Assembly (NCBI RefSeq): GCF_040183065.1
Contig: NC_091132.1
Span: 158,508,102 to 158,572,101, forward strand
Source of the DNA: Periplaneta americana
Taxonomy: Eukaryota; Arthropoda; Insecta; Blattodea; Blattidae
Direction: 5' to 3'
DNA length: 64,000 nt
Position 1 is the stretch's first letter; each line of letters begins with the position of its first letter. Under the pieces are notes generated by a model. That model searched no databases and was not told the origin of the DNA. It saw only the letters and a list, made by a program, of their open reading frames with translations. Both the position numbers and the translations under genes were made by a program. Below, piece by piece: positions 1 through 64,000 of this stretch.

Positions 1-271
1 GGAACATTGTTTCACAGCACAAAGTATACTAACTTTTAACAAAATAATATCTTCCTTACAAAAAATCACAAAGACAAACTTCTCTTTCTCTTCTTTTGGA
101 AATCTTAGCATAGCGATTTGATGTTTTAATACTATATTAGAAGCATAAATATTCTCTTGGTGCTGTTACACTGGCGAAGATCACTTCCATATTTCTTGCC
201 TCAACACTTGTTATGCTATGAAATGTTTTATGCAGGTATTATTCCCTTTTTTTGTTTTCTCAGTTTTTTAC

Positions 272-521
272 TTGGCTATTTAACGACGCTGTACCAACTA
301 CGAAGTTATTTAGCGTCTATGGGATTGATGAGAGCGAGATGATATTTGTCGAGATGAGGCAGAGAATTCGCCATAGATTATCTGACATTTGCCTTATGGT
401 TGGAGAAAACCTCAGAGCAAACTCAACCTGGTAGTCAGACCAAACGGGATTCGAACGCGCGTACGAACGCAACTCCAGATCGGCAGGCTAGCACCTTAAC
501 CGACTGAAATACGTCGGTGGC
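272..521 (-). mobile_element. tRNA-derived SINE, family B
   Basis: Read on the minus strand it starts with a tRNA-like head (box A-like CAGTCGGTTAAGG, box B-like GTTCGAATCCC) and ends with a tail containing GACGCTGTACC and TTAAATA. The same head and tail are found in the better copy at 60152-60419. This copy is more diverged. Transcription would be by RNA polymerase III and mobilisation by a partner LINE; both are family knowledge. Confidence 0.8.
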
Positions 522-1009
522 TTATTCGTACTTGACTACCAGAAATTTCTCCTCTTCATGTCTCAGTTCTTCTACAATCTGTGTGTTTATGTCATTATCA
601 CCATCACTCATTGTGACTCTGTTGCTATTGCTCGTCCTGGTAAAAATGATGGCGACCCATCTTTATTCTTCAAGAAGTGTTGTGCCTGCACTGAGCTTCC
701 TGGTGGAATGTCAGATTTCTTTTGTCTCTTCTGAGGCCTAGGTTTTCTGTATTTGTGAATGAATAGACGCCCAGAACAAGGTTGTAACATTCATTTCTCA
801 TAAGTAGACTTTTTCCTGAAAAATGGTTGTTAACGATGCGCTATGTGTAATGATTATACTCGTATTAAAATCAGCACACATGCCTGATTGTTATCCTTGT
901 TCTAAATAAAAATATATGTATAGTACAAAATGTTTTTCGCATTTTTTTTTTTTTTTTTTTTTTTAAGAATTTCGTATTTGCTGGTTTCAACTTTGTTCTG
1001 GGCGACTAT
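522..1009. other. No gene seen; AT-rich with a poly-T run
   Basis: Only short chance reading frames occur here. A T-run of about 26 bases at 938-964 lies just past the end of the pogo-like coding remnant on the minus strand. Confidence 0.5.
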
Positions 1010-1321
1010 TCAATTCTTTAAAAGTTCCTCAATGCCTGAAGTCCAGTTTTCTTTAGAAGTGTCAGCGGTTTCTTCTGCACGTGACTGTTTGCTGAGAACA
1101 GGGCCAGGATTAAAGGGGATGATGAGCCCTGTTCCCCAAAATCCACCGAGTATGTTCTGCCATTTCTTTGCTTCGATATTTTCCAAAGTTTCCCTAAGTA
1201 AAGACGGAAAAGCATCCTTGGGAATTGGACGAGTACATTTTTGCCAGCCATTGAAAACGTCACATCATGGATTTTTCAATGGTTTGAAAAAGCTTACATC
1301 CAACGGTTCCAGAAGTATGTA
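1010..1321 (-). pseudogene. pogo/Tigger-like transposase, C-terminal fragment
   Basis: Translation on the minus strand gives LLEPLDVSFFKPLKNP, then a stop, then CDVFNGWQK, and later FWGTGLIIPFNPGPVLSKQS before a stop at 1010-1012. The LLQPLDV...FxPLK block and a G-(x)-GI-x-P-x-NP-x-x-VL block are typical of the DDE domain end of pogo/Tigger (CENP-B-like) transposases. The tract is one open frame apart from a TGA at the position where family members usually have Trp, so a single TGG to TGA change would explain the break. The N-terminal DNA-binding half is absent. No terminal repeats were found. Confidence 0.6.
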
Positions 1322-2624
1322 TTATTTATAGTTAAGAGCAAAACGTAGACTTTATGGTTTTCACAGAGTCCTATTACTCGCAGGGCAAAATGCCTGTTAA
1401 GGGAAGGAGCAGCAGCAGTAGGAGTAGTGAGTTGTGGAAATTTTATTTTCATATGCCTGATGTTCCTTCAACATCAAAATGTGGTCTACCGAGTCTTCTA
1501 TATCAGTAGCAATCACATATAGTAGGGCAAGCTGTTGAACCTAGGGTCAAGTTGTACCTGGGGACACCTCGTTTATTTTCAAGGTTATGTGGTGGAATTT
1601 TTGTTTTCGCAGTTGACCACTTTAATTTCACCATTCAGCTGTTCTATCAGTGATTTACTTTTTGTTGAAGTGACCTGGAGAGTTTTTATATTTAAAAATC
1701 TGTTTTTGAACCTAAAAAGTAAGGAATTTTGAAAAAAATTAATTACTTCAATTGATTATTAAGATACATGATTAAAAACTGAAATCTATATTATTAAACA
1801 CTGTTATGCCTGCTACGAATCCATGTGGTTATTGGCTTGTTTTTGGTACTTCAGTCTTGAAAACTTGCTGAGATATATTTGACTGATTCCTGATGTACCC
1901 AGGGATACTGTACCTGGGGACAACTGTCTTCAGATGGACTTCATTAGATTTTAAATATTTTTGGAAATAAGTTACTGTCGTCATGAGTGATCAAAAACAG
2001 TATTTAGTAATGACTTTATGGGGTTTCAGCTTTAGTGAAAATGCTATGTAGGAAATTAAAAAATCAAGAGACTAACTCCGACAAAGCTAAATAATTCTCT
2101 TCCCAGGAAAAGAATAACTCATAATTCTACAAAGGAATTACAAGCGCTTTAACAGATTTGACAGAGAAAACCAAAATAGAAGGAAGAAAAAGAAAGATGA
2201 GTGAGAAGAGAAATATGATGAATAATGTTCAGAAATGGAAGAAGTTGAAGCCACAAGTTCTGTTTCCAGAAGATAATTCAAAAGAGACTGCAGATGAGCC
2301 CAGGAATGTTAGTTCTAATGATAATGCTGAATAAGATGCCATTTAAACTGTAAATTACACTGCTCGAGTGAATTTAGAAGAAATAAGAGAAGAAAATTTT
2401 GTTCTCATTCGTGTGGCAGGAAAGAGAGACTAATTATAATTTTTTTTTGTCGCTAGAATTTGTATGAGATATTTGTGAAACAGAATTTGAAGTTCAGTAT
2501 CTAAAGAAGTTTACTAAATATGACAATTTATTTATCTTCACATGATGAGCAACCAGAAATTGTTTATCTTTTCACAGGATATTGTGTTCAAACCTCTCCA
2601 CCTTCTCAAAGAAAAGATTCAAAC
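1322..2624. other. Repeat-derived sequence, no intact gene
   Basis: Between about 2160 and 2560 the plus strand carries a lysine/glutamate-rich broken frame (for example ENFVLIRVAGKRD and EFEVQYLKKF). It looks like the tail of a transposase-type protein but is too decayed to name. ACCTGGGGACA occurs twice (about 1556 and 1913). Nothing else recognisable. Confidence 0.35.
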
Positions 2625-2872
2625 ATCCACACCTGTGGTGTGATGGTCAGCGCGTCTGGCCGCGAAACCAGGTAGCCCAGGTTCGAATCCCGGTCGGGGC
2701 AAGTTACCTGGTTGAGGTTTTTCCGGGGTTTTCCCTCAACCCAATATGAGCAAATGCTGGGTAACTTCGGTGCTGGACCCCGGACTCATTTCACCAGCAT
2801 TATCACCTTCATTTCATTCAGACGCTAAATAACCTAGATTTTGATACAGCGTCGTAAAATAACCCAATAAAA
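2625..2872 (+). mobile_element. tRNA-derived SINE, family A
   Basis: The head has GGTCAGCGCGTCTGGCCGCG and the box B-like GGTTCGAATCCCGG. The body is CAAGTTACCTGGTTGAGG, and the tail contains GATACAGCGTCGTAAAATAA followed by A-rich DNA. It is flanked by a 13-bp direct repeat AAAAGATTCAAAC (2612-2624 and 2873-2885), the mark of LINE-mediated insertion. Confidence 0.92.
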
Positions 2873-2885
2873 AAAAGATTCAAAC

Positions 2886-3826
2886 CTAAGGAGCATTCAG
2901 AAATATCTTTTCAAAATGTCATTTACAGAATAAGCCCTTGAATAATACAAAATTCATTTAATTGGAAAGCCCAATATTGTTTCTTGTCAAGAAAAGTGAG
3001 AATTATTTTAAAACTTAGCAACATTATCACTATTATGCAAATCTAGTCTTTCAGGTAAAGCTCCATGTAAAGCAGATTTGAATAATTTCAAGGGAAAAAT
3101 TGTTCCAGGGCCGGGTATTGATTCCGGGACCTCTGGTTGAACGTATTCATTACCACCATTGTTATTACATTAAATTCAAAGGCAAAATGTATCATTAATA
3201 AATAACTAGAAAACAGTAAATTGTCTGTATTTTGTAGAAATATAAACTCAATAAAATATTACTTATATTAATTTTATGTTGGACCATGTCTTATGGTATG
3301 TCATTGTATGTCCCAAGGTACATCAACGTGGTCGAAGGTACATCAACCTCATGTGCATATGGACAGAATGTAGCACTTTAGGAAAATTATAAAAGTTATT
3401 TAATTGAAACCATTTTTTTCTAAGATACTTTACACTTCAAAGGTACTGTTGTTAATAATAAAAAGCTGTAAAAGCTTATACAAAAATTAAGAAAATTGAA
3501 ATTTAAAAAACTGTCCCTGGGTACAACAGCTTCCCCTACATCATTCCATCCATCTTTAACAACAACTTGACACATCATTATTCCCCATCTCCAAAATTTT
3601 CAATCTTGAGTGTCTTCTATCCCGCAATGCATTTATAACTTTCTCATTTTATGATATTTGCGCTCTTCTATATTCTCTGTGTCACTCTGGTGCTTTCAAT
3701 TCGTACATGGTTCTGGGCCATCTTACACAGTCATTCTTACAACAAATAACAAATTAACGTAATTCTTTACAATCATAATGAAGCAATAAACGAATCATAA
3801 TATGAAGACTCGTACACCACACTCAC
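2886..3826. other. Intron/intergenic DNA, no feature seen
   Basis: AT-rich sequence without a supportable frame, immediately downstream (minus-strand sense) of zinc-finger gene 1 exon 3. It is presumably intron of that gene. Confidence 0.4.
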
Positions 3827-3909
3827 CTGTCAGTCAGAATCTCATTCTCCTCTGCCTTAAATTCCAGTTTCGGCTCATCCTTCGCTGTCCCCAAATCACA
3901 TAACTCCGC
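3827..3909 (-). CDS. Zinc-finger gene 1, internal coding exon 3
   Basis: This is an 83-bp exon read leftward. The acceptor is a T-rich tract ending TTTTTTAG/GCGGAG; the donor is GACAG/GTGAGTG. It codes for AELCDLGTAKDEPKLEF followed by KAEENEILTD plus two bases (phase 2). The acidic peptide with F-K-A-E, a psi-K-x-E sumoylation-type motif, matches the linker region upstream of C2H2 fingers in insect zinc-finger proteins. The phase-0 start continues from exon 2 (8065-8202). The next exons, including the finger exon, would lie left of base 1. Only part of the gene is visible, so the finger domain is inferred from family resemblance. Confidence 0.7.
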
Positions 3910-4577
3910 CTAAAAAATAAACAGCTAACAGAATAGAGATACAGACAAGATTTACATTGATTTTTCTTGCCATCAGCCTGCATTTAAATTATAGTGAGCC
4001 CAAGTGGAAATTTTAGTAACACAAGACAGATCTCGGAGCGTATATTTAAGGAACTCTTTCGTTTGAAATACCCTAAGACTTGAAAAGCAATTTTAAAAAT
4101 GATCTGTGAGCAAATATTATTACGTATTAACAAATTTAATGAAGTCCCACAATGTACACGGGGTTTATTATTTGAACAAAATGTTTCAGATGAATGAAAT
4201 AATGTTTTCTATTAAGCATTATTCCCTGACTTATGTGAAATGTTTGATAGTTATTCCTTAACATCACTCACAGAAAGAAATGTATCACAAACGGAACATG
4301 AAGAAAACAGGTGCTTGTATAACAATCTATGTACATTACAAGCAGAATGAAACAGAAATATTCATAACTAGAGCCCGGATGTTTAGGAATTTATAACACT
4401 TAGAATAGGCAGGCAAAAAAGACAAGATAATTTGTATAAACAAAAGCCGCCCTAAATAAGGGTTCGATAGATCGGCCTACTAATCAATTCATAAAGAATA
4501 ATAAGGAAACAAAACAATTTTGTGACACTTGGAAAGAAAAAGAAAAAACATTAAGCTAAGAAAACGTAGGAAATCAT

Positions 4578-5545
4578 TTACAATAAAAATTTTGTTGGGT
4601 ATAAATGATTACTAATTATAGCTAAGGATGATTTTAAGACGTGAGATCCTATGGCATCAATCGTTGCATCAGAAATTTTGTATTGTTTAAGTTGATTTAA
4701 AGTTTCACGTGGGATCGTGCCACGGGCACCGAACATGAGCCCAAAAACTGTCCTATATGTAATGTGGTATTGTGCTCCAAGATGTTGACAACAAGGCTCA
4801 TATGACTTGTTTTTCAAGACACACCTCTTCTGGCTGTTGCTCATGCATCTCAAAACGGATTGTGGGATCAAGAATGACACTCTTATCCTTCTGCCGATCA
4901 ATTATGATGATATCAGCCCGTCTAGTAGAGCCATCAGAAGAGACGCAACCAACCTCCTCATAAACCTCATAGGAAGCATTCTGACGGATTGAAGCTGTGA
5001 TGAGAGAACGAACCGTATTATGTCTGTTGATTCAGAGCAATTCTCCAAGATGGCAAAACCCAAGACGTGAGGAAGCGTTTCTTGCTCGTCGCATCTTCTG
5101 CAACGGGTTGAGTCAAGAGTTCTACCAGGGAGAGTACGTACAGGTATTGTATTACAGTTCATCTCAATGGCTTGCGTCCACTGACTGCTCGAAAGTCCCT
5201 TTTTGGTTGAGATCCACGAATTACCTTTCTTCCAGTGAGAATAGAAAACAACTCCCAAACCTTTACTTTCCAATTTGCTCCATTGATGAAAAGAATCTTC
5301 ACGCAATGCTTTTCTTCGTTTTTGAGAAGAAAAACGTTCAGAGCAATCGAAGGTAATTGGTAATTGTTTGATGCAATGTTCAATTTCGTTTGGAAGATTA
5401 CGAGTGGCTGCTACATGAGGGTTGTCAACGTGTAAAAGTCTTTGACAAATATTTAAGTGCTGAAGGTAAGCTTCCCACTGGGCTTTAAATACTCCTAAAC
5501 CTCGCAATCTTCTTGGTGCATACAACATAGGGAAAGCGCAATAAT
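4578..5545 (-). pseudogene. R2-like non-LTR retrotransposon, C-terminal fragment
   Basis: The minus-strand product begins with LYAPRRLRGLGVFKAQWEAY and runs through a CRRCDEQETLPHVLGF zinc-knuckle block, then RRADIIIIDRQKDKSVILDP, then a block containing GAQYHITYRTVFGLMFGARG. The CxxC...HxxxxC knuckle followed by an R-R-A-D...D...K region is the C-terminal knuckle and restriction-like endonuclease of R2-type elements. The reading frame shifts near 5065 (right at the knuckle, where the other frame supplies the missing Cys) and again near 4808, with a stop between them. The reverse transcriptase core is missing, so this is a dead, 5'-truncated copy. Confidence 0.75.
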
Positions 5546-5604
5546 CTCTGAAAAAGGCATTATAAATTTTAAGAAGGCATAAAATATTTTAACAATAAAT
5601 TTAA

Positions 5605-5799
5605 TTATATCAACATAACTGACGTATTTACTTCGTAGGTGATATATGTTGACTTATAAAATACATTTTTTTCGTGATAATCTGTCTTTTCACAAATCTT
5701 ATATAACAAAACTCTTTCATCAGTTGAAAACACATGGGCACTAAATTCACTTACGTAAGCATGAAGTTTACTTTCCACTGGTTTACTGAATTTAGGCAT
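5605..5799 (-). pseudogene. hAT transposase, N-terminal zinc-finger segment
   Basis: The frame starts MPKFSKPVESKLHAYVSEF and continues FSTDERVLLYKICEK, then HEKNVFYKSTYI. The layout (start, helix, then a short CxxC-like finger in which one Cys now reads Tyr) resembles the CGGBP1/BED-like N-terminus of insect hAT transposases. It stops after 64 residues, where several hundred would be expected. It sits between the terminal repeats at 4369 and 6378, which supports the hAT call. Confidence 0.5.
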
Positions 5800-6378
5800 T
5801 CTAGCTAACCGATCTTATACCTTCTCTCACCCGACAACAACTGACTGTTCCTCACTCAAATTTTTTTCTCCTACAATAATAAACACGTGTAGCACAAAAT
5901 TGTAACAGTAAGATTTGAAAATATGAAAGCAAACAATTGGAAATGCTATGTGACAACTTCTATTAGAACGAGTGTTGCCATTGTGAAGACATGACAATAT
6001 TATATTTTGTAACTGCATTGTCGATCATTATTCATATTACACCAATAGTGTTAAAGCACGATTATTAGCAGATTAAGCACCGAAATAAATTACTTTTATT
6101 TACTATTGTTAGTAATGTTAGTCATTGTCTCAAACATTAAAATTTAATACACATTACATTACAATTAATTAGAAAATTGGAAATAAACAAGAAATATTGC
6201 TTTAAAATGACAAAAAAAAAGGCATTTATTAGTAAGAAACACCTTAAAAAGGCAAAACAGGCAAAATAAAAATTGGCCGTGTCACTTTGATTTACTCCAA
6301 ATCACATTTATATCTATGCAAATAATGATTTACTTCCACCCAGTAAAAAAAGGCATTTTGCCAAACATCCGGGCTCTA

Positions 6379-6879
6379 TTAACAGTTTCATTTTTATTTC
6401 CCTCATATGATGTCATGATTTGTTCAACATTGAGACTAAGTTCATACTTGGATGGTACTAGACTAGCAAAGTTATGTTTATAGGCTGCATCAGGAACTCT
6501 GGCTACTAGGACATCTAAAATAAAATAATACCTTTACGAGAAGAACACAATTTACAACTTTAGAACAAAACAACAGCATCACTTCCTTTTAGGCTGGAGA
6601 CTTGTAGATAAAAAATAAAAATAAAAAGAAAACAATGAGCTAAAAGATGATTGATGAAAAGTGTTGATTTTTATACGTACAGCAACACTTCATTAATGAA
6701 GAATCATAGAAGAAGGCAGGGTACAGGAAGAAAATTGTAAAATCAATATCAAAATATGTCCCTTGGCACTATATTTTCGCATACTTATTCTAAGAGCATG
6801 TCCTTAGAAAGGTAGGTGTGTCTGTGTCGGTGTCGATGATTCTGTGTGTTTTTACAACTTTCTAAGGGAAATCTATAAA
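6379..6879 (-). other. Unassigned minus-strand frame with an acceptor-like site
   Basis: Reading leftward from about 6517, a T-rich TTTTATTTTAG is followed by an open stretch containing ARVPDAAYKHNFASLVPSKY and LSLNVEQIMTSYEG, ending near 6380 at the hAT terminal repeat. I do not recognise it. It could be a fragment of a transposon protein or an exon; there is no donor site that settles it. Confidence 0.25.
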
Positions 6880-7266
6880 ATAGTAGCAAAAAAAAAACCG
6901 GACCAACCCTTGCAGGTAATTTCAGAGCCTTGTTCACTCGAGCACGATAGACTGGTAACTAAGACTATCGTGGTTCGAATTCTCCCTGGGAAGGAAACTT
7001 TTTTTTGTTCCTTATTCAAATTTATTCCCAATACTTTTCGATTGCAGCAATATTTTTCTACTTAATTGTCTTATTATTCCCAGAACATGAATTTTACCAG
7101 CAATCGAAAAGTATTGGGGATAAATGTGAATAAGGAAAAAAAAAGTTTCCTTCCCTGCTAGGATTCGAACCACGAAAGTCTTAGTTACCAGACTATCGTG
7201 CTCTGGAGTGAACAAGGCTCTGAAATCAGCTACAAGGGTCGGTTCGGTTTTTTTTCCGCTATTGTA
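6880..7266. repeat. Inverted pair of tRNA-like SINEs (family E)
   Basis: The arms 6880-7045 (plus) and 7100-7266 (minus) are near-complements separated by 54 bp. Each has a tRNA-like segment ending in a box B-like GGTTCGAAT, then CCTGGGAAGGAAAC or its counterpart, then an internal CCCAATACTTTTCGATTGC. The transcript would form a hairpin with stems of about 165 bp. It lies in intron 2 of zinc-finger gene 1. Confidence 0.8.
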
Positions 7267-7272
7267 CATATA

Positions 7273-7995
7273 TACAGAGTGAAAAGTAATTAAACTGACA
7301 AACTCTGGGAGGCTGTATGGGACACCGAAACAAACAGTTTTCTCAAAATGTCTATTGTCATACTATTGTGCTGTGAAGCTATTTTCGCGAGGACACCAGA
7401 TCTTAATATAAAACAAACCATTGCCATGCTTCAGTTTCTTATAAAACTTTTACACATCAAAATCACTGTAAAAGATGTTCAAAAAATTTACACACCAAAA
7501 TCACCTCCATTGACCTGTACACAAAGGTTACATCTTCAGGACATGGATTGTCTAACACGATAAAGGACAGCTTGGTAGAAACTTTAATCAATTCAGAAAC
7601 TCATAACAAATGTTCAAATGACTATAGTAAACAAGTCTCCTTGGCAACACATAGCCTCTAGGATACAATGCGTGCATCAGCAGATCTGTATCAATAACAT
7701 CATTCGATTATCTAACAAAATGAATTATTATCGGTTACAAACTTAAAGTAAGTCGTTGGATTGTACCTCGAAATGTGTTGAACTTAAACTTTTATTGTTA
7801 TGAGTTCCTGAATTGATTAACGTTGCAACACTTGCTACCACGCTGATATTATCTAACAGATGTTTCATTATGTTCTTTCATTAATAACTAAAAAGCTAAG
7901 GATTTTCGGACATATGTTGATATGAACTTTCTTTCTTGTTTTGGTGTGAGGAACGTGCTCCAAGGTTTGTCAAAGTATTTCTGAAACACCCTGTA
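7273..7995. mobile_element. Possible non-autonomous mariner-type element
   Basis: The ends read TACAGAGTG (7273) and, inverted, TACAGGGTG (ending 7995), each bordered by TA. Internally there is a second inverted pair near 7590-7610 and 7797-7818 (TCAATTCAGAAACTCATAACA against its complement with one change). There is no coding capacity. Short ends of this kind are common on DUF4817/mariner-type elements of insects (family recollection). Confidence 0.35.
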
Positions 7996-8028
7996 TACAT
8001 ATACGTATATATGTGTGTATGTGGGGCA

Positions 8029-8054
8029 TGTGTGTGTGTGTGTGTGTGTGTGTG
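8029..8054. repeat. (TG)n microsatellite
   Basis: About 13 TG units directly downstream of the exon 2 donor site on the minus strand (CA repeat in the gene's sense). Confidence 0.95.
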
Positions 8055-8064
8055 CTCTAATTAC

Positions 8065-8202
8065 CTCATTTTTACACTTTGGCATAAAAAGATGTGTAGA
8101 CACTGCAGGTTCCTCAACTTTAATCTCTGATGTGAGATCATAGCTGTGGTCCACGCATTCCGTCTTTATTCCAGCCACGTGGAGATCCAACAACTTCCCT
8201 TC
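8065..8202 (-). CDS. Zinc-finger gene 1, internal coding exon 2
   Basis: This is a 138-bp exon with acceptor TGTCTTCTGCAG/GAAGGG and donor AATGAG/GTAATT. It codes for exactly 46 residues in phase 0-0: EGKLLDLHVAGIKTECVDHS, then YDLTSEIKVEEPAVSTHLF, then MPKCKNE. The I-K-T-E and I-K-V-E tetrapeptides fit the psi-K-x-E sumoylation consensus. The peptide matches, by recollection of the family, the acidic region that precedes C2H2 fingers in insect nuclear zinc-finger proteins. It joins in phase with exon 1 (15979-16076) and exon 3 (3827-3909). Intron 1 is about 7.8 kb and intron 2 about 4.2 kb. Confidence 0.75.
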
Positions 8203-9745
8203 CTGCAGAAGACACAGAGGCGTAATGTAACATAAAATAGCTTGTAAGAATACGATTCCTAGTGCTACATGCTGGTCCACATCCTAAGGCTTCGTATCTA
8301 TTTGATGCACTTGTGAAATACAGTATTATAAAAATAATCGATAGTAAAATAACAAAACATTAACAACTATATACTATAGACAAAAGACAATGTTTACCTC
8401 TATAAATGAAAAATATATGGAAATTATGTGTTTGGCACATAATTGATATTTGATAGATAAAAACCCACTGTATTGTTTTTTCTATGAATCGAAATATCTC
8501 AAAATACATTCAGAAAACCCATTACAACTGAAATAAGAAAATAGTTGCGTTGCTTACACTGACAACCGAATAAATATTCTAGTTGATTATGATTTAACAC
8601 GAGTAATTTATATTGCATAAAAGATACATTTCCTCCCTCAGGTTGGTTTTTTTCTACCTAAAAACTTTATACCAATGTCAGGAGATTGCCTTATTCAATA
8701 GTCTCACCCGTTTCTCATCACGCTATTACATATATTTTCACTTGCATTTCAACTAAAGAAAAGGATCACTAATAAATATCTTATATTTCTAACTAAGCAC
8801 ATAGACTAACATAAATGATGTTGATTAAGATATTTAAAGTAGAACAGATTTTGGAAACATCATACGTAACCTCAGCTTGAAGATAATTACAAGCTCATCT
8901 TACAATTCACTTCAATACACTAACAGCAGTATTTAAAAATATTCATATTTTTATAGAAGAGATCAATTTTCTTCGCAAGTTTTCAAATGCATTTCGGTTT
9001 ACAACAACTGAAGTAAAATGAATTTAAATAACTGTCAAAATGATCACGTGTGTATTACTGCTTTGGAAGACTGAGCATCGCAATGCGTTGCATCTGGAAC
9101 TTAAAAAATTCAAGCGGGCACTCTCTTCTGAACTGTAATTCAGGCGGGCACTTTTTTCTGAACTGTACCTCAATGCAAGTAAATATTTCAAACATTGTCA
9201 ATGATAACATGGTCGTTTCTCTATCTGGCACAGGCGCAAACAAAAGAAAAACGCTAATCTGGAGAATTTGCTACGGTACCTTTGAACCGTGCCACTACAG
9301 TTACGACCAAATTTAACTAAATACACAATGTCACCAACATAAGGACATGACTTTGGTCTGTGGCGTCGTTAAAAGGAGATTTTTTTTTCTCTTTACCTCC
9401 TTCGTTCTAAACATTACTGAGAGATAGCACCACTGTTAGCGACAAGATGTATTTGCGTAAATACTGCGAGTAGATTACGTGTCTTAAATGAGGGGCTCGC
9501 GACAGGAACAGTTTTGCTGAGACGCATGCGCGAACCTCTCATGCAGTGGCAGTGTGATCCTTATTTGAATTTATTTCCGTGTGTACATTCCAGATCTAGT
9601 CAAGAAGATCCCTTCTTGCTCCGGTTAGACATTTTGCATATATGAAGGTTAGGTTTGATTAGTTTAGGTTTTTAATAACCAAGACGATCCTGTCGGTCAT
9701 GGCCCTTATGATAGTTTTTGTTTCGTAATTTCATAAACAATAATA
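8203..9745. other. Intron 1 DNA, little structure
   Basis: AT-rich. The only item seen is a direct repeat of about 30 bp near 9110-9172, built on GCGGGCACT...TCTGAACTGTA. No gene is supportable. Confidence 0.4.
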
Positions 9746-11300
9746 CACTCAGGGACAAAAAAAACCGGACACTTCTATATTTGCTTGTATTTTGTTGCCA
9801 ATTATTTCAAAATGAAACAAAACCCATTTAAACAAAATAATGTTTCATTTAGCACCTTATACGACAACATTTGAAAAAATAATCTCTGATGAGAAAATTT
9901 ACAAAAAATTACAAAGGGCGTATAACTATGGCATCGTTTGGTCTAACTGTTTTTCATTTTATGGTGCCATAAACATTAAAAACTCTTTTTAGTAACAGGT
10001 ATTACCTCCTCTGGCTTGAATAACTGCATCCATACGTCTTGGCATGCTCTCAATTTGGTTAGCAATGTCTTCTTGAGAAATAAGTTTCCATTCTTCGCCA
10101 AGTGCTCACCTCAACTCTTGTAACGATTCTGGTCTCGGTCATCTATTCTTAACACACCGTCCCAGCATGTCCTACACGTGTTCAATTGGGTTCATGTCTG
10201 GACTCCTTGCTGGCCATGGAAGAACATGGATTCCCACTTCTTGGAGATAATCTCCAACCGCATGGGCAATATGCGGCCGTGCATTATCATGCATTAAAAC
10301 AAAATTATCGCCTACAAATTGGCCAAATGGCACAACATGATTAGCTGAACATCCATTTATATACCTATCAGCTGTTAGTCTTCCATTTTCAACAAAAACC
10401 AACTCTTTACGAGCATCTGTACACACTCCTGCCCAAACCATCACTCCACCACCTCCATACGGCACATTGTCGGAAATGCAACACTATGAAAATCGTTCTC
10501 CCCTCCTTCTCCAAACTCTTTCACGTCCATCAGGTGAGCACAGATTGAAACGGGACTCATCAGTGAACAGAACACAGCTCCACTGTCCATTTCTCCAATC
10601 CCTGTGATCATTTGCAGAATGCAGTCGTCCAACTCGATGCATCCTGAGAAGTCTGGGACCAGTTGCAGGTCTACTTGATATCAGTCCACTTGCTTTCAAC
10701 CTCCTTCTAACTGTTTTGGCCGAAATTGGGCGTCCACGCATGTTAACAAATTGCTGGGCTACACTAGTAGCTGGCAGGTTGCGCTCCCTAAGAACTCTCA
10801 ACACCATATACCTGTCTTCATTTGGATTTATAGCTCTTGGACGACCCGAACCTGGTCTTCTGGTATATTCTAGGGTCTCTCTATACCGTTTTATGGCATC
10901 ATGGGTTGTGCTTGTAGCCATATTCATAACATTTGCAATGTAACGTACACTGCATCCATCATCGTAAAGGGCTACAGCTCGAGCCACATCTTCAGGTCGC
11001 ATCTTGTTTTAAGACAAATGTTACAACCCCACTTAAACTCAGAAAATGTAAAAATAAAGAAATAACGAATGATAACGATAATGAAGCACAAACTGGTTGA
11101 GACAAAATTGTTATAGCTGAGACTCCGAAAGCAAAATTGGAATATTTGGTTGTAATGGATTGTTTATAAAACAAAAAACAATCAACAATGTATACACGTC
11201 TCCATAACAACAGATGGCTACCATAATATTGTATGAGAAGATAATGTTTTGCAAAATACCAGCAAATATTAAAGTGTCCGGTTTTTTTTGCCCCTGAGTG
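9746..11300 (-). mobile_element. Tc1-like transposon with TA target duplication
   Basis: The terminal inverted repeats begin CACTCAGGGACAAAAAAAAC (left) and end with the near-complement GTTTTTTTTGCCCCTGAGTG (right). TA dinucleotides flank both ends (9744-9745 and 11301-11302). The total length, 1555 bp, is normal for Tc1. The encoded transposase is broken by stops, so the copy is inactive by itself. It sits in intron 1 of zinc-finger gene 1. Confidence 0.93.
9989..11002 (-). pseudogene. Tc1-like transposase with four in-frame stops
   Basis: One 338-codon frame runs from the ATG at 11002 to a TAA at 9989, the family's usual length. It starts MRPEDVARAVALYDDG and shows two helix-turn-helix parts (R-Y-I-A near residue 20, K-T-V-R-R-R-L near 95), the GRP-type linker, and the DD34E triad: FTDESRF, MHDNARPH and SPDMNPIEHV. 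Stops interrupt it after GERFS (TAG, 10484-10486), after IEHV (TAG), about 12 codons later (TGA), and after LQELR (TGA). No frameshift was needed. Each stop is one base from an expected codon such as Gln, Trp or Arg. The enzyme would have cut and pasted the element at TA sites. Confidence 0.92.
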
Positions 11301-11302
11301 TA

Positions 11303-13394
11303 TTATGATGAAAGCAGTCAAAAATTTCATGGCCACTAAATCTCTTCGTAAAAGACGAGACAATTTCTCTAGAGCACTAATAAAATGACAACACGGTTAT
11401 AATTACGTATTTAACGCTTTGGCGAACATTAACAGGAAATTTGTTTTCTTTATTTTAATGATATTTCTTGAAACACACCTTTTTCTCCCTTTATTTCCGT
11501 GTGATAACATACTTTAAGATCTTACTACATCTGCATTTTCTTTTGGTGCATTCAAAACACCGCCGTTGTACTGCATAAACCTTGCATTTGACTAATGCAG
11601 TGAATTATTTAAGAATATAGTGGCCAATTTTACTACCACCATTTAGATTGTCTTTGGTTGACACGACTCAACCTGTTACATCTCAGTTATTATGACAGTT
11701 ATTACTCATAAATGATCTCTCGAATAATAGTTTCTTCAATATTCAAATTTGCATCCTTATTTGAAATCCACTTTTTTTTTTCTTTCGGACCTTTCCCTTC
11801 AAACATCCGTTCGGAAAATGCCAAATGTTTATCAAATAGAGTTCAGACATCATACTATGCGTCACCAACACACTATCATTGTATTATGTATCAACTGCTC
11901 TTCAATAACAGAAGCAGAATGCTAATACATTTACCGTCAAGCAGTGTAAAATACTGTTTCACATGGAAATAGTTGGTACCATTAGTATTAACATGAATTT
12001 AATAGCATGTAAATCACAAACTTGGCCAGAGAACAGACAGGATAACGGATTTCGAACACTGAACATCACTTCAGCTGATCTTAATTAATTACTAGAAATT
12101 GTATGCAGAAACTATTGTAGAAAGATGTCCAGTTTAATAATAGGTGACTTTTACACATTCACAAGAGCTCATCCATATTTCTTACGATGATGCTACACTA
12201 GAGCTATAGGTATCTTCCTTACCACGTGTTTGAGAGCTTTGGTACTAACTACTCACTTATACTAAACTTCAACTTTTTGATCTTAGTTACCAGTATTACA
12301 TTTATTACATTGTAAAACGCACTAACAAATCAAAAGGATTTATGACAAGTACTATTAACTGAATGTTATATTAAGGGGATAGGACGATATTATTAAAACA
12401 TTTTTCCTATTTTTTGCAAAATTTTAATTTTTTGTATGTAAAGAGCTCACGGTTATAGGAATTCAACCCAATATAAATACATCTTGATTACCCAACTTTT
12501 AACACTGTATCACTTCGGAATATGTATGATAAGAACATTCTTGTGTAAAATTTTAACGTACCTTGTTAACATGTTTCGACCTATTTTCGGTCATTGACGT
12601 TAAAATTTAGCACAAGAAAGTTCTTATCATATATATTCTTAATATAAATATTTTGGGAAAATTATTTGCAGGCTCATATTAAAAAAAATATATACCCAAA
12701 GCAGGATTTTACTAAAACCGATATATCTAAGTCATTTTTAAAGATACATTCAAGCAGTCTTTTACATTTTACTTGTAAAAGCATGCCCTACAAACTCTCT
12801 GTAAAATAATTTTGATACTAGTCCCTGCATTTGTAAAATAAAAAATTAAATTTTAAGAACACTTTTTTTCTTTTTTGCAACAGAGAGACATAATTTTAAA
12901 ATGAAATTAAATTCTGTTACAGAAAAACGATTCCTAATTGTCTAGAGAATGTGTGTTCTAAATGCCATGCGCGTATCTTTAATATTTCGGAAATTATATC
13001 CATTTTTGTCTGGCAATGTAGCAAGAAAAGAAGTTACCAGAAACAACAATCAAAGGGACGTGTGATTGAAAAACCCGGAGCGCAGGAGCTTTAAAAATAG
13101 TGTCTCAACATCCGATAAGGGCACAAATACTCACAAAATGTTGTGCAAAGTATTCCACACATTTCACAGAGTCTTTTTAAGAAATTTTTTTTTTCTTTTT
13201 AGAATTTACTCATGTTTTACCAAAAAATACCATTCTCTCCCCTTCATGCTAAATTTAAAACCAGTGTCCATTATCAGCTCTTACAACATTAGGAAAGAGT
13301 AAAAAGCACAAATGTAACACGGAAAATGAAGCCAACAAGACAAACAACAAGATTTGAGTCTATACAGAATGAGTTATAATTATTTACTATTAAA
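11303..13394. other. Intron 1 DNA with one hairpin, no gene
   Basis: AT-rich sequence. Apart from the stem-loop at 12525-12631, nothing beyond short chance frames can be supported. Confidence 0.4.
12525..12631. repeat. Imperfect 35-bp inverted repeat (hairpin/MITE-like)
   Basis: The left arm begins TATGATAAGAACATTCTTGT and the right arm ends with its near-complement GTTCTTATCATA. The loop contains CGACCTATTTTCGGTC, itself able to pair (GACC/GGTC). This may be a fragment of a small MITE, or a retrotransposon tail piece. Confidence 0.6.
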
Positions 13395-13999
13395 CAGGGG
13401 CGGCTTTCGAAGAGGGGCTGCGGAGCTGCAGCACCCCCAGACATTTGTGGCTATTGTCTTGTTTAATGTTGTGAAATACATTTATTATACAGTTTCTATT
13501 TAGCGGCTCGAATTTTTAAAAAAATTTTGCTCTCATCATTAATCGCAATCTTTAGTGAAGTCACTTCCTCCCCTGGTGCTGCCTGAGCGAAACCAGAGAC
13601 AAGGACTACAGGATGAAGCCACTTCCTCCCCTGGAGCTGCCAGTCTCATCTCGGAAGGATTGCACGTTACTTTTACTCCTCCCCCTGCTATCCCCTTGCC
13701 GTGAATCCAGAGTTCAGGCGCTGCAAGATTTGCAGCAGTTTGTCAGTAGCGCGCAGTTTTAAATACATTTCCTTTAATGTTGTGAGTATAACAAGTGCAA
13801 CAATGTTTAATTCTGTACAATATTTACAGTCTATTCAGTTCAGTACCTTAACAATTCAGGAGAAATGTGAAATTAAGTGCCCATCAGTTCAATCTCATAA
13901 TGGAAAGAGCCGCTAAACAAAATACAAAGGCTCGCATATTTTTTGATAATTTATCCAGTATCCCTGCTTTCTTCTCTGTATTAGATTAATGTGTTTCAA

Positions 14000-14288
14000 A
14001 GACAATTCCATCAGCTGGGGGCAACAAGATGGATTTTAAATAAGAACAGTAAATGTTGTTCATGAGAAGAAGGAGCCATTGCTAGAATGCTTTCAAACCA
14101 TAATGGAATCTGAAACATCTAACATCACAATAAATGAAGCAAGCGTCCTGGTGCATACTCTTGAAGATCCTGAATTCAATTTCTGGCTCAGTTATTTTTT
14201 TCATTTATTGATGTATCATTTATATATATTATACAACCAACTACAACATCACCAGTTAGATATTTCTAAGGTTCAAATCTGCATATAA
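14000..14288 (+). pseudogene. hAT (ZMYM1-like) transposase fragment
   Basis: The clearest part reads VNVVHEKKEPLLECFQTIME, followed by INEASVLVHTLEDPEFNFWL, then SYFFHLL and ILYNQLQ. Just before it, in another frame, is GATRW. The TRW, LLECF...IM, FNFWL and LYNQLQ blocks are in the order seen in zinc-finger MYM type 1-like hAT transposases. There is at least one frameshift, between TRW and VNVV. The catalytic residues and the dimerisation domain are missing. Confidence 0.65.
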
Positions 14289-14296
14289 AAATTAAA

Positions 14297-14432
14297 TTAT
14301 GGTTTATTTAACCACACTCGCAACAGCAGGGGTTATATCAGCGTCGCAGGTGTGCCAGAATTTTGTCCGCAGGATTCTTTTAAATGCCAGTAAATCTACT
14401 GACATGAGCCTGTCTCATTTAAACACAACTTA
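14297..14432 (-). mobile_element. SINE family C, 5'-truncated, inside the hAT
   Basis: The minus-strand tail (complement GGTTTATTTAACCACACTCG) and body (GCCAGTAAATCTACTGACATG) match the family C copies at 31303 and 53199. The tRNA-like head is absent. It inserted after the hAT element did. Confidence 0.8.
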
Positions 14433-14731
14433 CAAGATAAGGCGCATGGAACTAACCTTTAAATAAAGTAAGTTGCTTGGTTTATTTTTGTATGCAGCCC
14501 CCCTTAATTCAATACCCACAAGCCGCCACTGCTATTAAATATTGCAGAGTATTCTATACACACAAAAAAAACATAGTTTGTCATATAAACATACAGCGAA
14601 TACTGCATTGTTATCAAAATATGGCAACACTCCGTTATTTCAAAGCCAGTATACCAATTACTCGTGGCTAAAATCGGAACTAACAGTTGGTGTTGTTTTG
14701 TAGTTAAAAGAAAATCTATTCATAGTTGGTC

Positions 14732-15691
14732 ATGTCTTGTAGTTATGGTGATGTTTTGTCGATTCATGATGTTGAGTATTGTAACTGAGATTTGTGTTAT
14801 TTTTACTTTACTGAATTCCATAACGTAACAGTTGGCACAAATACAGAATGGGGAATCCATACACAAACAGTGACATGACCAATATCTTGATTTACGGTGA
14901 TGTAAGGAACAATTCTGATGCTGCTGCTCGCATCTACACTGAACGTTTTCTTGCCTGAAGACACCCAACTCCAAAAAACATTTGTAGCAGTGGTACATCG
15001 CCTTAGGGAAACTGACCGCTTTACACCTGTGATAAACAATTCCAGTAGACTGTGAAGTCCCAGGACTGCTGCTGTTGAAGAAAACATTCTGCATTCCGTA
15101 GACTGTTCACCAGGTACAAGTACGCGGCAATTAGCTGCACGTCATTACATGTCTCAGAAGTCAGTGTGGAGAATTGTATATTCGCAACATCATTTCTCCA
15201 TCAATATCTGGATGGGTGTAATTGAGGATATCCATCTGGGCCCATGTGAACTTCCTGCACAATAAACAGTTGATGCATATTTACGCTTTCCGCAGACTGA
15301 ACTAACCCAACAATTGGACGTCATACCACTGGCAACATGATTTAACATGTGGCTACTTCAAGATGAAGCACCTATGCATTACGATTGTTCTGTAAGACTG
15401 CATTTGGATGAACTATACCTAGGCAGATGGATTGGACGCAATGGGCCTACTGCATGGCCGGCATGATCACCTGACCTCACTTCTTGCGACTTTTGGTTTC
15501 GTGACCACATGAATGGATTAGTATACTCCCAATGATACGCTATGAGACAGTATGTATTGAATGTAATCATGGCTGCAGGAAATGCAATCCGGGACACACC
15601 TGATTTCTTCCAGCTAACAAGACATTCATGGCGAAGGAGGGAGGAATTGTGTTGTGAAATTAATGGCGAACATTTCGAGCATCTTCTATGA
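14732..15691 (+). pseudogene. DUF4817/mariner-type transposase remnant
   Basis: Broken plus-strand frames give, in order: SYGDVLSIHDVEYC; ARIYTERFL, a stop, then RHPTPK; VAVVHRLRETDRFTPV; STRQLAARHYMSQKSVWRIV; LLQDEAPMHY; LGRWIGRNGPTAWPA, a stop, then SPDLTSCDFWF; and MRQYVLNVIMAAGNAIRDTP. This order (DUF4817-like N-terminus, helix-turn-helix, then a DDE block with SPDLTxxDFxxW) is typical of a very common insect mariner-related transposase. Several stops and at least two frameshifts make it non-functional. It is close to a full-length trace of about 320 codons. Confidence 0.75.
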
Positions 15692-15978
15692 ACCTGCGAT
15701 TTCAATAAACATTCCTCTAAGAAAGTACCTGTGGTTTGTATTTCTGTTCCCATAACGAAGCTGTCACGACCAAAAATGTATATGACAAAATATGTTTATT
15801 TTGGTGTATACAATACACTGCAATATTTTATAGTACATAATTACAACTCACACTGCATACTGAGAGAGTACTTACTATAACAAACTGGCAGATATACCCA
15901 CATATCATTCATTATGTCATATTCTACAACATTATATACGTTACATATACAAATTAGAACCAGAGACTTTCAATTTAC

Positions 15979-16076
15979 CTCTGACAAGGGCTTCTTTTCG
16001 TCTGTATCAGTGTTATCCATCGATTCTATAGCCAATGGGTCGACCATAGTTTCTTTCTTGATCCCTTCCATCACGA
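15979..16076 (-). CDS. Zinc-finger gene 1, first coding exon
   Basis: The acceptor AATTGTCTGTTACAG/TCGTG is followed by the ATG at 16071. The exon codes for 31 residues: MEGIKKETMVDPLAIESMDN, then TDTDEKKPLSE, and ends in phase 0 at donor CAGAG/GTAAAT. I chose this ATG because it is the first one after the acceptor and the resulting peptide is the usual N-terminus (I-K-x-E, then V-D-P-L-A-I-E) of these insect C2H2 proteins, as I recall them. The five bases before the ATG are 5'UTR, so a non-coding exon and the promoter lie further right on the plus strand. A mariner (16160-17489) sits just upstream, in the leader intron. Confidence 0.75.
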
Positions 16077-16159
16077 CTGTAACAGACAATTAAGTGACTG
16101 AAACATATCTGGAGAAAGAGACTTAATCACAGTGTTACAAATGTATGTGCAACATATTC

Positions 16160-17489
16160 CGAGGGGGATCCAGGAAATAACGACCGTTTTGTTGTAATAA
16201 TTAAAAAAATATATTTATTTGAAAAAACAAAGTCTGTTACATAACTGAAGCTTCCTTTACTTCTCTACATAATCACCACCTACATTTAAACATTTGTCGT
16301 ATCTGTTCACTAGCTTTAGAATTCCCGTGTTATACTCCTCTGCCGCCAGTTCATTAAGCCAGGTGTTCACTGTCTTCTTCAACTCTTCATCACTTCCAAA
16401 ACGCGTACCACCCAGAAAGTCTTTCCGCTTAGTGAAAAGGTGAAAATCGCTAGGAGCAAGGTCTGGACTATAGGGCGGATGATCAAAGATTTCCCAACCG
16501 AATTGATCCAGCAATTCTCGAGTTGAAGCAGCAGTGTGCGGGCGAGTGTTGTCGTGAAGAAGCACAACTCCTCTCGAAAGCATTCCTCGCCTCTTGTTTT
16601 GGATGGCTCGCCGTAGTTTTCGTAAAGTCTCACAATAACGATTTGCATTGATCGTAGTGCCTTTTGGCATGAAATCCAGCAGAAGAACACCTTTGCGATC
16701 CCAAAAGACAGTAGCCATGACTTTTTGTGTTGAGAGAGTCTGTTTGAATTTTCTCGGTTTCTTGGGTGATGAGGGATGATGCCACTGACGTGATTGGTAG
16801 TTGGTCTCTGGGGTGTTGTGAGGCACCCAGGTCTCATCACCAGTCACAATTTGATTAAGAAAGACGTCTCCATCTGTGTGATCGCATCAAGAATTTCAGT
16901 GCTGAGGCCATTCTCTGAGTTTTGTATTGGTCACTCAGTTGCCGTGGAACCCATCGTGCACAGATTTTGTGGTAGCCAAGGTGTTGCGACACAATTTCAC
17001 CAAGCAAAGAACGAGAAATGTCAGGAAAGGCAATATGCAATTCGTCGAGTGATGTGCGCCTGTCTTGCAAGATTCTGTCGTTCACTTTAGTCTTCAGGTC
17101 TTCTGTGATGAGTGATGGGCGTCCGGGTTGAGTTTCATCGTGGACATTTGTTCGCCCATTTTTGAACATTTCGCACCATTTTCTCACATTTCTTTCATTC
17201 ATTACAGTATCACCATACACTTCTTTCAATTGCCGGTAAATTTCTGCAGGTTTCAAATGTCGGGCATTCAAAAATCGAATCACACTCCTCACCTCACAGT
17301 CGGCGGGATTATCAATCACTTCGTTCATTTTGAAGTAACACAAAATGCACAATGGCGACTTGTTGCTACCAGTACTCACAACATTATGAGAACACATGTT
17401 AAGGAAGCCAGTTGACCTTCAAACAAGGAAGGGGAGTCAGCTGCGTGGCGGGTATGGGCGAACGGTCGTTATTTCCTGGATCCCCCTCG
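16160..17489 (-). mobile_element. mariner transposon, nearly complete
   Basis: The ends CGAGGGGGATCCAGGAAATA (16160) and its exact complement ending at 17489 form terminal repeats of about 29 bp. TA follows the right end (17490-17491); the corresponding left dinucleotide now reads TC. The 1330-bp length is typical of mariner. Reading is leftward. Confidence 0.93.
16257..17328 (-). pseudogene. mariner DD34D transposase, one frameshift
   Basis: The frame from the ATG at 17328 begins MNEVIDNPADCEVRSVIRFL, with RQLKEVYGDTVMNERNVRKW (paired-like helix-turn-helix) and the PGRPS linker. It continues in a second frame near 16885 with VTGDETWV, VLLHDNTRPHTA and PPYSPDLAPSDFHLF, and ends GDYVEK at a TAA (16257). 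The three catalytic acidic residues (GDE, HDN, SPD) are all present with mariner spacing (DD34D). The only clear lesion is a single small indel between the DNA-binding and catalytic halves, so decay is much less than in the Tc1 copy. Confidence 0.92.
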
Positions 17490-17952
17490 TATTTATCTCG
17501 AACGTCCAAATTCGTTCTGAACTCATACAAAAACATATAATACACCTTTAGTATTACTGATTATGTCAGTATGAATTCGACTATGGACATTTCTCATGTA
17601 CAGAATAATACTGTATCCTAGTCCTGCATAAATCCTTTAGGCAAGATGTACTTGTGTGGTGTGTGTTTTTTATAAGCACGCATGTGACAGTATAATTATC
17701 ACTACTCAAGGTTACTAATACTATTAGTAATAAGTCATTTCTTTTATTTAATCGACAATTACCATAGAATTGAAAGTATTGGCACAACAATGTTTTCATT
17801 ATGAGCTATGAGTAGCCTTAAAACAGTGATGTCAAAGCAAGATCATTTTTCTGACCTTGATATCGTGCACGGGCATCAAATGCTAGGTATGGAAGGAGGA
17901 ATAAGCAGCCTGTTAGTTTAAGAAAACAGTGGTGCACAAACTTCAAATGGAA

Positions 17953-18164
17953 GTCGATCTGGTTGGCAAGTAGGTATAGCACTGGCCTTCTATGCCCAAG
18001 GTTGCGGGTTCGATCCCGGGCCAGGACGATGGCATTTAAGTGTGCTTAAATGCGACAGTATGGCATGCAAAAGAACTCCTGCGGGACAAAATTCCAGCAC
18101 ATCCGGCGACGCTGATATAACCTCTGCAGTTGCGAGCGTCCTTAAATAAAACATAACATTAACA
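17953..18164 (+). mobile_element. tRNA-derived SINE, family C
   Basis: The head includes GGTATAGCACTGGCCTTCTA and box B GGTTCGATCCCG (as GCGGGTTCGATCCCGGGCC). The tail is GACGCTGATATAACCTCTGC, then CGTCCTTAAATAAAACATAA. It is flanked by the 11-bp direct repeat TTCAAATGGAA (17942-17952 and 18165-18175). Confidence 0.92.
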
Positions 18165-18175
18165 TTCAAATGGAA

Positions 18176-20119
18176 TATGAAATTTTAGGTAACTTTTTGT
18201 GCCTTCTTTCTGTTTGATATTATCTATATTGTCTGTAAAATAAAAGTACTAACACCAATTTTTTTAATATTGCAGTTGTGTTTTAAACGTTCATAACATA
18301 ATAAAGAGTTAAGAAGGAATATTCAAATAAATTCTATAGCAGTGCAACTATACTCTACTAAGTGGATGAAACACATCATTCATAAAGAAAGTGATATCCC
18401 AAAAGAAAGAGACTGAGTATGACGTGATAAGTTGGAATCGATATTGATGGTATCTATAGCTTTATAAAAGTTTATTATGATGTACTTCCATCATTATAAA
18501 AGTAATCAATGAACTAATCAAAACAATATTATACTGTAGTACAAAGCATACTTACCTAGGTACTGTAGGCCTATATGTTTTAAGTGTAACTAATATTCCA
18601 TAACGAAACTGTTATCACATTGTGCTTTTAAGGTGATATTGGTGAGCAACTTCCTACAATCAGAATATTAAATTATTTTCTCGAAACTTACTGAAGCTAT
18701 AGAGCTAACGTTTTTACATCACATGGGGATATATCTTTTATTTATGATGTAACAGTATTTGCTTTGTTAATTCATTTTCTTACAAACATTTTCCACGCGA
18801 ATATTTTCAAAATTTGTAATACACTATCTTGAATAATACGTATTTATGGTATATTAGATTTACGAAAACAATATTGCAGTACCTGTAAGACTACTAAACA
18901 AATAGACCTATATCTAAAAATAACACTTTTCTATAAAAAAAAAGTTGAGAAAATACTCCTTTTGAATAGAAAAAAAAAACTTGTGAAAAATAAGCATTAA
19001 AATTAAAACTCAACATTCTTATAATGCACTTATACTTCTCAGACAAATCTAAAAATTAACACGGATACAGTTTTAATAAGTTCTCTTCCCTTCATTCATT
19101 GAATCAGTGTTGGCCACCCCAGTATATAGCTCGACAAAGCAACATATACTACCTCTTTCGTCTGTCTCTTTCTTTGCCACTGTAAAGCGTTCAGGTTCTC
19201 CTGAGCACTAAAGCGCGCGCTTGCGCCTATGGATATAAATTGACATGACTGCCTCAAAACATTGTCCTCTGCATTTCAAACAAAAGACATTGCTATAGTT
19301 GTTGTTTAATCAACTATCCGAAGACAGGACTGAATCTCACAAATGATACGAAAAAGGCACAAATTATGAGGCAACTAAGCCAGGAGATAATGACATAGAG
19401 TAGCCAGTTCTTTTCCTCCTAAACAACTGATATATTGCAGAAAGTGAACATTTAGACTATGGTAGCCATTACATTTTACTTGCCTTTGTCATGACAATTT
19501 TTCCCTAATTATTATCAATTCACAAATCAATTTTGTAATATATATATCATTTTCTACATAATTGATTATCTAAAATATTTCAATCTATTGCAACCATTTA
19601 TCAGTCACGTACAGTTGATGCACGTACAGTCAAAGTACCTGGGGATATGTGTTTAACAGAGTCCTGTGAGATAAAAAAACATGCTTTTATATAATTTGGC
19701 CCCAATTAAGCTTATGGATATGTTAAGATATCCTGGTAAGCAACAATAACTGACTCAAAAGTACAGTTGCTGCTGTAAGGACGTTATAGATGGCAAAAAT
19801 CGAATTCAATAAGATATAAACTGTGAACATCTTGCTTTTTACACCTGTAGGAAAATTTTAATAGCTATTGAGAAACAGAAACTAAATAATAATGAACAGA
19901 AATATTTGTTACATTTGTGGTGAGACCTGATTTCAAAGATTTCAGGGTAAACGAAGCAAGTGCAACAGTATGACAACTTCTATTCATTTATGATGAAAAT
20001 TCTGCAATGTTGATATATAATGAGGCAGTAATTTCTTTGAGCATCATGCGTCTGAACTAATTAAGAAGGTTCTGATATCCACGGAGAGAACACGCTAAGT
20101 TAATTTTTAAGTTTTGTTG

Positions 20120-20121
<2 letters not shown>
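18176..20121. other. No gene seen
   Basis: AT-rich DNA with chance frames only. A locally CpG-richer patch near 19195-19235 (GCGCGCGCTTGCGCC) could belong to a leader exon or promoter of gene 1, but no start or splice sites fix it. Confidence 0.35.

Positions 20122-20181
<60 letters not shown>
20122..20181. repeat. (TA)n microsatellite
   Basis: About 28 AT units. Similar tracts occur at 26708-26761, 30648-30722 and 31541-31600. Confidence 0.97.
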
Positions 20182-20186
<5 letters not shown>

Positions 20187-20439
20187 TCGAGTGTGAATGT
20201 AGAGTATCCAACGAATATTTCACTTTTACCACTGCCAATGTTGCGCTATAATCGTAAATGCAAGGTAGGCTATAACAAAAACCTATGTCTCTATAGTGGG
20301 CGGGACATAAGTAACATTGACCCAGTTGGACTTCATCCAATCCCTAATAATGTCCGAAACCCAGCGATACCATTTCATAGCCCTATTTCATTTTACTGGA
20401 TTATGAATAGACTATCAAATGTAAATAAATTTTACAACT

Positions 20440-20602
20440 CCCCGCTTGGGCAGATTACCTGGTTGGGTTTTTTCCGACATTTTTTCCCAAACGTTAAGGC
20501 GAATATCAGGTAATCTATGACAAATGCTCGGCCTCATCTCGCTAAAACCAATCCCATCGACGCTAAATAGCATGTAGTTGATACAGCATCGTTAAATAAC
20601 CA
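20440..20602 (+). mobile_element. SINE family B, head missing
   Basis: It starts within the box B region (CCCGCTTGGGCAGATTACCT) and continues through GGTTGGGTTTTTTCCGACA to the tail GATACAGCATCGTTAAATAA. The body matches the copy at 60152. Confidence 0.85.
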
Positions 20603-20740
20603 AATATGCTAAAATAATAAAAAATGCCAGCCATTACGTTCCACTTCTTACACCAACTAGATGGCTCCGGACAACAACCATCAAGGTGGCCAACATTTGA
20701 AAACGAAATTATACCAAATTGAGGAATATTACTGCAGCTG

Positions 20741-20905
20741 TATTAGTATTATGTGTCAGGTTAGGTTAGGTGTGTATTATATGAGAAGTTAAGTTACGTT
20801 AGATTAGGTGTGTAGTATTATGTGAGAGGTTAGGTTTAAGAGTGTAGTATTATATAAGAAGTTAGGTTAGATTGGATTAGGTGTGTAGTACTATGTGAGA
20901 GGTGT
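20741..20905 (+). repeat. Short minisatellite rich in GGTTAGG
   Basis: About four diverged units of roughly 40 bp, each with GTGTGTAGTATTATGTGAGA plus GGTTAGG-like sequence. TTAGGTTAGG appears once. It is too irregular to be telomeric TTAGG. Confidence 0.7.
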
Positions 20906-21149
20906 TGGCAACACTGAAAGCACCGTCACATTCAGGAGAATGTGGCTGTTTTTTGTTTCATTCACGCACTATTAATTTGGTATTTAAGTAAAGTACGTGT
21001 TTGGAGAGGGTTGGATCGGCTCTCCCAGTGATGACAACCAATTCGCACTACTTCATAAATCCTAGGCAGTTCCACTCTAGTGCCAGCGACAATCGCCATA
21101 CAAAGTAACATGAATTATAAAAATGTGATGCAATTAAGGAAATACTGTC

Positions 21150-24100
21150 ATGGCGGACTACGTAAATCAAATTAAGCATGTGTGCATGGCAGCCAACACT
21201 ACACTCGTTAGAGATGAGAGAAAAGCTGCGATCATGTATTTGAAAAGATAATAAATTGTAACTGTATGAAATCGTAGACGTAGTTTACAGACAGAACACC
21301 AGAGTCGCATTGACACTATGCTTCCAGCACAGGAAATCCGTACGGCAAAGAAACTGTTGACCAAACAAATCATTATCCGGGATCGATCCTCGTATAAATA
21401 CAATTCCATCAAACATGTATGAGTACGACAGATATGCAAATAGTCGCAAAACGAGAATACAGTACAAAATCCCCATTGACAGGACTGAGAGCACCTAGAG
21501 TGGACTGAGAGGACAGAGAGTGGACTGAGAGGTCAGAGAGGGGACTCAGAGGACAGAGAATGGACTGAGAGCACAGAGAGTAGACTGAGAGGACATAGAG
21601 TGGACTAACAATTCAGAGAGTGGAATATGAGAACAGAGAGTGGACTGGTTGGACTGTGAGTGGACTGAGAGAAAGCAGATTGGACTGAGGGGACAGAGAG
21701 TGGACTGAGAGGTCAAAGAGGAGACTCACAGGACAGAGAATGGACACAGAGGACAGAGAGTGGACTGAGAGGAAACAGATTGGACTGAGATGAGAGAGTG
21801 GACGGAGAGGACAGAGAGTAGACTGAGAGGACATAGAGTGGACGGAGAGGACAGAGAGTAGACTGAGAGGACATAGAGTGGACGGAGAGGACAGAGAGTA
21901 GACTGAGAGGACATAGAGTGGACTGAGAGGACAGAGAGTAGACTGAGAGATCAGAGAGTGAACTGGTTGGACTGTGAGTGGACTGAGAGGAAGCAGATTG
22001 GACTGAGAGGAGAGAGAGAGTGGACGGAGAGGAGACTGAGAGTTCAGAGAGTGAAATGGTTGGACTGTAAGTGGACTGAGAGGAAGCAGATTGGACTGAA
22101 AGGACACAGAGTGGACTGAGAGCACATAGAGTGGACTGAGAGGTCAGTGAGGGGACTCAGAAGACAGAGAATGGACTGAGAGGCCAGAGAGTAGACTGAG
22201 AGGACATAGAGTGGACTGAGAGGAGAGAGAGTGGACTGAGAGGACAGAGAGTGGACTGAGAGCACATAGAGTGGACTGAGAGTAGAGAGAGTGGACTGAG
22301 AGGTCAGAGAGTGGACTAAGAAGACAGAGAGTGGACTGAGAGGACAGAGAGTGGACTAAGAAGACAGAGAGGACGGGGAGTGGACTGCGAGGCCAAACAG
22401 TGGACTGAGAGGCCAGACAGTGCACTGCGAGGACATAGATTGGACTGAGAGTTCAGAGAGTAGACTGGTAGGACAGAGAGTGGAATGAGAGGAAACAGAT
22501 TGGACTGAGAGGAGAGAGAGTGGACAGAGAGGACAGAAAGTGGACTGAGAGTTCAGAGAGGGGACTGGTTGGACTGTGAGTGGACTGAGAGGAAGCAGAT
22601 TGGACTGAGAGGAGAGAGAGTGGACCGAGAGAACAGAAAGTGGACTGAGAGCACATAGAGTGGACTAAGAGGACAGAGAGGGGACTAAGAGGACAGAGAA
22701 TGGACTGAGAGGGCAGAGAGTAGACTGACAGGACACAGAGTGGACTGGAGGACTGACAGTGGACTGCGAGGACATAGAGTGGACTGTGAGATCAGGGAGT
22801 GGACTAGTAGCACAGAGTGGAATGAGAGGAAACAGATTGGACTGAGAACAGAGAGAGTGGACTGAGGGGACTGAGAGGTCAGAGAGGGGACTGCGGACAG
22901 AGAATGGACTGAGAGGCCAGAGAGTAGACTGAGACGACATAGAGTGTACTGAGAGGAGAGAGAGTGGACTGAGAGGACAAAGAGTGGACTCAGAAGACAT
23001 AGAGTGGACTGAGAGGACATAGAGTGGAGTGAGAGCACATAGAGTGGACTGAGAGTGGAGTGGACTGGTAGAATAGAGAGCGTAGTGACAGGACAGAGAT
23101 TGGACTGAGAGCACATAGATTGGACTGAGAGCACATAGAGTGGACTGAAAGTAGAAAGAGTGGACTGAGATGGCAAAGAGAGGGCTGAGAGTGGACTGGT
23201 AGGAAAGAGAGTGTGGTGACAGGACAGAGATTTAACTGAGAGCACATAGAGTGGGCTGTGTGTACAAAGAGTGAACTGAGATGACATACAGTGGACTGAG
23301 AGTGGTCTGGTAGGAAAGAGAGTGTAGTGACAGGACAGAGATTGAACTGAGAGCACATATATTGGACTGAGAGCACATAGAGTGGACTGAGAGTACAATT
23401 AGTTGAACTGAGATGACATAGAGTAGACTGAGAGGGCACTGGTAGGAAAGAGAGTGTAGTGACAGAACATAGTTGGTCTGAGAGCACATAGAATGGACTG
23501 AGAAGACAGAGAGTAAACTGAGAGGACATAGAGTGGACAGAAAGTGGTCTGGGAAGACAGCGTATGTAGTGACAGGACAGAGATTTGACTGAGAGCACAT
23601 AGTATGGACTGAGAAGACAGAGAGTGGACAAAAAGTGGTCTGGGAAGACAGCGTATGGAGTGACAGGACAGAGATTTGACTGAGAGCACATAGAATGGAC
23701 TGGGAGGACAGAGAATGGACTGGTAAGACAGAAGTGTAGTGACAGGAGAGAGATTGGAGTGAGAGCACACAGAGTGGACTGAGAGGACAGACAGTGGACT
23801 CAGAGGGCAGAGAGTGGACTGATAGGACATAGAGTGTAGTGACAGGACACAGATTGGACTAAGATCACATAGAGTGGACTGAGAGGACATGGAGTGGACT
23901 GACAAAGCAGAGTGGACTGAGATAGGACAGAGGGAAAAATTTGGACAGAGATAACAGAGAGTGGACTGAGAGAAATGATACCGGACTGAGAGTACAGAGA
24001 GTGGATTTAGAGTCCAGGACTGTGAGGACAATGAGTGGAGAGGACATTAAGTGGACTGAAAGAACATAGACAACTGAGGAGGCAGAAGGAGGATTGTAAG

Positions 24101-24690
24101 GGCAGAAAGTGGACTGAGGGGACATAGAAGAAATTGACAGAGTAGAGAGAGAGAACAGCAATATAGGTTCAACTCAGGAAAATTATTCCCCTCACTGAGA
24201 CTTGTATTCTTACAAGTGATTAATACGGGAAAGAAGAAATTGGTAAAAAAAAAATACAAAAGCAGGAAATGTAGACATAAGTCTCTTTCTGTGAAAGTTA
24301 CGGTTCACAGTTTAAAACCAGTGAGGGCATTCTTTCTTGAGTTCGATCCTATTAAAGTTATAACATATCGTTGTGGATATGAACGAACTGGAAAAAAAAT
24401 GCTAGTCCTGTAAACATAATGTCCCATGTCCACGTATTAGCAGGCCATAGTTAGAACCCTGTCAGGACATTATTTCCCGAGTTCTAACCTTGTAAACTTA
24501 TGAATGACTGGTACAGGTATGAAATGCTAAGAAGAAATGCAGAATTAGTAAATATAAACGCCCTTGCTGAATAGTAACTGGCCGTACTTTGAAGTAAGTC
24601 AGAGAAAAATTTTCCTAATTCCAGGCTAGTGTAAACATGTGACATTAGTATGGGTATGAAGGAGTTAGTACTCTAAAAAAAATGCAGAAT
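21150..24690. repeat. Left arm of a giant inverted repeat
   Basis: The complement of this region is found, diverged, at 33115-37825. Examples: 21175-21330 against 37640-37800 (CGACTCTGGTGTTCTGTCTA and ATACATGATTGCAGCC-like blocks), and 24150-24690 against 33115-33690 (GTAAACATGTGACATT, CCTCACTGAGACTTGTATTC). The middle of the arm is the 20-bp satellite. The inner part (24310-24800) also shows diverged tandem units of about 150 bp marked by GGCATTATTTCC and TCGAG-like blocks. Confidence 0.75.
21481..24135 (-). repeat. 20-bp satellite array, minus orientation
   Basis: About 2.65 kb of a 20-bp unit whose complement reads GTCCACTCTCTGTCCTCTCA, with much point variation. Because 60 bp is the common multiple of 20 and 3, and stops are rare in the unit, all three frames stay open and spurious serine/leucine-rich frames of up to 237 residues appear. 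No gene is implied. Confidence 0.95.
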
Positions 24691-25842
24691 TTGTAAAGAA
24701 GTCCCTGACCCAAATAGTTATAGACAATTTATTTAACCTTGAGAGGGCATTATTTCCTAAGTTCGAGCATTGTGAACTTATAAGTGTGTGTATGAAGGGA
24801 AAGACAAAAAAATTGGAAGGTTGGTATACTTGACGACATATTGTCACATACTAAAATATCCTTAGTATCACACCTCGAAGGACATTATTTTCTCGAGTGG
24901 AATAATGTAATCTAATAAGTACAGTTGACACAGATGGTAAGGTTAGGCCTAGTATAAGGGAAAGTGATCCGCAGGGAAAGTGAGACATTAATCATGAAAC
25001 AAGTAAATAAAGCATACCAATATTATTGTACACATAGAATGTAATACATATTGAACAATCCTAATCAATACTGGTATAAACAATATAAACTACAGATGTT
25101 AGTAAACTGTATATGAAGAAACTAATAAATAATGTTAAACCAGTACTGGTACCTAACTGCATGACAATGTTTAGGTAATGATGAATGCAATGACGGTAAA
25201 ACATAAAAAAAACGCGTGCAAATGCAATTATTTTACAACACCAATATAAACATTAAAAATAAGGAAATATCATAAACTGTAAAGGAGGGTATTTCCATAT
25301 AATTGCCTAACGTAGGAACAAATCTATATTTTTCTTTCGGTTTTCTTACAGTTTATATTTGGCGTGACATGGGCTTCGATGTCTAAATCAATGATTTCTT
25401 ATAATACCCTTGCCTATACGATAAATGAAAGCCTAGTGCATCAGTACTGTACCTATGTTGAACCATAGTATAACACCTGCACGTGGGCAATTGAAGGTGC
25501 TTCCCCATCTCCACTGCGTCTGTTATATGAGGAGGCTGCAGTAAGTCAACATATTGCATACTGTTGAGCCTGACGTAATTGAAAGCTCTGCGTGGCTGTG
25601 CAGTGTCGTGCCTCAACAAGGTCGAAGTTATGTTTGGGTGATTAGTCAATGATCACTATACACATACTTTACAGTCTACGTACCACGTTCATCATTTAAT
25701 ATTACACGAACTCAACATGCCGTATTATATTTATTGAACATTATAATGATTTTTTTTAAATATTGAGTTTCAAATATGAGCAGTCCCTACTTTTTACGGC
25801 ACACTGCTTTCAAAATATATCACTTATCAGTCTAATATTTCT
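24691..25842. other. No gene seen between inverted-repeat arm and SINE
   Basis: This contains the last diverged tandem units of the arm to about 24800, then unique AT-rich sequence. A minus-strand frame at 25383-25649 shows no recognisable domain. Confidence 0.35.
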
Positions 25843-26130
25843 GTATGTAGCTCAGTTGGTAGAGCAGCTGACTACGGACTGGAAAGTCCGGGATTCCATT
25901 CCAGGTGGTGACAGAATTTTTTTTCGTTGCCAAACTTTCAGAACGGCCCCGAGGTTCACTCAGCCTCCTATAAAATTGAGTACCGGGTCTTTCCGGGGGT
26001 AAATGGCGGTCAGAGCGTGGTGCCGACCACACCACCTCATTCTAGTGCCGAGGTCATGGAAAGCATGTGGCTCTACCTCCATGCCCCCCAAGTGCCTTCA
26101 TGGCATGTTACGGGGATACCTTTACCTTTT
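25843..26130 (+). mobile_element. tRNA-derived SINE, family D
   Basis: The head is a good tRNA-like sequence with box A TAGCTCAGTTGGTAGAGCAG and an anticodon-arm-like ACTGGAAAGTCCGG, but box B is degraded (GATTCCATTCC). A body of about 220 bp (for example GAGTACCGGGTCTTTCCGGG and GTGGCTCTACCTCCATGCC) follows, so it is a SINE rather than a working tRNA gene. Confidence 0.8.
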
Positions 26131-26604
26131 TACTGTACATAACTCTCCCCTCGCTTAGAAAGGAATAGTTTTGTATTGTGGCCTGCGGTACTGATACTGC
26201 AACATATCTGTGTGCAGTTGTAAAGTACCTCGTGTAGGGCCACGTTTAGTAGCAAGCTGGACTCCGTAGTCCTGATTATGACGTAATCGCGATAAGCGAG
26301 TTATATTAACATCTACAAAAGCTGGTACCAGTGTACGAAAAACATTTGCTCTATATACATGCGCAGAACAAGTTATATTATAATTCCGATAAGGAGAACA
26401 AGATTTCACTGTATGGATGTAGTAGCAAGTCTTTATTTATGATAATAAGCTCATTCCCAAGTGTTGTGTACTGCACACATTCCTTACGACGTTCTTGAAC
26501 GTTGAGGATATGTAAATTACGAATATAGACATAGACTATCCAAGTTGAGTATTGTGTGAATTAGCAGTTAAATGCCATTTATTACATTCTTAAAAATTAT
26601 ATAT

Positions 26605-26701
26605 TATATGGATCATAAGAGGAGACAAAGAGGAAAGTAGAAAATAGGAAAGACTGTAGAATAATGGGTGTGCATTGATAGACCTATCCTTGGACAGAAC
26701 G
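26605..26701 (+). mobile_element. RTE-like 3' end fragment
   Basis: It matches the end of the copy at 26761-27300 (AAATAGGAAAGACTG, then CCTTGGACAGAACGCTATGA), and is then followed by (TA)n instead of (TGAA)n. Confidence 0.7.
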
Positions 26702-26704
26702 CTA

Positions 26705-26707
<3 letters not shown>

Positions 26708-26761
<54 letters not shown>
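26708..26761. repeat. (TA)n microsatellite
   Basis: About 27 AT units, lying between two RTE 3' fragments. It probably replaced or expanded from a retrotransposon tail. Confidence 0.95.
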
Positions 26762-26764
<3 letters not shown>

Positions 26765-27300
26765 TAGTGCTCCTGCCAAGAAGTCAAAAGGATAATAGCA
26801 ATGGCAAAGGAAGCTTTTAATGGGAAAAGGAGCATCTTCTGTGGACCCCTGGAGAAAGAACTAAGGAAGGGACTAGTGAAGTGCTTTGTGTGGAGTGTAG
26901 TATTGTATGGGGCAGAAACATGGACATTACGACGAAGTGGATAGAACCGACTATGAACATTTGAAATGTGGATATGGAGAAGGAAGGGACGTGTGAAATG
27001 GACAGACAGAATAAGAAACGAAACTGTGTTGGAAACAGTGGGTGAAGAAAGAATGATGCGGAAACTTATCAGAGAGAGGAAAAGGAATTGGCTCGGTCGC
27101 TGGCTGAAAAGAAACTGCCTTCTTAAGGATGCACTGGAAGGAATAGTGAACGAGAGAAGAGTTCGGGGCAGAAGAAGATATCAGATGATAGACGACATTA
27201 AGATATATGGATCATATGCGGCGACAAAGAGGACGACAGGAAATAGGAAAGACTGGAGAATGCTGGGTTTGTAATGAAAGACCTGCCCAAGGACAGAACA
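26761..27300 (+). pseudogene. RTE-like non-LTR reverse transcriptase, C-terminal end
   Basis: The plus-strand frames read KRIAMAKEAFNGKRSIFCG, LVKCFVWSVVLYGAETWTLR, then FEMWIWRRKGRVKWTDRIRN, RERKRNWLGRWLKRNCLLKD and GRRRYQMIDDIKIYGSYAAT, ending MLGL. SVxLYGxETWTL followed by FEMWxWRR...WTDR and RG(R)RR is the typical tail of insect RTE/CR1-type ORF2. Stops occur after LRRSG and NRL. It is 5'-truncated; the 3' end runs into the (TGAA)n tail. Confidence 0.8.
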
Positions 27301-27366
27301 CTATGAATGAATGAATGAATGAATGAATGAATGAATGAATGAATGAATGAATGAATGAATGAATGA
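27300..27366. repeat. (TGAA)n microsatellite
   Basis: About 16 units. This is the 3' tail repeat of the RTE-like element and joins two copies tail to tail. Confidence 0.95.
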
Positions 27367-27900
27367 AAATTCATAGTTTTCTGCCCAAAGGCAGGCCTTA
27401 CAATGCAAATTCAACAATCTCAAATCTTCACTAGCCTACTTTCTGCCTTCCTCTTAACCTCCGCATATGATTCGTGTATCTTAAAGTTGTCCATCATCTG
27501 ATATCTTCTTCTGCCTCGAACTTTTCTTCCGGTCACTATTCGTTCCAGTGCATGCTTTAGTAGACAGATTCTTCTCAGCCAGTGACCCAGCCAATTATTT
27601 CTTTTTCTCTTCCTGAACAGTTTCAGCATTATTCTTTCACCTACTCTTTACAACACAGCTTCATTTATTATTCTGTCTGTCCATTTCATACGCTCCTTCT
27701 TCTCCATATCCGTATTTTAAATGCTTCTGGTCTCTTCTTTTCACTTCGTCGTAATGTCCATGTTTAAGCTCACAGAATGCCACACTCCACACAAAGCACA
27801 TCACTAGTCTCTTCCTCTTCTTTTTTCATAGGTCGGCAGAAGATGCTCATTATTGTATTAAAGCTTCTTTTGCCATTGCTATTGTCCTCCTGACTTCCTA
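27367..27900 (-). pseudogene. Second RTE-like 3' end, opposite strand
   Basis: The minus-strand product includes RKRNNWLGHWLRRICLLKH, then ALERIVTGRKVRGRRRYQMM and DNFKIHESYAEVKRKAESRL. It is homologous to 26761-27300 but in the opposite direction, with several stops and frameshifts further upstream (27650-27900). Confidence 0.75.
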
Positions 27901-28925
27901 ACAACAGCACATATTACTGCTTATACTACACCCAATTTATATAATTATATACATAGTCTAACTTGTATATGTTATTATTGTCACATAAAACCATGTGTTT
28001 TTCACTCCAAAGGCATAACTAAGACAGAGTTATCACTAGCACTAGGACTTTCATTCCACTACCACCACCATCATCACTATCACTTCCATCATCTCATCTC
28101 CACTTACTCGAATTATTTCGTCCATAGATGACTCGCACTGTTACAGAGACAGGTGGCAAGTTTGGAGTTACTCGCTCTCTCAACCATTTCTCTAAGCTGG
28201 AGGAATTCATTTTTTGGTGGTAGTCACCAGTAGTTGAGCCAACTTTATAACTGAGGAGACCACCATCAAGAAATCAGTTTCGAAACCTATATCTACTATT
28301 ATTAGCCTTTTTGACTTGTTTCCTCCTAACATCTTATCTTTTCTGCTACTATTTTTTGGAAATTCAAATCGTTGTCTATCGTAGACTCATAGAGACAATT
28401 TGTCTTTGCTCTGTTCTAAAGCGTTTAACTTTTGTCATATTCTTGCAACGCAAATCAATAATGTTCGGTCGTCCTCGAATGAGTCTTCGATCCTGTAATA
28501 TCTTCCGCAGAAATCTCAAGCTTTTAGTATAGTATTAAAAACATTACAACATTTTGCTATCTCTCATCCTTCTAAACGCAAACTGTGACGTTGCATAGAG
28601 GCAGATATTTAAAAAGGTTCTTTACAGACTATGGAGCGGTAATGTTTTTCAACGGATGATATACCCTACCGAATGTTATCTGTTATCTCAGCTCGGCATA
28701 TCGCACTCATAGGTCGAGAGGTTACGGTCTCCTAATCCCTCAACACCGCTTTCAGAAGTAAAAGCTGCTCTACAATACTATACGCTTTTGCTAGAAGTGG
28801 CTAGTGATATAGACCGTTGTTCCTAGCAAGAAATTCATGGTTGTAACTTGTGTAGAAGCGCCTCTGATACTGAAATTGAAAAACAATTTCCATTAAAACT
28901 CGATTTTGAAAAATTGTAACATAGG
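27901..28925. other. No gene seen
   Basis: AT-rich, within the spacer of the giant inverted repeat. Short frames only. Confidence 0.35.
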
Positions 28926-29121
28926 CCGTTATTCTGTCCTACGCTTCAACTATAATAGCTATCTAGCGTCTGAATAATATGAAGCTGATAATGCAAGCGA
29001 AATGAGTTTAGGGTCCAGCGGCGAAAGCTACCCAGCATCTGCTCTAAAAGGGTTGAGGGAAAACCCTGAAAAAATCGTCAACCAGCCAATTTGTCCCACA
29101 CACGGTTTGAACTCTATAGGG
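28926..29121 (-). mobile_element. SINE family A, old copy
   Basis: Minus strand. The tail (TAGCGTCTGAATAATATGAA), GGGTCCAGCGGCGAAAGCTA and GGGTTGAGGGAAAACCCTGA blocks are recognisable, but it is the most diverged family A copy in the window and its head is lost. Confidence 0.75.
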
Positions 29122-29544
29122 AATAATACAGTTAAGAATCTGTTCAACTACAAGTTTTCCTTGCCAAAACTCACGAACTAATTATTTCTTTATACGGAAT
29201 TTACTACTTGTACTGCATCTAAATATTAGGGTAGTATTAATTTAATTGAAGACTTTACTTTGCTCATCTTCCTCATGAGCAAAACGAGTTTGGTCTTTTT
29301 GCGAGGAAGCTCCGAAATGTATTAATATAAACTATCGGAGCTTGCTCCTACTGTACGTGCTGTAGCTTGCTCACATAGTTTGCTTCACCTCGCGTCAGGG
29401 TTGCCATATGTACGACTATAGTCGTACGCATACGACTATTTTGATTAATTGTACGAGGTACGACCGAACTCTATGTCGTACGCAATTTTGTACGACTATT
29501 TCAGTGAGGGACAAAATTATTTTGGAATCTATAATGTTGAACTA

Positions 29545-29636
29545 TACTTACTTACTTACTGGCTTTTAAGGAACCCGGAGTTCATTTCCGCCCTCACATA
29601 AGCCCGCCATTGGTCCCTATCCTGAGCAAGATTAAC
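29545..29636 (-). mobile_element. Non-LTR retrotransposon 3' end fragment
   Basis: Short minus-strand match to the copy at 32041-32340 (GGCTTTTAAGGAACCCGGAG, then CTATCCTGAGCAAGATTAA on the plus strand), with a (CTTA)n tail at its edge. Confidence 0.75.
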
Positions 29637-30643
29637 ATACTTTAGTTTAAAGGGATAAAAGATGCTTTGAAAATCAATATGGTGACTACACTTGCCGTAC
29701 AATTAGTCATAATTCGCTATCTTAAGGTCCAGGTTTCATGTACGGTGCAGTTATTTCAAAGTAACGTGAGTTCAGATATCTGCTATAAATAACTTCAATG
29801 TATATTCAACAATGGAAGGATTTTATCAACTAGACGTTTTGATTTATCTAGAGAAAATCAAAACTCGAGTAGGATTTAAATGACTATTACACGATTAGAA
29901 GAAAGTATATAAAGATTAGAAGTAACGAAGTACTCCAATAGAATAAAATATTAATTGACTTACGAAAATACAACTGTCTTCAAATGTATTATTGTACCAT
30001 CTCAACATTACAAATATTACGCTAGAAGCATGCTAGATGGCAGTAGTGAGCAATGCCTTCTCGTCGAGAAGTTCTTCATCTATACACGATGGCAATGTTA
30101 CTAGTCAAGAAGGCTTTGTTGATTCAGTTTCATTTTTATTATTAAAACAGTTGCATTCCACTTCAATTATCCGAATCCCAGTAATCAACGTCACTTGACA
30201 GATTATTTTCAATAAATCTTAATATTAAACAATCTCTGATACGTGACTATCCATAATATCATATAGCAGAATCTATAACATAACCTAACTAATATACTGT
30301 ACACAAGTGTTATAAAAGTTTTAATTAACGACGATGGCATAAAAAATAAACATGAATAATTTTAAAAGGAATAATTATTGAATGTACAATTTTCAAATTT
30401 GAATGCGGTTGGTGGTTCAATTGATGTTATATTGGACGTGTGCGTAATAGAAGTGGAACTCGTTGATTTAGGCCTACATGGTGTATTCAACTTATTCAGG
30501 ATTTCCGAATGGTGCTCTTCATTTATTTGTAAATCGGATTTCAGAAGATGCATAGGTATGATCAGTAATTTTTATTAATTCTTGTTATTGAATGCCAATG
30601 CGAGTCATATTTGAAACTGCTGTGCATCGACTGGAGTGGTTTG

Positions 30644-30647
<4 letters not shown>

Positions 30648-30722
<75 letters not shown>
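30648..30722. repeat. (TA)n microsatellite
   Basis: About 37 AT units inside the hAT-like element. Confidence 0.97.
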
Positions 30723-30725
<3 letters not shown>

Positions 30726-31302
30726 TTGACGTCCAGACCAGCGCAGTTTCAAATGTTGGCAAACAAAGAAACAAATGCTAGGGACGCGATAAAATTGTGC
30801 GATAAGCAGCCATGATTGGTTGACATACGTCCTTTCGTACCTTTGTATTGGTCAAAAGTAGTATGACGTAGTAAGAGTGTAATAGTCAATGAAATGGTAC
30901 CGAGTAGGATTAAGAATTCTAAACGCGCCGAATTACAGTGGGGTTGGATTTGAGTCGACTTTGATGAACATCAGCTGCCGCACTGATCAATAGTACCTGC
31001 CGTCGCTCTGGGCAAAGATAATGTTTCTGCTGGCTTTCAATATAATAATGTTGTTTCCGACTAAACGTCATCGTGCATGCTTTATGGGGGCTGACAGTGT
31101 CAAAGAAGAAATTGTAATTTGAATGCTAAATGTCATTGTGGATATTAACTATTAGTATAGGGAAATTAGTAGGGTCTAATACTATTTGATTGGATGAAGA
31201 AATTGATGCTGATTTGTTTGAATGTTGAAAGTCATTGTGGATATGAACAACAGTTATTAATATTTATAATTGGAACTAAAATTTTGTGATAGAATTATAT
31301 TA

Positions 31303-31532
31303 AAAAAATATTATGTTTTATTTAACGACACTCGCAACTGCAGAGGTTATATCAGCGTCGCCGGATGTGCCGGAATTTTGTCCCGCAGGAGTTCTTTTAC
31401 ATGCCAGTAAATCTATTGACATGAGCCTGTCGCATTTAAGCACACTTAAATGCCATCGACCTGGCCCGGGATCGAACCCGCAACCTTGGGCATAGAAGGC
31501 CAGCGCTATACCAACTTGCCAACCTGGTCGAC
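31303..31532 (-). mobile_element. tRNA-derived SINE, family C
   Basis: Full-length minus-strand copy. The complement reads head GGTATAGCGCTGGCCTTCTA, box B GGTTCGATCCCG and tail CGAGTGTCGTTAAATAAAAC. The direct repeats GATAGAATTATAT flank it (about 31288 and 31533). The right duplicate then merges into a (TA)n tract. Confidence 0.92.
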
Positions 31533-31537
31533 GATAG

Positions 31538-31540
<3 letters not shown>

Positions 31541-31600
<60 letters not shown>
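31541..31600. repeat. (TA)n microsatellite
   Basis: It grows directly out of the SINE target duplication (ATTATATATA). Confidence 0.95.
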
Positions 31601-31748
31601 CCTATGAACCACTTTTTTGGGTGTTATGTGAAATATATTTGTGAGTACTATCTATAAAAATAGTAAAATAATGAATGTACGACAATGCTAAGTACGACTT
31701 TTTCATAGGTTAGTACGGCGTTTGCGTTTCCTTTCTCTGGCAACCCTG

Positions 31749-32040
31749 CCTCGCATGGGAGTTCGTATCAGTAGAGTCGTCGGTCGAGGTCAGTCCAGCC
31801 ACAACAAGCGATACCAGCACGTGTATTTCGATCGAAAGAATTAGTGATTGAGTTATGAGTGACGAGGAGGCTGATGTTGAGAAAAAGGGAAATATTATTT
31901 TATTTCTGTTTATGGACTTCATTAAGCATTTTTCAGTTATATTTCAGAAGTCAATGTTACCGAATTGGTGGCAAAAATAAATCCGCCGCATTTGCAGAAA
32001 TTAGAAGTATCAAAAAAAGGGTTAGGGTGCCTATAAACAT
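31749..32040 (+). other. Possible 5' exon or short frame next to the hAT
   Basis: An ATG at 31855 opens a 42-codon frame starting MSDEEADVEKKGNIILF. The leader is GC-richer than its surroundings. It is unclear whether this is a real first exon; no convincing donor follows. Confidence 0.2.
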
Positions 32041-32340
32041 AAATACTTACTTACTTACTTACTTACTGGCTTTTAAGGAACCCGGAGGTTCATTGCCGCC
32101 CTCACATAAGCCCGCCACTGGACCCTATCCTGAGCAAGATTAATCCTGTCTCTATCATCATATCCCACCTCCCTCAAATCCATTTTAATAGTATCTTCCC
32201 ATCTACGTCTCGGTCTCCTCAAAGGTCTTTTTCCCTCCGGCCTCCCAACTAACACAGTATATGCGTTTCTGGTTTCACCCATACATGCTGCATGTCCTGC
32301 CCATCTCTAACGTCTAGATTTAATGTTCATAATATATCAG
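32041..32340 (-). pseudogene. jockey/CR1-type non-LTR retrotransposon 3' end
   Basis: The minus-strand product MGETRNAYTVLVGRPEGKRP, then LRRPRRRWEDTIKMDLREVG, then NLAQDRVQWRAYVRAAMNLR matches the extreme C-terminus common to insect non-LTR polyproteins (GKRPLGRPRRRWEDNIxxDL...W). It ends in a (TAAG)n tail, seen as (CTTA)n on the plus strand at 32045-32067. It is 5'-truncated. Confidence 0.82.
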
Positions 32341-33114
32341 GTGTAGAATACAATGCATCCAGTTCTGTTGTGTAACTTTCTCCTTTCTAAAAAAAATAAG
32401 GTAACAGTAAACTTAATTACTCGTATATACCGATATGCTAGGATTAAAAGACAATTGCAAAAATACTAGGATTAAAAGACAAATGAAAAAGAGCAAAGCA
32501 AGTACCGAACAAAATAACGGTTCGACTAGGCCTACTTGTAAGAAATTGACTACTACACATCATAAAAAAACGAACTTCTAGGACGACAAATGAATAAACT
32601 TTTATAACAAGTCATAAGGCGTAACTCTCTGGCAGTCGGGTTTGTATGGGATCTTTAATTGTAGAATCCATAGTGACACTTGTGGTGAACAAGGTTGCAG
32701 TTGGGTTTTCCTCGGGGTTGTCCCGTTTTCCCTGATTAGGAATCTACGTCATTCTGTCAACATTTCTCCATTCAGTCATTATTCCATAGCATTCCTCGAA
32801 TGCCGGCTAGTGACGTAAGGAGGGGCTGGGCCTAGGGATGAGTGGGTTTGCCTACTCGAAACCTGGATACATAGCGCACCTTATTGTAGTCAGCCGGTCT
32901 GAGTTTGGGAATGTGCCTACCTCGAGGGTTAGTGCAATAGATCGTTATAGGTAGCAGTGCATGGTCATAGTTCCCCTCTCCCGAAATTCCATTTCATTCC
33001 AGTGCATAACAGGCCCACCAGAACTGATAATTTCATGTAGGCTAATTTACATTTGGTGTAAGTTGTAAATAAAGAGGTAATCGACATTTCGTATGTTATC
33101 AGCTGTGATTTGAC
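32341..33114. other. Unassigned; possible SINE-like repeat at 32690-33000
   Basis: The stretch with GTTGGGTTTTCCTCGGGGTT, then GAATGCCGGCTAGTGACGTA, has the texture of SINE bodies of this genome. No tRNA head or duplication was found. The remainder is AT-rich. Confidence 0.35.
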
Positions 33115-33556
33115 ATGCATTTTTTAGAATACTAAATCCTTACTACCCATACTACAATGTCACATGTTTACACTAGGCTCGAATTAGGAAAATTATTCTT
33201 ATTTCAAAGTACAGCCTGTTACTATTCCAGTAACGGCGTTTATATTTACTAATTCTACTATTTTTTTTTAGCATTTTCTTCATATCTGTACCGGCTGTAC
33301 CTGTCACTAATAAGTTTACAAGAATCGAACTAGAGAAATAATGTCCTGACAGGATTCTAACTATGACCTGCTAATACGTGGACATGAGATATTATGTTTA
33401 CAGAAATAGCTTTTCTTTTCAGTTCCTTCATATCCATAACGATATGTTATAAATTTACTAGTTTCGAACTCAAGAAAGAATCCCCTCACTGAGTTCAAAC
33501 AGTAGCCCGTAAAGATCACAGCAAGAGACTTATATCTGCATTTTCTGATTTTGTTA

Positions 33557-33616
<60 letters not shown>

Positions 33617-36600
33617 CATTTTCTTCTTTCCCGTACTAATAACTAGCAAGAATACAAGTCTCACTGAGGGGAATAATTTTCTTGAGCTCAACATATATTT
33701 CTGTTCTCTCTGTCTACTCTGTCATTTTCTTCTATGCCCTCTTAGTCCAATTTCTGTCCTTATAATCCTTTTTCTGTCCACTCAGTTCTCTATGTTCTCT
33801 TAGTCCACTCTCTGTCCTCTGAGTCCACTCTCTGGCCTCTCAGTCCACTCACTGTCCTCTCAGTTCACTCTATGTGCTCTAAGTCCACTCTCTCTTCTCT
33901 CAGTCCAATCTGGTTCCTCTCAGCCCACTCCCAGCCCAACCAGTCCACTCTCTGAACTCTCAGACCACTCTATGTCCCCTCAGTCCACTGTCTCACCTCT
34001 CAGTCCACTCTCTGTCCTACCAGTCCACTCTCTTAACTCTCGGTCCACTCTATGTCCTCGCAGTCCACTCTCTGGCCTCTCAGTCCACTCCCTGTCCTCT
34101 GATTCCATTCTATGTCCTCTGAGACCTCTCTCTGTCCTCTGAGTCCACTGTATGTTTTCTCAGTCCACTCTGCGCACTCAATCCACTCTAGATCCTCTCA
34201 GTCCACCCTGTCCTCTTAGTGCACTCTATATCCTTTCAGACAACTCTCTGTCCTTTCAGTCCAATCTATGTCCACTCAGAGCACTCTCTGATCTCAGTCC
34301 ACTCTATGTCCACTAGCTGTCATCTCAGCCCACTCTGTTCTCTCAGTCTAATCTATGTTCTCTCAGTCCATTCTCTCTCCTCTAAGTCCCCTATCTAACT
34401 TCTCAGTCCACTCTATCTACTCTCAGTCCACTCTCTGTGGACTCAGTCCACTCACTGTCCTCTCAGTCCACTCCCTCTCCTCTGAGTCCAATCTCTTTCC
34501 TCTCAGTCCACTCTGTCATACCAGTCCAGTCTATGTACTCTCAGTCCACTCTCTGGCCTCTATGTCCACTCTCTCATCTCTCAGTCCACTCTCTGTACTC
34601 ATATTCCACCCTCTGAACTCTTAGTCCACTGTATGTCCTCTCTGTCTAATCTCTGTCCTCTCAGTCCATTCTCTGTTCTCTGAGTCCTCTCTCTGCCCTC
34701 CCAGTCCCCTCCCTGAACTTTCAGTCCACTCTCTCTCCTCTCAGTACACTCTATGTGCTCTCAGTCCACTCTGTCCTCTCAGTTCACTCTCTCCTCTCAG
34801 TCCAATCTGCTTCCTCTCAGTCCACTCACAGTCCAACCAGTCCACTCTCTGAACACTCAGTCCACTCTCTGCCCTCTCAGTAAACTCTGTGTCCTCTGAT
34901 TCCACTCTCTGTCCTCTCAGTGCACTCTATGTTCTCTGAGTCTACTCTCTGTCCTCTAAGTCCACTCTGTGTCCTTTGAGTCCACACTATGGCCTCTCAG
35001 TCCACACTGTCCTCTCAGTACAATCTCTCTCCTCTCAGTCCAATCTATTTCCACTCATTCCACTCCCTGTCCTATCAGTCCACTCTATTTCCTCGCAGTC
35101 CACTGTCTGGTCTCTCAGCCCACTCTCTGTTTTCTGATTCCACACTCTGTTCTCTGAGTCCTCTCCCTGTCCTCTGAGTCCACTGTATGTCCTGTCAGTC
35201 CACTCTCTCCGAACTCAGTCCACTCTACATCCTCTCAGTCCACTCTGTCCTCTTAGTGCACTCTATATCCTTTCACACCACTCTATGTCCATTCAGAGTA
35301 CTCTCTGTCCACTCTCTGTTCTTTCAGTCCATTCCATGTCCACTGAGAGCACTCTCTGAACTCTCAGTCCACTTTCCGTGCTCTCAGTCTACTCTATGGC
35401 CTCTCAGTCCATTCTCTCTCCTCTCAGTCCAATCTCTCTTCTCCCAGTCCACTCTCTGTCCTCTGAGACCCCTCTGTGTCCTCTCGGCCAATCTATTTAC
35501 TCTCAGTCCACTGTATGTCCTCTCAGTCCACTGTTTGGCCCCTCTGTCCAGTCTCAGTCCTCTAATTCCACTCTCTGAACTCTCAGTCCACTCTATATAT
35601 TCCTTGTCTACTCTCTGTCCTCTGACTCCACTCTCTGACATCTCAATCCACTCTTTGTCCTCTCAGTCGACTCCTTGTGCTCTCAGTCCGCTCTCGGTCC
35701 ACTCTCTTTCATCTATGTCCTATGTGTTTCGTTTCAGTCCACTCTATGTCCTACCAGTCCTCTCTCTGAACTCTCGGTCCACTCTATATCCTCTCAATCC
35801 ACTATCCGGCTCTCAGTCCAGTCTCTGAACTCTCAGTCCAATCTATGTCCTCAGTCCACTTTCTGGCGTCTCAGTCCACTCTCTGTCCTCTAAGTCAACT
35901 TTATGTCCTCTAAAACCACATTTTGTCCTCCCAGTCCACTCTCAGTCATCTTAGTCCACTCTCTGTCCTCTCTGTCCACTCTATGTTCTCTCAGTCCACT
36001 CTCTGTCCTCTCTCTCACTTCTCAATCGACTCTATGTACTCTCAGTCCCCTCTCTGTGCTCTCAATCTACTCCCTGTCCTCTCAGTCCACTCTCTCTCCT
36101 CTGAATCCAATCTTTTTCCTGTCATTCCACTTTCTCTCTTACGAGTCCACTCTATGTACTCTCACACCATTGTCTGACCTCTCAGTCCACTCTATGTACT
36201 CATATTCCACTCTCTGAACTCCTAGTCCACTCTATGTTCTCTCAGTCTACTCTCTGTCCTCTCAGTCCATTCTCTGTCATCTGAGTCCCCTCTCCCAACT
36301 ATCAGTCCACTCTGTCCTCTCAGTCCACTCTATGTCTTCTCAGTCCACCCTCTGTACTCTCAGTACACTCTGTGTCCTTTCAGTCCACTCTATGTCTTCT
36401 CAGTCCACTCTGTGTCTTCTCACTCCACTCTGTCATCTCAGTCCACTCCCTGTCCTCTCAGTCCACTCTATGTCCTCTCAGTCCACTCTCTGTTCTCTCA
36501 GTAAACTCTGTGCCCTCTCAGTCCACTCCCTGTCTTCTCAGTCAACTCTATGTCCTCTCAGTCCACTCCCTATCTGCTCACTTCACTCTACATCCTCTCA

Positions 36601-37825
36601 GTCCACTCTATGTCATCTCAGTCTACTCTATGTCCTCTCAGTACACACTTTGTTCTCTCAGTACACCCTGTGTCCTCTCAGTACACTCTGTGTCATCTCA
36701 GTACACTCTGTGTCCTCTCAGTCCACTCCCTGTCCTCTCAGTCCACTCTATGTGATCTCAGTCCAATCTATGTCCTCTCAGTTCACCCTCTGTTCTCTCA
36801 GTCCACTCTGTTATCTCAGTACACTCTGTGTCATCTCAGTACAATCTGTGTTCTCTCTGTCCACTCCTTGTCTTCTCAGTCCACTCAATGCCATCTCTGT
36901 ACACTCTGTGTCGTCTCAGTCCACTCTATGTCACCTCAGTACACTCTGTGTCCTCTCAGTCCACTCCCTGTCTTCTCAGTCCACTATATGTCATCTCTGA
37001 ACACTCTATGTGCGCTCAGTCCACTCCCTGTCTTCTCAGTTCACTCCATGTCATCTCAGTACACTGTGTCCTCTCAGTCCACTCCATGTCATCTCAGTCC
37101 ACTCCCTGTCTTCTCTGTCCTCTCCATGTCCTCTTAGTCCACTCCCTATCTTCAGTCCACTGTCCTCTCAGTCCACCCTCTGTTCTCTCAGTACACTCTG
37201 TGACCTCTCAGTTCACTCCCTGCCTTCTCAGTCCACTCTATGTCCTCTCAGTCCACTCTGTGATCTCAGTACACCCTGTATCCTCTCAGTCCACTCCCTG
37301 CCTTCTCAGTCCACTCCCTGTCGTCTCAGTCCACTCTATGTCCTCTCAGTCCACTCTCTGTTCTCTCAGTCCACTCTCTGTTCTCTCAGTACACTCTCTG
37401 TCCTCTCAGTCCACTCCCTGTCTTCTGAGTCCACTCTATGTCATCTCAGTCCACTCCCTGTTCTCTCAGTACACTCTGTATCTTCTCAGTCCACTCCCTG
37501 TCTTCTCAGTCCACTCTATGTCCTCTCAGTCCACCCACTGTTCTCACTTACGTGTTCCAATAAATTACTTCTAAGGGAGAATCGAACCGTGGTATTAATG
37601 TGTTAGGTCAACACCTCCTTTGTCGTACGGGTTTCCTGAGCTGGACGCATCGTATGAATGCGACTCTGGTGTTCTGTCTATAAACTACGTCCACGATTTC
37701 ATAGTTACATCTAATTGGCGTTTCAAATACATGATTGCAGCCTTTCTCTCATCCCTAAATAGTGTAGTGTTGGTTGCCATGTATACATGCATAATTTTGA
37801 ATCACGCAGTACAACGATCTAGAAG
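33115..37825. repeat. Right arm of a giant inverted repeat
   Basis: This is the inverted counterpart of 21150-24690. Inner flank 33115-33700 and outer flank 37560-37825 pair with 24140-24690 and 21150-21470. The satellite between the flanks is about 1.2 kb longer here. A (TA)8 and a 42-base T-run (33557-33614) interrupt the inner flank. The outer edge is close to the insertion point of the P-like element at 37851. Confidence 0.75.
33700..37545 (+). repeat. 20-bp satellite array, plus orientation
   Basis: About 3.8 kb of CTCTCAGTCCACTCTCTGTC-like units. Variation is patchy: 36330-37540 is more homogeneous (CTCTCAGTCCACTCTATGTC against CTCTCAGTACACTCTGTGTC alternations) than 33700-36300. This suggests recent higher-order amplification there. 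The long serine/leucine-rich frames are by-products. Confidence 0.95.
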
Positions 37826-37989
37826 TACTTCTAGCTCGTTGACGCAGTAGCACTGCCACCGTGATCTAGACCAGGCCGTAATGCAGGTTGTGTGACGTCA
37901 CTCGATGAGTCGGGCTTTTCTATTTGAGTATACGGAGCTGAGTGAAATATATTACTTTATAGCGTGTCGGCGCTCAATTTTATTTAGTG

Positions 37990-38620
37990 TAATGTGTGTA
38001 TAAGACCCCTTCACACTTCTTATTGCATAATATGTTGCAGAAATAATTACAAAACTGTGTTATTTCAATGTGAACGGAGTTTTACATGGTAACATAACCT
38101 GGTTGCATCAATATTTTAAGTTTGGAATGGAAGCTATTTTGAGATTTAATAAAGAAGAATTATTTATATTGTGATTTTAATTTAGCACATCTACCTTCCT
38201 TACTTGTAGGTACAAAATTTACCACAGTCCCGCCTATGAAATTAGTGTATGTACAGTTGTGTTAATCTGGTAGGTTAGATAAATTCAATTCATTACAACC
38301 CAGTATAGTAGGGAACAAATAAATAATACAATTAAATTTTAATTCAATGTAATATGTGCATAAGTTTCATTTGTGTGTTGCATAATGTGGCAGGAATAAG
38401 AAATAAAACTGTGTTATTTTTATGTGAAGAGAATTTACCATGTTAACATAACCTATCTGCGTCAACATTTTAGGCTTATGTTGAGGACGAAAACGGTTTT
38501 GAGATTTAATAAAGAAGAATATATTTTTAGGATAAACTTCAGAACACGGTTACCGTCCTTACTTATAGGTAGAAAATTCACCACAGTCCCTCCTATGAAA
38601 TGTACATACGTTATATTACT
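37990..38620 (+). repeat. Tandem duplication, about 355-bp unit
   Basis: Two diverged copies (about 37990-38260 and 38345-38620) share AAACTGTGTTATTT, TTTTGAGATTTAATAAAGAA and AATTTACCACAGTCCC-type blocks. They lie inside the P-like element. Confidence 0.75.
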
Positions 38621-39934
38621 TAGTAGCGCTGAGGTATAGTTCCGGTAATTTCTGAACTGAAAACAGTTGAATTTATTTTTTGTGGAGATGCATTTGATCC
38701 TATAAGCAAAGCATATTAAAATCCTGAACGAACCGAACTAATTTGTATATGCAAGATGTATGAATACGAAGGGAACTACCTCAGCGCTAGTTTAGCCCTA
38801 GTAACATATTAAACTAATCAGACTTCAGACTGGAGTACCGTCTGAAACGAATAAATACAATTGAAGTGTAGACAAATTGCATTTATAAGTTATACGTAGC
38901 ATTATGCTTAATTATAATGCATAATTGCGAATATGGAAATAAGGCAAGTACTGATAGAATAAACATAACATATAACTTCAACACATTAAAATATGCGTGC
39001 GATGCAACTGAAAATTGTTGAAACGTGCATAAATGAATGTGCAAGAATTTCGTAATGAAGCATGAGTGCTTTATTTCAACTAATTACAATTCTAGATACT
39101 GTAACAGTAATGAAAACTATAGGGTATAATTTTTCGTAATATACTAGCTATATGTATCTCGTTTTTAGTTCAAATTGTGTATATTATCAAACGTCGTATT
39201 ATTTACTCGTATAATGTAGGTTATTCAGAAATAAAAAGGGCGCAATAATTTAAATTTAATAAGACAAATACGGTAAACTAACAATAATGGATTAGACAAG
39301 AGTAACATCGGTAACGCTGCACGGTTATTTGTAAGAAGTCGTCGCTGAACGATTCACATCGTTTATAGTTCACTTCTAGGGTATTGTTACACAACAAGAT
39401 GGATGCACTGAACGATTCACATCATTTATAGTTCACTTCTGTGAACGATTCCATTGTCTATTGTTACACAACACACTAAACCTGGAGTAATTTAAGCTTA
39501 TTAATCAAATAAATGATTCTACTTACTGTTTTTTATATGCTCACCTGTATGTAATTTCTATTTTATACATATTTCATTGTTATTTTCCATCCAAAGATCA
39601 TTAAGAACGATGAATATTATTTAATATCTCCTATCTTTCTTCAAATAGTGTTCATATGCCATGTTAATTTTCATTTGTTTTCATAAGTTAACAATGATGC
39701 ACATTGGAAGCAACATATAAGAAATTATTTTCCTACATAATCCACGCTATATTCACGTTGTTTTGAAATGATTAATCGAAGATGGTTTGCTTATTGTTTA
39801 TTACACGCACATTTGTATGTAATTTCTATTCCATACGGTTTTTTTTCTATCCCCCGATCATTAAGAATGGTGAATATTATTCATGCTTGTTTCCTGTATT
39901 TCTTAAAATAATGTTATGTGGCATGTTAGTTTTT

Positions 39935-41060
39935 ATTTGTCGTTATTTACGTAAAAATGATGCGCAAAAAATAATAATAATTTCGTACACACTCTACATC
40001 CTATATATTCACATTTGTTTTTCAGTGATTTATTAAAGAATGTACCGGTATTTAAAAGACTAATAAATTAGAAACATGTTACATAAATCATCCTTGTGCC
40101 AAAAGAGAATGCTCCCTGGACCAAACTGTCGTATTTTGCAGTGGTCGTTAGTACTCGCTGAAATGGGTAATAATAATATAATAAAATAATGTTGTACGTA
40201 GCATTTAGAAACATGTTACATAAATCATCCTTGTGCCATAAGAGAATGCTTCCTGGACCAAATTATCGTATTTTGCAGTGGTCGTCAGTACTCGCTGAAA
40301 TGGGTCATAATATAATATAATTGTTTTGCACGTAGCAAGCGGGGTATTGGGGCTGCAAGCCCCCATGATGATCCTACGTGTAGCACATGATGTAAAAAGC
40401 AGGGTATCGGGGCTCCAAGCCCCGATGATGATCCGATGTGTAGCACATGATGTAAAAAGCGGGGTATCGGGGCTGCAAGCCCCGATGATGATCCGACGTG
40501 TAACACATGACGTAGAAAGCGGGATATCGGGGCTGCAAGCCCCGATGATGATCCGACGTGTAGCACATGATGTAAAAAGCGGGGTGTCGGGGCTGCAAGC
40601 CCCGATGATGATCCGACGCGTAGCACATGATGAAAAAAGTGGGGTATCGGGGCTGCAAGCCCCGATGATGATCTGACTTGTAGCACATGATGAAAAAAAG
40701 CGGGGTGTCGGGCACTTAAAAGTGCCTTTTCGAAAGCATGGTGATGCGCACTTGACAAACGCAGTGTACGTACTTTCTAATAATCCCTTTTTATTTTTCG
40801 TTATTTACGTAAAAATGATGCGCCAAAAAATAATAATAATTTCGTACTCACTCCACTTCCTATATTTACATTTGTTTTTCAGTGATTTATTAAAGAATGT
40901 ACCGGTATTTAAAAGACTAATAATTTAGAAACATGTTACATAAATCATCCTTGTGCCAAAAGACAATGCTTCCTGCACCAAATTATCGTATTTTGCAGTG
41001 GTCGTCAGTGCTCGCTGAAATGGGTAATAATATAATATAATTATGTTGTACGTAGCAAGA
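39935..41060 (+). repeat. Direct repeats around the 60-bp array
   Basis: A unit of about 270 bp at 39935-40203 (CGTTATTTACGTAAAAATGA, then GAATGTACCGGTATTTAAAA, then GAAACATGTTACATAAATCA) recurs at 40797-41050. Its second half also recurs at 40206-40340. The array at 40338-40712 is enclosed by them. Confidence 0.85.
40338..40712 (+). repeat. 60-bp hairpin-bearing tandem array
   Basis: About six units of exactly 60 bp. Each carries the palindrome TCGGGGCTGCAAGCCCCGA followed by TGATGATCCGACGTGTAGCA and CATGATGTAAAAAGCGGGGT. It is GC-rich in an AT-rich setting. Since 60 is a multiple of 3, frames stay open on both strands; the peptides are meaningless. Confidence 0.95.
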
Positions 41061-41849
41061 TCGATTATTCAATTGATAGGATATTTTATGAGGTTGTCAC
41101 GACTGAGGTATCTATTGTCAATTGCTTTTATTTGTCAGAAGGCCTTGACTGACGGGTATATAAGGACCGGCGCTCTTAGGGGTGGAGGTCGGGGTTTGGG
41201 ACGGCTCACAAGTAACAAGAGGAGAAGGGATAGAGACACCTAGTATTTTAAAGATTTATATCGTTCACTAACCTGGAAATAATGTGAATCGTTCAGCGAC
41301 GACTTCTTGTAAATAACCCGCTGCACTTATGCCTAATCACAATGTACTTTACATGCCAGTCAATGTTTCACTTTCACGTATATATTATTACACATAATTA
41401 GCCTACTGTTTATAAGACCAAAATTTCACTTAACCACATAAGGGCGCAATATTTAATCGAAATAAAGGCAGGTATTACACATACGAACTATGCCTGCAAC
41501 AACGTAATTTTCACACCAAAAATAATATTATACCTTAAATTGCAAGTAAATTGTGTCTCAAGTGTCTCACAATTACTGTTTAAAATTTTTCTAACGCAAT
41601 TACACTGCATTTCAGAGAAATATATGTTATTCTTCATGCACTGCAACTAATTCATATGGTTGAAAGACCGCCTTTCGCGATCAGCTGTTAAGCGAGTCAC
41701 GTGGTCTGCCTTACGGCCTGTATTAGATCACGATGGCAGTGGCAGTAGCCTTGCCCTCGTTCGCCATGACACTTGGCAACATAAAATTGGATTATACCCC
41801 GAAGGCAAAAACATGCGATATTAACGGATAAATACTTATATCCGCTTAC

Positions 41850-42070
41850 ATATAGCCCAGTGATCACATCCAATTCCCACTACATCATACTATAAATCCT
41901 AGGTATTTTCAAGGTATTTTAACAATTTGCACCATTTTCTCTAGTGTCAGGGACACCTTGATAAATACTACTGAGTAATAGCCTATAAAATTTAATACAA
42001 CCGCCGTACAAAGTAATATGCATTGTAAACTTGTGATGCAATTAAAGAAACACTCGTAGAATAAGAGGGC
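41850..42070 (+). repeat. Direct copy of the outer flank of the giant inverted repeat
   Basis: CAGTGATCACATCCAATTC, CATAAATCC-like TATAAATCCTAGG, and GTGATGCAATTAAAGAAA resemble 21020-21150 in the same orientation. A second partial repeat (AAGGCAAAAAC...ATATTRACGGATA) occurs at 41798 and 42103. Confidence 0.6.
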
Positions 42071-43020
42071 AAATAAATATGACTCCATTAATAATTATAG
42101 CTAAGGCAAAAACTTTAAATATTGACGGATACATACTTATAACCCACCTATGAAGTGTTAAAATGATAATGAACAAGTCAACAATATTCTCACTTTCACT
42201 TTCGGAATGTGTAGGCCTAATACATCATTCCATACTCCGGAATAATGATCGAGTGTGCCGTACCCAGTGTCGCCAATGCTTGTTAATGAAATGACCCTCA
42301 TATAATCCTGAAACAGTGCTCTTAACATTATATATGTTTAAAACTCTATGAATATAATTGTGTACTCTTCTTATATCGTATTTAACTTTCATTTTAATTG
42401 AATCTTTACCATTCCTAACCTATGTTTATCCTGATCGGGAGTAGCGCCTTTAAATATGTGGCCTAGATAAAGCAAGAGATTTCTTTAATATACTGCATTA
42501 TTGTCTTTGGTTTTCATATTTTTACATTCGTACGGTATGTATTTTTTTAAGTTAGAAAATATAGAGCACATTATATACATAGTTTGATTTATGATGTTTA
42601 CGTAGAAGTTTAGAGAATTCATAGCTGATATTAAATTGAAAGAAATAATTCAAGCTAACCCATAATATAAATAATTTTGGCTCAACTGTCCCGCTATGCT
42701 CTAACATCTCAAGGAGTGCCAACTTACTTCTTGCTCTTTTTTGCTCTATCAAACTTAACTCATTTCCCTCTACTACACCGAAAGTTGTTAGTTATGCCTA
42801 TCTTCCTCTCGATAAAAACCCAATGCGAGTCGAGCCGACAGTACAAGACGCACAAGGAGTATAAAAGTCTATTGTTTAATTACAAAGATTGTCTTGGTAG
42901 TAGGGACGGTTCATCTATGGAACCGCCAACATAGGAACCAATTAAGGCCGAGTTTGAGCCCCGAAAATGTATAATTAATCATTATAGGTATAAAAAATTA
43001 CAGAAAACATGTACACGCAA
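42071..43020. other. No gene seen
   Basis: AT-rich single-copy-looking DNA between the repeat at 42070 and the third satellite array. Confidence 0.35.
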
Positions 43021-43021
43021 T

Positions 43022-43156
43022 GTTCGACTTCCCCTCAGACTACTCTCTGTACTCACAATTCACTCTCTGTAATTTCTGTCCACTCTGTACTCTTAGTCCT
43101 CTTTCTGTCCTCTTAGTACACTCTCGGTCCTCAGTCCATTTTCTTTCCTCTCAGTC

Positions 43157-43195
<39 letters not shown>

Positions 43196-43795
43196 CTCTC
43201 AGTCTACTCTCTATCCCCTCCGTCTACCCTTGTTCACTCTCTAGTCTCTCAGCCTACTCACCACTCTCTTGTCACTCAGTTCAGTCTCTGTTCTCTTAGC
43301 TTACTCCCTATCCCTCAGTGCTCTATCCATCCTCTCAGTCCACGGTTTGCCTTTCAGACCAGTCTCTGTCCTCTCATCTACTCTCTGTACTCTTAGTTCA
43401 CTGTATGTACTCTTAGTTCACTGTATGTACTTAGTTCACTGTATGTACTCTTAGTTCACTGTATGTACTATCCATCCGCTTTCTGTACTCTCAGTTCACT
43501 CTCTGTAATCTCAGATCACTTTCTGTCTTCTCAATCCACCCTCTGTACTCTAATTCCAGTCTCTGTTCTCTCAGTCCACTGTCTTCTGTCTGTCCACTGT
43601 CTGTATTCTCAGTTCTTTCAGTCTACTATCTGTGCTCTCAGTCCACTCTCTGCACTCACAGTCCTCTCTCTTTCTTCTCATCCACTCTCTGTACTCTCAG
43701 TTCACTCTCTGTATTCTCAGATCATTCTCTGTTCTCTCAATCTACTCTCTATACCGGTACTCTAATTCCAGTCTCTGTTCTCTCAGTTCTTACAA
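43022..43795 (+). repeat. 20-bp satellite, third and most diverged array
   Basis: CTCTGTACTCTCAGTTCACT-type units, with a pure (CT)n run at 43163-43191 and a local TGTACTCTTAGTTCACTGTA amplification at 43395-43460. It has the same strand orientation as 33700-37545 but none of that array's flanks. Confidence 0.85.
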
Positions 43796-44601
43796 AAGTT
43801 TCTGTAGCTATAGAACATCTGTCACAGCATTATATCAACATGCTGATAACACCTAAAGAAAAGGCAAGGGTTAAGCATGAATTTTATACGATTTCGCGTT
43901 TTCCTAATCGTATAGGTAAAATTGACTGTACGACCATCCCAAGTACTAACATTGTAAATCAATTTTTTATGGTTTTGAGTTGTCCTAGTTAATATGGTCT
44001 TAAATTGTTTCTTTTTCTCCCAGTACTATCACTGTATAGATCTAAACCTTCCCAATTGTATTTAAAATCTTGTTACTCTACATTTTTGTATACACTAATT
44101 TACACGATCATTTTAAAACTTCATTTTCATCTCCTGAAAAATGTAAAAAAAATGAGTTACAATGTTAGTACTTGGGAGGCTCGATATGTGAAAATACAAT
44201 CAACAGGTGGAGGAGATGCAGAAATCTTCAGAAATCGCAAGGGGTTTTTTTTTCAATTAATGTGCAAACTGTGTCTCATTCTTCCTTGTTGATTCGAGAC
44301 ATTGTGGCTAGGTGGCCAGGCTCATCTCATGACTCACATATTTTTAATTCTTCAAGAATTAAGAGGTGACTTGGAGATGGAGAATTTGGTGCAGCTGTTC
44401 TAGTTGGAGATAGTGGATATGCTGTACAAAATTATCTCATTACACCAATGACAATTACACACACGCCAGAGGAACAAATTTTTCTGGAGGCCATCACAAG
44501 GACTAGAAGTCCAGTAGAGAGGAGCTATGGGGTATAGAAGAGAATATTTCCTGTTTTAGCTACTGAAATCAAGCTAAAATTGGACAGAATTGCAAGTGTA
44601 T

Positions 44602-44853
44602 TTGAGGGGCTTGGAACAAAAAGCAGGTAAGTGACGGAAACCTAGTTTGGAGGAAATTACAGTTAAAGTTCTACATGCAATGACATATTATACACTAGTT
44701 TGGTGAAATGATGCCCATATAGCAGCACTGCACAGTGTGATCACTTACCTGATTTTATCCCAAAGAAACATCCTTTTGGGCTATCACAACACGCAATTCC
44801 CTCATTTTTTTTAAATAATGTCACTTACCTGCTTTTTGTTCTAAGCCCCTCAA
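44602..44853. mobile_element. MITE inside the Harbinger nuclease
   Basis: A 252-bp insert. The terminal repeats of about 34 bp begin TTGAGGGGCTTGGAACAAAA and are matched by the complement at the right end with one change. They extend through AGCAGGTAAGTGAC. It interrupts the coding line between KLKLDRIAS and GTAILHN. There is no coding capacity; the target duplication is unclear (2-3 bp at most). Confidence 0.85.
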
Positions 44854-44924
44854 TTGTGGGAACAGCTATTTTACACAATATAGCTTGCATTGAGGATCAA
44901 AATATACCTCCTGTTACTGATGAC

Positions 44925-45190
44925 CGTCCACACCTGTGGAGTAACGGTCAGCGCGTCTGGCCGCGAAACCAGGTGGCCCGGGTTCGAATCCTGATCGGAG
45001 CAAGTTACCTGGTTGAGGTTTTATCCGGGGTTTTCCCTGAACCCAATACGAGCAAATGCTGGGTAACTTTCGGTGCTGGACCCCAGAGTCATTTCACCGG
45101 CATTATCACCTTCATTTCATTCAGACGCTAAATAACCTAGATGTTGATATAGCGTCGTAAAATAACCCAATAAAATAAAATAAAATAAAA
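44925..45190 (+). mobile_element. tRNA-derived SINE, family A, in Harbinger
   Basis: Full length, with a (AAAAT)n tail. It is flanked by GTTACTGATGAC (44913-44924) and GTTACTAATGAC (45191-45202). Removing it rejoins the nuclease C-terminal coding line. Confidence 0.93.
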
Positions 45191-45594
45191 GTTACTAATG
45201 ACCAGTTGGACGCCATTAACGCTGTGCATAACTTCCCTCAAGCAGCTAACAACCACCCAAATGTAGCAGAAAATAATGTCAGGCAAAACCACCTTATCCA
45301 TCAGACCTTCCATGATTTGTTGATGAACCAGTGAAGGAAGAGATTAATTTAACATAAAATAAGTTTCATTCACTGCAGTACATGTAACATTGTTTATTAT
45401 TCATGTTAAACTTGAATATTTTCAAAAGTACATTATAACTTTACTTCACTGGAAATTAACCCGTACCAGCACGTTATCCATCAGTACTTCCAACCCTTCG
45501 ATGGTGGAGTGAGGCAAGGTCGTCATGCGTTGCCTGTATTTACAGTACAGCTCATTGTCTAGGAATCACTAATCCTACCTTTGTCCTTTGACTG

Positions 45595-45779
45595 AAGGAG
45601 TACACAAGAAACTAAGAATGTTGCTCTCAACACATTCTTTCAATATTATGCAAGAAGGTCTGACTTCAAATATTACCCTATATAATTGACGGCAAATACA
45701 TAAAGTCATATTTATATGCGGATGATCTTGCTATAACAATTACTGGATATGATAGATTGAAAATTATTCATGATCTTGA
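45595..45779 (+). pseudogene. Non-LTR reverse transcriptase, part 1 (YADD box)
   Basis: The frame gives SYLYADDLAITITGYDRLKI, then IHDL. YADD is the catalytic motif of the reverse transcriptase. Upstream (45600-45700) a decayed GV...LLSTHSFNIMQEGL segment fits the preceding motif. The coding line breaks at 45779 and resumes at 55483 with DAINRKIEDWCSANSLCLKK. The giant palindrome therefore sits within this gene. Confidence 0.85.
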
Positions 45780-45824
45780 GTAGTATTAAAATGACGGTCA
45801 CATGACTGGCTCCCATGGCTCCCC

Positions 45825-46140
45825 ATGTGACGTCAGAAGTGGGCGTGGCCAAAGTATTGCGTCATAGTGGGCGTGGCAAGTGACGTCATGGGCGTGGCCA
45901 AAGTATGGCGTCATAGAGGGGGGGGTTTAAAGTATGACGTCACGGAGGGGGTAGAGGGCTTAAATTATGACGTAGGAAAGGGGCGTAACTTAAATTACGT
46001 CAAGGTTAAAGTGTGACGTCATGCAGGTATGTAATGGCATGACAAGTTTATCTCCTCAATGTGGAAATTATGACGTAAGAAAGGGGCGTAACGTCATAAA
46101 TGGCAATCTAAGCGTTCAAGGTTAAAGTGTGACGTGCAGG
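45825..46140. repeat. Subterminal TGACGTCA / GGGCGTGGCC array, left arm
   Basis: TGACGTCA (or a one-base variant such as TGACGTAA) occurs about eight times in 320 bp. It is interspersed with GTGGGCGTGGC and CAAAGTATxGCGTCATA units. The mirror array is at 55110-55430. It is the most GC-rich part of the element and lies where transposase or host-factor binding sites are expected. Confidence 0.85.
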
Positions 46141-47064
46141 TATGTAATGGCATGACAAGTTCATACATGTTTATCTCATCAATGTTGCTATGTGTTCAAA
46201 TATAATGCTGAGTCATATCCGGCAATTGTTCTCAGGTGAAAGACACAAGTTCATACATGTTTGAAAACTGCTATGTGTGCAAATATTATGCAAGGTCACA
46301 TCCGGCGAAGAATTAATCTATCACACTTAAACACATACATTCTTTTTCTTAAGATTCTAATGTAATGGTAATTTAATTGATTGGGGAATGGGTGTTGGAA
46401 TGTGGGACATAAATGGATAAAAAATTAATCTAGCACACTTGTAAATTAAACAGGATGTGGCTGAAGTGACGTTATAAATTTGTAATTGAAGTTGGAAATG
46501 GGGGAGGGGGGTAAAAATGTACTTTAAGCCAATTGTTGAGTAATTGATAAAAAATATTAAGATTCTAATGTACTGGTAATTGAATTGATAAATAGTAATG
46601 GGAAATGGAAATTGGAATGTGGGAATTATTGATGGCGTAAATGGTTGTACTTTAAGCCAATTTATAAAAAAATTAATCTAGCACATTTGTAAATTAAACA
46701 CATACATTCTTCTCATATTATTCCAATGTAATACATTTTGAGTGGTTTCTTTAGCGTATTTAATTTAAGCCATACATTATTACCAACATTAAATTCATCA
46801 GAATGTGACATTATTATGATTTAGAGCAGTAATTGTAGCAGATAAATCAACGTAGATGTATATGTTGTGTAACGCAGACGTGTGCAAATATTATGCAAGC
46901 TTGCTGAATCACTTCCGGCGACGATGCAATTGCTGAGTAATGATAAAAGCATGTTCTTTAAGCACCTGCAACATGTCATATTACACAAATATTGCACGAT
47001 GCAAATAATATGCAAGCTGTTAATTCACATGCGGTGAAGACGCAAGTGCTGAATAATGGCCACC

Positions 47065-47098
<34 letters not shown>

Positions 47099-49199
47099 GG
47101 TTCCAATTTAATACATTTTGAAGTAACATTTATTGGATAGATTAATAATTTAATACATTTTGAAGTAACATTTATTGCATGTATTTTAAGCAATACATTA
47201 TTACCGAAGCAGTTCGTAATATAGTAATTGCTTCTTCTTCTTCTTCTCATTATTATTATTATTCGTCATAAAGAAGATTAAAGTGCGACGTTATAAATAT
47301 GTAATTGAAGTTGGAGTAATTGAAGTTGGAAATGGGGGGGGGGATTTGATAAAATTCTAATGTAGTAGTAATTTAATTGATAAATAGTAATGGGTAAGGG
47401 AAATTCGCAAGTGTTAATTGACATTGGAATGGGGGAATTATTTATGGCGTAAATGGTTGTACTTTAAGCCAATTTATAAAATGTTAATTGAAATCGGAAT
47501 GGGGGAATTATTTATGGCGTAAATGGTTGTACTTTAAGCCAATTTATAAAAAAATTAATCTAGCACACTTGTAATTTAAACACATACATTCTTCTCATTT
47601 TATTATTATTCCAATGTAATACATTTTGAAGTAAAATTGAGTGGTTTGTTTAGCGTATTTAATTTAAGCCATACATTATTACCAACATTAAATTCATCAG
47701 AATGTGACATTATTATTTCGTAATACAGTAATTGTAGCAGATAAATCAATGTAGATGTATATGTTGTGTAATGTTATTACATATGCATAAGTGTGCAAAT
47801 ATTATGCAAGCTTGCTGAATCACTTCCGGCGACGATGCAATTGCTGAGTAATGATATAAATATGTTTTTGAAACACGTGGAACGTGTTATATTACACAAA
47901 TATTGCATGATGCAAATAACATGCAAGCTGTTAATTGACATCCGGCGTCTTATGTTACACAAATATTGTATTCATTACAAGTAAATAATAGCTATCTGCT
48001 ATGTGTGCAAATATTATGCAATGTCACATCCGACGATGAAATTGCTGAGTATTGATAAAAAACATGTTTTTGATAATGACCTTGGAGGTAATATGGCTGG
48101 ATGACGAGGTGAATTATTTAGAAGTGTAATGAAAGAAGTATTGCAGTTTGGAATAATTGACATTGAACAAGTTTAGACAGCAGTGGGAGGGGGAGGCAAG
48201 ATGATGAATAATACGCTCGAATTTATACAACTATTACAATATCACATATTTTATAAAAGATCTTTGTCAAAAAAAAAATGGTAGTGTAATAGCAGCCATA
48301 GCGTTAATAATGTCTCACAATATATATTTTTTATTTTAATTTAGATGATACTGCATCTCCAGTATCGGTTTGAGCTGAAGAAGAAGAAATCGCACATTTT
48401 AAATGCTCTGAGTGTAAAAAAAAAGTGACCATGATGAAGCGTGGTGAATGTTAAGCTTGATTATGAAGAATGTTCGAATTGTAATAAATGTTCTTTTTGG
48501 AAATAGTTTTGCACTGTAATTTCTTCTATGTCTTAACCATCCATTTCCATCTCACATAACCAAAGGGTTGGGTTCGTTTAGAGAATTAAACTATAACACT
48601 TTCCTTTCAGATATTAGTAATCCTTTTCCAATATTGAGAATTGGTATATAGGTTTTTCAAATATTAATAATCCTTAAGAATTGGTGTATAAGTTGAGATT
48701 ATTCTAAACATATATGTTGCAAGAATATAACATAATTCCAGTGGTAGCTTATTGATTTGGGAGCGATGGATTCATTACATGTTTGTATGATAAAACCTGA
48801 GGATAATTGAGAGAATGTCAATGATTAAACTGAACCTAGTCATTGGGGATGGGGATGTGCTAGGTAAAAGAAAATAGTAACAACATAAAATTATGCGTAT
48901 ATATTTATTCATAAAAAGAAATACAATGCATTGAGTATTGAAATATATTTTCAGTTAGTGAATCCCAATTGTGATAATGTTTTCACCAAAATTGAAGAAA
49001 TTTCTTCCAAATTATACACATAACTGATGATAAATAATTTTTCCACACCCTTTGTATAAACACAACCAATAAGATGGCGCCAAGTGACGGGGTGTTTTCA
49101 GCATCCTTGCTGCAAATTGCCATGGAGACGGCGAGTTCATTTAAAATGCAGTTGTTTGTCCAAGCTTCTCGGAAACCATGTATATCATAATAGACGTTC

Positions 49200-49480
49200 T
49201 GAAAAAAAACGGTGTAGCATCATACATATTGTAAATTGTATAATGTCACAGAAAATAGTAACACATACTTACATTTTTAAATATATGAAAGCACTTTATA
49301 CATAATCCAATAGGAAACCTTGTACATCAATGGACGTCCTGAAACAAAATAAAAATGTGTAGCATGGTACTTATTGTAAATTATGTCACAGAAAAAAGTA
49401 ACACATACTTACATTTTTAAACATGTGATATGAGTAAAAGCACTTTATACATAATCCAATAAGACACTTTGAACATTGTG
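49200..49480 (-). repeat. Tandem segment with splice-like borders, left arm
   Basis: Mirror of 51520-51800. On the minus strand two units read ...TTTCAG/(G/A)ACGTC...GGATTATGTATAAAGTGCTTT...TTTAAAAAT/GTAAGTATG. Confidence 0.75.
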
Positions 49481-49640
49481 TTCGAACAACGCTCTTACAC
49501 CCTTTTTGCACACATCTCCTCCGACTTTTGAATGGGATATATTGTACCAAATGATTTATACCATCATATCGAGATTCTCTACTGTTATATGTAATCGGAG
49601 AACAAGTTAGTCTCACACCCGCTTTCTTTGTGATAAACAT
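49386..49640 (-). CDS. Cysteine-rich domain frame, left arm copy
   Basis: An 84-residue frame starting MFITKKAGVRLTCSPITYNS, then INHLVQYIPFKSRRRCVQKG, then CKSVVRTQCSKCLIGLCIKC and FYSYHMF. The spacing C-x4-C-x7-C-x2-C-x5-C-x2-C-x4-H resembles the zinc-binding C-terminal domain of piggyBac-type transposases (GLCxxxCFxxYH). In this copy the final His is kept. It directly adjoins the 39-bp repeats and ends at a GTAAGT-like donor. It may be the last trace of a transposase or of captured coding sequence. Confidence 0.5.
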   Translation of the reverse strand: MFITKKAGVRLTCSPITYNSRESRYDGINHLVQYIPFKSRRRCVQKGCKSVVRTQCSKCLIGLCIKCFYSYHMFKNVSMCYFFL

Positions 49641-51345
49641 TGCAACTGATACGAAAATCGTAATCTTGTGACATATACGTTACAACTTGTTGAAAATCGT
49701 AATCTTGTGACATATACGTCACAGCTTGTCGAAAATCGTAATCTTGTGACATATACGTTACACATTGTCGAAAATCGTAATCTTGTGACGTATACGTTAC
49801 ACTTTGTCGAAAATCGTAATCTTGTTGCGATAATGCAACACCATGTAGAAAATCGTAATCTTGTGACATATATGTTACAACTTGTCGAAAATCGTATTCT
49901 TGTTGCGATAATGCAACACCATGTAGAAAATCGTAATCTTGTGACATATATGTTACAACTTGTCGAAAATCGTATTCTTGTTGCGATAATGTAACACCAT
50001 GTCGAAAATCGTAATCTTGTGACATATATGTTACAACTTGTTGAAAATCGTATTCTTGTTGCGATAACGCAACACCATGTCGAAAATCGTAATCTTGTGA
50101 CATATATGTTACAACTTGTCGAAAATCGTATTCTTGTTGCGATAATGCAACACTATGTCGAAAATCGTAATCTTGTGACATATATGTTACACCTTGTCGA
50201 AAATCGTAATCTTGTGACATATACGTTACACCTTGTCGAAAATCGTAATCTTGTGACATATATGTTACACCTTGTCGAAAATCGTAATCTTGTGACATAT
50301 ACGTTACACTTTGTCGAAAATCGTATTCTTGTGACATATATGTTACACCTTGTCGAAAATCGTAATCTTGTGACATATACGTTACACCTTGTCGAAAATC
50401 GTATTCTTGTTGCGATAATGCAACACAATGTCGAAAATCGTAATCTTGTGACATATATGTTACAACTTGTCGAAAATCGTATTCTTGTTGCGATAATGCA
50501 ACACCATGTCGAGAATGATTTTCTACAAGTTGTAACGTATATGTCACAAGATTACGATTTTTGACAAGGTGTAACGTATATGTCACAAGATTACGATTTT
50601 CGACAAGGTGTAACATATATGTCACAAGAATACGATTTTCGACAAGGTGTAACGTATATGTCACAAGATTACGATTTTCGACAAGTTGTAACATATATGT
50701 CACAAGATTACGATTTTCGACATGGTGTTGCATTATCGCAACAAGAATACCATTTTCGACAAGGTGTAACGTATATGTCACAAGATTACGATTTTCGACA
50801 AGGTGTAACATATATGTCACAAGATTACGATTTTCGACAAGGTGTAACATATATGTCACAAGATTACGATTTTCGACATGGTGTTGCATTATCGCAAAAA
50901 GAATACGATTTTCGACAAGTTGTAACATATGTCACAAGATTACGATTTTCGACATGGTGTTGCATTATCGCAACAAGAATACGATTTTCAACAAGTTGTA
51001 ACATATATGTCACAAGATTACGATTTTCGACATGGTGTTACATTATCGCAACAAGAATACGATTTTCGACAAGTTGTAACATATATGTCACAAGATTACG
51101 ATTTTCTACATGGTGTTGCATTATCGCAACAAGAATACGATTTTCGACAAGGTGTAACGTATATGTCACAAGATTACGATTTTCGACAAGGTGTAACGTA
51201 TATGTCACAAGATTACGATTTTCGACAAGCTGTAACGTGTATGTCACAAGATTACGATTTTCGACAAGGTGTAACGTATATGTCACAAGATTACGATTTT
51301 CGACAAGTTGTAACGTATATGTCACAAGATTACGATTTTCGTATC
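49640..51345. repeat. Central 39-bp minisatellite, inverted at 50516
   Basis: On the right side units read ATTTTCGACAAGGTGTAACG, then TATATGTCACAAGATTACG (39 bp). A variant unit has GGTGTTGCATTATCGCAAC. On the left side the same units run in complement. Since 39 is a multiple of 3, all frames stay open: one gives 13-residue repeats VTYMSQDYDFRQG and VALSQQEYDFRQV, the other strand VENRNLVTYTLHL. The junction of the two orientations is GTCGAGAATG/ATTTTCTACAAG. Confidence 0.95.
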
Positions 51346-51352
51346 AGTTGCA

Positions 51353-51613
51353 ATGTTTATCACAAAGAAAGCGGGTGTGAGACTAACTTGTTCTCCGATT
51401 ACATATAACAGTAGAGAATCTCGATATGATGGTATAAATCATTTGGTACAATATATCCCATTCAAAAGTCGGAGGAGATGTGTGCAAAAAGGGTGTAAGA
51501 GCGTTGTTCGAACACAATGTTCAAAGTGTCTTATTGGATTATGTATAAAGTGCTTTTACTCATATCGTATGTTTAAAAATGTAAGTATGTGTTATTTTTT
51601 TTCTGTGACATAA
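51353..51613 (+). CDS. Cysteine-rich domain frame, right arm copy
   Basis: Mirror of 49386-49640 with the same C-x4-C-x7-C-x2-C-x5-C-x2-C spacing. The putative last ligand now reads Arg (FYSYRMF instead of FYSYHMF) and the C-terminal residues past the donor-like site differ (FFSVT). The difference shows that the two arms have diverged slightly. Confidence 0.5.
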   Translation: MFITKKAGVRLTCSPITYNSRESRYDGINHLVQYIPFKSRRRCVQKGCKSVVRTQCSKCLIGLCIKCFYSYRMFKNVSMCYFFSVT

Positions 51614-51800
51614 TTTACAATAAGTACCATGCTACACATTTTTATTTTGTTTCAGGACGTCCATTGATGTACAAGGTTTCCTATTGGATTATGTATAAAG
51701 TGCTTTCATATATTTAAAAATGTAAGTATGTGTTACTATTTTCTGTGACATTATACAATTTACAATATGTATGATGCTACACCGTTTTTTTTTTTTTCAG
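51520..51800 (+). repeat. Tandem segment with splice-like borders, right arm
   Basis: Two units of about 130 bp. Each contains ATTGGATTATGTATAAAGTG, then TTTAAAAAT/GTAAGTATGTG (donor-like), then ATTTACAATA and CATGCTACAC, then a T-rich run ending TTTCAG (acceptor-like, 51654 and 51800). A following exon-like tract starts ACGTCTATTATG. Confidence 0.75.
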
Positions 51801-53198
51801 AACGTCTATTATGATATACATGGTTTCCGAGAAGCTTGGACAAACAACTGCATTTTAAATGAACTCGCCGTCTCCATGGCAATTTGCAGCAAGGATGCTG
51901 AAAACACCCCGTCACTTGGCGCCATCTTATTGGTTGTGTTTATACAAAGGGTGTGGAAAAATTATTTATCATCAGTTATGTGTATAATTTGGAAGAAATT
52001 TCTTCAATTTTGGTGAAAACATTATCACAATTGGGATTCACTAACTGAAAATATATTTCAATACTCAATGCATTGTATTTCTTTTTATGAATAAATATAT
52101 ACGCATAATTTTATGTTGTTACTATTTTCTTTTACCTAGCACATCCCCATCCCCAATGACTAGGTTCAGTTTAATCATTGACATTCTCTCAATCATCCTC
52201 AGGTTTTATCATACAAACATGTAATGAATCCATCGCTCCCAAATCAATAAGCTACCACTGGAATTATGTTATATTCTTGCAACATATATGTTTAGAATAA
52301 TCTCAACTTATACACCAATTCTTAAGGATTATTAATATTTGAAAACCTATATACCAATTCTCAATATTGGAAAAGGATTACTAATATCTGAAAGGAAAGT
52401 GTTATAGTTTAATTCTCTAAACGAACCCAACCCTTTGGTTATGTGAGATGGAAATGGATGGTTAAGACATAGAAGAAATTACAGTGCAAAACTATTTCCA
52501 AAAAGAACATTTATTACAATTCGAACATTCTTCATAATCAAGCTTAACATTCACCACGCTTCATCATGGTCACTTTTTTTTTACACTCAGAGCATTTAAA
52601 ATGTGCGATTTCTTCTTCTTCAGCTCAAACCGATACTGGAGATGCAGTATCATCTAAATTAAAATAAAAAATATATATTGTGAGACATTATTAACGCTAT
52701 GGCTGCTATTTCACTACCAATTTTTTTTTTGACAAAGATCTTTTATAAAATATGTGATAGTGTAATAGTTGTATAAATTCGAGCGTATTATTCATCATCT
52801 TGCCCCCCCCTCCCACTGCTGTCTAAACTTGTTCAATGTTAATTATTCCAAACTGCAATACTTCTTTCATTACACTTCTAAATAATTCACCTCGTCATCC
52901 AGCCATATTACCTCCAAGGTCATTATCAAAAACATGTTTTTTATCAATACTCAGCAATTTCATCGTCGGATGTGACATTGCATAATATTTGCACACATAG
53001 CAGATAGCTATTATTTACTTGTAATGAATACAATATTTGTGTAACATAAGACGCCGGATGTCAATTAACAGCTTGCATATTATTTGCATCATGCAATATT
53101 TGCGTAATATAACACGTTCCACGTGTTTCAAAAACATATTTTTATCATTACTCAGCAATTGCATCGTCGCCGGAAGTGATTCAGCAAGCTTGCATAAT

Positions 53199-53439
53199 AA
53201 AAAATGTTAAATGTTATGTTTTATTTAACGACGCTCGCAACTGCAGAGGTTATATCAGCGTCGCCGGATGTGCCGGAATTTTGTCCCGCAGGAGTTCTTT
53301 TACATGCCAGTAAATCTACTGACATGAGCCTGTCGCATTTAAGCACACTTCAATGCCATCGACCTGGTCCGGGATCGAACCCGCAACCTTGGGCATAGAA
53401 GGCTAGCGCTATACCAACTTGCCAACCAGGTCGACGCTT
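53199..53439 (-). mobile_element. SINE family C inserted in the right arm only
   Basis: Full-length copy with head, box B (complement of GGGATCGAACCCGC) and (TTTAAC) tail. It is flanked by GCTTGCATAAT at 53188-53198 and 53440-53450. The left arm has an uninterrupted GTGATT...CACAC-type sequence at the mirror site (near 47790-47830), so the SINE arrived after the palindrome formed. Confidence 0.95.
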
Positions 53440-54150
53440 GCTTGCATAATATTTGCACACTTATGCATATGTAATAACATTACACAACATATACATCTAC
53501 ATTGATTTATCTGCTACAATTACTGTATTACGAAATAATAATGTCACATTCTGATGAATTTAATGTTGGTAATAATGTATGGCTTAAATTAAATACGCTA
53601 AACAAACCACTCAATTTTACTTCAAAATGTATTACATTGGAATAATAATAAAATGAGAAGAATGTATGTGTTTAATTTACAAGTGTGCTAGATTAATTTT
53701 TTTATAAATTGGCTTAAAGTACAACCATTTACGCCATAAATAATTCCCCCATTCCAATTTCAATTAACATTTTATAAATTGGCTTAAAGTACAACCATTT
53801 ACGCCATAAATAATTCCCCCATTCCAATGTCAATTAACACTTGCGAATTTCCCTTACCCATTACTATTTATCAATTAAATTACTACTACATTAGAATTTT
53901 ATCAAATCCCCCCCCCCCATTTCCAACTTCAATTACTCCAACTTCAATTACATATTTATAACGTCGCACTTTAATCTTCGTTATGACGAATAATAATAAT
54001 AATGAGAAGAAGAAGAAGCAATTACTATATTACGAACTGCTTCGGTAATAATGTATTGCTTAAAATAAATCCAATAAATGTTACTTCAAAATGTATTAAA
54101 TTATTAATCTATCCAATAAATGTTACTTCAAAATGTATTAAATTGGAACC

Positions 54151-54151
<1 letters not shown>

Positions 54152-54186
<35 letters not shown>
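54152..54186. repeat. (ATA)n tract, right arm
   Basis: The mirror tract (TTA)n is at 47067-47097 in the left arm. The two differ slightly in unit number, as expected of independently drifting microsatellites. Confidence 0.85.
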
Positions 54187-54187
<1 letters not shown>

Positions 54188-55109
54188 GGTGGCCATTATT
54201 CAGCACTTGCGTCTTCACCGCATGTGAATTAACAGCTTGCATATTATTTGCATCGTGCAATATTTGTGTAATATGACATGTTGCAGGTGCTTAAAGAACA
54301 TGCTTTTATCATTACTCAGCAATTGCATCGTCGCCGGAAGTGATTCAGCAAGCTTGCATAATATTTGCACACGTCTGCGTTACACAACATATACATCTAC
54401 GTTGATTTATCTGCTACAATTACTGCTCTAAATCATAATAATGTCACATTCTGATGAATTTAATGTTGGTAATAATGTATGGCTTAAATTAAATACGCTA
54501 AAGAAACCACTCAAAATGTATTACATTGGAATAATATGAGAAGAATGTATGTGTTTAATTTACAAATGTGCTAGATTAATTTTTTTATAAATTGGCTTAA
54601 AGTACAACCATTTACGCCATCAATAATTCCCACATTCCAATTTCCATTTCCCATTACTATTTATCAATTCAATTACCAGTACATTAGAATCTTAATATTT
54701 TTTATCAATTACTCAACAATTGGCTTAAAGTACATTTTTACCCCCCTCCCCCATTTCCAACTTCAATTACAAATTTATAACGTCACTTCAGCCACATCCT
54801 GTTTAATTTACAAGTGTGCTAGATTAATTTTTTATCCATTTATGTCCCACATTCCAACACCCATTCCCCAATCAATTAAATTACCATTACATTAGAATCT
54901 TAAGAAAAAGAATGTATGTGTTTAAGTGTGATAGATTAATTCTTCGCCGGATGTGACCTTGCATAATATTTGCACACATAGCAGTTTTCAAACATGTATG
55001 AACTTGTGTCTTTCACCTGAGAACAATTGCCGGATATGACTCAGCATTATATTTGAACACATAGCAACAATGATGAGATAAACATGTATGAACTTGTCAT
55101 GCCATTACA

Positions 55110-55430
55110 TACCTGCACGTCGCACTTTAACCTTGAACGCTTAGATTGCCCTTTATGACGTTACGCCCCTTTCTTACGACATAATTTCCACATTGAGGAG
55201 ATAAACTTGTCATGCCATTACATACCTGCATGACGTCACACTTTAACCTTGACGTAATTTAAGTTACGCCCCTTTCCTACGTCATAATTTAAGCCCTCCA
55301 CCCCCTCCGTGACGTCATACTTTAAACCCCGCCCCCTCTATGACGCCATACTTTGGCCACGCCCATGACGTCACTTGCCACGCCCACTATGACGCAATAC
55401 TTTGGCCACGCCCGCTTCTGACGTCACATG
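55110..55430. repeat. Subterminal TGACGTCA / GGCCACGCCC array, right arm
   Basis: Complement of 45825-46140, with a few single-base differences (for example CGCCCGCTTCTGACGTCA here against AGAAGTGGGCG on the left). Confidence 0.85.
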
Positions 55431-55475
55431 GGGAGCCATGGGAGCCAGTCACGTGACCGTCATTTTAATACTACT

Positions 55476-55662
55476 ATCTTGATGCAATCAACCGAAAAAT
55501 AGAAGATTGGTGTTCAGCTAATTCTCTTTGCTTAAAGAAAGAGAAGATACAGAACTTAGAGTTTTCCTTAAACAATAGAATCAATTGTAAAGAATCTGTC
55601 AAATTTGTAGTAGTGCATATACAATCTACACTTAAATGGGACTGTCATATTGACATACTATC
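55476..55662 (+). pseudogene. Non-LTR reverse transcriptase, part 2
   Basis: The frame continues from part 1 as DAINRKIEDWCSANSLCLKK, then EKIQNLEFSLNN and FVVVHIQSTLKWDCHIDILS. W-C-x-x-N-x-L-x-L(N)-x-x-K is the region that follows YADD in jockey/CR1-type enzymes. It is interrupted by the SINE at 55663. Confidence 0.85.
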
Positions 55663-55920
55663 GTGCACACCTGTGGAGTAATGATCAGCGCGTCTGGCCG
55701 CGAAACCAGGCGGCCCGGGTTCGAATCCCGGTCGGGGCAAGTTACCTGGTTGAGGTTTTTCCGGGGTTTTCCCTCAACCCAATACGAGCAAATGCTGGGT
55801 AACTTTCGGTGCTGGACCCCGGGCTCATTTCACCGGCATTATCACCTTCATTTCATTCAGACACTAAATAACCTAGATGTTGATACAGCGTCGTAAAATG
55901 ACCCAATAAAATAAAATAAA
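55663..55920 (+). mobile_element. tRNA-derived SINE, family A, in the RT gene
   Basis: Full length, ending (AAAAT)n. It is flanked by GACATACTATC (55652-55662) and GACATATTATC (55921-55931). It splits the reverse transcriptase between parts 2 and 3. Confidence 0.94.
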
Positions 55921-56469
55921 GACATATTATCTAAGAAACTCAACAAAGGTATTTTTATGTTAAGGAAATTAAAAACACATGTTAGTGTTGAAGTGCTAAA
56001 ATCCGTATACTATGCTCATATCCATAGCTATCTGACGTATGGAATAATAGTTTGGGGTAATGATCCTAAAATAATAAAGTTATTGAAACTACAAAAGAGG
56101 GCAGTAAGAATAATTTGTAATGTTGATAACCGTACACATTGTAAACCTTTATTTCGGAGACTTGAAAATTTAACTGTACCGTTTTTGTATATTTTAAGTT
56201 GTCTAATGTATGTACAAACAAATATTAATAATTTTACTACAAATAGCTCAGTACATAGCTATTCCACAAGGCATAAAAATGATTTAAGAAAAGGACAATA
56301 TAACTACACTACTACTAATAGCAGCTTTGTAGAGATTTGTAAAAAGTTATATAATGTTTTACCCGGCAATATTAGACATTTAAGCTTGAGGCTTTTTAAG
56401 AAAGAAATTAAAAATAAATCAATAGACTTGTCATTATATAATATTGGTGAGTATTTTAACTCTATATAG
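55921..56469 (+). pseudogene. Non-LTR reverse transcriptase, part 3 (C-terminus)
   Basis: The product reads HILSKKLNKG-like, then FMLRKLKTHVSVEVLKSVYY, AHIHSYLTYGIIVWGN, LLKLQKRAVRIICNVDNRTH, CKPLFRRLENLTVPFLYILS and more, ending YFNSI at a TAG. SYLTYGIIVWG followed by LQKRAVRII is the C-terminal signature of jockey/CR1-type reverse transcriptases. The 3'UTR runs to about 56660 and ends in (AATAAT/AAAATA)-rich sequence. This frame of 170 residues has no stop, so the host retrotransposon was young when hit. It lacks the 5' part. Confidence 0.88.
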
Positions 56470-56662
56470 CTGTATAACTTTTAGGGAGAATTGTCCATAT
56501 GATACTATATAATATGATTATCTCATTGTATGTACTGTAACTTATGAACTTATTGCTTAGGCTACTTGTAAATCATGACATTTTCCTATGCTGCATTGTA
56601 CAGTCTTTGGAATGATGTGATTAAAATAATAAATAATAATAAAATAATAAAAATAAAATATA

Positions 56663-57097
56663 ACTATAGCCGAAGCGAGGGTCCACTATAAACGGAAATA
56701 TTCATGTACTTTTTAAAGTCTGAAGGTCGGCACCAACGATTTAGATTCACTATAGCCGAATGTTCACTATATCCAGAATTGACTGTATGTAATTTTTTAA
56801 TAAGTTTCATAACAGACAAATTGTTATACAGTCCGCAGTTTGGAAGATAGACAGATTGGGTTTGCAGTAAAAGCATGACTTTTCACAGGCATTTGGTCTC
56901 TGTATAAACACCAGGGGGTTTCACATAAGTATAAGGACAGGAGTGAAATATCACTTATGGTGGTGTGTCCTTAAATTTTTGGTAAGAGCTGTAGACATGG
57001 TTTCGTGACAATGTGCATTACTGTCTTTCTTATTGCTGCTTGCTTTTCGAAGGTCAAAAAGACAGTGCTCAGGGGAACAGTCTGTACGTCCCGCTTA
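56663..57097. other. No gene seen; repeat-derived
   Basis: AT-rich, between a retrotransposon tail and the decayed ORF1. Phrases such as CACTATAGCCGAATGTTCAC recur imperfectly within it. Confidence 0.35.
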
Positions 57098-58581
57098 CAT
57101 AATAAACGGTAAGCCTTGGACACGGACTGCTCCGCCAGTCCTAGTTAGTTGGATCTCTTCATCAGACATAGCGTCCAGAGTAGAGATGGGTAAAAAATAA
57201 CACAACAGTTATTTTGCAACTGTTCCGGTCTCGGAACTGTTTCAAAAATGAACAGTAGGTCGGAACCTCCTGTTCCGACTCCGAGCTGCTCACTTGCCCA
57301 GCTGTTGCGGGCCCGCAGTACTGCGTTGCGCAAGGCATGTTTCGACTCCGAGACAACAGAGAACAGTCGGAACCCGTTCCGTTGAACCATGACAGCTCCG
57401 GCTACATTGTTCTCGTTGTTCTTCATGTTGAACTTGGAACAAGTTGGAACTTGGAACTTTCACGTGGATGGATGAGGAAGCATGTACATTGAAATCCTTG
57501 TAGTGTGATCATAAGTAATGACACAGAGCGGGGTGAGATGCGAAGTTTAAATTATTACACTTTGGTACAGAGCGTTTCTAACATTTTACGAAGTGTGGGG
57601 GTTTCAGGTTTCATTACTGCTAATATATAAATATATGCAGTAATTATATATTTTATTATTTATGAAATTATAATATAATTATTATTATAAGCAAGCATTA
57701 AGAAAAGTAAAAATAAAAATTTATGATTTTAGTTTTATTTTACTACGTAACACGGAGAACAAAAATTGCATAGGCCTACTACACGTTTTAAATGACATGT
57801 TAAATTTTTTAGTTGGTTACCAACGTATCTTCACGACATTATATACCAATTAGTGTTGCATTCTGACCTTGTATTCAACAGCTGTTTGTCTAATAAACAT
57901 TAAGCTTCTGTCTACAAACACAGCAAGTTTCCAAACTGATTCCAATGTGCATTGGAATGTCATCTATTATCTATAGAGAAGCATGTGTGCTATGATGTCA
58001 TGCCGATAAGATATTTCAAGAGGAGTCCGAGAGAAGACTGCTCCAATGTATGTGCGAGCTGATTGGGGAAGAGGGGGGGTACTGTACCGCTCTTTTGAAC
58101 GACTCCTGAAATGGAGCGAGAGTCAAAGAGATAGCTCGTATCAGTGAACGATTCAAACTCATCTTAACTTGTAACTGTTATTTCGGAACTGTTGTTTGGA
58201 ACTTAGTATTTTTATGGAACAGGAACAGTCGGAACTGTTCCGGGAAAAGAACAACTTCGCCCATCACTAGTCCAGAGAATCCGTATGCACTATTCCCCGC
58301 ATGGTGTTTAGCGAGGAGTGCCGCTCGACTTTAATAGGGTAAGACCCTAGCAACTTGGCTTTCAACAGCGTCTCACTCTGTTTTGGAGATGTAGTCTCGA
58401 TGAGGAGACTACTGTTGCCTAGTCGAGTTGCATTTTTGACCTTCCCAACGAGTCCGTCGATTGCGCGTCTCACGTAAAATGAAGTGATGCTCTCCATTGT
58501 CTTCTCTGTTCCGTCCAAGGTGATACTAATAAACTTTGAAGGCGGCACGTTGACATTTATTTTGTCAGGGTAAAATTCCAT
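57098..58581 (-). pseudogene. Non-LTR retrotransposon ORF1, split by a hAT
   Basis: Minus strand. The N-terminal part (58270-58581) reads MEFYPDKINVNVPPSKF, ISITLDGTEKTMESITSFYV, RRAIDGLVGKVKNATRLGNS, SLLIETTSPKQSETLLKAKL, then IKVERHSSLNTMRGIVHTDS. The line continues across the insertion as LDAMSDEEIQLTRTGGAVR (57180 leftward) to a stop near 57098. The pattern (S-P-F/Y-x-I-x-x-x-I, GSLLIE, Q-x-x-x-L-L, IKVxxHxSLNxxxGIV) is that of the RNA-binding ORF1 of jockey-type elements. With the 1089-bp insert and one octamer removed the frame is continuous. The cysteine knuckles expected further on are missing. Confidence 0.8.
57181..58269. mobile_element. hAT-like element with perfect 8-bp duplication
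   Basis: The ends are TAGAGATGGGTAAA and, in complement, TAGTGATGGGCGAA. The octamer GTCCAGAG is repeated exactly at 57173-57180 and 58270-58277. The 1089-bp body shows many GTTCCG/CGGAAC hexamers near both ends (subterminal sites) and no transposase. Confidence 0.9.
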
Positions 58582-59300
58582 AGCAATTTTCGTTATATGA
58601 CCACCAGTCGTGTCTATTCCCGTCTTCTGTTTTTTTGTTATTTTTTTCTAAGGGAGGGGGAGAAAAGCGCGAGGACATTTACACTGCCCCCCCCCTACGG
58701 ATCCGTCGGTGTGAGCCTGCCACCGGGGGGGGGTGAAAGAAAAAGACACCTAAAAATTGTTTGCAGACTGTGCCGGCTATGAGGATCCCCCACAGCCCGA
58801 TCCCAAGCAACCCACCTCATGCAAGTTACCCTTCAAACTGGATATGACACACCTAATGGCAAGTCTTACACCAGAGGCGTGTCGCAGTTTGATGTCCCTA
58901 CCACGGGAATAACCGCCCGTGGTTCTCTACTCAATGCTGAACAATCCCAGGACTATCCAACTTCAGAAGACTTGTGGTTGATTACACTGCGACACCCAGA
59001 AGTCAGTGGTAACACGTCGGAACGATATATCCGCCCCGGCGACCAGAATCTTAATCGCCCAAAGCCCCCATTGGGGCTCTACGTGAGTGTACTTCATCTC
59101 CGGTCCGGGATCAGCAGCTAGACTTGCATATAGGGGAAGTATGAAGGGTCCACTATTGCTTCGTTGCTGGGCGCCCTGACGGGCTACACAATTCGGAAGA
59201 CGCGCTCGAAACCGTAGGACATGACCACGGAGATTCGAAAGATCCCCGCTGGTGAGACGGGAGTTATAAGCCTAAGAATCTTAACCTAAGAATGAATAGA
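58582..59300 (-). other. Probable 5'UTR of the ORF1 retrotransposon
   Basis: GC-rich leader directly upstream (minus sense) of the ORF1 ATG at 58581, with C- and G-runs at 58686-58734 and no long frame of its own. Composition changes back to average near 59300, which would be the element's 5' end. The exact boundary is not fixed. Confidence 0.45.
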
Positions 59301-60151
59301 CATATGTAGAAGAGGAAGAAGTATGTGCCTCACCAGGCATTCGTAAGAAATCCCGTCACGTAGGCGGACGTGGCAAGTCTATACAGCGGGGATGAAAAGG
59401 TGAAAATGGCTGTGATGATGTGGTTGGCGTTCCGCATACAATGGTGGCCGGCAGTGAGAAAGATAGAGATGAAAAAGACGCGAGAGCGAAAAGGGCTGGG
59501 TGATGGTAAGTCGATTAGTGGTAGAAAAGAAGAGGACGAGAGCCACCATTGCACCCCCTGGTCACCAACTTGGAGGAACCCACCTCGACCAGTCCACGTT
59601 AGAGTTTCAAGCATTGGCGGCTCCTGCGTATTTCTTAAGACGAGGAAAGAAGTTAACAGCACGAAATGATACCTTCTTGAATAAAACATGCTACAAATTA
59701 GCCTACATGCATACATTGAAGACCAGGTAGCGTTGGGGTTGGCCTTCCCTTCTGTATAACAATAATCTGTTCTTGTAAACTGAGTTTGCTAAATTTTACA
59801 AAATATATTATGTTTTCACTTCCAATCATTATTGAATAATTGCACAAATTAACAATTACAAGGAAATTCACAAACTCGCAGCATTTCTCGCGCACACTAC
59901 AGCATCACACGTGTTGGAAGAGACTATAGCTACTAACACGTAATCGGAACCGTTTTACGGAAATGGGAATGGGAAATAATCTGAGGAAAGCGAGAACACT
60001 GCACCCAACCAAGTGTTGCCACATGTACATTTTACAAGATCAGTATCACATGCTTTTGAAGAATGTCAGGTCTTGTGGCTGTTGCCCTGCCTAGTAGACA
60101 ATGAATGGAAGTGAATTTCAGGGGCCAAAAGACCTGCGATACTAACGTAGA
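59301..60151. other. No gene seen
   Basis: Two short plus-strand frames (59370-59669, 59500-59730) overlap in different phases and carry no recognisable domain. The rest is AT-rich. Confidence 0.35.
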
Positions 60152-60419
60152 GCCACCGGCGTGGCTCAGTCGGTTAAGGCGCTTGTCTGCCGGTCTGAAG
60201 TTGCGTTCGGGCGCGGGTTCGATCCCCGCTTGGGCTGATTACCTGGTTGGGTTTTTTTCCGAGGTTTTCCCCAACCGTAATGTGAATGCAAGGTAATCTC
60301 TGGCGAATCCTCGGCCTCATCTCGCCAAATATCATCTCGCTATCACCAATCTCATCGACGCTAAATAAGCTAGTAGTTGATACAGCGTCGTTAAATAACC
60401 AACTAAAATAAAAAATAAA
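60152..60419 (+). mobile_element. tRNA-derived SINE, family B, full length
   Basis: The head is GCCACCGGCGTGGCTCAGTC (box A TGGCTCAGTCGG) with box B GGTTCGATCCC. The tail is GATACAGCGTCGTTAAATAA. It is flanked by ACTAACGTAGA at 60141-60151 and 60420-60430. It is the reference copy for this family in the window. Confidence 0.94.
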
Positions 60420-60599
60420 ACTAACGTAGAACTAACTACTTCCTCTTTGTTTTATATAAACCCAACTTTAACTTTCAGATATCCTTGAAAGATTGAAACC
60501 ATGAATATTAGCCTATATAAAGTGCAATGATCAATATTTATTTATAATTAAAAAAAAAGTTTATATCGTATCTTTCATAGCTTTGCGTTAAAATGGTTT

Positions 60600-61130
60600 T
60601 ATTGTGTCTCCTCCTAGATGTGTTATAGTCTGGTTGAATGCAAAATCGTTAGATGGCAGCGGTAGCGAGATTGCTGCACGAGCAGTCGGTTTCTACTTCC
60701 CGCCCATGCGCTGATGCAGAGGACGATCTCCTCCCTATCCGTTCATTTACTTGCTTTAAAAGTCTGCTTCTTTCACTGGCCGCTAGTGCGCTGTTATCTA
60801 TGTGTGTTAACTGCAGTAAAGGAGGAATGGATTGACTTTCCTCCACACAAACAATCTCGCATCTTTCTCACAGTTTTCTAGCAGCACATGAGCGGGCGTC
60901 GTTTAAAACTCGATCAACCGAGGTTTTCTCATAGCCGAGAACTTAAAAATTATCGAATCTTCATCGAAGGCATTTTGGGGCGAAATGCATGTCGCCATAA
61001 TTTGTGGGAGTATACTGAGGTTGTTGTATGGGATTTTGCGAAAGGTAATTCGCAAGTTAGGCTACGCGTTCGCGTGTATGAGGATACGCGAGTTTCGAAG
61101 TTAATTAGTGACTGATGGTATGGAATATAC
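60600..61130 (+). other. CpG-richer patch, possible promoter and first exon
   Basis: This 500-bp stretch has clearly more CG dinucleotides than its surroundings. An ATG at 60888 opens 75 codons beginning MSGRRLKLDQPRFSHSRELK. A GCGAAAG/GTAATT donor-like site lies after WDFAKG. I recognise no domain. It may be the 5' end of a plus-strand gene or just a less methylated patch. Confidence 0.25.
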
Positions 61131-61374
61131 ACCCGAGTTTAGAAAACGTCCCATTCTAACATTTGGTGATTCATTAGGGAATTTTGTCATTTATAAGGGT
61201 AATTGATAATGTCTTATGTTTACTAAGATCAGTAACGTTAAATGGGTATTCTTGCCTGGTTTAGTTCCGTGATTGTTTCTCTTCCCCCCAACCTCTCTCT
61301 CTGCGGTAATGGTTATTTGTGCTGGTATGAGGTGTGGATGTGCGTTTTATTTTGTTTGCCGTATTCTAAAATAT
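61131..61374. other. No feature seen
   Basis: Short AT-rich spacer before the 3' end of the retrotransposon fragment on the minus strand. Confidence 0.3.
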
Positions 61375-61715
61375 TACATATTTTATTTATTCATTTGTTG
61401 TTGAACATAACAGGCAAAGTCCAATTACAATGTTCACGACTAACAAATTCATAATTCATATTGAAAATATCAACATTCGGATGAGGATGTAATTTATTGT
61501 ATAACTGTAAAATTTGGAAAACTGGGAAATTTTTGTGGGATTCAGTATTTCTCTTTCGTATGTAAAATAAATTTCGAAATTTCATTTTAAGCTTAGGTGC
61601 ATAAAATGTTATATAAGAAAATAAAGCAACACCGTCAAACTTATTGTTAACAATTTCATAAAGAAAGTTTAAAGATTGACAATTTCGTCTAATATACATA
61701 ATTGATTGTCATATG
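61375..61715 (-). pseudogene. jockey/CR1-like reverse transcriptase, C-terminal fragment
   Basis: Minus-strand frame: SLNFLYEIVNNKFDGVALFS, YITFYAPKLKMKFRNLFYIR, KRNTESHKNFPVFQILQLYN, then KLHPHPNVDIFNMNYEF and a stop at 61391. The order FLYxIxNxxFD...xxFxxPxxxxR...F...R(T)xxxxxxP(I)xRxxxLYN matches the end of CR1/jockey-type polyproteins. It is a 5'-truncated copy with an A-rich tail (TGAATAAATAAAATATG) at about 61375. The 102-residue stretch has no stop. Confidence 0.72.
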
Positions 61716-62219
61716 ATAGCTCGGTTTATATTCTATTTGCGTTTGAATTCCTTATGTATTGGCATTCCGAATATTGCTTTGCGCAATAGGAATTTGTGTG
61801 CAATCAAGTTGGAATGTGAAGGGAGTATTTTCTATAACATTTATGTAGCGATACATTTAAACTGATTGAAATATTTTTATTGGGATGATATAATTTTTAT
61901 TGTATCACATACTAGAGATGGACGTAGGATAGAAATTAGTTATTTGTAATACTTAAATTTGTTACATATATCTTTATTGGTATCGTCACATTTGTTTGTA
62001 ATCATTTGTTTCTATGTTAACTTCACTATTGTGTTTGATATCTCATTTTCTCATTTGTAATGTGTCTAAAGATTTCATTCAGTCAATTATATTGTTTGTT
62101 ACTAAACACATGTATTCATTATTCTAATTCATTGATCACTTTTACGATCTGACGAGTGGCAATACAGGTGGTGTATTAGGTGGAAACCAGGTAGTGTCTG
62201 GTTCACTGTATACTGGCGT
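61716..62219. other. 3' flank of zinc-finger gene 2
   Basis: Non-coding AT-rich DNA. A minus-strand AATAAA at 61877-61882 is a possible polyadenylation signal for gene 2, about 400 bp after its stop. Confidence 0.3.
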
Positions 62220-62284
62220 TCATGGACCTTAAAGTTACTCGGATCGCAGAACATTATTTCACACACCTAGCATTTGAATGGTTC
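62220..62284 (-). pseudogene. Remnant of a twelfth zinc finger after the stop
   Basis: Directly after the TAG the same frame continues EPFKC, a stop, VCEIMFCDPSNFKVHERQY. The linker, both Cys, the first His and the core Phe are in register with a C2H2 finger. However, two stops precede or interrupt it and the last His reads Tyr. The protein thus once had at least twelve fingers. Confidence 0.8.
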
Positions 62285-63369
62285 CTAATCAATATGTTGG
62301 CGTTTGTGTATTTTAAGGTTATTCGACTGCGCAAAGCACTTTCCACAAACATCGCATTTGTATGGTTTCTCACCAGTATGCTGGCGTATGTGTTGTTGTA
62401 TATGACTTTGGGTCGAAAAACACTTTCCACAAACATCGCATTTGAATGGTTTCTCACCAGTATGCCGCCGTATGTGGACTTTCAGGTTAGTAAGAAGCGA
62501 GAAGCACTTCCCGCAATCATTGCATCTGAATGGTTTGTCACCTATGTGAACCCGTTCATGCCTTCTCAGAGTATTTCTCCGTGAGAAGCACTTTCCACAG
62601 GTATGACAGCTGAATGGTTTTTCACCAGTATGAATGCGATCATGACACTTTAAGCCACTCTGATCCAAGAAGCACTTCCCACAAACAACGCACTGGTATG
62701 ATTTAATTCCAGTATGCCGCCGTTTGTGGATTTCTAGAGAAGCAAAAACAGAGTAACATTTATCACAATCATCGCATTTGAATGGTTTCTCACCAGTGTG
62801 GAGACGTTCATGTATTTTAAGATTAGTACTTTGAGAAAAACACATTCCACAAAATTGGCATTTGAATGGTTTTTCATCAGTATGAGTGCGACCATGGTAA
62901 TGTAAGCTGCTCCGTTGCGAAAAACACTTACCACAAACATCGCATTTAAATGGTTTGTCGCCAGTATGAAACCGAAAATGACACTTTAAGCTACTACGTT
63001 GTGAAAAACACTTTCCACAAACATCACATTTCAATGGTTTCTCGCTCGTGTGTTGCAGTTTGTGCGATGTTAGTGAATTTTCATGAGAGAAACACAATCC
63101 ACACACACCGCATTTGAATGGATCCTCGCCCTTGTGCAGCAGGCATGTATGTTTTTTTAAGGTATCCGACGAAGAGAAACATTTTCCACAGATACCGCAT
63201 GTGATCAGCTTAGCACCTGCACTACGGAGCAACATTTTTGCTGGCGAAGCAGAAAGTTTGGCAGTCTGATTGATAGTAGTGAGCTCTTCCTTTGGAAATC
63301 CTTCGCAGTACGATAATACAGATTTGTCATGTGTGTCTGCAATCCTTGATACACTTCTGTCATTGGTGT
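62285..63369 (-). CDS. Zinc-finger gene 2, terminal exon, eleven C2H2 fingers
   Basis: A probable nuclear DNA-binding transcription regulator. The exon encodes a linker (DTNDRSVSRIADTHDKSV...) of about 70 residues and then eleven C2H2 fingers in a row. The first is LITCGICGKCFSSSDTLKKH and the last YKCDVCGKCFAQSNNLKIHK. Most fit C-x2-C-x12-H-x3-H joined by HTGEKPF-type linkers. Some linkers are altered (HTSEKPL, HTDEKPF, HTGIKSY, HIGDKPF), and fingers 3 and 4 share the same QRSSL contact region, suggesting a recent duplication. The frame is open to 63502, but an acceptor TATGATAGTTTTGCAG/ACACC puts the exon start at 63369; earlier residues are probably intron. Upstream exons lie beyond the window. 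The stop is in the linker after finger 11. Confidence 0.9.
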
Positions 63370-63630
63370 CTGCAAAACTATCATAAAAATATATCATTAG
63401 TCTATGAAAGTCACATGAATTCAGTACGGATACTGTAAAATGTTGCGACATCACACATTTTTTTACAGTTTTTAGTGTGTAACTTTCTAGGCGGCTATAC
63501 ATTTTATTCTTTTCTTGTTACAATGTAACATTTACCTTTTTTAAGCATAATCCAATAATTACTTTTTGTGTATACTTAAAAACGAAAATATTTACAAAGC
63601 ACAAATCCTGTCTGATGTCACATTTTTAGT

Positions 63631-63871
63631 AAGTTATTTTACGACTCTGTACCAACATCTCAGGTTATTTAGTATCTGAATGAGATGAAGGCAATAATGC
63701 CGGTGAAATGAGTCAGGGTCCAGCACCGATAGTTACCCAGCATTTGCTCATATTGGGTTGAGGGAAAACCCAGGGAAAAAACTTCAACAAAGTAGCTTGA
63801 CCCAATTGGGATTCGGACCCGGGCAACTGGTTTCGCGGCCAGATGTGGTAACGTTACTCCACAGATGTGAA
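63631..63871 (-). mobile_element. tRNA-derived SINE, family A
   Basis: Minus-strand copy with tail AAGTTATTTTACGACTCTGT, a diverged body (GGGTTGAGGGAAAACCCAGG) and head GGTTTCGCGGCCAGATGTGG. It lies in the intron upstream of the gene 2 finger exon. Confidence 0.88.
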
Positions 63872-63954
63872 CTGTGTGATGTCACTCCATACATCGAGCT
63901 GATTTCGGATACCAGTTTTTTCTTACTTTATATAATGTATTACATGATACAGTT

Positions 63955-64000
63955 TGACGTGGCCCGGGTTCGATTCCCGGTTGGGGCAAGTTACCTGGTT
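63955..64000 (+). mobile_element. SINE family A, cut by the window end
   Basis: The box B region GGCCCGGGTTCGATTCCCGG followed by TTGGGGCAAGTTACCTGGTT. The head upstream is missing or very diverged, and the copy runs past base 64000. Confidence 0.8.

Follow-up and report, generated by a model that had tools for sequence, protein, structure and literature searches.

A mobile palindromic element with Maverick/Polinton-like ends in the genome of Periplaneta americana, possibly copied as a self-complementary hairpin

Foldback elements such as FB and Galileo are non-autonomous and are made up almost entirely of long inverted repeats, with tandem repeats inside them, and those of the P/Galileo type are accompanied by a 7-bp target duplication. 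A symmetric recombinant of adenovirus 12, SYREC, is said to be a defective palindromic genome of an adenovirus-type replicon. According to two studies, Mavericks have (AGT)2//(ACT)2 ends with a role in jumping back, perfect 6-bp target duplications, and terminal repeats of 46–1,447 bp in intact vertebrate copies (PMC8097293), as well as an rve-integrase that is called universal among them (PMC10328495). Invertron-type fungal mitochondrial plasmids are linear molecules with a terminal protein, for which panhandle intermediates were proposed and which yield inverted repeats on integration (PMC1864894). A literature search that covered few subscription papers found no palindromic Maverick and no palindromic non-autonomous Polinton.

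The window, a stretch of 64,000 nucleotides from P. americana, contains a palindromic element of 9,697 bp (45779–55475, no strand assigned; AGTAGT...ACTACT), the left end of which the sequence-only reading had set one base off, at 45780. The mirror symmetry described in that reading is real, as an alignment of the arms ran from end to end, with the left arm (45779–50516, +) facing a right arm (50518–55475, −) that is its mirror plus an extra 252-bp insertion, and with 1 nt at the centre between the inner arm parts 50104–50516 and 50518–50930. Outside a central 39-bp minisatellite the arms are 99.4% identical (23 substitutions in 3,855 aligned bases, 0.6%), while the whole-arm alignment, minisatellite included, holds 83 substitutions and 478 gap columns in 5,087. 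Each arm ends in a terminal zone with four occurrences of TGACGTCA (45779–46129, +, 47% G+C over 350 bp; 55125–55475, −), so that eight of the nine occurrences of this motif in the window fall in these two zones. Directly outside AGTAGT lies a perfect 6-bp target-site duplication, ATCTTG (left copy 45773–45778, right copy 55476–55481, both +), instead of the 7-bp ATCTTGA (or 8-bp) duplication proposed earlier, the seventh base of which matches because the element begins with A and the target goes on with A. Removing the element and one 6-mer (not a 7-mer, as had been assumed) left an open stretch in which a match to the reverse transcriptase family RVT_1 (PF00078) spans the junction; with E 3.6e-5, its 24.0 bits stay under the Pfam cut-off of 29.6.

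Assembly artefacts are known to arise from near-perfect palindromes, and an inverted read or a haplotype chimera was therefore considered as an explanation; we regard its probability as practically negligible, since unrelated flanks are joined by the target duplication, the identical centre is found at 33 sites on many contigs, and one arm carries an insertion that the other lacks. This 252-bp insertion, confined to the right arm (53189–53451 with its flanking repeat, −), is a tRNA-SINE-like repeat as judged by eye, is bordered by repeated CTTGCATAATA, and has a 97% copy elsewhere in the window (31306–31533). Its presence in one arm only means that each arm is a chromosomal stretch of its own, and it is younger than the palindrome.

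The host genome was searched with the element's ends and the flanks were listed, which revealed that the ends recur together with target duplications. The search gave 14 inverted pairs along with 12 single sites; one of the latter (copy B) was paired after its flanking sequence had been fetched, resulting in 15 pairs, to which the duplication count refers, leaving out the remaining 11 single sites (for two of these, Y and R, the opposite end was not found in the guessed intervals fetched). Perfect 6-bp duplications with AGTAG-type ends were present in 14 of the 15 end pairs examined, and in the fifteenth (copy L) 5 of 6 bases agreed. Copies start with AGTAG[A/T], with point changes at two ends; the ends of P and Q were read by eye. 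As the end finder also reports 6-of-6 places within the terminal repeats, which are self-complementary hexamers, the outermost one at AGTAG was used.

These ends bear on whether the element could be a foldback member of a cut-and-paste superfamily, e.g., piggyBac-like with TTAA or P/Galileo-like with 7-bp duplications. TTAA does occur just inside both ends of the window element, and the arms contain a Cys-rich relic reminiscent of the C-terminus of piggyBac. However, the duplication is 6 bp long in 14 of the 15 pairs, where P/Galileo elements have 7 bp, and lies outside AGTAG; a piggyBac-like element would have its TTAA duplication at the very ends, where ATCTTG stands outside AGTAGT; TTAA is missing at the equivalent place in copies starting with AGTAGATAAG or AGTAGAATAC, and lacking near the end in most other copies; and no transposase was matched by Pfam in the arm frames scanned. 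We thus consider this explanation hardly credible. The element shares with FB and Galileo an architecture made almost entirely of long inverted repeats, internal tandem repeats and a non-autonomous character, but differs in duplication length and ends, and its relatives carry a polymerase, with no cut-and-paste transposase seen. The Cys-rich open frame itself (84 aa, 49386–49640, −; mirror copy 51353–51613, +) is probably a relic: at 84–86 aa it had no family match above any cut-off, and Pfam, NCBIfam, PDB sequences and a large protein search lent no support to a piggyBac-like identity, which was therefore abandoned.

A Pfam search with 38 arm-derived sequences, which included part of the short frames and in some cases covered one frame more than once, as mirror or overlapping copies, yielded none that reached the cut-off, and the lowest E-values (MxiM 0.002, MHC_II_beta 0.024, IBR 0.075) were taken as chance; an rve-type integrase was likewise not matched by Pfam in the arm frames scanned. 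The terminal 19-mer had 0 matches in viral contigs, and two other arm motifs had 0 matches. Among prokaryote contigs (257 Gb) the 19-mer had one exact match, in a Clostridium bin, a number close to the chance expectation (an estimated 2 or so).

The check proposed earlier, a search for a transposase-encoding copy, did not lead to a transposase but did lead to copies encoding a polymerase. Two larger relatives of 10.7 and 12.2 kb (copies D and B, 2 of the 15 end pairs) combine the window element's ends and long terminal repeats with a type-B DNA polymerase gene that includes an endonuclease-VII-like segment and is absent from the window element. In copy D, a 677-aa piece of the open frame matched PF03175 (E 7e-27), and PF02945 was matched at E 5e-6; the polymerase call is that of one Pfam family, with no PF03175 match in a scan of the whole frame and no polymerase in searches of PDB sequences and NCBIfam. 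Copy B is not one of the 54 places found for PF03175, nor did its own frames match this family; its polymerase was assigned by likeness to D, as two of its frames share 93–94% amino-acid identity with D's 677-aa piece. The terminal repeats of B are 96.6% identical to those of the window element over the outer 740 bp, and its target duplication is TAATTT. In the frames of D and B that were scanned (for B, three frames, in parts) there was no integrase, nor any Pfam match to a capsid, packaging ATPase or protease. Of 2,111 candidate integrase places, 150 were scored and none of these was inside D, the nearest being about 12 kb beyond its left end.

The end of the window element, which the sequence-only reading could fit to no family, can thus be placed: Mavericks are marked, in published work, by AGTAGT ends and 6-bp duplications (PMC8097293), and DNA polymerase B is encoded by relatives that share these ends. 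The likeness to Mavericks/Polintons extends over AGTAGT-type ends, perfect 6-bp duplications, long terminal repeats and the type-B polymerase in D and B, with protein priming expected from the family and the ends. It stops at the rve-type integrase and at the capsid, ATPase and protease, none of which was seen in the scanned frames of the window element, D and B, and at the overall structure, which is palindromic throughout in the window element and has terminal repeats in published Mavericks.

The centre of the element consists of two head-to-head arrays of the 39-bp minisatellite (49652–51341, no strand assigned). Its exact 30-bp junction (50504–50533, +) was found at 33 genome sites on many contigs, compared to 0 for a reversed-pattern control, and the minisatellite units were opposed at all 11 of the 33 loci that were inspected, although the right side of one of the centre loci (L072) keeps just one unit. 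The recurrence of this junction shows that the palindrome itself moves, and together with the recurrent ends and duplications it bears out the earlier view of one mobile element that moved as a palindromic unit; the proof lies in the shared centre, for which a target duplication alone would be insufficient. Palindromy is not needed for movement, as AGTAG-type ends also occur in copies B, D, J, L, Q, and X, in which the fetched sequence shows no palindrome at the centre. The inner arm segment (48029–49653, +) is common, in whole or in part, to copies A, C, G, H, J, and K (90–99%) and absent from the polymerase-bearing copy D. Alternatively, every palindrome could have formed anew from a non-palindromic parent via fold-back at the minisatellite. 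Consistent with this, six different centre junctions occur among nine head-to-head copies, and a short junction of head-to-head minisatellite units is already present in both D and B and is the same one that forms the centre of palindrome P. Yet the window element, G and K have in common the junction found at 33 sites, which refutes new formation for the window's centre type, and a second junction is common to H and I, so repeated new formation is not the main route for those types. As a general account we therefore judge it quite improbable, while palindromes may have formed anew several times.

In our preferred reading, with a probability of roughly 0.72, the window element belongs to a Maverick/Polinton-like family, is non-autonomous and palindromic throughout, and is copied in the form of a self-complementary hairpin by a polymerase acting in trans. 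The recurrent centre, together with ends matching those of polymerase-encoding elements, suggests such self-copying, and we infer both the hairpin and the source of the integrase. Polymerase and terminal protein would be supplied in trans and copying would begin by a jumping-back step at AGTAGT; the strand thus displaced, being self-complementary, would then form a hairpin of 4.7 kb whose tip lies in the minisatellite, and copying around this tip would restore a duplex in which one arm is templated by the other, so that every new copy would begin with identical arms before an integrase from another element inserts it with a 6-bp stagger. SYREC is comparable in that its palindrome is bounded by the same replicon end at either side and in the expected protein-primed replication, but the palindrome described here is integrated at many genome sites. 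Invertron plasmids resemble it in their linear DNA with terminal protein, panhandle-shaped intermediates and inverted repeats, with the difference that there the long inverted repeats are flanking mitochondrial DNA (PMC1864894). A more far-reaching version is possible though doubtful, namely a family with a polymerase-endonuclease gene and no integrase, whose palindromic satellites replicate as single self-complementary hairpins with both arms renewed from one at each transposition; if true, this would be the equivalent of defective snap-back genomes, but resident in a host genome and undergoing a concerted evolution of its own. Protein-primed replication is expected of Maverick-like elements and is hard to observe, whereas wholly palindromic satellites with freshly equalised arms are the footprint expected of hairpin copying, which makes it testable. 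Moreover, the family shows that an animal genome can tolerate mobile palindromes of about 9–12 kb at many places, and arm divergence may provide dates for their insertions, with which the survival of long palindromes could be studied.

Over the outer 700 bp, arm identity within a copy is 98.9–100%, as opposed to 86–97% between copies (except 99% for H and I), and in a tree both arms were neighbours in all seven copies, with strong support for five. Arms that are alike within a copy and paired in the tree, set against a divergence of up to 14% between copies, indicate that the arms were equalised repeatedly. Gene conversion is known to equalise palindrome arms, and the main rival to hairpin copying is that the same mobile element has its arms kept alike by chromosomal gene conversion, as in sex-chromosome palindromes, with no hairpin in transposition. 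The pairing of arms in 7/7 copies agrees with this too, and the terminal repeats of non-palindromic copies, which are also similar (97% over 1.8 kb in D, 99.3% over 2.5 kb in J), fit either process. Mild evidence against gene conversion, which we deem unlikely, is that the SINE stays uncorrected in one arm and that the changes are evenly distributed: when the 23 arm differences were polarised by copy A, the left arm had changed in 10 cases, the right in 9, 4 were undecided and 0 were unlike both, and this 10:9 split of the 19 assignable differences with none unlike both is the expectation for arms that did not differ when the element was inserted.

The palindromic element of the window (W) occupies positions 45779–55475 (9,697 bp). 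A single base separates its two arms at the centre. With the 39-bp minisatellite in the middle set aside, the arm alignment covers 3,855 bases and shows 23 substitutions, in agreement with the mirrored arms described in the sequence-only reading. The order of minisatellite unit variants was partly mirrored between the arms, with four successive units following the same order in both and the other units differing. The right arm alone bears a SINE-like insertion of 252 bp, bracketed by a repeat of its own; the palindrome is therefore older than this insertion. The outermost symmetric base pair of W was A...T, so the element was delimited as AGTAGTATTAAAATGACGG...CCGTCATTTTAATACTACT and its target duplication as ATCTTG (6/6 match). 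The left end previously placed at 45780 thus lay one base too far inside, this pair being at 45779, and the proposed 7-bp duplication ATCTTGA is reduced to 6 bp once the ends are set symmetrically. Where excision had been said to restore a reverse-transcriptase frame, an RVT_1 match spans the junction of the joined flanks (E 3.6e-5) at a level below the Pfam cut-off.

Counting both strands and including the two W ends, the window contains 23 instances of AGTAGT (0.00018 per position); chance would therefore not be expected to place this hexamer precisely at the two symmetric ends. The ends had been said to fit no nameable family; according to PMC8097293, (AGT)2//(ACT)2 are the commonest ends of vertebrate Mavericks and 6-bp duplications flank the intact ones, and both the ends and the duplication of W agree with these marks. 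The same paper links the repeated end triplet to jumping back during protein-primed replication. Eight of the nine TGACGTCA sites in the window fall in the terminal zones of W (45779–46129 and 55125–55475), where they may form a cluster of binding sites.

The host genome (3.23 Gb, 91 contigs) was searched with the outer 200 bp of W, as had been proposed earlier, yielding 593 candidates (40 scored, 41 matches listed; all copy counts are lower bounds). Among the matches listed, the ends recurred in at least 14 inverted pairs (two inverted ends bounding one copy, spaced by about 5–12 kb) and at least 12 single sites; copy B, listed as a single site, proved to be a pair once the surrounding sequence was retrieved. 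Fifteen pairs were examined (W, A, B, C, D, G, H, I, J, K, L, P, Q, U, and X), and a perfect 6-bp duplication was present in 14 of them (those of P and Q read by eye), with 5/6 matching bases in L. The perfect duplications were all distinct except for ATCGCC, common to D and K at different places on contig C1 (L037/L038 and L048/L049), either by chance or through a target preference. Elements started with AGTAG[A/T] across the examined pairs, with point changes at two ends (A left, B right).

In nine of the 15 pairs (W, A, C, G, H, I, K, P, and U) the halves met head-to-head at the centre or close to it, with U assessed from its ends and centre only, and the centre and both arms retrieved for P (arms 99.5% identical over 3.5 kb); in B, D, J, L, Q, and X the centre was not palindromic in the stretches retrieved. 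In I, the point at which the orientation switches is displaced from the middle, apparently by another insertion in one of its halves. This copy holds an open frame of 530 aa (L044:4546–6135) with a DUF659 match and a weak second, hAT-like match, apparently a different transposon inserted into one half. The 30-bp centre of W, also carried by G and K, was found at 33 genome sites, of which 23 match exactly, 9 differ at one base and 1 differs at two; its reversed control pattern was found at none. Minisatellite units were opposed at all 11 centre sites inspected out of these 33 (W, G, K, and eight more), with just one unit remaining on one side in L072. The palindrome moves as a palindrome, and this recurrence bears out its integration as a unit, as proposed from the sequence. 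The W centre type cannot have arisen mainly through independent formation of each palindrome; a second centre type is common to H and I, a third to P and the polymerase-bearing copies D and B, and further types are carried by A, C, and U.

Nine copies were compared over their outer 700 bp: arm identity was 98.9–100% within a copy and 86–97% between copies (99% for H and I). A tree was built on an 880-bp inner segment of seven palindromes (W, A, C, G, H, K, and P; J was left out since it matched in the left arm alone, and the set did not include I or U). Both arms were neighbours for all seven copies, with strong support for five; the G arms lacked support for their pairing owing to the near-identity of G and K, and the two arms of K were identical. 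The centre common to W, G, and K probably stems from shared descent, but the W arms group with each other, apart from those of G and K; equalisation of the arms therefore took place after the three copies had separated. Copy A, compared at the 23 positions where the W arms differ, agreed with the right arm at 10 and the left at 9, with 4 undecided. The data thus show that the palindrome is mobile, which ends and duplications it has, that it belongs with the polymerase-bearing copies, and that its arms are equalised; that the equalisation comes from hairpin copying is inferred as the likeliest account, with gene conversion as the main rival. Under hairpin copying, replication of the element would be protein-primed with machinery supplied in trans, the displaced strand would fold into a hairpin with copying continuing round its tip, and an integrase encoded by another element would insert the copy.

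The family includes larger relatives with the same ends and a type-B DNA polymerase gene. DNA_pol_B_2 (PF03175) had 54 matches in the host genome and none in the 14 control genomes, and one of these falls within pair D (C1, 12.2 kb), where the reading frame (L037:3078–6530) stays open for at least 1,151 aa. The whole-frame scan missed the domain; a 677-aa piece gave E 7e-27, together with a PF02945 match (E 5e-6) to an endonuclease-VII-like segment directly before the polymerase domain. This piece had no polymerase match among PDB sequences and NCBIfam, and showed 91% (two), 90% (one), and 72% (one) identity to four other genome copies. Copy B (C10, 10.7 kb, duplication TAATTT) is absent from the 54 matches and had no PF03175 match in its frames, which are 93–94% identical in amino acids to the D piece, the first also carrying the PF02945 segment; its terminal repeat is 96.6% identical to that of W over the outer 740 bp. 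The D and B frames that were scanned gave no match to an integrase, capsid, ATPase, or protease and, by our reading, D has little space for such a gene: most of its length is taken up by the polymerase, the terminal repeats, the minisatellite, and a 184-aa frame without a match. W works like a non-autonomous Maverick/Polinton. The rve integrase is described as universal in Mavericks in PMC10328495, whereas none was seen in W or D in a non-exhaustive search; membership of W is incomplete, and it is therefore termed Maverick-like, a new variant. No description of palindromic Maverick derivatives was found in the literature searched.

Elsewhere in the window, a 20-bp tandem repeat (GGACTGAGAGGACAGAGAGT and its reverse complement) forms long arrays with strong strand skew at 21482–24005 and 33773–37545, which are oppositely oriented and separated by about 10 kb; the repeat also occurs at 43084–43754. 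A 60-bp tandem repeat is present in about six copies at 40337–40712. Two mariner/Tc1-like transposase relics are located on the minus strand (10172–11008 and 16257–17418), with profile matches to HTH_Tnp_Tc3_2 and DDE_3, and to Transposase_1 and DDE_3. An open frame of 410 aa on the minus strand (62285–63517) encodes a C2H2 zinc-finger array with ten zf-C2H2 stretches.
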